Origin: Bacillota bacterium
GTDB lineage: Bacteria > Bacillota > Desulfotomaculia > Desulfotomaculales > Desulfallaceae
NCBI GenBank assembly: GCA_022360435.1
Contig: JAKSCU010000364.1
Span: 1-41,218 of the forward strand
Length of the DNA: 41,218 nucleotides
Direction of reading: 5' to 3'
Positions 1-41,218 of the stretch are shown piece by piece (the stretch's first letter is position 1; each line of letters begins with the position of its first letter). The notes under the pieces are model-generated. The model was given only the letters and a program-made list of their open reading frames with translations, ran no database searches and was not told the DNA's origin. The position numbers were made by a program, and so were the translations under genes.

Positions 1-1
1 A

Positions 2-850
2 GGTTTCTTGCATGAAGACGAGGCGGCACAAAGAATAGCCCGGGCGGTGGCCGATAGTAATATCGCCTTCACCGAGCCCAAGGAAGGAAAAGTCAACCTG
101 GTTTCCACCACCCGGGGGTTGCTGAAAATCAACGCGGAGGCGGTTAACGAAATCAACAGTGTGGAGCAGGTAATGCTGGCTTCGCTGCACACCAACCAGG
201 TGGTGCAAAACAACATGGTGGTGGCCGGCACGAGGGTTATACCCCTGGTGATAGATGAAAAAATTATTCTGGATGTCGAAAACAGGTCGGCCCGGTTGGG
301 CCCCGTGGTGCAGGTAAAACCTCTGTCAGTTATGCGGGTGGGCATGGTTGTAACCGGCAGCGAGGTTTACAAAGGGCGTATCGAGGACAAATTCGGACCG
401 GTGGTCAAGGGAAAAATTGAAAATCTCGGCAGTTATGTTTTCAAAAAAATTAACGTCACCGACGATACCGGGATGATTGTCGACGCCATCCGGACATTGC
501 TGCTGGAAAAAGCCGACCTGATCGTCATCACCGGCGGCATGTCCGTAGATCCCGACGACCTTACCCCCGCCGGCGTTGTGGCCGCAGGCGGGCGTATTGT
601 ATCCTACGGCGCGCCCACCCTGCCGGGAGCCATGTTTATGATGGCTTATATCGGTGAAACGCCGGTCATGGGCTTGCCCGGCTGCGTCATGTTCGCCAAA
701 AGCACCGTTTTTGACCTGATCCTGCCGCGGGTTATGGCCGGAGAGACCGTCGAACGTCGCGACATAGTGGCCCTGGGGCATGGCGGTTTTTGCCTGTCAT
801 GCCCCACCTGCCGGTTCCCCGCCTGTTCTTTCGGTAAAACGTCGCTGTAG
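2..850 (+). CDS. Molybdopterin-binding protein (MoCF/MoeA-like domain), 5' truncated by window edge
   Basis: The reading frame is open to the first base of the window, so the gene starts upstream; a TTG at 8 is probably an internal leucine (GFLHEDEA). About residues 105-250 of the visible part form a MoaB/MogA/MoeA-type molybdopterin-binding fold. Visible motifs are VGMVVTGSEVYKGRIEDKFG, then DDTGMIVDAI, then the nucleotide/pterin-binding VITGGMSVDPDD, and MGLPGC. The extreme C-terminus carries a Cys cluster (CLSCPTCRFPAC) that could hold a metal or Fe-S centre. This family is found with molybdenum-enzyme genes in anaerobes; the exact step (chaperone or Mo insertion) is not clear. It is followed after 19 bp by a histidine phosphatase gene, probably in one operon. 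Confidence 0.85.
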   Translation, partial: GFLHEDEAAQRIARAVADSNIAFTEPKEGKVNLVSTTRGLLKINAEAVNEINSVEQVMLASLHTNQVVQNNMVVAGTRVIPLVIDEKIILDVENRSARLGPVVQVKPLSVMRVGMVVTGSEVYKGRIEDKFGPVVKGKIENLGSYVFKKINVTDDTGMIVDAIRTLLLEKADLIVITGGMSVDPDDLTPAGVVAAGGRIVSYGAPTLPGAMFMMAYIGETPVMGLPGCVMFAKSTVFDLILPRVMAGETVERRDIVALGHGGFCLSCPTCRFPACSFGKTSL

Positions 851-869
851 AACCGGTTAATTGCATATT

Positions 870-1487
870 ATGTCCAATGACACGAATATAAAAGAATTAT
901 ACCTGGCCCGGCACGGGGAGATTGCCACAGGCGGTGTCAAGCGGTTCATAGGCGGCATTGACCCGCCATTGAACGAGACCGGCCAAAAGCAGGCGGCTAT
1001 GCTGGGGGATTCACTTTCAGACGTGCGGTTCGACGCCGTTTTTTGCAGTCATTTGGCCAGATCCGTTTCCACCGCCCGGGTTGTCTGCCAAAAACAGAAA
1101 GTTTGGCCCATTGTAAACAGCCAATTGGGTGAAATTCATCTGGGGGTCTGGGAAGGCAAGTCCTTTGACCAAATCCGTTCCCTTTACCCGGCGGAATTTA
1201 ACCGGCGCGGGGCCGATATTGTCAATCACCGCCCTCCCGGCGGAGAAAGTTTTGCCCAATGCGCCGTCAGAGTTGTTGCCGCCCTGAACGACATCTTGAA
1301 CGGGCCGGTGGGCCGGGTGCTTATCATCGGCCACGCCGGCGTAAATCGGATTATTATCTGCCACCTGCTGGGTGTTCCCCTGGCCAACCTGTTTAAAATA
1401 CGGCAGGACTACGGGTGCCTGAATATTTTTGTTACGGACGGGTTCGGCCCGCAACTGGTAACATTAAACAAATGTTTGGACAAGTAA
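870..1487 (+). CDS. Histidine phosphatase family protein (phosphoglycerate mutase-like)
   Basis: Product of about 205 aa. The N-terminal catalytic motif LARHGE is followed by GGIDPPLNETGQKQA, typical of the branch that includes alpha-ribazole phosphatase (CobC) and small-molecule phosphatases. The second catalytic histidine lies in IIGHAGVNR. The RHG histidine would be the phospho-acceptor. Two starts are possible: TTG at 861 or ATG at 870; neither has a clear Shine-Dalgarno sequence, so translation is probably coupled to the molybdopterin gene just upstream. I prefer ATG. The substrate is unknown; the neighbour suggests a role linked to cofactor metabolism, but that is inference. It ends 5 bp before a strong terminator hairpin. 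Confidence 0.85.
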   Translation: MSNDTNIKELYLARHGEIATGGVKRFIGGIDPPLNETGQKQAAMLGDSLSDVRFDAVFCSHLARSVSTARVVCQKQKVWPIVNSQLGEIHLGVWEGKSFDQIRSLYPAEFNRRGADIVNHRPPGGESFAQCAVRVVAALNDILNGPVGRVLIIGHAGVNRIIICHLLGVPLANLFKIRQDYGCLNIFVTDGFGPQLVTLNKCLDK

Positions 1488-1492
1488 GGCGC

Positions 1493-1544
1493 AGCGTCAA
1501 AAAGCGCGTTCATTCACTCCCTGGAGCGTGCGCTTTTTGACGCT
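1493..1544. terminator. Intrinsic terminator hairpin, variant of the dispersed repeat
   Basis: AGCGTCAAAAAGCGC at 1493-1507 is perfectly complementary to GCGCTTTTTGACGCT at 1530-1544, with a 22-nt loop containing TTCATTCACTCCCTGGAG. It resembles the dispersed element found elsewhere in the window (A-run/GCGC stem, CATTC-containing loop) but has GAC where the others have GATAC. It lies 5 bp after the phosphatase stop and would terminate that operon. Confidence 0.7.
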
Positions 1545-1562
1545 CGTCAAGGTACACCTTCC

Positions 1563-1660
1563 AAAAGTATAAAAAAAGTGCACTCTTTTTTAGTTCCCTC
1601 TGCGTGCACTTTTTGATACTTTTTTCCTTTACCCTTGCCATATATATGGCAAGGTATATT
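1563..1660 (+). repeat. Dispersed two-hairpin repeat, copy 1 (complete)
   Basis: First hairpin: AAAAGTAT plus A-run plus GTGCAC at 1563-1583 pairs with GTGCACTTTTTGATACTTTT at 1604-1623; the loop contains TTTAGTTCCCTCTG. Second hairpin: a perfect 22-bp palindrome at 1633-1654 (CCTTGCCAT, ATAT centre, ATGGCAAGG), followed by TATA. The same two-part layout recurs near 24.5, 30.7, 38.6 and 41.0 kb, with a truncated form near 20.0 kb. There are no coding genes within it. Bidirectional terminator activity is plausible. Confidence 0.8.
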
Positions 1661-1857
1661 GTTCAAAAGTATAAAAAATTACTCCGAGTCCACACGCCTA
1701 AAACAAATGTCATGGGGTGTGAACCGACAGGGCGGGCAGGGAAACCGGCACGCCTCCCATTATTGGAAAGGAGTGAGCCAACAAGTGTTTACAGCGGTTT
1801 GCCATTTCCCGCAGCCGGTTGCCTGGAAAATTGTCGGGGTTGGGGGAGGTGGTTTGG

Positions 1858-2286
1858 TTGACAAAGCCGACAGGCAATTTTCTGGTCTCTTTCAAACCCG
1901 GCGTGGTCACCGGAATATATAACGAAAGTGAGACAAAGCTTCGTAATTTGTGCGCCAAATTCAGCGGATTTGACTGTAAGGTTTTTGATGCTTACCAGAT
2001 GTATGCCAAATTTGCCGACGATGGTCTTCTGGTCAGGGTGGAACAGAGAAATACTTTTGGCTTTGGCGCTGTCTACTTTTTTTATCCCGCGGCGGAAAAC
2101 GAAAATGAAATAAGAAAAAAAATTGTTAACAGCATTTTGTATGAAATCAAAGATAATCCCAAAACAATTACCAACGGTTATATTGTCTTATGTGACGACA
2201 AGGGAAATTTTAAGCTTGTTTGCTCCAAAAAAAGAACCAAGGCTTCACGCTACACGGTACCTGGAACACAAAAAGCGGAAGATTAA
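1858..2286 (+). CDS. Hypothetical protein, 142 aa
   Basis: I do not recognise this protein. The chosen start is TTG at 1858 because GGGGGAGGTGG lies just upstream with about 8 nt spacing; a longer open frame reaching back to 1819 lacks such a site. The product begins MTKPTGNFLVSFKPGVVTGIY and is a soluble, mixed alpha/beta-looking protein with no signal peptide or membrane segment. It ends in a basic stretch (SKKRTKASRY). There is no operon partner: a repeat cluster lies upstream and the convergent hflX gene ends 44 bp downstream. Base composition is more AT-rich than the flanking genes, so transfer is possible. Confidence 0.6.
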   Translation: MTKPTGNFLVSFKPGVVTGIYNESETKLRNLCAKFSGFDCKVFDAYQMYAKFADDGLLVRVEQRNTFGFGAVYFFYPAAENENEIRKKIVNSILYEIKDNPKTITNGYIVLCDDKGNFKLVCSKKRTKASRYTVPGTQKAED

Positions 2287-2329
2287 CCCTCATTCAGGAC
2301 ACACCATATAAATCAAACCGTTGCACGTA

Positions 2330-3595
2330 TTATTCTCGCAACCTGGCGCGAACCCGGCGCGCCCAAACCGCACCCAGTTCGGTGGTCACCTCCACCCCTT
2401 CCGGGCCGTGTTTTTCTTCCAACACCCGGCCGTTTTCATAGATCAACGGCAGCACGGCGCTCCTGTTGTAGGGCACAAAGAAAGTTTCCGTGACCCGGCC
2501 GGCGGCCAGTAACCCGGACAACCGTTGCAGCATTTGGCTCAGACCTGCTCCGTTCAGCGCCGACACCGCCACCTCCCCGGGAAGATTAGGCGGCGGCAAT
2601 ACGTTGTTCGTGTCGTCCAACCGGTCCACCTTGTTAAAAACCGTCAGGCGCGGTTTGCCTCCGGCTTCCAGGGATTTTAACACCTCTTCCACGGCTCGCA
2701 TCTGCTCTTTCATCCGGGGGTGGGAAGCGTCCACAACATGTACGATTAAGTCGGCCTCCGCCACTTCCTCCAGAGTGGCCCGGAAAGCCGCCACCAGGTG
2801 GTGGGGCAGGTTGCGGATAAAGCCGACGGTGTCGGTGAGCAGCGCGGTATCCCCGCTGGGCAGATCAACTCGCCTAGTGGTGGGGTCCAGGGTGGCAAAC
2901 AATTTGTCCTCGGCCAAAACGCCGGCCCCGGTGAGTTTATTCAGCAACGTGGACTTGCCGGCGTTGGTGTAGCCCACCAGGACGGCCAGCGGGAAAGGCA
3001 CGGTTTGCCGTCCCCGGCGCAGCAGTGTCCTGTGCCGACGCACTTCCTCAATCTCCTTTTGCAAATCCGCAATCCGTTTCCTGATCCGCCGGCGATCCAC
3101 CTCCAGCCTGGTTTCACCCGGCCCGCGAGTGCCGATACCGCCGCCCAGGCGGGAAAGCTGGGTGCCCAGGCCGGTAAGGCGGGGCAGCAGGTACTGTAGC
3201 TGGGCCAGTTCCACCTGCAGTTTGCCCTCCCGGGTACCGGCCCGGCGGGCGAATATATCCAGGTTTAGCTGGGTGCGGTCCACCACCCGGACGCCGACAG
3301 CCTCCTCCAGGTTCCGCTGCTGGGCGGGCTGCAGTTCGCGATCCACAATCAACAAGTCCGCTCCCCGGGAACCGGCCAATTCGGCCAGCTCCCGCACCCT
3401 GCCCCGCCCCAGGTAGGTGGCGGAGTCGGGACGCCGGCGGCGCTGCACGTTGCTGTCCACCACCTCGGCGCCGGCGGTTTCAGCCAAACCGGCCAGTTCA
3501 AGCAAGGACTCTTCAACATCCTCGCTTTCCATTGCCGGCAGCTCCAGGGCCGTCAATATCACCTTCTCTTTACTATCATCTTTGATTTGGTGCAA
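2330..3595 (-). CDS. hflX: GTPase HflX
   Basis: 421 aa, the usual length. The N-terminal HflX domain has the conserved GRGRVREL and a glycine-rich loop (GGGIGTRGPGE, about residues 151-161), then a coiled-coil linker with many Arg/Glu, then a G domain: G1 GYTNAGKST at 208-216, G3 DTVGFI from 255, G4 NKVD at 321-324. HflX binds the 50S subunit and splits stalled or hibernating 70S ribosomes using GTP. The start is TTG at 3595, supported by a GGAGGA site 7 nt upstream; no ATG fits. It is transcribed divergently from the L,D-transpeptidase gene. Confidence 0.97.
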   Translation of the reverse strand: MHQIKDDSKEKVILTALELPAMESEDVEESLLELAGLAETAGAEVVDSNVQRRRRPDSATYLGRGRVRELAELAGSRGADLLIVDRELQPAQQRNLEEAVGVRVVDRTQLNLDIFARRAGTREGKLQVELAQLQYLLPRLTGLGTQLSRLGGGIGTRGPGETRLEVDRRRIRKRIADLQKEIEEVRRHRTLLRRGRQTVPFPLAVLVGYTNAGKSTLLNKLTGAGVLAEDKLFATLDPTTRRVDLPSGDTALLTDTVGFIRNLPHHLVAAFRATLEEVAEADLIVHVVDASHPRMKEQMRAVEEVLKSLEAGGKPRLTVFNKVDRLDDTNNVLPPPNLPGEVAVSALNGAGLSQMLQRLSGLLAAGRVTETFFVPYNRSAVLPLIYENGRVLEEKHGPEGVEVTTELGAVWARRVRARLRE

Positions 3596-3658
3596 AGCGT
3601 TTCCTCCAAAATATTTTTATTGAACTTTAAATTACCACATGTCCGCCCGGTCATCAAA

Positions 3659-3686
3659 TTGAACTCCCGCCCGTAATATATATAAA
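3659..3686 (+). promoter_or_regulatory. Candidate sigma-A promoter for the L,D-transpeptidase gene
   Basis: TTGAAC at 3659-3664 and TATAAA at 3681-3686 are separated by 16 bp. The predicted transcript would start about 10 nt before the GGGAGGT ribosome binding site, giving a very short leader, so this is only a candidate. Confidence 0.35.
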
Positions 3687-3708
3687 TTGAATTCCGGGAG
3701 GTCCGCGG

Positions 3709-4659
3709 GTGGGCAAGAGTTTGGCGGTATTACTGTTTAGTGTTATTATTTTTTTGTTCCAGGCCGGCGCGGCCCTGGCCGAGCCTCAAATCAAAATTAA
3801 TAAGACAACCAACCAATTACAATTCCAGCGGGACGGCACAATCATCAAAACATTTCCCGTAGCCACCGGAAAGCTTCCCTCTTACACCCCCGAAGGAACC
3901 TTCACCGTGGTGACAAAACTGGTCAACCCCTATTACTCCAAACTTGGCATCCCGGGCGGCAGCCCCCAAAACCCGCTGGGGGCGCGCTGGCTGGGGCTGG
4001 ACATCGGCGGCGGCGGAATATACGGCATCCACGGCACCAACAACCCCGCGTCTATCGGCACTTATGCCTCGGCGGGGTGTATCCGTATGTACAATAAAGA
4101 CGTTATCTGGTTGTACGACCACACATCACCGGGCACCCTGGTGAGAATTATCAGCACCCCGGCGGCACCCCAAGCCGCACCCCAAACGCGGCCGGTGGTA
4201 ATAGCGGCTGAAGGGCGCCGGGTGACCGTCGATACACCCGGTTTGAGCGACGGCGACTATTCGCCCCTGCTGCCGCTGCGCACCGTGTTTGAACTATTGG
4301 GGTATACCGTCCGGTGGGACGGCGCCGCTTCCTCGGTCCACCTGTCAAGCAACGCCAAAAAAATATCCGTCTCCTGCGCCGACGGAATGGTAACAACAGC
4401 CAACAGGGCATTCAAGCTCGCCGGCATAACAACGGTCCCGGGCGCCGTCCACGGGCCGCTTTCCCTCTGGCGGCATATGCTGCCTGCACATCAAATAAGC
4501 TGGGACCCTGTAACCGGTGTCGTTACCTTTATTCGGCAAACCGGTGCAGCCCCGCTTCCCGGGCCGACTTCACCGCCTCCCGGCACTCCCGACCGGTCAC
4601 CCGGCGGCTCAGTTCCGGGTGTTTTAAAGCCCGGTGGGCCGGGTGATACTGGGCCATAA
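3709..4659 (+). CDS. Secreted L,D-transpeptidase (YkuD) with C-terminal copper amine oxidase-like domain
   Basis: 316 aa. Residues 1-24 are a signal peptide (hydrophobic core, ALA cleavage site). Residues 26-150 are a YkuD domain with the catalytic signature: H108 in GIHGTNNPASIGTY and C124/R126 in SAGCIRM. Such enzymes make or cross-link 3-3 peptide bonds in peptidoglycan, outside the membrane. A Pro-rich linker leads to a copper amine oxidase N-terminal-like domain (about 162-275; PLLPLRTVFELLGYTVRWDG), common in clostridial exported proteins and probably wall-binding. The start is GTG at 3709 with GGGAGG 6-7 nt upstream. The last 40 or so residues are Pro/Gly-rich and are encoded where the gene overlaps the opposite-strand radical SAM gene by 131 bp. 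Confidence 0.93.
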   Translation: MGKSLAVLLFSVIIFLFQAGAALAEPQIKINKTTNQLQFQRDGTIIKTFPVATGKLPSYTPEGTFTVVTKLVNPYYSKLGIPGGSPQNPLGARWLGLDIGGGGIYGIHGTNNPASIGTYASAGCIRMYNKDVIWLYDHTSPGTLVRIISTPAAPQAAPQTRPVVIAAEGRRVTVDTPGLSDGDYSPLLPLRTVFELLGYTVRWDGAASSVHLSSNAKKISVSCADGMVTTANRAFKLAGITTVPGAVHGPLSLWRHMLPAHQISWDPVTGVVTFIRQTGAAPLPGPTSPPPGTPDRSPGGSVPGVLKPGGPGDTGP

Positions 4660-5422
4660 CATTGACAAAGGTGTCCGGTGATACTTCCTCGGCCAGAAAA
4701 CGCATCACTTCAGCGGTACCGGCCAGCCCGCCGGGCATTACCAGATGGCGGACCAGCAGGCCCCGCACCGCCAGCCCCCGGTCATCCAATTGCAAATCTC
4801 CCACCTGCCGGTGCATTTCCCTTACCGCCGGGCGCACCGCCGAAAAATAGCGGGGCGCGCCGGTGTAATTTGCGGCGGTTTGGTCGGCGCCGAATTTAAT
4901 ATCCGGCATGTAAATATCCACCAGCCCCTCCAACAACCGCAACATTGGCACGGCGTCGTAACCGCCGGTGTTGTACACGATGGGAACCCGCAGCCCGCCC
5001 TCCAGGGCCGGTGCCAGAGCTTGCAAAATCTGCGGCACATAATGGCTGGGAGATACCAGGTTGACATTGTGACAACCCAGGCGCTGCATTTCAAGCATAA
5101 TCCCCGCCAGTTCCCCGGCTGACACCTCTTCACCTTCCCCGCCGTGGCTTATTTCGTAATTTTGGCAAAACTCACAAGCCAGGTTGCAGTAACCAAAAAA
5201 GATGGTACCCGAGCCCCGGATGCCGGTCAATACCCTCTCCTCTCCGGTATGCCTGCCGTAGCTGCTAATCACGGCCCGCCCCCCGGCCCGGCAGAAACCG
5301 GTCTCCCCCGCCAACCGGTTCACGCCGCAACCGTGCGGGCATATGGCGCACTTCCCCAGCATGTCCCGGGCCTTTTCGGCCCGCCGGTTTATTTCGTCCC
5401 TGTTCAGCTCCTGAAACGGCAT
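4529..5422 (-). CDS. PflX-like radical SAM protein (COG1313 type)
   Basis: 297 aa from ATG at 5422, which has GGGTGGTG upstream; ATG at 5440 is an alternative and would leave room for the divergent degS start. The radical SAM cluster motif is C79-x3-C83-x2-C86 (CNLACEFC). An N-terminal Cys set (C25, C28, C32, C44 in KCAICPHGCGVN...GFC) suggests an extra metal site. The rest is a TIM-barrel with GGYD and DIYMPDIKF motifs. Proteins of this type resemble pyruvate formate-lyase activases, but their target is unknown. The 3' end overlaps the convergent L,D-transpeptidase gene by 131 bp; both C-termini look intact for their families here (RRVTGREC...LHRFAE). Confidence 0.9.
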   Translation of the reverse strand: MPFQELNRDEINRRAEKARDMLGKCAICPHGCGVNRLAGETGFCRAGGRAVISSYGRHTGEERVLTGIRGSGTIFFGYCNLACEFCQNYEISHGGEGEEVSAGELAGIMLEMQRLGCHNVNLVSPSHYVPQILQALAPALEGGLRVPIVYNTGGYDAVPMLRLLEGLVDIYMPDIKFGADQTAANYTGAPRYFSAVRPAVREMHRQVGDLQLDDRGLAVRGLLVRHLVMPGGLAGTAEVMRFLAEEVSPDTFVNVMAQYHPAHRALKHPELSRRVTGRECREAVKSAREAGLHRFAE

Positions 5423-5544
5423 ATTTACACCACCCGACATAAATGTCCATACCTTCCAACAGGAAACTTTTTTAGACAGCCTTTGCAGGAAAACCGCCTG
5501 CCGGAGCGAATTACTAAGCATCCGGCCGGTGGCAGGTGACAGCA

Positions 5545-6675
5545 ATGATTGACGCGATAATGTTGGATAAAATTATTAACGAAATAATCTACCATATTGA
5601 GAAATCTCAGGAACAAATTTATACCATTGTAGAAAATACGCAAAAGGAACACAAGAAAATTCAAACCGAACTTGACGATATAAAAAAGTCGGTAACCCAC
5701 GTGATTCAGCAGGTCGACAGATTAAGCATCAGGGAGAAAAAGGCGCGCACTCAACTGGCCAAGGTCAGCAGGGAATTCAACCGCTATTCTGAAGATGATA
5801 TCAAGAAAGCTTACGAAAAGGCCCAAAAACTGCAGTTGGAACTGGCCACCCTGCGGGGCCGGGAACAATTGCTGAGGTACAAACGGGACAGTCTGGAACA
5901 AAGCCTGCGCAACATGCAAGACATGCTGGAAAAGGCTGAGAACATGATGTCCCACCTGGGAGTGGTATTAAAATATCTTGGCAATAACATGGAGGAATTA
6001 TTTTCAAAACTAAAGGAAATCAAACAAATTCACCAAATGGGTATTAGTATTATAAAGGCCCAGGAAGAAGAACGCAAGCGGGTGGCCCGGGAGATCCATG
6101 ACGGCCCGGCTCAGTTGCTGGCCAACATCGTCATACGGACCGAATATATAATTAAACTGATGGTAGTGCAGCCTGAAGACGTCAAGAATGAACTGACCGG
6201 GCTGCGGGAACTGGTCAGGCAGAGCCTGCAGGATGTGCGCAAGATTATATTCGACCTGAGACCCATGGTATTGGATGACCTGGGGCTGAAGCCGGCGCTG
6301 CACCGCTATGTGGAAGATTACAAAAAACACTACAAAATAAACGCGGAGTTTGTTTTTTCCGGTAAACATGAGCGGTTGTCCCCCCCGGTGGAGGTGGCTT
6401 TGTTCCGCATCATCCAGGAAGCTTTAAACAATGCGCAAAAACACTCGGAAGCAGAGCATGTCCTGGTTGAAATGGAGCAGTTAAGCAACAGGATCGTCGT
6501 TTTAATCAAGGACAACGGCAGGGGGTTTAATCCCGAAACCATAGAAAAGACCAAAAGCCGCAAATGTTACGGTTTGATTAATATGCGCGAACGGGCCCAA
6601 ATACTGCACGGGGAATTCAATATTGTCAGCACGCCCGGCAAGGGTACGGTGATTGCCATCGTTGTTCCAACCTAA
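5545..6675 (+). CDS. degS: Sensor histidine kinase, DegS-like (NarL family)
   Basis: 376 aa from ATG at 5545 (AGGTGA site 5 nt upstream); GTG at 5536 would add three residues. It has no membrane segments, so it is cytoplasmic like Bacillus DegS. Residues about 15-165 are a long coiled coil sensor region. The HisKA_3 phospho-acceptor is H185 in EEERKRVAREIHDGPAQ, followed by FDLRPMVLDDLGL and a HATPase_c domain with N-box EALNNAQKHS, DNGRGF and GLINMRERA. It is followed after 29 bp by the degU-like response regulator and would phosphorylate it. The signal is not evident. Confidence 0.95.
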   Translation: MIDAIMLDKIINEIIYHIEKSQEQIYTIVENTQKEHKKIQTELDDIKKSVTHVIQQVDRLSIREKKARTQLAKVSREFNRYSEDDIKKAYEKAQKLQLELATLRGREQLLRYKRDSLEQSLRNMQDMLEKAENMMSHLGVVLKYLGNNMEELFSKLKEIKQIHQMGISIIKAQEEERKRVAREIHDGPAQLLANIVIRTEYIIKLMVVQPEDVKNELTGLRELVRQSLQDVRKIIFDLRPMVLDDLGLKPALHRYVEDYKKHYKINAEFVFSGKHERLSPPVEVALFRIIQEALNNAQKHSEAEHVLVEMEQLSNRIVVLIKDNGRGFNPETIEKTKSRKCYGLINMRERAQILHGEFNIVSTPGKGTVIAIVVPT

Positions 6676-6704
6676 CCCTTTCCGGAGATAGGAGGGATTA
6701 CTGG

Positions 6705-7358
6705 TTGGATAAACTGATTTCGGTGCTCATCGTGGACGACCATGCCCTCGTCAGGGAAGGTATCAGGAAAATATTATCACTGGAACCCAAATTCGATATC
6801 CTGCCGGAAGCGGGCGGCGGAAACCAGGCTGTGGATCTGTGCCGGAAACTAAAACCCGACATTGTTTTGTTGGATATCAACCTGCCCGATATTACGGGCA
6901 TAGAGGTATGCAAGATAATAAAAGAAGAATGCCCGGAAACCGCCGTTGTCGCTCTGACCATCCACGATCAGGAAGAATATATAATTGAAATGATTCGCAA
7001 CGGCATTGCGGCCTACCTGCTTAAGGATGTCAGCCCGGATCAATTAATCAGCACCATTTTGCAAGTGGCCGAAGGCAAATCTTTTATTTCCCCGTCCTTG
7101 ACGGACAAAATTTTCAAGCAAATCAACAGATTATCCGCCAAGCCCTCGGATAACAAACCCTTGGGCTTAACCGACAGGGAAATGGAAGTGCTGTGCCTGG
7201 TGGCCAACGGCGACTCCAACCGGACCATCGCCAACAAGCTCTTTATCAGCGAAAAAACGGTAAAAAACCACCTAACCAACATTTTTCAAAAACTGAACGT
7301 TGCCGACCGCACTCAGGCGGCGCTTTGGGCCATCAAGGAAAAAATCGTAGACATATAA
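6705..7358 (+). CDS. degU: Response regulator, DegU-like (NarL/FixJ family)
   Basis: 217 aa. The start is TTG at 6705 with GGAGGG 8 nt upstream. The receiver domain has acidic pocket D11/D12 and phospho-acceptor D57 (VVLLDINLPD); switch residues fall in ALTIHDQ and the conserved Lys in LLKDVSPD. The C-terminal LuxR-type helix-turn-helix is about residues 150-212 (LTDREMEVLCLVANGDSNRTIA, then SEKTVKNHLTNIFQKL). It is the partner of the kinase just upstream. In relatives this pair controls post-exponential functions such as motility and exoenzymes; its targets here are unknown. Confidence 0.95.
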   Translation: MDKLISVLIVDDHALVREGIRKILSLEPKFDILPEAGGGNQAVDLCRKLKPDIVLLDINLPDITGIEVCKIIKEECPETAVVALTIHDQEEYIIEMIRNGIAAYLLKDVSPDQLISTILQVAEGKSFISPSLTDKIFKQINRLSAKPSDNKPLGLTDREMEVLCLVANGDSNRTIANKLFISEKTVKNHLTNIFQKLNVADRTQAALWAIKEKIVDI

Positions 7359-7386
7359 AAACCCTTCCCTTATCGGAGAGGGTTTT
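7358..7386. terminator. Bidirectional terminator between degU and ychF
   Basis: AAAACCCTTCC and GGAGAGGGTTTT form an imperfect stem with a short loop and A/T runs on both sides. It lies directly after degU and 44 bp past the end of the convergent ychF gene, so it can serve both. Confidence 0.7.
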
Positions 7387-7429
7387 GCATTTTCAGGAAA
7401 TATATTACCAAGGCCATGAGACCGGAAAA

Positions 7430-8521
7430 CTACACGTTAAACCGAACATTCAGTATGTCCCCGTCCTTGACAACGTAGTCTTTGCCCTCCAACCGGGCCC
7501 ACCCTTTTTCCTTGACCTTGTTCATGTTGCCCGTCTCCGCCAAATCGGCGTAAGTCACCACCTCAGCCCGGATAAACCCGCGCTCCAGGTCGGAGTGGAT
7601 CTTGCCGGCGGCGCTCCTGGCGTCCAGCCCGGCGGGGATGGTCCAGGCCCGCACCTCGTCCTCACCCACGGTAAAGAAAGAAAGCAGCCCCAGCGTGTCG
7701 TAAGCCGCCCGGGCCAGCCGGTCGATGCCGGATTGGGCCAGGCCCAGATCTTCCATGAACTCCTTACGGTCTTCAGCGGGCAGGCAACTGATTTCCATTT
7801 CACTTTGCCCGCACACCTCAAGCAGCATAATCCCTTTGCGGCCGGCAAAATCCCGCACCTGCTCCCTCCCGGGGTAAACGCCGGACCTGAGTTGGTCCTC
7901 GTCAATATTGATCACCAGGATCACGGGCTTGTCGGTGAGGAAGCTGTAATTAACCAGCAGTGCCCTCTCGTCTTCCGTAAGCTCGGAACCGTGCACGGTG
8001 ACCTCGTTTTCCAACGCCGCCAGGCAATTACGCAGCACGGCCAGTTCCTCGGCCTGCTCTTTTTTTATTTTTTTACCTTCCTCAATGCGCATAATCCGTT
8101 TTTCCACCAGGTCGATATCCGCCAACAACAATTCAAGGTGGATGGTCTCCAGGTCCCGCACCGGATCCACGCTGCCGTCCACATGGGGCACGTCGGGGTT
8201 GCTGAAAGCCCGTACCACGTGCACCAGCAAATCGGCGTTGCGAATGCCGTCCAGAAAGCGGTTGCCAACCCCCTTGCCTTCGCTGGCCCCGCGCACCAGG
8301 CCGGGCACGTCGCTGAACTGGATCCGGGCGCAGGTGGTTTTCCGAGGTTTGTACAGCCCGGACAAAAAATCGACTCTAGGATCAGGTACACTGGCCATGG
8401 CCGTGTTGGTGTCGGTTTTACCCGTCAAGTAATTGGATGTCTCCTGCCGGGAACCGGTTACCAGGTTGAAAAAGGTGGTCTTACCCACCATAGGCAGGCC
8501 TATGACAGCAGAAACTAACAT
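7430..8521 (-). CDS. ychF: YchF/OLA1-type GTPase/ATPase
   Basis: 363 aa from ATG at 8521 with AAGGGGTG 5 nt upstream; a GTG at 8530 would add three residues. P-loop GLPMVGKTT near the N-terminus, G3 DVPGLVRGAS, and a G4 of the NxxE kind (NIDE), which in this family favours ATP over GTP. A coiled-coil insert (LLLADIDLVEKRI) and a C-terminal TGS domain (DGDILNVRFNV end) complete the layout. The family acts with ribosomes and in stress responses. The P-loop is slightly unusual (M for N in GLPNVGKS, T for S), as is the N-terminus. It stands alone, convergent to degU. Confidence 0.93.
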   Translation of the reverse strand: MLVSAVIGLPMVGKTTFFNLVTGSRQETSNYLTGKTDTNTAMASVPDPRVDFLSGLYKPRKTTCARIQFSDVPGLVRGASEGKGVGNRFLDGIRNADLLVHVVRAFSNPDVPHVDGSVDPVRDLETIHLELLLADIDLVEKRIMRIEEGKKIKKEQAEELAVLRNCLAALENEVTVHGSELTEDERALLVNYSFLTDKPVILVINIDEDQLRSGVYPGREQVRDFAGRKGIMLLEVCGQSEMEISCLPAEDRKEFMEDLGLAQSGIDRLARAAYDTLGLLSFFTVGEDEVRAWTIPAGLDARSAAGKIHSDLERGFIRAEVVTYADLAETGNMNKVKEKGWARLEGKDYVVKDGDILNVRFNV

Positions 8522-8673
8522 TATGTTCACCCCTTGTGACAGTTGACTTAGCGGGGATTATTGTATCATGCGCATAGATAAAAATAAACCCCCCAAGCCG
8601 ATGTGCTTTGCTGTCTTGACAGATGGGTAGGTGGCCATAGTTGTCCTGTTTGCCGTTAAGCGTTTAGAACATT

Positions 8674-9135
8674 TTATGTAGATACTAACCTCTTTTTAAA
8701 GTAAACCCTTTCAAATCCATTTTCTACTTTATGGGTATATTCAGAGTATCCAAGCTTATGATAAAGCTTTATATTTTCGGTCATTTTTATATTTGTGTAA
8801 AGCCAAATTTCATGGTAATTATTTTCAGAAGAATATTGTTCGGCAAAGGCAATTAACTGTTTCCCAAAACCTTTGCCTTGGAATTCTGGAAGGATGACCA
8901 CATTGTCAAGCAACATATAACCATCAAATTTCTTTAGTACCAAAGCACCTACGATTTCCCTGCAAAATTCCCCGCAGAAAACATTTCCATCTATGATAAG
9001 GGGTAAATAATCATCAAGCATAGGGCCAGGTTTTTTCCCTATTCTAACAATGTATTTTTGATAGGACTTTTTAATACATTTGACAACCGTCGCTTCATCG
9101 GAAGGTTTTGCTTTTCTTATTTTTAATATTTCCAT
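8674..9135 (-). CDS. GNAT family N-acetyltransferase
   Basis: 153 aa. The acetyl-CoA binding motif A is VVILPEFQGKGFGKQLI (about residues 78-95), followed by the LYTNIKMTENIKLYHKLGYSEY motif B typical of small GNAT enzymes. ATG start at 9135 with AGAAGG about 10 nt upstream. The substrate cannot be predicted. The gene is clearly more AT-rich than its neighbours and stands alone between ychF and a REP-like palindrome, so recent acquisition is likely. Confidence 0.88.
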   Translation of the reverse strand: MEILKIRKAKPSDEATVVKCIKKSYQKYIVRIGKKPGPMLDDYLPLIIDGNVFCGEFCREIVGALVLKKFDGYMLLDNVVILPEFQGKGFGKQLIAFAEQYSSENNYHEIWLYTNIKMTENIKLYHKLGYSEYTHKVENGFERVYFKKRLVST

Positions 9136-9342
9136 GTTTAAGTATACCTTCTTGTACCCATAATCCAGCGGCCCGCATCCAGGCGTGCGGCCATTAAACC
9201 GGCTTCTTTCGCCCTTTCAAGCCGTCACTCCTTCCTCAGTATAAATACAAAACTGCAGATTGCCGTGGAAACATTCCATTCCGTTTTCGGCCATAGTGGA
9301 AATTCTGGTTTCCGCTGATGCCTGCTGAAGAGCATAATATGT

Positions 9343-9384
9343 AGTCAGAGGGGACGGTTCCGTGACTCTCCGTCCCCTCTGACT
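9343..9384. repeat. REP-like palindrome (GGGACGG family), copy 1
   Basis: AGTCAGAGGGGACGG at 9343-9357 is perfectly complementary to CCGTCCCCTCTGACT at 9370-9384, with a 12-nt loop TTCCGTGACTCT, followed by further GACTCT repeats up to 9393. Related sequences occur at 10055-10119 and 31948-32011. Sequences of this kind are typical of repeats that accompany RAYT/Y1 transposases in Clostridia; no transposase is in this window. It lies right after the gene ending at 9393 and may act as its terminator. Confidence 0.75.
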
Positions 9385-9392
9385 CTCTGACT

Positions 9393-9758
9393 CTAAAAAG
9401 TTGTGATGTATACTTTATTACCTTCTTTGCAGCCTCTGAGCAATTCACAATGCCTTAAAACAGAGAATTGTGTTTCCATTTCCCACTGGGACAAACCAAA
9501 GGCTTTCATGAATTCAGCACTTTCAACCTTCTCTTTTTCCTTTACGTACTCATAAATTTTCTTTTGAAGAGCAGTCAGACCGCTTGTTCCTGTTTGCCCC
9601 AATTGCCGGCGCGTATTACGCGCCGATGAAACTGATAGAGGGTCGCAGGATACGGGGCGTTGCATGGCTGTTATATAGCAGTCCTCACACAGCGTTCTAC
9701 CGTAAAAACTATACTTGTCATCTGCTTCTAATGCGTTTTCACATCTGTCACACTTCAA
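9393..9758 (-). CDS. Small zinc-ribbon plus winged-helix protein
   Basis: 121 aa from TTG at 9758, chosen because AGGAGGT sits 6 nt upstream; a GTG at 9767 overlaps that site. The N-terminus has two CxxC pairs (KCDRCENAL and LCEDCY) forming a probable zinc ribbon, then the conserved-looking CDPLSV stretch. The second half (about 65-121: LQKKIYEYVKEKEKVESAEFMKAFGLSQWEMETQFSVLR) looks like a winged helix. I recall similar small proteins in sulfate reducers and clostridia, but no function is known to me. DNA binding or redox/metal sensing is inference. Confidence 0.75.
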   Translation of the reverse strand: MKCDRCENALEADDKYSFYGRTLCEDCYITAMQRPVSCDPLSVSSARNTRRQLGQTGTSGLTALQKKIYEYVKEKEKVESAEFMKAFGLSQWEMETQFSVLRHCELLRGCKEGNKVYITTF

Positions 9759-10021
9759 AGTAATCACCTCCTATCTTGAGCATCGCTTACCCTAACCAAC
9801 AAGAGCGCACTTCTTAACGCGGTCAATTAATCTTGCTAAATCGCCCTTGAAACCCCTGGTTTTACACTCCGTTCGGAAAGAGCCAACCTGGCGTCAGCAG
9901 TAAATTTTATTTTTGGCGGGCATATCCCGCAACAAAACTTTTTATCCGAAAATTATAGCTTATATGTCCATAATAAACAAATTAGCTAGACGACGTCAAC
10001 TAGAAGAAATATATCTTTTTT

Positions 10022-10330
10022 CTACCTAACATAACCTTTTGGGGAGGAGTCAAAGGGACGGCTCTGTTGACTCATTCCGGTTTTTTTCAGACAAAAGTGA
10101 GTCAGTGGAACCGTCCCCTCTAACTCGGAAACTTTGGTGTGCCAGGCTTCCGGGATGTAAAGCCCGGACCAGGAAGTCGGGTTCACAACCGATTCGATTT
10201 CCAGGCTGACCGATCGTTTTCTGAGATGGAGGCGATATTCTCCCCGATCATCTGCATGGCTTGTGGCCACTACTCTCACCAAATAAGTTCCGCTCATATT
10301 TAGGTAAGCTAAGTTACCTTGCTTGCCCTA
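10022..10330 (-). pseudogene. Probable remnant of an exported protein gene (PPC-like C-terminal domain)
   Basis: An open frame runs from a stop near 10331 to 10022. The part GNLAYLNMSGTYLVRVVATSHADDRGEYRLHL resembles the end of a bacterial pre-peptidase C-terminal domain (a strand pattern SGTY.VRV...GEY.L). There is no start codon with a ribosome binding site in a sensible place, no N-terminal part of such a protein upstream, and the last third of the frame is made of the REP-like repeat at 10055-10119. I read it as a decayed fragment rather than a gene. Confidence 0.4.
10055..10119. repeat. REP-like palindrome (GGGACGG family), copy 2
   Basis: GGGACGGCTCTGTTGACTCA at about 10055-10074 pairs, with a few mismatches, with TGAGTCAGTGGAACCGTCCC at 10098-10117. 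The 23-nt loop contains a run of seven T. It shares GGGACGG and GACTC words with the copy at 9343-9384, so the two flank a 0.7-kb segment containing the zinc-ribbon gene. Confidence 0.7.
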
Positions 10331-10496
10331 TATAAAAAGGAGCATCCGTTGCTGCTCGCCGGTTTGCTCCGTTTAAGATGAAGGTAGCGGTATATTGGGT
10401 AATGCATATACATATAAGTTGGCCGCAGTTCGCCGTAACCTTTCTTTTCCTGCTTGGTTTACTATACGGTTAGATTATTTATGCATATGATAATCA

Positions 10497-11336
10497 CTAA
10501 CATCCCTGATTTTTCCATTTTAATTCATACAGGTCATTGCGCATCTGGGCCAATAAAGGCAGCCTGGCCCTTACTTCTTCAATTTTGGCCGGATCAACCG
10601 CGGCCAAAATGATATTCTCATCGGTGCCCGCTTCACAAATCACCCCGCCCCAAGGATCGACCAGCATGGAATGGCCATAGATCACGTACCGCGCATTTTC
10701 ATCCCGGGCCGGCGAAGCCGCCGCCACGTAAACCTGGTTGTCCACGGCGCGCATACGCATGGAGAGTTCCCAGTGGACCGGGCCGGTTACCATGTTAAAG
10801 GCGGCCGGAACTATAATCACCTGGGCCCCGGCCATGGCCATAAGGCGGGCCAGTTCGGGGAAACGCACGTCAAAGCAAATGCACACCCCCAGTTTACAAA
10901 ATCCTCCGTCCACTACAGTAAGTCCCGCGCCGGGACCCAGGGTGCTGGATTCTCTTACACGCAGGCCCGGCAAATCCACGTCAAACAGGTGCACCTTCCT
11001 GTGCCGTCCCAAAAGTTGGCCTCCCGGTCCAAATACAAATGATGTGTTATAGACCAGATCCCCGTCCCGCTCGGGAATGGAGCCGCCCACCAGCACAACC
11101 CCGCAGCCGGCGGCTACCCGGCTTAAGGCACGCATCGTTTCACCGTCCGGATAGGTTTCGGCATAAGAGGGAAATAGTTCGGTCACGTAAGGACAGTTGA
11201 ACATTTCCGGCAGCACCACCACCCGCGCGCCCATGGCCGCTGCTTCCCGCACCATTTTTTCAGCCCGGGTGATGTTTGCCGCCTTGTCATCCGTAACCCT
11301 TAACTGGCACACCGCCAGGTTGAACTTTGTGCTCAC
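10497..11336 (-). CDS. Nitrilase-superfamily carbon-nitrogen hydrolase (omega-amidase/Nit2-like)
   Basis: 279 aa with the complete Glu-Lys-Cys catalytic set: E44 in VVLPEMFNCPY, K113 in HRKVHLFDVD, C153 in GVCICFDVRFPEL. The whole chain is one nitrilase domain, with KVHLFDVDLPG and MRMRAVDNQVYV close to Nit2/omega-amidase enzymes, which hydrolyse alpha-ketoglutaramate or alpha-ketosuccinamate. Cytosolic. GTG start at 11336 after GGTGGTGAG. It is followed in the opposite direction by nothing close; nfu upstream ends after its own hairpin. The substrate is inferred from motif similarity only. Confidence 0.9.
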   Translation of the reverse strand: MSTKFNLAVCQLRVTDDKAANITRAEKMVREAAAMGARVVVLPEMFNCPYVTELFPSYAETYPDGETMRALSRVAAGCGVVLVGGSIPERDGDLVYNTSFVFGPGGQLLGRHRKVHLFDVDLPGLRVRESSTLGPGAGLTVVDGGFCKLGVCICFDVRFPELARLMAMAGAQVIIVPAAFNMVTGPVHWELSMRMRAVDNQVYVAAASPARDENARYVIYGHSMLVDPWGGVICEAGTDENIILAAVDPAKIEEVRARLPLLAQMRNDLYELKWKNQGC

Positions 11337-11408
11337 TATCTCACCACCGGTTTAAACAATATCTCTGACCCGCTATCGACCAACGCGGCAGCAGGCCATT
11401 AAACAGCC

Positions 11409-11432
11409 AGACCCCCGCCGGGGCAGGGGTCT
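11409..11432 (-). terminator. Hairpin after nfu
   Basis: AGACCCC at 11409-11415 pairs with GGGGTCT at 11426-11432, 7 bp past the nfu stop. The T-tract on the minus strand is weak (CTGTTT), so termination may be partial. Confidence 0.45.
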
Positions 11433-11438
11433 TGGAAA

Positions 11439-11660
11439 TTATACCTGTACGACTTCTTTCACCTCGGGTATGGCCTGTTTAATTGTCCGCTCAATTCCCT
11501 GTTTTAGAGTGTATGTGGACATTGGGCAACTGCCGCAGGCGCCCGTCAATTTTACTTTAACCACCCCGTCGGGCGTAACATCAATCAACTCAACGTCACC
11601 GCCGTCACGCTGCAGCGCCGGGCGCACCTTGTCCAAAGCGGTTTGAACCTTTTCGCGCAT
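11439..11660 (-). CDS. NifU C-terminal-like Fe-S scaffold (Nfu)
   Basis: 73 aa, made only of the Nfu domain: [17 protein letters not shown], then the cluster-binding C42-GS-C45 in [20 protein letters not shown]. Such stand-alone proteins receive and hand over [4Fe-4S] clusters to apoproteins. ATG start at 11660 with GAAAGGAGG upstream. It lies between the nitrilase gene and a terminator from the sigma operon, so it is probably a single transcription unit. Confidence 0.93.
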
Positions 11661-11774
11661 GGTTCCGACCTCCTTTCTGGTCTTATTATGACAGTAAACT
11701 ACCGGCGCTATGTGGCCGGGTCAAAAAGAACCATTCCTATTTTACCTTTATTTTCACAGTGTGGCAATAGAAAA

Positions 11775-11792
11775 CCCCGGACAGGCCCGGGG
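11775..11792 (-). terminator. Terminator of the ECF sigma/anti-sigma operon
   Basis: On the minus strand CCCCGG, a 6-nt loop, CCGGGG, then TTTTC, about 100 bp past the anti-sigma stop. A GC-rich stem with a T-run fits an intrinsic terminator. Confidence 0.6.
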
Positions 11793-11893
11793 CTTTGATA
11801 TAATGTCGTTTTTATATTGTAAGCGGCCCCGGCCGGTTGCAATTGCGTCCGGTTTCATCCTATCAATCCAAACCGCGCCGGAGGTGATACAAC

Positions 11894-13117
11894 TCATCTG
11901 CTTTCAAAATATACTCTTATTGTCGCCCTGGTGGTTGCCCCGGGATCTTTGGCGTTTAAAGCCGCCAATTTTTCCCGCAGGTCCCTAAGTTGCCGCCCCA
12001 CGTTTTCCAGTTCTTCTTCCGCCGCCCTGCCGCCGTTGTCGTCAACCTGGCGGGCAAGCTCTCCCTGCCTGGACGTCAGCAAGTCTATTGCCTTTTGGAG
12101 TTGCTTGGCGCTGGGCGGATTCTCCTGTATTAAAAAGCGCTCCGAAACTCGACCCAGCTTCTCTATTTGGTCTAAGAATTTTTCCGCGTTTGTAACCGGC
12201 ACCTGCAGGATCAATTCTTTTCCGGGTATGACCTGCTGTTCCACCACCCCCCCGTACTCCATGAGGGTTTCTATAACCCGTTGCTCCGCCTCTTTTCCAT
12301 CGCCAACTCCCAGGGTTATGGCATACACCATGGCCGGGCCGGGCTCCGTACCGGCGCTTTTTCCGAGGTCTGGGGGAGCAGCATTGGAATCCGCCTCTTC
12401 TTCCGGCGTCATGCCTACAAAAAATTCGGATTCACCGTTTCCCCCCATAATACTTACCGAATCTTCTTCCTTTTGTTGCGTCGAATCGGCAGTTTCATCT
12501 TCAGCTTTGGCGTCCGAAAAATATCCAACGCCGGTGGCCGGCGTCTGCTCGGCCTCGCCACCCGTGTCTTCCGATGGGCGCTGCGCTTCCCGGGAGGCTG
12601 CGGGTTCAAGGGAGCCAGCGTAACCACTTTCCACGGTGTCCCTGCCGCCGGTCCAGGCCATGGGCATTTGTTCGGAAGCCGGTCCACGGTTTTCATTCTC
12701 CCGATGGGCAACTTGTTTTTGCATTATTTCGGATTCACCGGCGGTTTTTGGCTGGGAAACCGGACCAAAGGGTAACCCGCCTTTTCCATCGTTCCAGAGC
12801 GCCGTTACCCCAACGGTCAGGAAGACAACCGCGGCTGCCAACATGCCTAACCACCGGCCTTTGAAAAACCCGGCGGTTGGGGTTTTTGATTCGGGTTCCG
12901 CAGCCCGCAGGCGCTGGCGCAGGCTTTCGCCAAACCCGGGCGGCGGCGCCACCTCCGGCAGTTCCCTGATCAATCCCACAACGGCACACAAGTCGTCGTA
13001 CTCCATCCTGCATTGGGCGCAGGATTCCATGTGCTCTTCAACACGGGAAGCATAGGAAGAATCCAGCATGCCGTCAATATAAGCCGATAATGTTTCGCTA
13101 ATGTCATGGCATTGCAT
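11894..13117 (-). CDS. Membrane anti-sigma factor: zinc-finger (ZAS) domain plus DUF4349-like exterior
   Basis: 407 aa. The N-terminus is a zf-HC2 anti-sigma domain with C3, H29-x3-C33-x2-C36 (HMESCAQC). One membrane segment is at about 88-108. The outer part has a long low-complexity acidic/Gln-rich stretch (120-255), then a DUF4349-like region with a coiled coil (SAKQLQKAIDLLTSRQ...LRDLREKLAALNAK). It would hold the sigma factor at the membrane and release it on an envelope or redox signal. The gene overlaps the sigma gene by 14 bp, indicating translational coupling. Confidence 0.88.
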   Translation of the reverse strand: MQCHDISETLSAYIDGMLDSSYASRVEEHMESCAQCRMEYDDLCAVVGLIRELPEVAPPPGFGESLRQRLRAAEPESKTPTAGFFKGRWLGMLAAAVVFLTVGVTALWNDGKGGLPFGPVSQPKTAGESEIMQKQVAHRENENRGPASEQMPMAWTGGRDTVESGYAGSLEPAASREAQRPSEDTGGEAEQTPATGVGYFSDAKAEDETADSTQQKEEDSVSIMGGNGESEFFVGMTPEEEADSNAAPPDLGKSAGTEPGPAMVYAITLGVGDGKEAEQRVIETLMEYGGVVEQQVIPGKELILQVPVTNAEKFLDQIEKLGRVSERFLIQENPPSAKQLQKAIDLLTSRQGELARQVDDNGGRAAEEELENVGRQLRDLREKLAALNAKDPGATTRATIRVYFESR

Positions 13118-13727
13118 TTTGCTTCCCTCCTTTGTCGTTCAGACGACCGACCGAGCTGAAAAGTTCCCCTTTCTCCTTCATCTTTTCCTTTAATGCGTTT
13201 CGGGCCCTGCTAATACGGGATTTCACCGTGCCCAGCGAACAGTCCAAGATACCGGCAATTTCCTCGTAGCTCAGGTCCTGTATCTCTCGCAGCACCAATA
13301 TGAGCCTGTGGTCGGGGGAAAGTTCGTCCAGACACCCCTGCACCTGGCGCTGTGTTTCGTGCCGCTGCGCCGTCTCCTCGGGAGAATCCTGGGCGGCGGC
13401 TGCGGGTACTTTGGTCGGTGAAGTGGTCATTAACTCGTCCATGGAAACACTGCGCCTTCTCTGCCTCTTCCTCAGTTCATCCCGGCAAGCGTTGGCGGCA
13501 ACGCGATACAACCAGGTAGAAAATGAAGAATCGCCCCGAAAACTGGGCAGTGATTGGTACATGCGGATAAAAGTATCCTGCGCCAAATCGCCGGCGTCGG
13601 CGTGGTTGCCCATGAACCGGTATGACACACTGTAAATCTTGGCCTCGTAACGGCGGACCAGTTGATCAAAGGCGTCCATATCGCCTTGTTGTGCTCGTTC
13701 TACCAAATCCTCATCGGAAAAATGCAA
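13104..13727 (-). CDS. ECF RNA polymerase sigma factor (SigW-like)
   Basis: 207 aa from TTG at 13727, chosen for GGGAGAGGA about 6 nt upstream and because MHFSDEDLVERAQQGDMDAFDQL is a typical ECF N-terminus; longer starts run into a hairpin. Sigma region 2 includes DLAQDTFIRMYQSLPSFRG and FSTWLYRVAANACRDELRKR; region 4 includes LSYEEIAGILDCSLGTVKSRISRARNALKE. It is followed by its anti-sigma factor, overlapping by 14 bp. An intrinsic-terminator-like hairpin lies in the leader. Typical regulons concern the cell envelope; targets here are unknown. Confidence 0.95.
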   Translation of the reverse strand: MHFSDEDLVERAQQGDMDAFDQLVRRYEAKIYSVSYRFMGNHADAGDLAQDTFIRMYQSLPSFRGDSSFSTWLYRVAANACRDELRKRQRRRSVSMDELMTTSPTKVPAAAAQDSPEETAQRHETQRQVQGCLDELSPDHRLILVLREIQDLSYEEIAGILDCSLGTVKSRISRARNALKEKMKEKGELFSSVGRLNDKGGKQNAMP

Positions 13728-13745
13728 AACAATCCTCTCCCATGT

Positions 13746-13774
13746 AAAAAGCCGGGGCAAAAATGTCCCGGCTT
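13746..13774 (-). terminator. Terminator-like hairpin in the leader of the sigma operon
   Basis: On the minus strand AAGCCGGGAC, loop ATTTTT, GCCCCGGCTT (8 perfect pairs plus C-G and a G-T pair), then TTTTT ending about 19 nt before the sigma start codon. There is no minus-strand gene just upstream for it to terminate, as the next gene is a plus-strand tRNA. It could be an attenuator or an insulator. Confidence 0.55.
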
Positions 13775-13844
13775 ATAAATTCGACAAGGCTGTATATACT
13801 TCCTGCAACCCGCTTCCAGCGGTCATCGAGGCCATTTGTTGCCG

Positions 13845-13873
13845 TTGACAATGGATTCCCCCCATGTTACAAT
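13845..13873 (+). promoter_or_regulatory. Sigma-A promoter of tRNA-Leu
   Basis: A perfect -35 TTGACA at 13845-13850, a 17-bp spacer, and TACAAT at 13868-13873. Transcription would start near 13880, 28 nt before the mature tRNA. Confidence 0.8.
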
Positions 13874-13907
13874 TTGATTTGCGGGTGCGCAAATTTTATC
13901 AATATCG

Positions 13908-13992
13908 GCCGAAGTGGCGGAACTGGCAGACGCACACGACTCAAAATCGTGCGCCTTCGGGCATGTGGGTTCGACTCCCACCTTCGGCACCA
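13908..13992 (+). tRNA. tRNA-Leu (anticodon CAA)
   Basis: The acceptor stem GCCGAAG pairs with CTTCGGC at 13982-13988. The anticodon stem CACGA/TCGTG encloses loop CTCAAAA, giving anticodon CAA for UUG codons. A long variable arm (CGCCTTCGGGCAT) is characteristic of tRNA-Leu. The T arm is GTGGG-TTCGACT-CCCAC, and discriminator A plus CCA is encoded at 13989-13992. It reads a codon that is also used often as a start codon here. Confidence 0.97.
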
Positions 13993-14095
13993 TTCCCTTT
14001 TAAGCCGCTAATGTCAGGTGTTAAACCTTCTAACCGGCCATAACTCTAACGAATTGCTAACCAACACAATATGGTGACAATGAGATATTTCTTGT

Positions 14096-14125
14096 AAAAA
14101 AACCACCTGGAAAGGTGGTTTTTTT
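14096..14125. terminator. Intrinsic terminator downstream of tRNA-Leu
   Basis: AAAAAAACCACC, loop TGGAAA, GGTGGTTTTTTT: a symmetric stem with runs of A and T, so it can stop transcription from both sides. It lies about 100 bp after the tRNA and 100 bp past the end of the convergent antitoxin gene. Confidence 0.85.
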
Positions 14126-14222
14126 ATTCGTTCAGCACTATAAAAAAGGCATTGATCTCTTAGTGCCTTAATTTATTGATCCATCTTTGCCATCACAAAC
14201 TTTTTTATAACTTTCTCATTTT

Positions 14223-14507
14223 TTATTTCAGCGTAACCTGTACCTCTTTGTCGAGGGAGCGGGCAACCTTAGACAGAAAGTCCAATGATGGATTGTACGT
14301 TCCGCTTTCCAGGCGGCTAATATTGGATTTCTGAGTCCCAACCCGAAGCGCCAATTCTTCTTGGGTAATATTTTGGCTGGTGCGTGCTTCAATGATTTGC
14401 GAAATCACATCATAGCGCGGTTTCAGCTTTTCGTATTCCGCTTTGAATTCTTCGTCCTTCATCAAAAGCTCTTTCACTTCGTAAAACTTTGCTCCCGCCT
14501 TACTCAT
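14223..14507 (-). CDS. HigA/XRE-type antitoxin
   Basis: 94 aa from ATG at 14507 (MSKAGAKFYEVKELL), with AGAAGG 7 nt upstream; longer frames lie inside the toxin gene. The first part (to about 45) is helical; the HTH_3 domain follows (ISQIIEARTSQNITQEELALRVGTQKSNISRLESGTYNPSLDFLSKVARSL). It overlaps the end of the toxin gene by 8 bp. The toxin-first order is that of higBA loci. The antitoxin would neutralise the toxin and repress the shared promoter through its helix-turn-helix. Confidence 0.88.
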   Translation of the reverse strand: MSKAGAKFYEVKELLMKDEEFKAEYEKLKPRYDVISQIIEARTSQNITQEELALRVGTQKSNISRLESGTYNPSLDFLSKVARSLDKEVQVTLK

Positions 14508-14856
14508 TGTCACACCTTCTTTCATAATCTTCTTTATAACGCAGTGCCCGTTCAATCTCTCTTGGCGAAGTTTTTTGAGTTTTTTTGGTGAAACCATGAA
14601 GCAGCACAAATGTCTTCTGGTGGTAAGTGAAATAGAAAATCCTGCTGATATCCGAGGCGAACTTGATTCTCAATTCAAAAAGGCCTTTGCCTTTTACGGG
14701 CTTGACATATGGTTCCCTTAATTCAGGTCCATGCTTTTCCAGCAGTTCTATTTCGCTAAAGGCTTTCGCCCGCATTTTTGCTTCCAACGACAGTAGAAAA
14801 TCCAGTACGGGAATATCTCCGTTTTCCTTTTTATAGTATTCTACCTGCCAATCCAT
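14500..14856 (-). CDS. HigB/RelE-superfamily toxin (phage Gp49-like)
   Basis: 118 aa. Motifs DIPVLDFLLSLEAKMRAKAFSEIELLEKHG, then LFELRIKFASDISRIFYFTY, LLHGFTKKTQKTSPREIERALRYKEDYERR are those of the Gp49-like family of ribosome-dependent mRNA interferases. ATG at 14856 with GAGGTG about 4 nt upstream. It is the first gene of a two-gene operon with the XRE antitoxin and is preceded by a 26-bp palindrome that probably serves as the operator. Confidence 0.9.
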   Translation of the reverse strand: MDWQVEYYKKENGDIPVLDFLLSLEAKMRAKAFSEIELLEKHGPELREPYVKPVKGKGLFELRIKFASDISRIFYFTYHQKTFVLLHGFTKKTQKTSPREIERALRYKEDYERRCDNE

Positions 14857-14883
14857 GATACACCTCTAATTTTAGTATATGCC

Positions 14884-15351
14884 TCACCTCATCATTATGT
14901 TATCATATATGATAACATAAATCAAGAAATTTGTATTAGTCGATGGTGCTTTTAAACAGGTGCAGCTTGGTGGATGTATCCCTTGCCGGAATGGAGAAGG
15001 AAAAAAGCGCTTGTCGCTGCCGCTTGCGTCCCCCATATGTCCCTGCCTGTTTATAGCTTCCAGCCTTATTTTATAAGCAAGCTTTTTCATCGGTAAAATG
15101 CTTTCCCTTTGCAGGTTGCTGTCAACCATGATAATTGTCGCGGCATCGTCATCCATTTCACGGACAATGCAGGGCATGGTGTCCATGCCCGCAAGTTCGC
15201 TTGCCTTTTTTCGCCGGTGTCCGGCAATCATTTCATGGCCGCCGTTCGCTTTGGGCCGGGCAAGTCCGGGGACTAAAACGCCGTGTTGTTTTACACTGTC
15301 CGCCATTTCCAGCATGGCCTCATCCGATTTCACCTTAAATTGTTTTTTCAA
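14884..15351 (-). pseudogene. Truncated ParB-like gene
   Basis: Residues 5-104 of the frame match the ParB/Spo0J-type N-terminal domain used by integrative elements: DEAMLEMADSVKQHGVLVPGLARP, then MIAGHRRKKASELAG, DDDAATIIMVDSNLQRESILP, KLAYKIRLEAINRQG. The usual N-terminal lead (about 40-60 residues) and all of the DNA-binding C-terminal half are missing. From about 15040 to 14884 the frame has no ParB similarity and ends in the operator palindrome of the toxin gene. It is a stub left from a mobile element, probably not functional. Confidence 0.7.
14895..14920 (-). promoter_or_regulatory. Palindromic operator/promoter of the toxin-antitoxin operon
   Basis: A perfect 26-bp palindrome: half-site TTATGTTATCATA followed by its exact complement. 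It lies 38 bp upstream of the toxin start. On the minus strand a -35-like TTGATT just before it and TAACAT inside it are 17 bp apart, so a bound antitoxin would cover the promoter. Confidence 0.6.
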
Positions 15352-15387
15352 TTAAAGAGGTGTCTTCGATGAATGATCATAATCAAA

Positions 15388-15978
15388 CTAAGAAAAAAGT
15401 AACTTAACTTTTATTTTAAGCTCTTCTGCTGTTATTGCCATTCTATACAAATCAGATGCTTCCATTTTGATACTTGGTTCATATTTTTTATATAGTCTAA
15501 TCCATAATTTATCAACGTCTTCATCTGTTAAGTCATTTTTATTTAATTCAAGGAGAAAATTTACATTTATATTAATAAAATTTTCAAAATTAGTACTGCA
15601 AAGAACAAACCCCTTACCATCAATAGAACCAGGCGTTATCCAAATTACGGGGTATTCCCCTTTATTATCTTTAACACCAGTATAAAATGCATATGTTTCA
15701 CTATCAACTCCAGTTGACGCAAAAACAATTACGTCCTTTAGCCAATTGCGAAAAAATTCAGTACTGGAAATAACAGAACCGTCACCAAATAATGGCTCTA
15801 TCCATAAACAATTCCCGATATTAAACTGTACTCCATTTCCATATTTTATAAGCCATGATTTAAAAGAAGGAGGTAATTCCGAACCCAATTGCCTTTCAGC
15901 TTGTTTTATTAACTCATGATTTAAATTTCCTAATTTAATGTTCTTATTTGTTAAAGGGAAATCAATTTTAAAGGTCAT
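15388..15978 (-). CDS. SMI1/KNR4 (SUKH) family protein
   Basis: 196 aa, AT-rich. The SUKH signature is at the N-terminus: IKQAERQLGSELPPSFKSWLIKYGNG, then a beta-rich core (CLWIEPLFG, AFYTGVKDNKGEYPVIWITPGS). GGAGGA lies 7 nt before the ATG at 15978. SUKH proteins often serve as immunity proteins against contact-dependent or polymorphic toxins; no cognate nuclease toxin is visible next to it, so it is an orphan immunity gene or has another role. Its base composition matches the AT-rich accessory patch. Confidence 0.85.
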   Translation of the reverse strand: MTFKIDFPLTNKNIKLGNLNHELIKQAERQLGSELPPSFKSWLIKYGNGVQFNIGNCLWIEPLFGDGSVISSTEFFRNWLKDVIVFASTGVDSETYAFYTGVKDNKGEYPVIWITPGSIDGKGFVLCSTNFENFININVNFLLELNKNDLTDEDVDKLWIRLYKKYEPSIKMEASDLYRMAITAEELKIKVKLLFS

Positions 15979-16212
15979 TTTTTATCCTCCATTGTAATTT
16001 TAAATACAATGTTCTTGGTAAAATTATAAGATCCTATTTTTTAAAGATTTAAGAGTTGCGCAAGCAATACTCTTTTTAACGTATTAATTAACGTTACTGA
16101 AGCGACACCTTTAAAGAGTTTTAGCAAGCTATTAAATCAAGGCTCATGTGGGATTCTCGTAAATGTACTGACGGAATAAATTATGGTAACTAAGGGTTTA
16201 CACGAAATCAAC

Positions 16213-17097
16213 TTATTTTATATTATTAAATAAGCTCAATTGGATGCTGGCTACTTTTTGGTGATAGGAAGGCATTTTGGTGGAGATGTTGTGGTGTTTA
16301 CACCATTGATGGAATAAATTTTTGAGTTTGGTATAATTGTTGACGCCACAGGAGTACCTGTTTTTGAATCTTTTTTCATATTTCTCTCGTAAACCCGGAA
16401 AATTTTCATCTAATTTATCGTAATAATACAGTTTTTGCCTATCTCTCAGGGTCATGCCAAAGCTTGGTATGATAAAGGATGCTCCATAGTAGGCTGATTT
16501 TTTTACTATGTTTTTTATATTTTCCTCGTTGTCTTCTATAAATGGCAGCAATGGCATCATTACAACGCCTGTATTAATGCCTAATGATGATAATATGCCC
16601 ATGGCTTTTAATCTTTCTGAAGGAAGCGGTGCGTGGGGTTCTATTTTTTTTGCCAGTTCATCATCAGTTGTGGTAATGGTAAAGGCAATACAGGCATAAA
16701 CCTCATTAATCTTTTGTAGAAGTTTTATGTCTCTAAGTATCAGGTTGCTCTTGGTGCAAATATTCACCGGATATCTATAATGACTTATGATTTCCAAGCA
16801 TTTGCCTGTCAAGTTATATTCTTTTTCCAGGGGCATATAGGGATCACTCATTGCACCTGTTCCTATGGTGCCTCTTTTTCTTTTCCGCGCTAATTCTTTT
16901 TGTAGGAGTTCCGGTGCGTTGACTTTGACGATAATATCATTAAAGTTCTCTATTCTATAGCGCTCACTTCTGGAATCGCAGTAAATACACTGATATTGAC
17001 AGCCTCTATAGATGTTCACACCATATTCCATACCAAACCAACCGGAAGGGTGTTTGTTTTTATTTAAAATACTTTTAGCTTGTACCTCTTGAATCAT
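16213..17097 (-). CDS. SPL-family radical SAM protein
   Basis: 294 aa. The radical SAM cluster site is C33-x3-C37-x2-C40 in NIYRGCQYQCIYCDSRS. TGAMSDPYMPLE and FTITTTDDELAKKIEPHAPLPSERL are hallmarks of the Rv2578c/spore photoproduct lyase-like group (COG1533). Its activity is unknown; relatives are proposed in DNA repair or nucleic-acid modification. AT-rich like its neighbours. ATG at 17097. It stands alone at the edge of the accessory patch, with 234 bp of non-coding DNA after it in which I see nothing. Confidence 0.88.
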   Translation of the reverse strand: MIQEVQAKSILNKNKHPSGWFGMEYGVNIYRGCQYQCIYCDSRSERYRIENFNDIIVKVNAPELLQKELARKRKRGTIGTGAMSDPYMPLEKEYNLTGKCLEIISHYRYPVNICTKSNLILRDIKLLQKINEVYACIAFTITTTDDELAKKIEPHAPLPSERLKAMGILSSLGINTGVVMMPLLPFIEDNEENIKNIVKKSAYYGASFIIPSFGMTLRDRQKLYYYDKLDENFPGLREKYEKRFKNRYSCGVNNYTKLKNLFHQWCKHHNISTKMPSYHQKVASIQLSLFNNIK

Positions 17098-17468
17098 TTT
17101 AGTGACTCCTAGCGGTTGGCAAATGATTTATGTTTATTTTAGGATATTGGGTTTAAGGTGTCAATTTTGTTAAATTCAAGTTCGAAGATTGCCACGTAGG
17201 CTGCGTCAAAACAAACCTACATTAATAATTATGCATTTATAGTAAACCATTACTATCAAATATATATAGACATTGTTGTCATTTCCCTGTTTCAGGATTA
17301 CAAGCTAGCTTGAAGGATGAGAACAAAATTAACCTGTAAGACAAAACTGCGTAGTCAGATTTTTTTTTATATTTAAACTTTTATTTACAGGGGTTTTAGT
17401 TTTATTGTAGAAATGAAACTATATAATGAAATATCATTTCATATATTGAAACGCAAGGAGGTTGTTGT
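17098..17468. other. Intergenic region upstream of panB
   Basis: 371 bp of AT-rich DNA without a gene. The distal 300 bp show nothing I can identify. The last 50 bp hold a TATAAT box, a palindrome that could be the IclR operator (17426-17442) and the AAGGAGG ribosome binding site of panB at 17455-17461. Confidence 0.6.
17422..17442 (+). promoter_or_regulatory. panB promoter -10 box overlapping a candidate IclR operator
   Basis: TATAAT at 17422-17427 overlaps the palindrome ATGAAAT-ATC-ATTTCAT (17426-17442). IclR-family operators often take the form TGGAAAT-N-ATTTCCA; TGAAAT-N3-ATTTCA is close to that. The -35 is weak (TTTATT-like near 17401). The operon it precedes ends with an IclR-type regulator, so autoregulation is a natural reading. 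This is inference from pattern and position. Confidence 0.5.
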
Positions 17469-18335
17469 TTGGACAAGAAAAAACCCACCGTGCTCACCCT
17501 CAAGCAAATGAAGCGTGAAGGCCAAAAAATCACCATGACCACGGCATACGACTATGGCATGATGTCCCAAGTGGCTAAAAGCGACATTGACATAGTCCTG
17601 GTGGGAGATTCCGCCGCCATGACCATGCTGGGGTACGAAAGCACCGTACCCATCGACCTGGAAACAATGCTCGTATTTTGCCAGGGTGTTGCCAGAGCCG
17701 GCAAGCACACCTTTCTGGTGGGCGACATGCCCTTCATGTCTTACGAAGTGAGCGTTGAAAAAGCGGTGGCCAACGCGGGCCGGATTATGAAGGAAGGCTT
17801 TATGGACAGCGTCAAGTTGGAAGGCGGCGAGCGCGTAGCCGACACGGTGGCCGCCATTGTAAGGGCGGGCATCCCGGTGATGGGTCACATCGGCCTGACC
17901 CCCCAAAGCGCCTCGCAACTGGGCGGCTTCACCGTCCAGGGGAAAGACCTGCAAAGCGCCAAGCAAATAGTCAAGGACGCCCTGGCCTTGGAAAAAGCGG
18001 GGGTATTCGCCATTATTATGGAGGTCGTCCCGGCACCGGTGGCCAAACTGGTCACCGAACTGGTGCAGGTTCCCATCATCGGTATCGGCGGGGGGAAACA
18101 CTGCGACGGGCAAGTGATGGTGCTGCACGACATGCTGGGCCTTTTTGACAAGTTTTCGCCCCGGTTTGTTAAGCGGTACGCTCATTTGGGCGCAGAAATG
18201 CAAAAAGCGCTGAACCAATTCGCCTCGGAAGTGCGCGAAGGCCGTTTTCCCAGTCAGGAACACTCTTTTTCCATGCCTGATGAGGTTGCCGGCCAACTTG
18301 TGGCCGGGCTGAAAGAGGATGGTGTCCTGAAGTGA
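17469..18335 (+). CDS. panB: 3-methyl-2-oxobutanoate hydroxymethyltransferase (PanB-like)
   Basis: 288 aa. PanB makes ketopantoate from 2-ketoisovalerate and methylene-tetrahydrofolate in CoA synthesis. The metal and catalytic residues are present: D47 (VGDSAAM), D86 (VGDMPFM), E118 (VKLEGG) and E185 (IMEVVPAPVAK), plus HIGLTPQS and CDGQVMVLHDMLGL. It departs from usual bacterial sequences in one loop (TMLVFCQGVARAGKH, where LHHTKAV is common). TTG start at 17469 with AAGGAGG 7 nt upstream. It is not next to panC or panD but to a panE homologue (4-bp overlap) and an IclR regulator, so it may be a pathway-specific paralogue. Confidence 0.92.
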   Translation: MDKKKPTVLTLKQMKREGQKITMTTAYDYGMMSQVAKSDIDIVLVGDSAAMTMLGYESTVPIDLETMLVFCQGVARAGKHTFLVGDMPFMSYEVSVEKAVANAGRIMKEGFMDSVKLEGGERVADTVAAIVRAGIPVMGHIGLTPQSASQLGGFTVQGKDLQSAKQIVKDALALEKAGVFAIIMEVVPAPVAKLVTELVQVPIIGIGGGKHCDGQVMVLHDMLGLFDKFSPRFVKRYAHLGAEMQKALNQFASEVREGRFPSQEHSFSMPDEVAGQLVAGLKEDGVLK

Positions 18336-19261
18336 AAATCGGCATTATCGGCGCCGGCGCGATGGGTTCGCTTTTCGGGGCCCGCCTCGCCGACGGCGAC
18401 AACCAAGTCACCTTGATCGACGTTTGGCGCGAGCACGTGAGGAAAATTAATGCCGAAGGGCTGCGGTTGGTGGGAGAAAACGGCGAAAAAATTTATCATC
18501 TCCGGGCGGTGGAATCCCCCCGGTCCCTGGGCACCCAAGATTTGGTGATCATTTTTGTCAAATCATATCACACCACAGCCGCGCTAAAAAACGCCGCAAA
18601 TTTATTGGGCCCCAACACCGCCGTGCTCACCTTGCAAAACGGCCTGGGCAATGCCGAGCTCATATCGGAGGTGGCCGGCGGCGCCGCGGTTTATGCAGGC
18701 ACAACGTCACACGGCGCCCATGTGCTGGGACCGGCCCTGGTGCGGCACGCCGGGGAGGGCGAAACAGTCATCGGGCGTTTCGGAGGCCCTAACGACCGGC
18801 GGGCGGGCGAAATAGCCGCCGCACTCACCCGCTGCAGCTTGGTCACCAGGGTGACCGACAACATAGACGGCTTAATCTGGGACAAGCTGCTGGTCAACGT
18901 GGGCATCAACGCCTTGACGGCTATTTGCGCCATTCCCAACGGGGGTCTGGTGGATTTGAAAAGCGCCGGCCTGTTGATGGAAAAGCTGGTGGCCGAGGCC
19001 GAGGGCGTTGCCCGGGCCAAGGGGATAAAACTGCCCGGCGACAACCCCCGGGCCAAGGCGCGGGAAGTGGCGGCGGCAACCGGAGAAAACCGATCTTCCA
19101 TGCTGCAAGACATGGAAAACCGACGTCGGACCGAGATCGATTTTATAAACGGGGCCATAGTTAAGGAAGGCGCGAAAGTCAATGTCGCCACACCCTGCAA
19201 TGAAATGGTGGCCTTGTTAATCAAAACCCTGGAAGAAAAGAGGTCCAAGGGCATTGCTTAA
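18332..19261 (+). CDS. panE: 2-dehydropantoate 2-reductase family protein (PanE/ApbA)
   Basis: 309 aa. N-terminal Rossmann domain with GAGAMG (residues 7-12), then LQNGLGN with N103, the catalytic K185 in LIWDKLLVNVGINALTA, and E268 in the C-terminal RRTEIDFINGAIV. The enzyme family reduces ketopantoate to pantoate with NADPH; several members are broader 2-hydroxyacid dehydrogenases. It overlaps panB by 4 bp (GTGA) and the iclR gene by 8 bp, so the three are translated together. With panB it could act in ketopantoate formation or, run in reverse, in pantoate breakdown. Confidence 0.92.
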   Translation: MKIGIIGAGAMGSLFGARLADGDNQVTLIDVWREHVRKINAEGLRLVGENGEKIYHLRAVESPRSLGTQDLVIIFVKSYHTTAALKNAANLLGPNTAVLTLQNGLGNAELISEVAGGAAVYAGTTSHGAHVLGPALVRHAGEGETVIGRFGGPNDRRAGEIAAALTRCSLVTRVTDNIDGLIWDKLLVNVGINALTAICAIPNGGLVDLKSAGLLMEKLVAEAEGVARAKGIKLPGDNPRAKAREVAAATGENRSSMLQDMENRRRTEIDFINGAIVKEGAKVNVATPCNEMVALLIKTLEEKRSKGIA

Positions 19262-20000
19262 AGTGGCCAACAACACCCTGGAACTGTTGGAGTATATTTG
19301 TTCCAGCCGGAAAAAGGATTTCTCGTTGAGCGAGCTCAGCAGCGCCTTCCAGGTCAACAAATCCACCATGCACAGGATGTTGAGGGTGCTAACCGAACGC
19401 GGTTACCTGCGTCAAGAGCCCAAAACCGGCCGTTACCTGCTTAACTGGAAATTGCTTGAGCTGGGCGCCCAGGTTAACGCCAAGCTGGGGCTGCTGGAGA
19501 CGGTTTCACCATACATGGAGCAACTGGCCAGGGAAACAGGAGAAACTGTCAATCTGGCGGTATTGTACGATAAAAAGGTGGTTTACATTCATAAAGTGGA
19601 GAGTACCCACTTTTTAAGGACGGATTTAAGGGTGGGCATCACTGTTCCGGCATATTGCAGCGCCCTGGGCAAAGCCATTCTGGCGTGGCACACCGAGGAA
19701 CAGTTGGCCAAAATTTTGAGCGCCGAAAATCTTGTGCCTTTCACACCGCAGACCATAACCGATCCGGACCTTTTTAAGAAAGAATTAACCGCGGTTAAAA
19801 AAAGAGGGTATGCGGTGGATATAGAGGAATACATCCCGGGGATAATTTGTGTGGCCGCTCCCATTCTCAATAGGCAGGGGAAAGCAATTGCCGCCATCAG
19901 TATTGCCGGGCCGGGCTTAAGAATATCGGAAGAAAAAGTGGCGGCCGTGGGGGAACTGGTGCGCGTAAAAACCAAAGAAATTTCCAGCCGGTGCGGCTGA
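19254..20000 (+). CDS. IclR family transcriptional regulator
   Basis: 248 aa. N-terminal winged helix (FSLSELSSAFQVNKSTMHRMLRVLTERGYLRQEPKTGRYLL), then the IclR effector domain with VVYIHKVES, YCSALGKAILAW and GIICVAAPILN. TTG start at 19254, inside the end of panE. Regulators of this family usually bind small carboxylates or aromatic acids and control nearby catabolic genes. Likely targets are its own operon (palindrome at 17426-17442) and possibly the TRAP genes downstream, though no matching palindrome is visible before dctP. Confidence 0.93.
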   Translation: MLKVANNTLELLEYICSSRKKDFSLSELSSAFQVNKSTMHRMLRVLTERGYLRQEPKTGRYLLNWKLLELGAQVNAKLGLLETVSPYMEQLARETGETVNLAVLYDKKVVYIHKVESTHFLRTDLRVGITVPAYCSALGKAILAWHTEEQLAKILSAENLVPFTPQTITDPDLFKKELTAVKKRGYAVDIEEYIPGIICVAAPILNRQGKAIAAISIAGPGLRISEEKVAAVGELVRVKTKEISSRCG

Positions 20001-20010
20001 ACAATTCAAT

Positions 20011-20052
20011 AAAAAAAGCGCACTAATTCAGCTCCCTTGGCGTGCGCTTTTT
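20011..20052 (+). repeat. Dispersed two-hairpin repeat, truncated copy
   Basis: AAAAAAAGCGCAC (20011-20023) pairs with GTGCGCTTTTT (20042-20052) around the loop TAATTCAGCTCCCTTG. ACTACTTTTATCCTGGAATCC follows as in complete copies, but the second palindrome is missing. It sits 11 bp after the iclR stop and probably terminates the panB-panE-iclR operon. Confidence 0.7.
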
Positions 20053-20082
20053 ACTACTTTTATCCTGGAATCCGGCATAAAT

Positions 20083-20111
20083 GGGGACATTCCTCGAAGA
20101 GGTGTGTCCCC
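20083..20111. repeat. GGGGACA/TGTCCCC palindrome, copy 1
   Basis: GGGGACA at 20083-20089 and TGTCCCC at 20105-20111 are inverted around TTCCTCGAAGAGGTG, which itself contains CCTC/GAGG arms. It is preceded by CCGGCATAAA, as is the similar palindrome at 30796-30824. It resembles repeats associated with REP/RAYT elements. Confidence 0.55.
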
Positions 20112-20174
20112 CGACCCCTAATGGCCGTGGGTATACTTTTATAACAGCAAAATCAAAAGGAAGGTGAATTAGTT

Positions 20175-21200
20175 ATGCTTAAACGCCAAACTTACCGGGT
20201 CCTTTGTTTAATACTTTTCGTTACATTGGTCGCCGCCGGGTGCGGCGGCGGCGACGGCAATAATCAGGGCGGCCAGGATTCAGATAAACCCGTGCTGCTG
20301 CAAGCCGGGCATGCGGTGGCCGAAGCCCACCCCTACCACCTGGGATTGTTAAAGTTCAAGGAGATTGTCGAAACAAACACAGACGGGCAAGTGACAGTGG
20401 AGATTTTCCCCAATGGAACACTGGGTTCCGAGCGCGACATGGTTGAGGGCCTGCAAATGGGCAGCATCGACGTGTTGGTCACTTCAACGGGGCCGGTCAT
20501 CAACTTTATTCCCGAAATGGGCTTGGTGGATTTGCCGTTTCTTTTTAGCAGCTCGGAACATGCCTACCAGGTGCTGGACGGTGAAGTGGGCCGGGAGTTG
20601 CTGCAAAAGTTCGATGCCATTGGCATAAAAGGCCTGGCCTTTTGGGAAAACGGCTTTCGCCACCTGACCAACTCGGTGCGGCCGGTGACATCGGTGGAGG
20701 ATATCCAAGGGCTCAATATAAGGACCATGGAAAACGAAGTCCACCAGGCGGCGTTTAAGGTCCTGGGCGCAAGCCCCACCCCCATGGCCTGGGGAGAAGT
20801 ATTCACTTCACTGCAGCAGGGAACCATCGACGGCCAGGAAAACCCGGTGCCCATTATTTACACCATGAACATTTACGAAGTGCAGAAATACCTGGCGCTG
20901 ACCGGACACTTCTATTCCCCGGCCCTGTTGCTGTTCTCCCAAAAAGCCTTTGACGAGCTGACCCCCGGGCAGCAAGAGATATGCCGGGCCGCGGCGCTGG
21001 AAGCGGCGGCCTACGAGCGCGAGAAGATTAATGAGCAAACCGAAGAGCAACTGGCCCTGCTAGAAGAAAAAGGAATGGTAATAACCAAGCCGGACGTGCA
21101 GGCTCTGCGGGAAGCCACCGGTGCGGTTTACGAGCAATACCGGGACAAATTCGGCCCGGACAGAATTGAAAAAATACTGGCCGCCGATCCCAACAAGTAA
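20175..21200 (+). CDS. dctP: TRAP transporter substrate-binding lipoprotein (DctP family)
   Basis: 341 aa. Lipoprotein signal peptide with lipobox LVAAGC and a Gly/Asp/Asn-rich tether. The DctP fold follows: FPNGTLGSERDMVEGLQMGSIDV, LVDLPFLF, and the conserved Arg in LNIRTMENEVH that usually holds the substrate carboxylate, then TSLQQGTIDGQENPVPIIY. It delivers an organic acid to the DctQM membrane unit, driven by an ion gradient. ATG at 20175 after AAGGAAGGTGA. The position behind panB-panE-iclR suggests a hydroxy- or keto-acid substrate, which is inference. Confidence 0.94.
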   Translation: MLKRQTYRVLCLILFVTLVAAGCGGGDGNNQGGQDSDKPVLLQAGHAVAEAHPYHLGLLKFKEIVETNTDGQVTVEIFPNGTLGSERDMVEGLQMGSIDVLVTSTGPVINFIPEMGLVDLPFLFSSSEHAYQVLDGEVGRELLQKFDAIGIKGLAFWENGFRHLTNSVRPVTSVEDIQGLNIRTMENEVHQAAFKVLGASPTPMAWGEVFTSLQQGTIDGQENPVPIIYTMNIYEVQKYLALTGHFYSPALLLFSQKAFDELTPGQQEICRAAALEAAAYEREKINEQTEEQLALLEEKGMVITKPDVQALREATGAVYEQYRDKFGPDRIEKILAADPNK

Positions 21201-21228
21201 CCCCTGCAAACAGTTGTTTGTTTGAAAA

Positions 21229-21264
21229 GGGCGGCGCTCAATTAAGCGCGCCGCCCGGGTTTTT
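21229..21264 (+). terminator. Hairpin between dctP and dctQ
   Basis: GGGCGGCGC at 21229-21237 is the exact complement of GCGCCGCCC at 21248-21256, followed by GGGTTTTT. A strong stem with a T-run inside the operon would lower expression of the membrane genes relative to the binding protein, or protect the dctP message 3' end. Confidence 0.65.
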
Positions 21265-21291
21265 CAAGCAAGCAGGCAAGGAGGAAGACAA

Positions 21292-21756
21292 GTGCAGCTT
21301 CTCGACCGGTTTTGCAAGTCGGTTATATTCACGCTCTTTTTTTTAATGGTGGTAACCACGTTTTTGCAAATTATTTTTCGCTATGTATTTTCCGCCCCCC
21401 TAACCTGGTCGGAAGAACTATCCAGGTATTGCCTGGTGTGGCTGACCTTTGTCGGCGCCGCCGTGGGTCTAAGGGCGAAAATTCACGTGGCGGTGGAGGC
21501 CGTCACCAGGCTTTTACCCGCGGGGCTTAAACTGCTGATAATACGGTTTAACTATTTAATAATCACTGTTTTTGCCGCCGTCCTGGTAAAACACGGGTTT
21601 GAGTTGAGCCTTTTCAACATGAATCAGCTTTCCCCGGCCATGCATATTCCCATCGGGCTTGTCTATGCCGCCGTGCCGGTGGGAGGATTGCTCATTTTCA
21701 TATTCGCCGTGGAAAAACTTGTTTCACCCGGGGAAGAGGGAGGGGCAACCAATTGA
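21292..21756 (+). CDS. dctQ: TRAP transporter small permease (DctQ family)
   Basis: 154 aa with four membrane segments (about 10-30, 45-65, 82-102, 122-145). The family signature is VTTFLQIIFRYVFSAPLTWSEELSRYCLVWLTFVGAAVGLR. GTG start at 21292 with AAGGAGGAAG upstream. It ends in a 4-bp overlap (TTGA) with dctM, so the two are translationally coupled. Confidence 0.94.
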   Translation: MQLLDRFCKSVIFTLFFLMVVTTFLQIIFRYVFSAPLTWSEELSRYCLVWLTFVGAAVGLRAKIHVAVEAVTRLLPAGLKLLIIRFNYLIITVFAAVLVKHGFELSLFNMNQLSPAMHIPIGLVYAAVPVGGLLIFIFAVEKLVSPGEEGGATN

Positions 21757-23015
21757 CGGCGGTAGTTCTCATAGCCACCTTGTTCGGGTTACTGCTGATA
21801 GGCGCGCCCATCGCCTTTTCCCTGGGCGTGAGCTCCCTGGTCGCGCTGGTTACTACAGGCGACCTGCCCCTTTCCATAATACCGCAGCGCCTGTTTACTT
21901 CCACCGATTCTTTTGTGCTGTTGGCGGTGCCGTTTTTCGTGCTGGCGGGGGAACTAATGCAAAACGGGGGCATATCCCGCCGGCTGGTCAACTTCGCCGG
22001 CAACCTGCTGGGCTGGATCAGCGGGGGACTGGCCCTGGTAAGCATAGCCTCGTCGGCGTTCTTCGCCGCCATATCGGGCTCCTCGGCGGCAACCACCGCC
22101 GCCATCGGCAGCATTATGTACCCGGAAATGCTGAAAAGGCACTACAAACCTGATTTCGCGGCCGCCGTGCAGGCGGTGGGCGGCACCCTGGGAGTGATCA
22201 TTCCGCCCAGCATCCCCTTGATTATTTACGGCGTAATAACGGGCACTTCGGTGGGCGACCTGTTCCTGGCCGGTATCGTGCCCGGTATTTTGGGCGCTCT
22301 GGCCTACATGGCCGTGGCCTGGAACATATCCCGAAAACAAGGGCACCAGCTGGAGGCGCGCGGCAGCTTCACACAAACCTGGCAATCATTCCTGGACGCC
22401 TTTTGGGGATTGCTGATGCCGGTTATAATACTGGGGGGCATTTACGGCGGCGTTTTCACCCCCACCGAGGCCGCGGTGGTAGCCGTGGTTTACGCCACTT
22501 TGGTGGGCGCTTTAATTTACAAGGAACTGAATTTTAAGAATTTTTACCAAATATTTGTCAAGGCCGGCTTAACCAGCGCCATGATTATGCTGCTCATTGC
22601 CGCCGCCTCGGTTTTTACCTGGATTATGACCATAAACAGTATCCCCCAGGTCATTGGCCATACCGTCCTTTCCCTGACCGAAAACAAGATTGTTCTTTTA
22701 TTGCTGGTCAATTTAGTATTCCTGGTGGTGGGCATGTTCCTGGACACAGTGGCCATCATGTTATTGTTGACTCCCATTTTCTTCCCCATCGCCACTCAAC
22801 TGGGCATGGACCCGGTACATTTCGGCATTATGGCCGTATTCAACCTGGCCGTGGGCCAAATGACCCCGCCATTTGGGGTCTGCCTGTTTGTTTCCTCCGG
22901 CATCACCAGGGTGCGGGTGGAAAAGTTGTTTCGCAGCGTGCTGCCCTTTTTACTGGCGGCCCTATTGCTAATACTACTGGTGACTTACGTGCCGGCGCTA
23001 AGCTTGAGGTTTTAG
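21753..23015 (+). CDS. dctM: TRAP transporter large permease (DctM family)
   Basis: 420 aa with about 12 membrane segments. Family motifs include GAPIAFSLGVSSLVAL, FVLLAVPFFVLAGELMQNGG, SSAFFAAISGSSAATTAAIGS, TLGVIIPPSIPLIIYG and FTPTEAAVVAV near the middle, and GMFLDTVAIMLLLTPIFFPI in the C-terminal half. It carries the ion-coupled transport step. TTG start at 21753 overlapping the dctQ stop. Confidence 0.95.
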   Translation: MTAVVLIATLFGLLLIGAPIAFSLGVSSLVALVTTGDLPLSIIPQRLFTSTDSFVLLAVPFFVLAGELMQNGGISRRLVNFAGNLLGWISGGLALVSIASSAFFAAISGSSAATTAAIGSIMYPEMLKRHYKPDFAAAVQAVGGTLGVIIPPSIPLIIYGVITGTSVGDLFLAGIVPGILGALAYMAVAWNISRKQGHQLEARGSFTQTWQSFLDAFWGLLMPVIILGGIYGGVFTPTEAAVVAVVYATLVGALIYKELNFKNFYQIFVKAGLTSAMIMLLIAAASVFTWIMTINSIPQVIGHTVLSLTENKIVLLLLVNLVFLVVGMFLDTVAIMLLLTPIFFPIATQLGMDPVHFGIMAVFNLAVGQMTPPFGVCLFVSSGITRVRVEKLFRSVLPFLLAALLLILLVTYVPALSLRF

Positions 23016-23062
23016 GCCGGATATATTTTTAAACTGATCCGCTGTTTTTTTCACAGGAAAAC

Positions 23063-23101
23063 GCCCCCGGGTATTTGCCAACCACAGCAATATCCGGGGG
23101 C
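23063..23101. terminator. Hairpin downstream of dctM
   Basis: GCCCCCGG at 23063-23070 pairs with CCGGGGGC at 23094-23101, with TAT/ATA extending the stem inward. It lies 48 bp past dctM. There is no T-run on the plus strand, so it is probably a stabilising or weak terminating structure. Confidence 0.45.
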
Positions 23102-23153
23102 GCCACCACGCACCGCCGTTGTGACGGAAATGAGCTTATTGAGATTTAGCAAC

Positions 23154-23363
23154 CTATTTAAACTTATAGTTTAAATAGGTAAGAAAAACAAGAATCAAAA
23201 TGGCAAGCCAGAAGAGAAACTCCGAGAGTCCACTGGTCAGAAAATATGTTGCAATGAGTAAAAAAAAAGCAATTTTAGTTAAAAGCTTTTTTAGTTGATT
23301 TAAATTGGAGTTGACCGACAGCCATTCCCAAATTTTCAGTTTTATATCATCAAAACTTAGCAT
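23154..23363 (-). CDS. Small predicted membrane protein, 69 aa
   Basis: I do not recognise it. It has a charged N-terminal helix (FDDIKLKIWEWLSVNSNLNQLKKLLTK) and two adjoining hydrophobic segments (about 30-48 and 48-66), ending in YKFK. It is strongly AT-rich compared with the flanking transporter genes. The ATG at 23363 has only a distant GGAGA (about 13 nt), and another ATG in a different frame lies closer to that site. It could be real or chance. Confidence 0.4.
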   Translation of the reverse strand: MLSFDDIKLKIWEWLSVNSNLNQLKKLLTKIAFFLLIATYFLTSGLSEFLFWLAILILVFLTYLNYKFK

Positions 23364-23455
23364 TTTGCCATTTTTCTCCTTGCTAAAAATGCCTTAAAAT
23401 ATAGCGTCTCTTATTTATACTACTGTCAAGTTGGATAAAAGTGAAGAGCCATTAT

Positions 23456-24370
23456 TTAAGTCATAACTCGGCTCAGAACAAAGGATACGGTAACGAGACT
23501 CAGCGCGGTGGTGGCAAAAGTTACCGTGGAAACCAGCTCGGGCCTGTTATCAAATTGCACCGCCAAAAGCGTGGTGGTGGCTGCTGTCGGAGTGGCCGCG
23601 CACACCAACAATACTTTGCCGGCCAGCGTTTCCAAGGGAAAAAACAACTTTAACACCAACAAGCCGGCAAGGGGGTAAACAGCCAGCTTTAAAAAAGTGG
23701 CCAGCGAAACAAAACCCCAGGATTTATGCAGTTTAATCCGGGAAAGGCTTAGGCCCAAAAGCAGCAGCAGGGTGGGTATAGCCGCGCCTCCCAAAAGTGT
23801 TATGGCCCGGTCCAGAACCAAAGGCGGCTGGACTTCCAGCAAACGGAGCACCAGCCCCAACACAACTGCTATAAACCCGGGAATACGTAAAATATTCAGT
23901 AGAGCCTCCTTGATGCCCTGCTGGGCCGACGAGGCAAAATAAACACCGGCTGAATTCATGAGAATTACCTGGGTGGCCATAAATACCACACCAACGGTCA
24001 CACCGGGCTCTCCGAAAGAAAAAAGCAGTATGGGGAGGCCATAATTGCCGGAATTGGGAAAGCCGCTGGATAAAATCAAAGCATTGGCGGTTTTTTCATC
24101 AAACTTCATAAACCTGGCAATAACCTTCAGCAACGCAATAAAAACAATAAATAAAACTACGGCAAACCAGAATACTTTAAGCAATATAAAAGAATCCAGG
24201 GTTGATTTAACCATGGCATTAAAATAAAGGGCAGGATTAAATACATACAGGCAGACTGTTGCCAGAGAGCTGCCATTAAGCTTTAACACCCGGCCCAATA
24301 TAAATCCCACCGCCATTACGGCAAACACCGGCAAAACCACGTTAATCAGCTTTATAATTAGCATGCGCAT
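23456..24370 (-). CDS. AEC-family transporter (auxin efflux carrier-like)
   Basis: 304 aa with about ten membrane segments. The two halves show the fold of the bile acid/arsenite/riboflavin superfamily: an N-terminal PVFAVMAVGFILGR, a mid motif SSGFPNSGNYGLPI that is typical of the family, and a C-terminal AATPTAATTTLLA. AEC members export small carboxylates such as malate. ATG at 24370 after GGGAG. It lies downstream of adh in the same direction but is separated by a 240-bp gap holding a palindromic repeat, so it may have its own promoter. Confidence 0.9.
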   Translation of the reverse strand: MRMLIIKLINVVLPVFAVMAVGFILGRVLKLNGSSLATVCLYVFNPALYFNAMVKSTLDSFILLKVFWFAVVLFIVFIALLKVIARFMKFDEKTANALILSSGFPNSGNYGLPILLFSFGEPGVTVGVVFMATQVILMNSAGVYFASSAQQGIKEALLNILRIPGFIAVVLGLVLRLLEVQPPLVLDRAITLLGGAAIPTLLLLLGLSLSRIKLHKSWGFVSLATFLKLAVYPLAGLLVLKLFFPLETLAGKVLLVCAATPTAATTTLLAVQFDNRPELVSTVTFATTALSLVTVSFVLSRVMT

Positions 24371-24493
24371 TCATCTCCCGCAAACCAACGGCGAGAGCCC
24401 GCGTGCGGTTGGACTCCCGTCTGTGAACATACCCTCAAGTTTCCTTGATGTATACCGGGTTTGCTAAACCGCCGTCATTTAAACAGCCGTTAT

Positions 24494-24575
24494 AAAAAAA
24501 CGCGCTCATTCGGTTTTCTCCGGCGCGCGCTTTTTGATACTTTTCTCCTCGAATCCGGCCATTAAATATGGCCGG
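24494..24575 (+). repeat. Dispersed two-hairpin repeat, copy 2
   Basis: A-run plus CGCGC (24494-24505) pairs with GCGCGCTTTTT (about 24525-24535) around the loop TCATTCGGTTTTCTCCG, followed by GATACTTTTCTCCTC. The second palindrome is CCGGCC-N9-GGCCGG at 24555-24575, then AGGTA. It lies between two minus-strand genes, adh and the AEC transporter, in the opposite orientation, so its stem must act in reverse if it terminates. Confidence 0.75.
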
Positions 24576-24607
24576 AGGTATTCAAACCCGAATACGCTCA
24601 GGCATCG

Positions 24608-25594
24608 TTACGGACTGAGCACAACTTTGATAGCCGCGTCGTCCTTGTCGACCAGTTCAAAGGCTTCCTTGAGCTGGTGGAGTTTAAAATGGTTGGTTAT
24701 TAACGGGCGTATGTCCACCAGACCCTGCAGTACGGGACGCAAAGCCTCCGGAGCCCATATGTAACGCTGCTGGAACGTATGGTGCACCAGGCAAGTGTTA
24801 ATGAACTCAATACCGTCGTCATGCCACTTACTGATATTAAGCGTGACCGGGGTTGTAATCCAGCTGTACCAAACAAATTTTCCATTGCGCCTGACCATGT
24901 CGGTACACATGTTAATTGACTGTTCGGTACCGGCCGCCTCTATAACCACGTCCGCCCCTTTGCCGCTGGTTAAACTCGCCACAACCTCAACGGCGTTCTC
25001 CCGGGCGGCGTTTACGACCACGTCGGCGCCCAGTTTTTCGGCCAGCTTCAGTTTACCTTCCAACACATCCACCACCACCACCTTTTCAGCCCCTTTTTTC
25101 TTGACGCACTGGGCGATAACCTGGCCGGCAAAACCGGCGCCCATCACCACCACCGTGTCTCCCAACTGCACTCCCGAGTTCAAGCCGGAGTACATGGCGC
25201 AGGCTATGGGTTCGCCCAGCGAGGCCAAATCCATGTCCATCCCCTCGGGCACGGGCTGCAATTCCCAAACTTTGGCTTTGAAAAACCGGGCCAAATTATT
25301 ATTCCAACCAAAGGCCATTACCTTGTCGCCCGGTTTATATTCCCGCACCCTGGCGCCCACTTCCACCACGGTGCCGCCGCTTTCATGCCCCAGGTAAAAT
25401 GGAAATCCGGGTTCCTGCCGAAACTCGGACGTTTTGGCGGGCAGCAGACCCCGGTAAAAATTTTTGTCGGAACCACAAACGCCCATCAGGTGGTTTTGCA
25501 CAATCACCTCGTCGTCGCCACAGGCCAACCGGCGCTCCACAAGGTCAATGTGATAAGGACTCTGAAGCACCGCCGCTAAGGTTGCAACAGCCAT
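24608..25594 (-). CDS. Zinc-dependent alcohol dehydrogenase (MDR family) without structural zinc loop
   Basis: 328 aa. Catalytic zinc ligands C40 (GVCGSD), H70/E71 (LGHESGG) and E128 (SLGEP) are present. The usual four-Cys structural zinc lobe between about 90 and 115 is absent; that stretch reads GDKVMAFGWNNNLARFFKAKVWE. Rossmann motif GAGFAGQ in VVVMGAGFAGQVIAQ. NAD(P)-dependent oxidation of a hydroxyl group is expected, substrate unknown. ATG at 25594 with GGGGAGGGAG upstream, only 1 bp after the glycerate kinase gene, so the two are co-translated. Confidence 0.88.
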   Translation of the reverse strand: MAVATLAAVLQSPYHIDLVERRLACGDDEVIVQNHLMGVCGSDKNFYRGLLPAKTSEFRQEPGFPFYLGHESGGTVVEVGARVREYKPGDKVMAFGWNNNLARFFKAKVWELQPVPEGMDMDLASLGEPIACAMYSGLNSGVQLGDTVVVMGAGFAGQVIAQCVKKKGAEKVVVVDVLEGKLKLAEKLGADVVVNAARENAVEVVASLTSGKGADVVIEAAGTEQSINMCTDMVRRNGKFVWYSWITTPVTLNISKWHDDGIEFINTCLVHHTFQQRYIWAPEALRPVLQGLVDIRPLITNHFKLHQLKEAFELVDKDDAAIKVVLSP

Positions 25595-25595
25595 T

Positions 25596-26741
25596 TTACT
25601 CCCTCCCCAAATTGATGCTTATTTTTAAAATCCTAAAACTCCGCTCTACGGCGTCGGCCGTCAGAGCCCGCGCTTTTTGCATGGCTTCGGCGTCGCTGAT
25701 AGGCCCCGGCGCTATGGTGATTATGGAATCGATACCCATATCGTAAAGTTTTTCCGCTCCGGGACCGACGCTCCCCGCCACCGCCAGCACCGGCAGTCCG
25801 CGGCGGCGCGCCCGGCCGGCCACGCCGGTCGGCACTTTGCCGTAGGCCGATTGAGCATCGACACGGCCTTCTCCGGTAATCACCAGGTCGACTTGGGCCA
25901 TAAGCCGGTCAATTTTAATGGCGTCCAGCACCAGTTCAACGCCCGGCGCCAGCTCCGCGCCGGTGAAAGCCACCAACCCGGCGCCCAATCCTCCCGCCGC
26001 CCCGCTGCCGGGAATCCCCGCCACGTCAATCCCCAGTTGTTTTTTAATTTCTGCGCCGAAATGCTCCAGCCGGCGGTCAAGAATATCTACCATTTCCGGC
26101 GTGGCGCCCTTTTGCGGGCCGTATACCGCAGCTGCGCCCGCCGGCCCGCACAGCGGGTTTCGCACGTCACAGGCAACCTTGATATTAACTTCTTTCAGCC
26201 TGGAATCCAGATCCGAGACGTCAATTAGACGCAATTTGTCCAAACCGGCGCCGCCAAATCCCAGTTCTTTCCCGGCGCCGTCCAAAAGGCGCGCACCCAG
26301 GGCCTGCGCCATACCGGCCCCGCCATCGTTGGTGGCGCTGCCCCCAATGCCTATGATGATGGCGGTTGCGCCGCTGTCAAGGGCGGCCTTGATTAGTTCC
26401 CCCGTGCCATAAGTGGTGGTCCACCTGGGATCGCGCCTGTTGGCCGGAACCAGGGTCAGGCCCGAAGCCGAGGCCATCTCCAGCACAGCGGTGCCGTCCG
26501 GCAGCATGCCGAACTCGGCCGGCACGGGGGAACCCAGCGGCCCCGTCACTTGGACCGGCACCATCTTGCCGCCGGTGGCGGACACCATAGCTCTTGCCGT
26601 CCCCTCACCACCGTCGCCAACCGGCACCGCCGTTATTTGAGCGTCGGGATAAACCCTCCTGATCCCGGCGGCGACCGCTTCGGCCGCCGCCATGCTGCTA
26701 AGGCTGCCTTTGAAAGAATCCGTAGCAATCAATATTTTCAT
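25596..26741 (-). CDS. Glycerate kinase (GarK/GlxK type, glycerate 2-kinase)
   Basis: 381 aa from ATG at 26741 (MKILIATDSFKGSLSS, the standard family N-terminus); upstream extension overlaps the response regulator gene. Motifs include PVGDGGEGT, GIGGSATNDGGAGMAQALG, GPQKGATPE, GSGAAGGLGAGL and the C-terminal VITGEGRVDAQSAYGKVP. It phosphorylates D-glycerate to 2-phosphoglycerate, feeding lower glycolysis. It sits between the two-component genes and an alcohol dehydrogenase in one minus-strand operon, so the sensed compound may be glycerate or something broken down to it. Confidence 0.95.
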   Translation of the reverse strand: MKILIATDSFKGSLSSMAAAEAVAAGIRRVYPDAQITAVPVGDGGEGTARAMVSATGGKMVPVQVTGPLGSPVPAEFGMLPDGTAVLEMASASGLTLVPANRRDPRWTTTYGTGELIKAALDSGATAIIIGIGGSATNDGGAGMAQALGARLLDGAGKELGFGGAGLDKLRLIDVSDLDSRLKEVNIKVACDVRNPLCGPAGAAAVYGPQKGATPEMVDILDRRLEHFGAEIKKQLGIDVAGIPGSGAAGGLGAGLVAFTGAELAPGVELVLDAIKIDRLMAQVDLVITGEGRVDAQSAYGKVPTGVAGRARRRGLPVLAVAGSVGPGAEKLYDMGIDSIITIAPGPISDAEAMQKARALTADAVERSFRILKISINLGRE

Positions 26742-26766
26742 GTCGCACCACCAATTTGCTGGGAAA

Positions 26767-27459
26767 TTAATCCGGGCTGATAAAATATTTTTTACTGGGC
26801 CTGCCCACAACCCCGTAATCCAATTCCACCGCCACTTTGTTGCTGGCCAACAGGTACTCCAGGTAACGCCAAACCGTGATTTTGGACATGGACAACCTGT
26901 CGGCTATCTCCTGGCAGGACAAGGGGCTGTTTTGTTTGAGCAAAAAGCCCACAATATGATTCAGAGTCAAATAGTGCACGCCTTTGGGCAATTGGTCATG
27001 AGTTTTACATCGGTTGGGAGCCCGTAAACCATTGTTCATTTTGTCAATTTCTTCCTGGGTGAATTCTTGTTTCCTACTCAATATCGACCGTAATTTTAAA
27101 TAATTGCGCAGAGACTTTTCCAGCCGCTCAAGGTTAAAAGGTTTAATAATATAATCGATGGCGCCGTAACGCAATGTCTCGTAAATGGTGTTTGCATCCT
27201 TGGCGGCGGTAATCAATATTACGTCGCAGGGCAGCCCCTCCTCCCTGATGGATTGCATAAGTTTCAAACCGCTGTTGCCGGGCAGGTAAATATCCAGCAG
27301 CACCAGATCGGGCCGCAGTCTTTTAATTTCCGCCAACCCGGATTTTTCATTGTAGCTGATGCCAACCAACTTAAAAGGAGGTATCTTTTCCGTCATACGC
27401 CTGTTGATGTCCGCTACCATCGGGTCGTCTTCCACGATGTACACTCGAACACTTCGCAC
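26767..27459 (-). CDS. Response regulator, CitB/DcuR family
   Basis: 230 aa. Receiver domain with D11/D12, phospho-acceptor D56 (LVLLDIYLPGNSG) and K106 (YIIKPF). The C-terminal winged helix-turn-helix (LTLNHIVGFLLKQNSPLSCQEIADRLSMSKITVWRYLEYLL) is typical of CitB/DcuR regulators. GTG at 27459 with AAGGGGG 8-9 nt upstream. The gene follows its kinase with a 13-bp gap and precedes glycerate kinase by 25 bp. It probably activates its own operon and the divergent Fe-S/tct genes. Confidence 0.95.
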   Translation of the reverse strand: MRSVRVYIVEDDPMVADINRRMTEKIPPFKLVGISYNEKSGLAEIKRLRPDLVLLDIYLPGNSGLKLMQSIREEGLPCDVILITAAKDANTIYETLRYGAIDYIIKPFNLERLEKSLRNYLKLRSILSRKQEFTQEEIDKMNNGLRAPNRCKTHDQLPKGVHYLTLNHIVGFLLKQNSPLSCQEIADRLSMSKITVWRYLEYLLASNKVAVELDYGVVGRPSKKYFISPD

Positions 27460-27472
27460 CGGCTTTTCCCCC

Positions 27473-29059
27473 TTACTGGCTGTTCAAAAGGTTTGGAATC
27501 CAGATGGTGAAAGTGGTTCCCCCCGAGCCTGTTTCCACACTGATAGTCCCCTGGCTCAACTTGATCCTTTTGTAAAGATTGTTTAAACCGTACCCCATTC
27601 CGGTTTGCTTAGTGGTAAAACCAGGGTCGAAAATCCTGTCTTTAATATGCTCATCAATCCCCTGCCCGTAATCTTTAACCCAAATGTTGATCCAGCGCTG
27701 GTCTTGATAAATGGCAACCTCGACTTGCTTGCGCCCCGGCGGCATGTCTTTGACGGCTTGCAAAGCGTTGTCCACCAGGTTGCCCAGCACAACGGTAAAA
27801 AAGTTCTCTTCAAAATGGTCGGGCAGGTAGCGCAGCCGGCTGTTTCCATCCACGTGAAAGCCGATGTGCATTTCCTTGGCCTCACTGGCCTTACCCACCA
27901 AAAGACCCACTACGGCGGGGTTCTTGATGTTATCTATGATGAAACTGATTAAAGCCTGGTCCCGGTTGGTGAGGTTGGTGATAAATTTTTGCGCCTCGTC
28001 ATAATCACCGAGCTGAATCAGGCCTGAAACAATATGCATCTGGTTCATAAACTCGTGGGTTTTGGCCCGCAGCGCGTTGACCACTTTTTTGACCCCTGTT
28101 AATTCCTGGGCTAAACGGTTAACTTCCGTCAGGTCCCGAAAAGTGGAAATAGCGCCAACAACTTCCCCGGCCACTATCATGGGCACCCGGTTGGTCAAAA
28201 CAGTGGTGTTGTTCATGATCATCGGCTGGTCATACTCGGCCTGGCGCGTTTCCATAACCAGCGGCAGCCTTGAGTTGGGCAGCACATCCGTAATGTTGCG
28301 GCCGATGATTACAGTTTCCGGACTAAACAGCTTTTGAGCCGTTTGATTGATCACGGTGACCCTGTTGTTTACGTCAATGGCGATGATGCCCTCGCGCACC
28401 GACTGCAGCATTGATTCTCTTTCTTCAAGCAATGTCGCTATCTCCCGCGGTTCCATGCCAAACATGGAACGCTTGATGCTGAACGCCAGCAACCAGGAAA
28501 AGATAACCATGGAAACAAAGCCGAAGGGAATGACGATATAAAAAATGCCAAACACCTTGGACATAATTACTTTGATGTTGGGTTCGAAAAAGCCCACCGC
28601 CACGGCGCCCACTTGTCTCTGGCGCAGGTCGTAAATGGGCACGAAGCCTCGAATGGAGGGACCGGATATGCCCACCGCCCTGGAAGTGTAGGTATGGCCC
28701 GCCAGGGCCGGCCCCTCATCGTCACCGGTGAAATGTTTGCCGATAAGTTCGGTATTGGGATGGGAATAACGAACACCCCCCATGTTCATATACACCACAA
28801 AAGCGGCATCGGTTTTACGCACTATTTCGGAAGCAATCACCTGTAATTTGTCGGCCGGGTTATCGTCGGCATACGCCCGCCTGGCGTCGAGGCGGGCCGA
28901 GGCCAGATGGGCGATATCCTTGGCATGGTTTTCCATTTGCCCTTGCATGCTTTCCCGAATGGAGTAATAAAAGATAAGCATGCTTACGTTAAGGGTTAGC
29001 ATGCCGATGGTAAGGGTGAAAATAAAAACCTTAACCTGCAGGGAAATGTTTTTCCACAA
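27473..29059 (-). CDS. Membrane sensor histidine kinase, CitA/DcuS family
   Basis: 528 aa. TM1 about 11-33, an outer single-Cache-type sensor domain 34-170 (VYMNMGGVRYSHPNTELIGKHF...GPSIRGFVPIYD), TM2 about 171-193, a PAS domain 215-315, and a kinase core with phospho-acceptor H335 in RAKTHEFMNQMHIVSGLIQLG and ATP-binding DNALQA, DYGQGI, GMGYGLNNLYK. The family senses C4-dicarboxylates, citrate or similar carboxylates outside the cell. TTG start at 29059. The divergent Fe-S/tct cluster begins 223 bp away, so the shared region is a probable target. Confidence 0.95.
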   Translation of the reverse strand: MWKNISLQVKVFIFTLTIGMLTLNVSMLIFYYSIRESMQGQMENHAKDIAHLASARLDARRAYADDNPADKLQVIASEIVRKTDAAFVVYMNMGGVRYSHPNTELIGKHFTGDDEGPALAGHTYTSRAVGISGPSIRGFVPIYDLRQRQVGAVAVGFFEPNIKVIMSKVFGIFYIVIPFGFVSMVIFSWLLAFSIKRSMFGMEPREIATLLEERESMLQSVREGIIAIDVNNRVTVINQTAQKLFSPETVIIGRNITDVLPNSRLPLVMETRQAEYDQPMIMNNTTVLTNRVPMIVAGEVVGAISTFRDLTEVNRLAQELTGVKKVVNALRAKTHEFMNQMHIVSGLIQLGDYDEAQKFITNLTNRDQALISFIIDNIKNPAVVGLLVGKASEAKEMHIGFHVDGNSRLRYLPDHFEENFFTVVLGNLVDNALQAVKDMPPGRKQVEVAIYQDQRWINIWVKDYGQGIDEHIKDRIFDPGFTTKQTGMGYGLNNLYKRIKLSQGTISVETGSGGTTFTIWIPNLLNSQ

Positions 29060-29160
29060 GTCACCGGCGCCCCTTTCGATATTTCAGCTTTATGTTTAGC
29101 ATAACAAGTTTTTATTACGGCGACAACGAATTGGGCCATGTAATATATGAAATAAATTAT

Positions 29161-29185
29161 AATTTTTTAAATTTATCAAAAAATT
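29161..29185. promoter_or_regulatory. AT-rich inverted repeat in the divergent kinase/Fe-S intergenic region
   Basis: AATTTTTT at 29161-29168 is inverted as AAAAAATT at 29178-29185 around AAATTTATC. It lies in a 223-bp AT-rich region between a CitA/DcuS-type kinase gene and the Fe-S protein gene. CitB/DcuR-type regulators bind AT-rich sites, so it is a candidate binding site. Confidence 0.35.
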
Positions 29186-29282
29186 AAAGAATTAATACAG
29201 GTGGCTTTTTGCGGCGGTAAGAAACATTTAGGCCATAGAGGTGGCAACACCAAAGCACAATAAAGCCAAAGGAGGGAAAAAA

Positions 29283-30008
29283 ATGATTATCGATCCCGAG
29301 ACATGTATGGGTTGCCAGGCCTGTCAGATTTACTGCCCCATGGGCGCCATCGCGTACCTGCCGGACAGCGGAATCTGCCGGGTTAACCTGGACGAATGCG
29401 TGGAGTGCGGCATTTGCCTGAGGCCCGACCCCTGTCCCACCGACGCCCTGCAACAACAGGAACTGGACGAGATACGCGAACTGCGCCGGGCCTTTTCCAA
29501 CCCGCTGGTTCCCCACAAGAGCACCTCGGTTCCCGGCCGGGGCACCGAGGAAATAAAAACTAACGAAGTTACGGGGCGCTTTAAGCGGGGACACGCGGGT
29601 GTCGCCGTGGAATTGGGCCGGCCCGGCACGGGCACCAGATTTAAAGACGTGGAAACGGTGGCCATGGCCATCGCCAAATGCGGTGTCAGCTTTGAGCCCC
29701 ATAATCCCGTCACCGCCCTTATGACCGACGTCAAGACCGGTAAAATGAGGGATGACGTTTTAAACGAAAAAGTGCTTTCGGCTATTGTTGAAATGGTTGT
29801 AACGGCGGACAATCTGGCCGGCGTGCTCAAAGCCATAAAAAATGTGGCCGGCCAACTGGATACCGTTTTCAGCCTGGACCTGGCTTGCCGGGTCAACCCC
29901 GACAACTCCGCCCCGGTGGAAGAAATCGCCCGCAGCGTTGGGTTTATGCCTTCCATTAACGGCAAAACCAACGTCGGGTTGGGCAGACCGCTAGCAAAGG
30001 AGGATTAA
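29283..30008 (+). CDS. Two-[4Fe-4S] ferredoxin domain fused to an unassigned C-terminal domain
   Basis: 241 aa from ATG at 29283 with a perfect AAAGGAGGG. Residues 1-55 hold two cluster motifs: C8-x2-C11-x2-C14-x3-CP18 and C39-x2-C42-x2-C45-x5-CP51. Residues about 85-241 (RFKRGHAGVAVELGRPGTGTRFKDVETVAMAIAKCGVSFEP, later MPSINGKTNVGLGRPLAKED) match no family I can name. No membrane segment or signal, so it is cytoplasmic. The stop codon is followed after 1 bp by the next gene. Electron transfer or an Fe-S enzyme subunit is the natural guess. Confidence 0.75.
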   Translation: MIIDPETCMGCQACQIYCPMGAIAYLPDSGICRVNLDECVECGICLRPDPCPTDALQQQELDEIRELRRAFSNPLVPHKSTSVPGRGTEEIKTNEVTGRFKRGHAGVAVELGRPGTGTRFKDVETVAMAIAKCGVSFEPHNPVTALMTDVKTGKMRDDVLNEKVLSAIVEMVVTADNLAGVLKAIKNVAGQLDTVFSLDLACRVNPDNSAPVEEIARSVGFMPSINGKTNVGLGRPLAKED

Positions 30009-30009
30009 C

Positions 30010-30645
30010 ATGACCCACACCCTGCACAGGCACGGCAGCGCCGAGAATTTGCAAAACGACTACATTGTGTTTGCCATTGCCGCTCAAACGGTGAACGCCA
30101 AGGGAAAAGCGCGCGTTTTCGCAGAGTTTTTTAAAATAATAGAAAAATACAACTATGCTTTTTGTGGCGACATGAAGACGGGTAACGAATACGCCGTGGG
30201 CAGAGAGGCCATCCGCCAGGGATTTAGGGACAATTCCATTGTGCACGCGGTTTTCACCGACAAAGAAGAAGTCGCCCGGGTACTCAAGGAACTGGCCGAA
30301 GCCGACCTGGGCCTCTCCATCGTGGTGTCCGGCATTCTGGAACACGCCGACGCCTGTTGCCGCAAAGCGGGTATACAAAGACACACCATTGAGTGGTCGT
30401 TGGGCATTCACGGCAACACCCAAAAGCTTCCCCAGGATAAAGAGACGCTGGAAATCAGCACCATGTGCGGCCACGGCATGGTCGCTTTTAGCCTGATTAA
30501 CCACATGGTTAAGGAAATCAGGGCGGGGCGCGTAACCACGGCGGAAGCCGCCAGGGAGTTGGCGGCCCAATGTCACTGCGGAGTGGTTAACCCGGAACGG
30601 ACCTCACAATTGCTTCAGGCTATGGTCACAGAATACAACAACTAA
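30010..30645 (+). CDS. Cys/His-rich protein of unknown function, partner of the Fe-S protein
   Basis: 211 aa, ATG at 30010 with AAAGGAGGATT. No domain is recognised. The Cys and His are clustered in motifs that look like ligand sites: HADACC (H112, C116, C117), LGIHGNT (H134), ISTMCGHGM (C153, H155) and CHCGVVNPERT (C188, C190). Cytoplasmic, mixed alpha/beta. With the preceding ferredoxin-domain protein it could form a two-subunit metalloenzyme, for example a dehydratase or oxidoreductase acting on the acid imported by TctCBA. That is inference. Its TAA stop lies at the very edge of a repeat copy. Confidence 0.7.
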   Translation: MTHTLHRHGSAENLQNDYIVFAIAAQTVNAKGKARVFAEFFKIIEKYNYAFCGDMKTGNEYAVGREAIRQGFRDNSIVHAVFTDKEEVARVLKELAEADLGLSIVVSGILEHADACCRKAGIQRHTIEWSLGIHGNTQKLPQDKETLEISTMCGHGMVAFSLINHMVKEIRAGRVTTAEAARELAAQCHCGVVNPERTSQLLQAMVTEYNN

Positions 30646-30760
30646 AAAAACGCGCTCATTCAGTTCCCTCTGCGCGCGCTTTTTGATACTTTTTTCCTTG
30701 GCCCTTGCCATATATATGTCAAGGTATACTTTCCCAAAAGTATAAAAAAAACGCGCTCAT
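30644..30760 (+). repeat. Dispersed two-hairpin repeat, copy 3 plus a half copy
   Basis: A-run plus CGCGC at 30644-30655 pairs with GCGCGCTTTTT around 30673-30684; the loop is TCATTCAGTTCCCTCTG and GATACTTTT follows. The second palindrome is CCTTGCCATATATATGTCAAGG (one mismatch in the stem, about 30703-30724), then TATA. From 30733 a second left half starts (CAAAAGTATAAAAAAAACGCGCTCATT) and breaks off. It sits directly behind the Cys-rich gene. Confidence 0.8.
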
Positions 30761-30795
30761 TTAAGGCGCATTATGCATGACCGGCATAAAGTCAA

Positions 30796-30824
30796 GGGGA
30801 CACGCCCCGGCGGGGAATGTCCCC
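30796..30824. repeat. GGGGACA/TGTCCCC palindrome, copy 2
   Basis: GGGGACA at 30796-30802 and TGTCCCC at 30818-30824 flank CGCCCCGGCGGGGAA, an inner GC palindrome. CCGGCATAAAGTCAA precedes it, shared in part with the copy at 20083-20111. It lies 77 bp before tctC. Confidence 0.55.
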
Positions 30825-30900
30825 CACTTGTCACCTCGGGATACGCTGTTAAATGTCTAAAAATAAATAAAATTCAAGTAAAACCAAGGAGGAAAATAAA

Positions 30901-31902
30901 ATGTTTAAAAAACACCTTTCTTTGGTATTAGCGGCTCTGGCCTTGTTGGCGGTTGGCTTGCTGGTCGCCGGGTGCGGAGGGGAAAAGGCCCCGGACAACG
31001 ACGCGGCCGCCGGCTACCCCGAACGACCGGTGGAAGTCATTGTGGGTTGGGGCGCCGGCGGCGGCACCGATACCTTTGCCCGGGCCATTACCAAACCGGC
31101 CTCGGAAATTTTGGGGCAGCCCATGCCGGTTAAAAATATGTCCGGCGCGTCCGGCGCCATCGCGGGAGATTATATCACCCAGCAACCGGCCGACGGTTAT
31201 ACCATGTGGGCCATGGGCTCCAACTACGCGGTAAACGTCGCCCTTAACCGGACACCCCACGACCTGAGCGCGTATACCCCCATCGCGCGGATACAACACG
31301 ATACCGCCATGCTCCAAGTGGCCGAAAACGGTGCATTTCAGACAATCGACGAGCTGGTGGAATATGCCAAAGCTAATCCCGGTAAAGTCAAAATGGGGGG
31401 CACCGGCGCCGCCAGCTTCGATGAGGTGGTAGTGGCCCTGTGGGAAGAAGCGGCGGGTGTGGATGTAAATTACGTGCCTTACGAAAAAGGCGGCGCCATG
31501 CACTCTGCTCTAATGGGCGGTCACGTCGACGTCATGTTTGAAGAACTTGGCTCCACGGCCAGCCTGGTGGAAGAGGGTTCGATCAAACCAATCCTGGCTT
31601 TTACCAACAAAAAGATCGAAAGTATGCCCGACCTGCCCATCTGTGCTGACAAGGGATGGGATGTGACCCTGGGCAACTGGCGCGGAATCATGGTCAAAAA
31701 AGGCACTCCGGAACCCGTGATCCAACAACTTCAGGATGTTCTCGAGCAGGCCTATAACGACTCGGGATACAAGGAGTTTGAAAAACAGGGGTACTTGAAC
31801 CTGCGGGCGGGCTATCAAAACAGCGATGATTTCGCCAAGCATATCCAGGAAAATATCGAGCAATACCGGAAAGCGCTGGTCAACCTGGGCTACGTTAAAT
31901 AG
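30901..31902 (+). CDS. tctC: Tripartite tricarboxylate transporter substrate-binding lipoprotein (TctC/Bug)
   Basis: 333 aa. Lipoprotein signal with lipobox LVAGC. The Bug-family fold starts at YPERPVEVIVGWGAGGGTDTFAR, with GASGAIAGDYI, MGGTGAASFDEVV and GGHVDVMFEELGS typical of TctC proteins. It captures a carboxylate outside the membrane for TctAB. ATG at 30901 with AAGGAGG. The ligand is not predictable; the neighbouring CitA/DcuS-type sensor may recognise the same compound. Confidence 0.94.
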   Translation: MFKKHLSLVLAALALLAVGLLVAGCGGEKAPDNDAAAGYPERPVEVIVGWGAGGGTDTFARAITKPASEILGQPMPVKNMSGASGAIAGDYITQQPADGYTMWAMGSNYAVNVALNRTPHDLSAYTPIARIQHDTAMLQVAENGAFQTIDELVEYAKANPGKVKMGGTGAASFDEVVVALWEEAAGVDVNYVPYEKGGAMHSALMGGHVDVMFEELGSTASLVEEGSIKPILAFTNKKIESMPDLPICADKGWDVTLGNWRGIMVKKGTPEPVIQQLQDVLEQAYNDSGYKEFEKQGYLNLRAGYQNSDDFAKHIQENIEQYRKALVNLGYVK

Positions 31903-31947
31903 AGCCACAGCCAAAGATTGTTTAATTTGTTAAACTGGCTGCGCCAC

Positions 31948-32011
31948 GGGGTCGGTTCCCAGTATTCCCTGCGGTAGATGCTTTGCGCCGCGGGAACACA
32001 GAACCGTCCCC
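31948..32011. repeat. REP-like palindrome (GGGACGG family), copy 3
   Basis: GGGGTCGGTTC at 31948-31958 pairs with GAACCGTCCCC at 32001-32011 with one mismatch, around a GC-rich inner stem (CCCTGCGG / CCGCGGG). It lies in the 263-bp gap between tctC and tctB, where otherwise nothing is seen before the tctB ribosome binding site. Confidence 0.6.
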
Positions 32012-32165
32012 CTGGCTCCGCCGACTTTAGAATTTACTGTGGCAGCAGCGTCTCCTAAAAAACAAACTTGCGAAAGATGTTTGGTGTTATCAAGAGGACG
32101 CGCCGGAGTTTAGCGCCAAGAGCGAGCGATTCTTCAGAGCAATTTTCCGCGCAGGGGGTGAAATT

Positions 32166-32648
32166 ATGCTTGCCGAACTTGGACTGGGTATTTTTATCTT
32201 AGCCTTTTCAGGGATCATGTTTTACCAAACCACCCAGTTGGACTTTAACAGCAAAGTGGCCAGCATCGGGCCTGATTACTGGCCTCAAATCATTCTTGGC
32301 GGCATGTTGGCTTTGTCGGCGCTGTTGATTGTGGACACCGTCAGGCGTAAGGGGATTTTAGCGGGCGGCAAGCCCGCAGGGCGCCCCCCAAAAGCCCAAA
32401 ACCTCTGGTTCACACTGGCCTTGATGCTTATGTACACATATGCCATGCAATATTTGGGCTTTGTACTGGCCACGCTTTTGTTTTTACTGGCTGCAATGTG
32501 GATGCTGGAATTAAGGAAACCTAAAACCCTCGCGGCACTGGCCCTGGGCGTCACCACCGCGCTGGTGGTGCTGTTCCCCATTCTGATGATGATCCCACTG
32601 CCGCGTGGCACCGGATTATTTAGAACCATCAGCCTGCTGTTTTATTGA
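32166..32648 (+). CDS. tctB: Tripartite tricarboxylate transporter small subunit (TctB)
   Basis: 160 aa with four membrane segments, the family layout: LGLGIFILAFSGIMFYQT, then IGPDYWPQIILGGMLALSALLIV, a basic loop, and two C-terminal segments. ATG at 32166 after AGGGGGTG. It is followed 18 bp later by tctA. It is separated from tctC by a repeat, so expression of the binding protein and membrane subunits may differ. Confidence 0.93.
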   Translation: MLAELGLGIFILAFSGIMFYQTTQLDFNSKVASIGPDYWPQIILGGMLALSALLIVDTVRRKGILAGGKPAGRPPKAQNLWFTLALMLMYTYAMQYLGFVLATLLFLLAAMWMLELRKPKTLAALALGVTTALVVLFPILMMIPLPRGTGLFRTISLLFY

Positions 32649-32666
32649 TCGGAAAGGGGGTGTTTT

Positions 32667-34157
32667 ATGTCCGACCTATTATACGCGGTAAACGCCATTG
32701 CTCAGCCGATGAATTTTTTGATCCTGGTGGCCGGAGTGACGCTGGGCCTGCTTAGCGGCGCAACCCCCGGCGTCAGCGGCACCATGATGGTGGTTTTGTT
32801 GATTCCGTTGACCTACTCCCTTGAACCGGACGCGGCTTTCCTGCTGCTTTGTTCCGTTTATTGCTCGGCGGTTTTCTCCGGGTCCATCAGCGCCATATTG
32901 TTTCGCACTCCCGGCGCGCCGGAAGCCGTGGCCACCTCTTTGGACGGCTATCCCATGGCCCAGGGGGGACAAGCCCCCCTGGCCCTGGGTATATCGGTAT
33001 TCAGCTCGGCCACCGGCGGCCTGGTGGGAACACTATTGCTGATGGCCATTGCCCCGCAGTTGGCCAAAGTGGCTCTAAAATTCGGCCCGCCGGAATACTT
33101 CGCCTTGGCCGTGCTGGGCTTGAGCGTAATAACCGTAATGGGAGCCAACAACTTAATCAAATCTTTCCTGGCCGCCGGCTTCGGCTTGTTTTTAGCCACC
33201 GTGGGCATAGACGCCATGACGGGCGTAGCCCGGTTTACTTTTGGCGTCACGGGGCTGATGGGCGGTATTGATTTCATCCCGGTCCTGATTGGCTTATTTG
33301 CCGTATCCGAGGTGTTGCGCCGTTTTATGGGCGATTTGACCGTGCGGGAAAAAATGGCCCGCGTCAGCTCCAGGCTGCCGGATTTAAAAATGATGCGTAC
33401 GCTTGCCGGCACCATCGCCAGGTCCTCCCTTATCGGCACCGCCATAGGCATACTGCCGGGTATCGGGGCCACCACGGCCTCCATAGTCAGTTACAGCGAG
33501 GCCATGCGCTGGTCCAAAACGCCCGAAAAATTCGGCACGGGACACTCCGAAGGCATTGCCGCTCCCGAATCAGCCAATAACGCCGCCGCCAACGGAGCCA
33601 TGGTGCCGCTGTTAGCTCTGGGCATACCGGGCAGCGCCACCACCGCGGTTATGCTCGGAGCGTTCATCCTGCACGGTGTCAAACCGGGACCCCTGATGTT
33701 TACGGAACAGTCGCATCTGGTACACACCATTTTTGCCGGGTTGTTTTTATGCAACTTTCTTATCTTGATTATATCCAAGCCTTTTATCAGCGCCTTTGCC
33801 AATATTATTAGAATTCCCTACTATTTCTTGGGGCCGGTGATTTTGCTGCTTTGCATCATAGGTTCCTTTGCCATCCGCAACAATGTGCTGGACATCTGGC
33901 TAACCATGCTTTTTGGTTTTGTGGGTTATGTAATGGAAAAACACCAATTCCCGCTGGCTCCGGTTATCCTGGGCTTGGTGTTGGGTGGACTGGCCGAGCA
34001 GGAGTTAAGGCGCTCGCTGATAGTTTCCGGCGGCGATTGGGGAGTATTTTTCCAAAGCCCCATTTCAGCCGTTTTACTGCTAGCCGCAGCTGTTTCCGTA
34101 GTTTTATCCTTAGTTAGTTTGCTGCGGAAAAAGAAACAAACCGCGGCGGACGCCTAA
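32667..34157 (+). CDS. tctA: Tripartite tricarboxylate transporter large subunit (TctA)
   Basis: 496 aa with about 12 membrane segments. Family motifs are [20 protein letters not shown] near the N-terminus, the duplicated counterpart [20 protein letters not shown] in the middle, and [17 protein letters not shown]. It forms the transport channel, ion-coupled. ATG at 32667 with GGAAAGGGGG. ilvC follows 32 bp downstream in the same direction, which points to one transcript. Confidence 0.95.
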
Positions 34158-34189
34158 ATCTAAAACATAAAAGAGGAGAGAATGGACAA

Positions 34190-35188
34190 ATGGCCAAAGT
34201 GTTTTATGACCGGGATGCCGACTTAAACTTGTTAAAAGAAAAAAAAATCGCGGTGCTGGGTTACGGCAGTCAGGGGCATGCCCAGGCATTAAACCTGAAG
34301 GACAGCGGGCTGGATGTTCTGGTGGGGCTGCGCCCGGACAGTCCCAGCCGGAAAAAGGCGGCGGAAGCCGGCTTGGAATCGCTACCAATACCTGAAGCTT
34401 GCGCGGCGGCCAACATTATTCAAGTGTTGCTACCCGACGAGTTGCAGGCCCAGGTGTACTCGGAGCATATAGCCCCCCACCTGGCCGCGGGTAAAGTGCT
34501 GATGTTTTCGCACGGTTTCAATATTCACTTCCACCAAATCGTGCCGCCCGCCCATATAGACGTGCTGATGGTGGCCCCCAAAAGTCCCGGTCACCTGGTG
34601 CGCAGAATGTATACCAATGGAATGGGTGTCCCCGCGCTGCTGGCGGTGCACCAGGATTTCACCGGCCAAGCCAGAGACTTGGGGCTGGCCTACGCCAAGG
34701 GCATAGGCTGCACCCAGGCGGGAGTTTTCGAAACCACTTTCAGGGAGGAAACTGAAACCGACCTGTTCGGGGAGCAGGCGGTGTTGTGCGGCGGCCTGAC
34801 CGAGTTGATTAAGGCCGGATTCGACACCCTGCTGGAAGCCGGGTACGCGCCGGAGATGGCTTATTTCGAATGCCTGCACGAAATAAAACTAATCATCGAT
34901 TTGATTTACGAGGGCGGGCTTAAGGCCATGCGCCACTCGGTAAGCAATACCTGCGAATATGGCGACTATACCCGCGGGCCCCGTATCGTCACCGGCGAGA
35001 CAAGGCTGGAGATGAAAAGGATCTTGCAGGAAATCCAGGCCGGCCGTTTCGCCAGGGAATGGCTGCTGGAAAATAAAGCCAACCGCCCGGTATTCAACGC
35101 CATTAAAAAAAGGGAAAGCGAGCTGTTGGTTGAAACTGTGGGTGAGGAAATCCGCAGCATGATGCCGTGGTTAACTAATAAAACTTGA
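34190..35188 (+). CDS. ilvC: Ketol-acid reductoisomerase
   Basis: 332 aa, the class I length. Rossmann motif [20 protein letters not shown] with the cofactor loop [14 protein letters not shown]108 in FSHGF, and all four metal ligands D191, E195 (ETDLFGEQ), E227 and E231 (FECLHEIK). The knotted C-terminal domain includes [12 protein letters not shown]. The enzyme converts acetolactate to dihydroxyisovalerate in valine synthesis and in some bacteria also reduces ketopantoate. ATG at 34190 with GAGGAG. No ilvB, ilvD or leu genes are nearby; instead it follows tctCBA, an unusual location. Confidence 0.95.
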
Positions 35189-35233
35189 TTTGCTCAAAAA
35201 TAGTTTAGGCTAAAGAGATTGTTTTAGGCCACA

Positions 35234-35266
35234 TAGCCGGTAAATGCCTGCGGCATTTACCGGCTA
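35234..35266. terminator. Long perfect hairpin downstream of ilvC
   Basis: TAGCCGGTAAATGCC at 35234-35248 and GGCATTTACCGGCTA at 35252-35266 form a 15-bp perfect stem with a 3-nt loop. CTTTTCC follows a few bases later. It may end the tct-ilvC transcript, although the T-run is not adjacent to the stem. Confidence 0.5.
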
Positions 35267-35368
35267 CCGGCAGCTTTTCCACCAAGCTAGCTTTTTTAAA
35301 TTCGTCTTTATTTTTTTATCAAAATCAATTTCCCACGTTGTTTTATTTAATGGCCAAATATGATAGTG

Positions 35369-35573
35369 TTATTTGGAGTCCACAATTCTGCTAATGGAAA
35401 ACCCCATATTTATGGCCATCTCTCCTTCCGCTTTTTTATCTACTTTATATTTATTATCGTTAGATCCTCTCCGACCTCACCGATGACTGTAAACCCTTTA
35501 TCTTCCTAGACGTCTTTTTTCATAATGTGCTTCATTGTCGGGTCATCTTCAACAACCTTACGGATATTTTCAC
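35369..35573 (-). pseudogene. Decayed response-regulator gene (receiver N-terminus)
   Basis: A GTG at 35573 follows GGAGGG with 7 nt spacing and begins KISV; after a small frameshift the sequence continues VVEDDPTMKHIMKKDV, an in-frame TAG, then EDKGFTVIGEVGEDL. This order matches beta1, acidic pair, helix 1 and beta2 of a receiver domain. A second frameshift leads to KKAEGEMAINMGFSISRIVDSK and a stop at 35369. The phospho-acceptor region and output domain are gone. At least two frameshifts and one stop mark it as dead. Confidence 0.5.
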
Positions 35574-35814
35574 AATGAATCCCTCCTGCCCTGGGCGTCA
35601 CCGCCATGCTGGCGGTGCTGGGTGTCTATGTCCAACTTATATATAATTTAGTAAGGTGTCCCTTAAATTAACCCTCCCCCGTGAAATTTAATTCCCTTGC
35701 TTTTTTAAAAAAACAATCGTATCAAGACAAATAAAAACAGCTTGGACTCCTGCTCTTACAGGTAAATGTTAATTTTAGACCTGGTTTTAATGGCTATATA
35801 TTATATAGGCCGCA

Positions 35815-35843
35815 TTGATACTTTCAGAGTATAAAGGTTTAAT
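35815..35843 (+). promoter_or_regulatory. Candidate sigma-A promoter of the sigma-54 activator gene
   Basis: TTGATA at 35815-35820, a 17-bp spacer and TTTAAT at 35838-35843, ending 95 bp before the start codon. Confidence 0.4.
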
Positions 35844-35938
35844 TTATGAGATGTCGAAAATTAGTAAGCAGCGATGACTGGAAAAGCTATTAATCATTGT
35901 TTCTCTTTTGCTGCCAGACATGGTAAAATGCATTAATA

Positions 35939-36982
35939 ATGGTGGGTGCCGACAAATTGATTGACTGGCATAATATACAATCAGTGGCGAATCAAGTGGG
36001 TATGGTTATAAACAGCAACCATAAGGGCAAGCAACTGGTATCGATGGCGTATAAAATAGCGCGCAAAAATATGAATGTGCTGGTTACGGGCGAAACCGGC
36101 ACCGGCAAGGAAGTTATGGCCAGATTTATCCACGCGGCCAGCAGCCGGGCCGACAGCATATTCATTCCGGTGAACTGCGGGGCTATTAACGAAAGCTTGT
36201 TGGAAAGTGAACTGTTCGGCCACGAAAAGGGGGCCTTTACGGGCGCTGTCAGCACCCGTAAAGGTATTTTTGAGTTGGCCCATAAAGGCACCCTGTTTCT
36301 GGACGAACTGGCGGACGCCGCCCGCACAACCCAGGTGAAGCTCCTCCGGGTCATTGAAACCGGCGAATTTCTGCGGGTGGGCGGCGAAAAGACAATTACC
36401 AGCAATGCAAGGATTATAGCCGCCACCAACGCCGATATAGAATCTCTGGTGCAAGACAAGAAATTTCGGGAAGACCTATTCTACCGGCTGGACGTGGTGC
36501 GCCTGGAGCTAATGCCTTTAAGACAGCGATTAGAGGACATACCGGCTCTTGTGCAACATTTTGCCGCCAAGTTCACGGGAGGCGGCCACACGCCCGCTTT
36601 TCCGGACAGCGTCCTCAACGCTTTAATGTCATATCCCTGGCACGGCAATATTCGGGAATTGCAAAACGTGGTGCAACAAATACTGGCCGGCGATATTAAA
36701 AAAACTGTGGCCTTAAAAGACCTGCCCCCGAAAGTTTTGAACCACGCCGCAAACTATAAAACTACTTCCACATCCTCGCCGGCCCCTGATATTTTCCGCC
36801 TCAATAGCGGCCTGACTATCAAAACAGGCCATGCCCCCACCATTTTCCTGCCCCGCAGCCTAAGAGAGGTGGAGCGGGAACATATCGAAAAAACATTGGC
36901 TTTTTTCGAAGGCAATGTATCCATGGCAGCCAGGGCTCTCGGCCTGAGCCGGGCCACCCTTTATCGCAAAATTAAACAATAA
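35939..36982 (+). CDS. Sigma-54-dependent transcriptional activator without sensory domain
   Basis: 347 aa. The AAA+ domain starts almost at the N-terminus: Walker A GETGTGKE, the sigma-54 contact loop GAFTGA, Walker B GTLFLDEL, Arg finger region FREDLFYRLDVVRLELMPLRQR and sensor II YPWHGNIRELQN. The C-terminal Fis-type helix-turn-helix is REVEREHIEKTLAFFEGNVSMAARALGLSRATLYRKIKQ. Only about 25 residues precede the ATPase, so there is no receiver, GAF or PAS input. Such proteins (PspF-like) are controlled by partner proteins or expression level. ATG at 35939; the ribosome binding site is weak. The next gene carries a sigma-54 promoter. Confidence 0.93.
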   Translation: MVGADKLIDWHNIQSVANQVGMVINSNHKGKQLVSMAYKIARKNMNVLVTGETGTGKEVMARFIHAASSRADSIFIPVNCGAINESLLESELFGHEKGAFTGAVSTRKGIFELAHKGTLFLDELADAARTTQVKLLRVIETGEFLRVGGEKTITSNARIIAATNADIESLVQDKKFREDLFYRLDVVRLELMPLRQRLEDIPALVQHFAAKFTGGGHTPAFPDSVLNALMSYPWHGNIRELQNVVQQILAGDIKKTVALKDLPPKVLNHAANYKTTSTSSPAPDIFRLNSGLTIKTGHAPTIFLPRSLREVEREHIEKTLAFFEGNVSMAARALGLSRATLYRKIKQ

Positions 36983-37321
36983 TCCCGCTGTTTTTTTGCA
37001 AAATGATACTTTTTTCGATATTTTTTGCTACATGTCTTATAATTCAACAGCCCGTGCCTCCGGTTTATCACGCGCCGCCATCTTTTTCGGAGTCTATACC
37101 CAAGCCACGCTTTCATTCGATTTCAGCAACGCGCGCCGCAGACAACGACCGGCCGCACTTTTGTTGTTGGCTCGGCGCTTTATGCCAAGCCTGGATTTTA
37201 ACTGGCACATTTATTGCGTTTCCAAATTATAGTTTGGTTATTGCCGAAGATTTGTATTTCTAGTAAAATACAACCCGCCATGCAGCTGTAAACAAATTAA
37301 AATCTAAAGGAGGAACAATCC
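36983..37321. other. Regulatory intergenic region before the chemoreceptor gene
   Basis: 339 bp without a gene. It holds a -24/-12 promoter at 37203-37217, an imperfect inverted repeat GGCTCGGC/GCCAAGCC at 37169-37191 just upstream of it, and the AAAGGAGG site of the next gene. Activator-binding sites are expected here, but I cannot pinpoint them. Confidence 0.55.
37203..37217 (+). promoter_or_regulatory. Sigma-54 (-24/-12) promoter
   Basis: TGGCAC-ATTTA-TTGC matches the sigma-54 consensus at every conserved base, with the correct GG-N10-GC spacing. It lies about 105 bp upstream of the chemoreceptor start and directly downstream of a sigma-54 activator gene. Confidence 0.8.
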
Positions 37322-38503
37322 ATGCTTCTTAGCAAACCGGCGGTAAACACACAGGCCAGCAAAAATACGGGCGATGGAGCCGATTTCGTGACAGCCCTGG
37401 CTTATTTTTCCCTCACCCACACCGAACTGATCTCTTTTTTGGCCATGCTCAAAGTGAAAGAAATCGGCCAGCAAGCCGCAGAACTGACCTCCACCAGCCA
37501 AAATATGGCCGCCATGTCCGAGCAGGTTTCAACATCCGTGCAGCAAATAAACGACGCTATTCAGGAAGTCACCTCGGGCGCCCAGGAAAGCACAAATAGG
37601 CTGACTGAACTGGGCGAATTGGGCCAGCGCACCGAATCAGTGCTCCACGACATGATTGGCAACACCGAGGAGCTTGGCGTCCAAGTTAAGCATATTGATG
37701 ACATTACCCAAAATGTTTCCGATATTGCCGACCAGACCAATCTACTGGCCCTTAACGCCGCCATAGAAGCCGCACGGGCCGGAGAAGCCGGCCGGGGTTT
37801 TAACGTGGTGGCGGAGGAAGTGCGCAAACTGGCCGGCCAAACCAAACAGGCCGTGGGCAACGTAAAGGAAATATCCGACCAGATGAACGCCAAATCTTCC
37901 GAGAGCGGCGCTAAAGTCATACAAGTAAAGAATACCTTCATTCAGTACCTGGAAAACACCGCGTCCGTCGGAAAAACCATCCGGGAAAGCTCCCACCACG
38001 TGGAGGAATGCGCCGGTATGGTTGAAAGTATCAACAGCGCCATGGAAGAGTACACCGCCACGGCGGAAGAGCTGTCCAGCGTGGCTGAAAATTTAACCAG
38101 CAACACGGTTTTTATCAGCGATGTTCTGAAAAACGAAGCCGGCTATCTGGGCCAAATTGTCGGCCCCAACCTGAAACTGTCGGACAGCCACACGATAATT
38201 AATATACTGGCCAAACGACTGGTGGATCACGCCGACTTTTTAAAAAAAGTAATGTCCGAGGCCGGCAGTGGAGTTAAAGTGAAAAATCACCACGAATGCG
38301 CCTTTGGCAAATGGTACGACCAAAATAAAAACCAGTACGGCCATTTGCAAGCTTTCCAGGACATCGACGCGCCGCACGAGCAGGTGCACGAGAGCGGCCA
38401 AAAGCTGGCCCGGAACTGCTCCTCCAACAATGTTGAGGAACTGATGCACGCCTCGGCCGGCATGCTTAAAGCTTTTATCAAGCTGCGCCAATCGATTACC
38501 TAA
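37322..38503 (+). CDS. Soluble methyl-accepting chemotaxis protein with CZB zinc-binding domain
   Basis: 393 aa with no membrane segment. The signalling domain has the conserved hairpin tip: [38 protein letters not shown]. Residues about 300-393 form a chemoreceptor zinc-binding (CZB) domain with the ligand pattern DHADFLKKV (His), [10 protein letters not shown] (Cys) and [10 protein letters not shown] (His). CZB domains sense zinc or oxidants such as hypochlorous acid. Cytoplasmic; signals to CheA/CheW. ATG at 37322 with AAAGGAGGAAC. It is expected to be transcribed by sigma-54 RNA polymerase. Confidence 0.93.
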
Positions 38504-38546
38504 CCTTGTCCATCGCCGGGCGCCATACAACGGGCTGCGCCGATAC

Positions 38547-38575
38547 GACCGGGAATTGTGTTTCCGGTCTTTTGC
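38547..38575 (+). terminator. Intrinsic terminator of the chemoreceptor gene
   Basis: GACCGG at 38547-38552 pairs with CCGGTC at 38564-38569, followed by TTTTGCTTT, 44 bp past the stop. Confidence 0.65.
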
Positions 38576-38610
38576 TTTGCGCGCCCGGTAAACCCAACCT
38601 TATTTTCAAT

Positions 38611-38698
38611 CAAAAAAGCGCACTCATTCAGTTCCCCCTGTGTGCGCCTTTTTTGATACTTTTATCCTCTGCCCTTGCCATAAATATGGCCGGGGTAT
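38611..38698 (+). repeat. Dispersed two-hairpin repeat, copy 4
   Basis: CAAAAAAGCGCAC at 38611-38623 pairs with GTGCGCCTTTTTTG from 38642 around the loop TCATTCAGTTCCCCCTGT, then GATACTTTTATCCTC. The second, degenerate palindrome TTGCCATAAATATGGCCGG runs to about 38693, then GGTAT. It lies between the convergent chemoreceptor and gatD genes. Confidence 0.8.
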
Positions 38699-38727
38699 CC
38701 GGTTTTGAAAAAGTTTTTCTTTTAAAC

Positions 38728-39462
38728 TCATGGTTGGTTGCCCAGCAGCTTTTCAGCCATGGCCTGGTTGGCCCGCTTCTCAAAAGCGTCATCCAGAGGT
38801 TCCAGCCGGTTGTCCAACCCCTTTCTTTGCAGCGACAGCGAGATTAGCAAATCGGTGAGCGCCGGGTTTTTGGGCAACAGCGGTCCGTGCAGGTAAGTGC
38901 CGAACACGTTTTTGTACCTGGCCCCCTCGGTGCCGTCTATTCCGTTGTTACCGCCGCCGCGCACCACCCGGCCCAGAGGCTGGACGCCGTTTAGGCGCGT
39001 TCTGCCGCCGTGGTTCTCAAAACCCACCAGCCGGGCTTTAATACCGTTCAATTCGGCCTCCACCACCACGTTACCGATAAGCCGGGCGTCGCCGGCCTCG
39101 GTATGGTGATCCATCAGCCCCAGGCCGCGAATCTTTGTTCCGTCGGGCAGGCGGTAATATTTGCCCAAAAGCTGGTAGCCCCCGCAAATAGCCAGCACCA
39201 CCAGCCCCTCTTCCACCGCCGCCCGCAGGTTGTCCACCCGCGCCGCCAGGTCTTGGGCCATGAGGTCCTGTTCCCGGTCCGAACCACCGCCGATAAATAA
39301 AAAATCGTAATCCTGACACTGCACTTTATCGCCCAGGTTTACTTCCATGACCCGAACCGGTATGCCCCGCCACCGGCAACGCTGGGTAAAGGCTATTATG
39401 TTGCCCCGATCTCCGTACAGGTTCAGCAAGTCAGGATACAGGTGACACACGGTAAGAGTCAT
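38728..39462 (-). CDS. gatD: Lipid II isoglutaminyl synthase, glutaminase subunit GatD
   Basis: 244 aa. Class I glutamine amidotransferase of the CobB/CobQ type with nucleophile C93 (AICGGYQLLG) and H192 (TYLHGPLLPKNP). It opens with TVCHLYPDLLNLYGDRGN, diagnostic of GatD. GatD supplies ammonia to MurT, which amidates the D-Glu carboxylate of lipid II stem peptides. ATG at 39462 lies inside the 3' end of murT (32-bp overlap), so the two subunits are translationally coupled. Confidence 0.95.
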   Translation of the reverse strand: MTLTVCHLYPDLLNLYGDRGNIIAFTQRCRWRGIPVRVMEVNLGDKVQCQDYDFLFIGGGSDREQDLMAQDLAARVDNLRAAVEEGLVVLAICGGYQLLGKYYRLPDGTKIRGLGLMDHHTEAGDARLIGNVVVEAELNGIKARLVGFENHGGRTRLNGVQPLGRVVRGGGNNGIDGTEGARYKNVFGTYLHGPLLPKNPALTDLLISLSLQRKGLDNRLEPLDDAFEKRANQAMAEKLLGNQP

Positions 39463-40846
39463 GGTGCTTCAACCTTTCTGCCCGCCGGCTTAAAATTTTC
39501 TCCACCGGCCACAACGCGGTATAGGTGGCCAGGATACCCACCGCCCCGCCTTTCCCGTTCAGCACCGCATCCACCGCCCGCCGGTATTCCTTTTCCACAG
39601 CCACCAACCACACCGGCACTCCGGCGTACTTAAGGCGCAGGGCCATATCCTCGGCCCGCTGCCCCGAACACACAAACCGGCTGAACTTTTCCGGGTGCTG
39701 CGCCAGCACCTCGAAATCCACGTCCCACAGCCAAGAGATGTCCCTGCCGTCGGCGTCATTGTCATTGATGGCGATTAACACTTCCTGCCTCGATGATCCC
39801 GGGTCCCTTAAAAGCGCCGAAAGGGCCTGGTTGAAACCCGTGGGGTTCTTCACCAGGGTCAGGACCACGGGTTTGTCCTTATAACGGAAGGATTCCATCC
39901 GGCCCGTGGCCGGCAAGTATTTCTCCAGGCTGGCGGCGGCCGTTTGTGGAGCCACCCCCAGGGACAGCGAAGTGGTGAACGCCGCCAAGGCATTGTAAAG
40001 ATTATGTATTCCCCGCACCGGCAGGTTAACTTCCCAGTAGCCGCCGGGCCCCTTTACCGCCGCTTTGAGGCCGGTTTGGTCTTCGAACACCGACGAAGCC
40101 TCCAGGTCTGGTTTCGGGCGGGCAAATCCACACCCGGGACATGAATAATCCCCCAGTTGGCTGTAAATGTAAATCCCGTAACTTAAAGCTGTTCCGCATA
40201 AAGGGCAAAACTTGGCTTCCCTGCTGTATGAAGGGCCGGCGGACAGTTGGGGCGCCGGCCTAATACCGTAAAAAAGCGCCGGAAAACCCGTCTCGCCCGC
40301 CAGGCGGGCCACCAGCGGGTCGTCACCGTTCAGTATTAATTTTACACCGCCGGGCAGCTTGGGCAAGGCCGCCATAACCTTTTGGACAGTGGTGTCAAGC
40401 TCGCCGTACCGGTCCAACTGGTCCCGGAAAAAATTGGTTACAACCACCGTATCCGGCTTGATCCAGGTGGAAACCAACGGGAAAACCGCTTCGTCCACTT
40501 CCAGCACGGCGTAATCGCAGTTAATCCGGCCCGTAAAATTGCCCGCCCGGATAAAAGCCGTAGCCACTCCGGTCATCAGATTGGCGCCTTCCCGATTGAC
40601 CACAACCCTAAAACCGGCTTGTTCCAAAATACCCGCCAGCATGTTGTTGGTGGTGGTTTTGCCGTTGGTGCCGGTGACCATGACAACCCCTTTGCGGGCT
40701 TGTCCGCGGAAGCGGCTCAACAACCCCGGGCATATGCGCAGCGCCAGCTTGCCGGGCAGAGTAGACCCCCGGCCACGACCGGTAATGCGGCTCAGAAACA
40801 TAGCCAGCCTGGCCACTAAAATGGCCAGCATCAAGCGTAAATACAT
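39431..40846 (-). CDS. murT: Lipid II isoglutaminyl synthase, Mur ligase subunit MurT
   Basis: 471 aa. One N-terminal hydrophobic segment (about 5-20), Mur ligase P-loop TGTNGKTTTNNM, a four-Cys zinc ribbon in the central domain (CPLCG and CPGCG), RGIHNLYNALAA, and the C-terminal DUF1727 with NDNDADGRDISWLWDVDFE. It uses ATP and ammonia from GatD to convert isoglutamate to isoglutamine in lipid II at the inner membrane face. ATG at 40846 with AGAGGTAG. murT-gatD is typical of Gram-positive bacteria. Confidence 0.96.
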   Translation of the reverse strand: MYLRLMLAILVARLAMFLSRITGRGRGSTLPGKLALRICPGLLSRFRGQARKGVVMVTGTNGKTTTNNMLAGILEQAGFRVVVNREGANLMTGVATAFIRAGNFTGRINCDYAVLEVDEAVFPLVSTWIKPDTVVVTNFFRDQLDRYGELDTTVQKVMAALPKLPGGVKLILNGDDPLVARLAGETGFPALFYGIRPAPQLSAGPSYSREAKFCPLCGTALSYGIYIYSQLGDYSCPGCGFARPKPDLEASSVFEDQTGLKAAVKGPGGYWEVNLPVRGIHNLYNALAAFTTSLSLGVAPQTAAASLEKYLPATGRMESFRYKDKPVVLTLVKNPTGFNQALSALLRDPGSSRQEVLIAINDNDADGRDISWLWDVDFEVLAQHPEKFSRFVCSGQRAEDMALRLKYAGVPVWLVAVEKEYRRAVDAVLNGKGGAVGILATYTALWPVEKILSRRAERLKHHDSYRVSPVS

Positions 40847-40940
40847 AGTCTACCTCTACACTGATTTGCTTTGTTCCATTTTTTGCAAAGCATGCCTCCG
40901 GACATATTAACAGCCGGATTCGGGGTGGTAAGTATACCCT

Positions 40941-41027
40941 CGGCCATATTTATGGCCGAAATTAAGGACAAAAGTATCAAAAAGCGCACACAGGGGGAAC
41001 TGAATGAGTGCGCTTTTTTTACTTTTC
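40941..41027 (-). repeat. Dispersed two-hairpin repeat, copy 5 (reverse orientation)
   Basis: Read on the minus strand: GTAAAAAAAGCGCAC pairs with GTGCGCTTTTTGATACTTTT (plus-strand complement at 40970-40989) around TCATTCAGTTCCCCCTGT, then the palindrome CGGCCATAAATATGGCCG (40941-40958) and GGGTATAC. It provides the TAA stop codon of the small gene ending at 41019 and lies just upstream of murT. Confidence 0.8.
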
Positions 41028-41189
41028 AGTCAATGGTTGATAATAAACAACCCCGTCCTGCTTGTAATTGCCGATTAGTTGTTTTGTCGTCATCAAATCC
41101 AGGTTGGCCTGGATTTCGGACAAGCCCAGGAAAATTTCCCAACCCCCGAGAGTCGGGTATATCTTGCGGCATAGCTGGTATGTGTTCAT
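41019..41189 (-). CDS. Small hypothetical protein, 56 aa
   Basis: I do not recognise it. It begins at ATG 41189 (MNTYQLCRKIYPTLGGWEIF) with AAAGGTCAGG upstream; a TTG at 41204 would add five residues. It looks helical and soluble, possibly a small winged-helix fragment (FLGLSEIQANLDLMTTKQLIGNYKQDGVVYYQPL). The stop codon is formed by the outer bases of the repeat at 40941-41027, so the repeat either marks the natural end or cut off a longer gene. Confidence 0.5.
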   Translation of the reverse strand: MNTYQLCRKIYPTLGGWEIFLGLSEIQANLDLMTTKQLIGNYKQDGVVYYQPLTEK

Positions 41190-41218
41190 TTCCTGACCTT
41201 TCAATATATCCAGAAACA

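Follow-up and report, generated by a model that had tools for sequence, protein, structure and literature searches.

A carboxylate-sensor operon with a glycerate kinase and a loop-less zinc dehydrogenase, divergent from a ferredoxin-protein and tripartite transporter operon in a Bacillota genome

The stretch of DNA analyzed here (the window, 41,218 nucleotides) belongs to a draft genome in 626 contigs with an estimated contamination of 6.9%. Its central part carries two divergent operons, with the following features:

23456-24370, minus strand: AEC-type carrier family transporter (PF03547)
24490-24542, minus strand: intrinsic terminator (fold -17.6 kcal/mol, z = -2.98, then a T run)
24608-25594, minus strand: MDR dehydrogenase (PF08240 and PF00107; catalytic zinc ligands, no structural-zinc loop)
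25596-26741, minus strand: class II glycerate kinase (PF02595, TIGR00045; ATG start)
26767-27459, minus strand: DcuR/DpiA-type response regulator (receiver and HTH_11; Pfam, NCBIfam)
27473-29059, minus strand: DcuS/CitA-type sensor histidine kinase (TTG start; Pfam sCache_3_2, PAS, SPOB_a, HATPase_c)
29060-29282, no strand: divergent control region (223 bp, 35% GC)
29149-29157, plus strand: GAAATAAAT, candidate regulator site (GAAATDAAH motif)
29283-30008, plus strand: ferredoxin-domain protein "Fd" (8 invariant Cys, 2[4Fe-4S]; C-terminal domain without a Pfam match)
30010-30645, plus strand: partner protein "X2" (no Pfam or NCBIfam match; invariant C153, H155, C188 and C190)
30901-31902, plus strand: TctC, TTT solute-binding protein (PF03401)
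32166-32648, plus strand: TctB (PF07331)
32667-34157, plus strand: TctA (PF01970, 506.4 bits)
34190-35188, plus strand: second ketol-acid reductoisomerase (KARI, IlvC paralogue; 450.5 bits against the ilvC equivalog cut-off of 226.15)

The kinase, regulator, glycerate kinase and dehydrogenase genes together occupy 29059-24608 of the minus strand. The gaps of 13, 25 and 1 bp given in the preliminary description are exact (27460-27472, 26742-26766 and 25595), and together with the gene coordinates they bear out the tight operon packing described there. The listed TTG start of the glycerate kinase at 26810 overlaps the regulator gene, and in this longer ORF PF02595 matches only from residue 26 on. 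The operon ends at the terminator at 24490-24542, which parts it from the AEC gene. Elsewhere in the window, PanB, PanE, an IclR regulator and a TRAP transporter are encoded in one cluster at 17469-23015, and a sigma-54 activator (AAA and Fis HTH) lies at 35939-36982, downstream of the TTT/KARI operon. No Rfam elements were found within 16000-38000 of the window.

All four domains expected of a CitA/DcuS-type carboxylate sensor were found in the kinase, in agreement with its first assignment. When the kinase is aligned with DcuS and DpiB of E. coli, R97, H100 and R137 correspond to DcuS R107, H110 and R147, and F139 takes the position of DcuS F149; the pocket lysine of CitA (K152) is not kept. 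The roles of these pocket residues are taken from the literature (PMC8639471). Since the Arg-His-Arg set is kept and F139 occupies the position of the CitA lysine, the sensor pocket is DcuS-like. The kinase scores below the cut-off of the NCBIfam DcuS/MalK subfamily NF008298 (488.2 vs 520 bits), and its relatives in the PDB are 8bgb, 3by8 and 1p0z. The known ligands of DcuS are C4-dicarboxylates and citrate. By homology, the phospho-acceptors are His335 in the kinase and D56 in the regulator. Sensor homologues occur in 23 of the 399 phylum genomes sampled (threshold 1e-110). Many remoter homologues (~38-40% identity) adjoin TRAP DctP genes rather than TTT genes, as does a second sensor copy in the source genome.

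The proposal of a divergent control region between the two operons is supported. An AT-rich inverted repeat had been put forward as the shared control site. The repeat is present, with arms TAATTTTTT and AAAAAATTA at 29160-29168 and 29178-29186, but as a control site it is marginal against chance: a perfect 9-bp arm is equalled in 8 of 200 dinucleotide shuffles, which makes it weak evidence. The longest arms in four other divergent gaps are 7 bp (three gaps) and 8 bp (one), none of them exceptional, and the repeat is not conserved. We therefore rejected the repeat as a shared operator. The motif GAAATDAAH, chosen post hoc after looking at the gaps, has 7 matches in 4 of 5 divergent gaps, with 0.7 expected and 0/1000 in shuffles; the kinases of the other loci checked, which mostly lack the module, do not have it upstream. 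Although selected in this way, GAAATAAAT is the better candidate site.

The glycerate kinase is clearly assigned to its family, with 497.5 bits for PF02595 (cut-off 23.3) and 481.8 bits for TIGR00045 (168.45). It misses the GlxK and GarK equivalog cut-offs (404.1 and 385 against 686 and 625 bits) and is present as a single copy in the draft genome. Class II glycerate kinases make 2-phosphoglycerate. The family is widespread in the phylum (210/399 genomes). A glycerate 2-kinase route that starts from glyoxylate has been described in an anaerobe (PMC8092247).

The dehydrogenase was compared with its homologues, the comparison set consisting of 18 proteins and their loci (the window protein among them) and 399 phylum genomes. 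As first noted for the window protein, the structural-zinc loop is missing; the alignment shows it absent from the 17 homologues as well, while E. coli Tdh, IdnD and Ahr do carry it (CxxCxxC). The catalytic zinc ligands C40, H70, E71 and E128 are retained across the 18 proteins, with E128 replaced by Asp in L041. Asp176, which follows the Rossmann fold, suggests the use of NAD+. W257-H258, H271 and W280 are invariant among the 18, and R256 is conserved in the homologues but is Lys in the window protein; these residues suggest a predicted pocket for an acidic substrate. The 18 proteins form one supported group in the tree, apart from Tdh, IdnD, Ahr and the second MDR protein of L036, with the deeper joins unsure because the outgroup branches are long. 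The window protein reaches no named NCBIfam subfamily or equivalog cut-off. The distribution of the enzyme is patchy: 4 of 100 relatives have it, as do 15 of 399 phylum genomes, with identities that often fall at 63-77%, and it was not found in any of the 15 other genus and family members searched.

The divergent operon starts with Fd, whose ATG at 29283 has AAAGGAGGG just before it. The genes for Fd and X2 adjoin each other in each of the 20 loci of the first alignment and also in the further loci inspected. There the companions are TTT, TRAP or GntP-like transporters, hydroxy-acid enzymes and a CooS-like protein. A few loci also have dihydropyrimidinase-like and energy-coupling transport genes; neighbor names outside the library scans were read by eye from sequence. 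Genomes have up to seven X2 copies, and the pair occurs in Bacillota as well as in bins that are labelled Chloroflexi and Bathyarchaeota. The predicted structures of X2 and Fd are confident (pLDDT 88 and 90). Foldseek comparison of both models with the PDB gave no match at E <= 0.001, and profile searches gave no solved relative for X2 or for the C-terminal domain of Fd, the matches being confined to the ferredoxin part. Homology between X2 and the Fd C-terminal domain, considered on account of a shared D-[MV]-K-T-G motif, found no support in hhalign (probability 0.5%).

In four regions (L028:1422-6225, L037:10528-15086, L003:7810-12841 and L006:7929-12820) Fd/X2 is flanked on one side by a short CooS-like protein and its CooF-like partner, and on the other by an NADH/FAD oxidoreductase-like gene. 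The translation of a long ORF at L092:18803-19366 is a repeated unit with varied spacers, which has the look of a translated CRISPR array.

After Fd and X2 comes a complete TTT transporter set, and then the KARI paralogue. Its metal ligands D191, E195, E227, E231 and S252 are invariant in the alignment. The other KARI copy (G000:C198), 68% identical to the paralogue, adjoins an acetolactate-synthase-like gene and leuCD. KARI can reduce hydroxypyruvate. The paralogue raises the question of whether the module degrades a branched hydroxy acid of the pantoate or dihydroxyisovalerate type by means of KARI and the PanB/PanE genes at 17469-19261. A KARI occurs together with IlvD in L013, a PanB homologue lies within the module of L040, the window has its PanB/PanE genes with IclR and TRAP genes, and KARI enzymes are promiscuous reductases (PMC4353338). 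However, a linked KARI is seen in just 2 of the 18 loci, and a branched acid would give no role to the TTT transporter or the glycerate kinase. PanB in the window is the only copy in the genome and panC is on another contig; thus synthesis and the breakdown of pantoate are both possible, and the gene may just serve pantothenate synthesis. We consider a branched substrate very improbable.

Of the 18 loci, 12 have X2 near the dehydrogenase gene (one of them truncated by the end of its contig) and 10 have TTT genes there. Glycerate kinase is nearby in 7 loci, 5 of which have it next to the dehydrogenase or no more than one gene away, and the kinase and regulator pair is nearby in 6. All of these are lower bounds because some contigs are short. 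The glycerate kinase and two-component counts far exceed what roughly estimated background rates would give by chance (7e-13 and 1e-5). At the genome level, co-occurrence of the dehydrogenase and X2 is 12/15 against 27/399 (Fisher p ~1.4e-13). The steadiest companions of the dehydrogenase are thus the Fd/X2 pair and the TTT transporter, not glycerate kinase, which several module loci lack.

The locus L011, from another family of the same order, repeats the layout: AEC, dehydrogenase, glycerate kinase, regulator and kinase on one side, and Fd, X2, TctC, TctB and TctA on the other. Most of its proteins are 64-82% identical to those in the window (TctB 54%). The AEC gene lies immediately 3' of the dehydrogenase, with a gap of 40 bp. 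L011 has extra sigma-54/PrpR-type genes, a sigma-54 activator lies inside its sensor operon, and its short contig has no KARI gene. In other loci the neighbors encode enzymes of hydroxy acids: tartronate-semialdehyde-reductase-like, aldehyde:ferredoxin oxidoreductase-like, IlvD and PdxA-type dehydrogenase proteins. Because the neighboring enzymes are not the same from locus to locus, more than one substrate may be involved, and not a single pathway. The dehydrogenase and Fd/X2 have a patchy distribution over the families, as would be expected of a catabolic module that spreads horizontally. A literature search for a module of glycerate kinase, TTT and two-component genes returned nothing relevant, and the scatter of related gene sets among distantly related bacteria suggests a hydroxy-acid utilization pathway not yet described.

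The preliminary description had the sensor mainly driving glycerate kinase, with glycerate or a near compound as the substrate. On such an account the system would sense glycerate or a near precursor, and the dehydrogenase would interconvert glycerate and hydroxypyruvate or tartronate semialdehyde. Glycerate kinase is indeed adjacent or nearly adjacent to the dehydrogenase in the window, L011, L012, L030 and L031, and L012 and L013 have a tartronate-semialdehyde-reductase-like gene. Against this, three of the six loci with sensor and dehydrogenase (L028, L029 and L038) have no glycerate kinase near the dehydrogenase, yet all three keep TTT, and the sensor pocket matches that of DcuS, with its C4-dicarboxylate and citrate ligands. 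Neither the emphasis on glycerate kinase nor the substrate is supported as stated, and we regard glycerate sensing as rather unlikely. As the main target of the regulation, the divergent operon (Fd, X2, TctCBA, KARI), which the preliminary description leaves out, is the better candidate; it is conserved with the sensor in L011.

Citrate-type two-component systems occur beside TTT operons, and CitAB controls tctCBA in Corynebacterium glutamicum (PMC5812351). With this precedent and a DcuS-type pocket, the window could hold an ordinary system of the DcuSR/CitAB kind that serves the uptake of citrate or C4-dicarboxylates by TTT, the glycerate kinase and dehydrogenase being merely co-transcribed. 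Genes for citrate lyase, fumarase or malic enzyme were not noted near the operons, however, and the dehydrogenase tracks Fd/X2 and TTT across families, which makes this account quite unlikely.

On balance, the locus is probably half of a divergent, carboxylate-induced module for the uptake and breakdown of a hydroxy acid, ending at 2-phosphoglycerate. An external small carboxylate, probably of the C4 type or a hydroxy-carboxylate, would bind the DcuS-like Cache domain. The kinase would then phosphorylate the DcuR-like regulator, which would act within 29060-29282 on both operons, turning on the TTT importer, the Fd/X2 pair and the KARI paralogue to the right and its own operon with glycerate kinase and dehydrogenase to the left. 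Redox enzymes, among them the NAD-type zinc dehydrogenase, would convert the imported acid into glycerate, which glycerate kinase would pass as 2-phosphoglycerate to lower glycolysis. Of this account, the gene content and layout, the pocket and zinc residues and the conservation of the module are directly seen in the sequences; we infer the induction, the direction of the reactions and the entry at 2-phosphoglycerate.

The arrangement of sensor and transporter is ordinary. The Fd/X2 pair and the dehydrogenase branch are unusual, and the real novelty is Fd/X2. On a tentative reading, Fd/X2 may be a new iron-sulfur enzyme of two subunits, or else a redox partner, that performs a common step of anaerobic hydroxy-acid breakdown; the sensor operon would control one version of the pathway, and the loop-less dehydrogenase would be a dedicated partner. 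The conserved module brings two nameless protein families and a dehydrogenase branch, patchy across Bacillota. Identification of the inducer would expose a route of organic-acid breakdown in anaerobes, and the built-in sensor offers a direct handle.

The two-component system has the domain order, Arg-His-Arg pocket and DpiA/DcuR-like regulator in common with DcuS/DcuR and CitA/CitB, again with carboxylate transport genes nearby. The kinase is 31% identical to E. coli DcuS and 27% to DpiB, and unlike those systems it shares an operon with a glycerate kinase and an MDR dehydrogenase. As with TctCBA and CitAB of Corynebacterium glutamicum and with TctD/BctDE, where the two-component system adjoins or controls TTT, the window has the two side by side; unlike there, its TTT genes are led by Fd/X2 and followed by the KARI paralogue. 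The GarK/GlxK glycerate 2-kinase operons share the kinase family, and their tartronate-semialdehyde-reductase-like companion genes recur in some module loci. In contrast to them, no glyoxylate carboligase or galactarate genes were noted in the window, and its glycerate kinase adjoins a two-component system. The short CooS-like protein of the Fd/X2 loci resembles mini-CooS (PMC8776680) in size. The sorbitol, threonine and L-idonate zinc MDR dehydrogenases have catalytic zinc ligands, a Rossmann domain and PF08240 with PF00107 in common with the window enzyme, which shares only ~26% identity with Tdh and IdnD of E. coli and, unlike them, lacks the structural-zinc loop and has W257-H258, H271 and W280.
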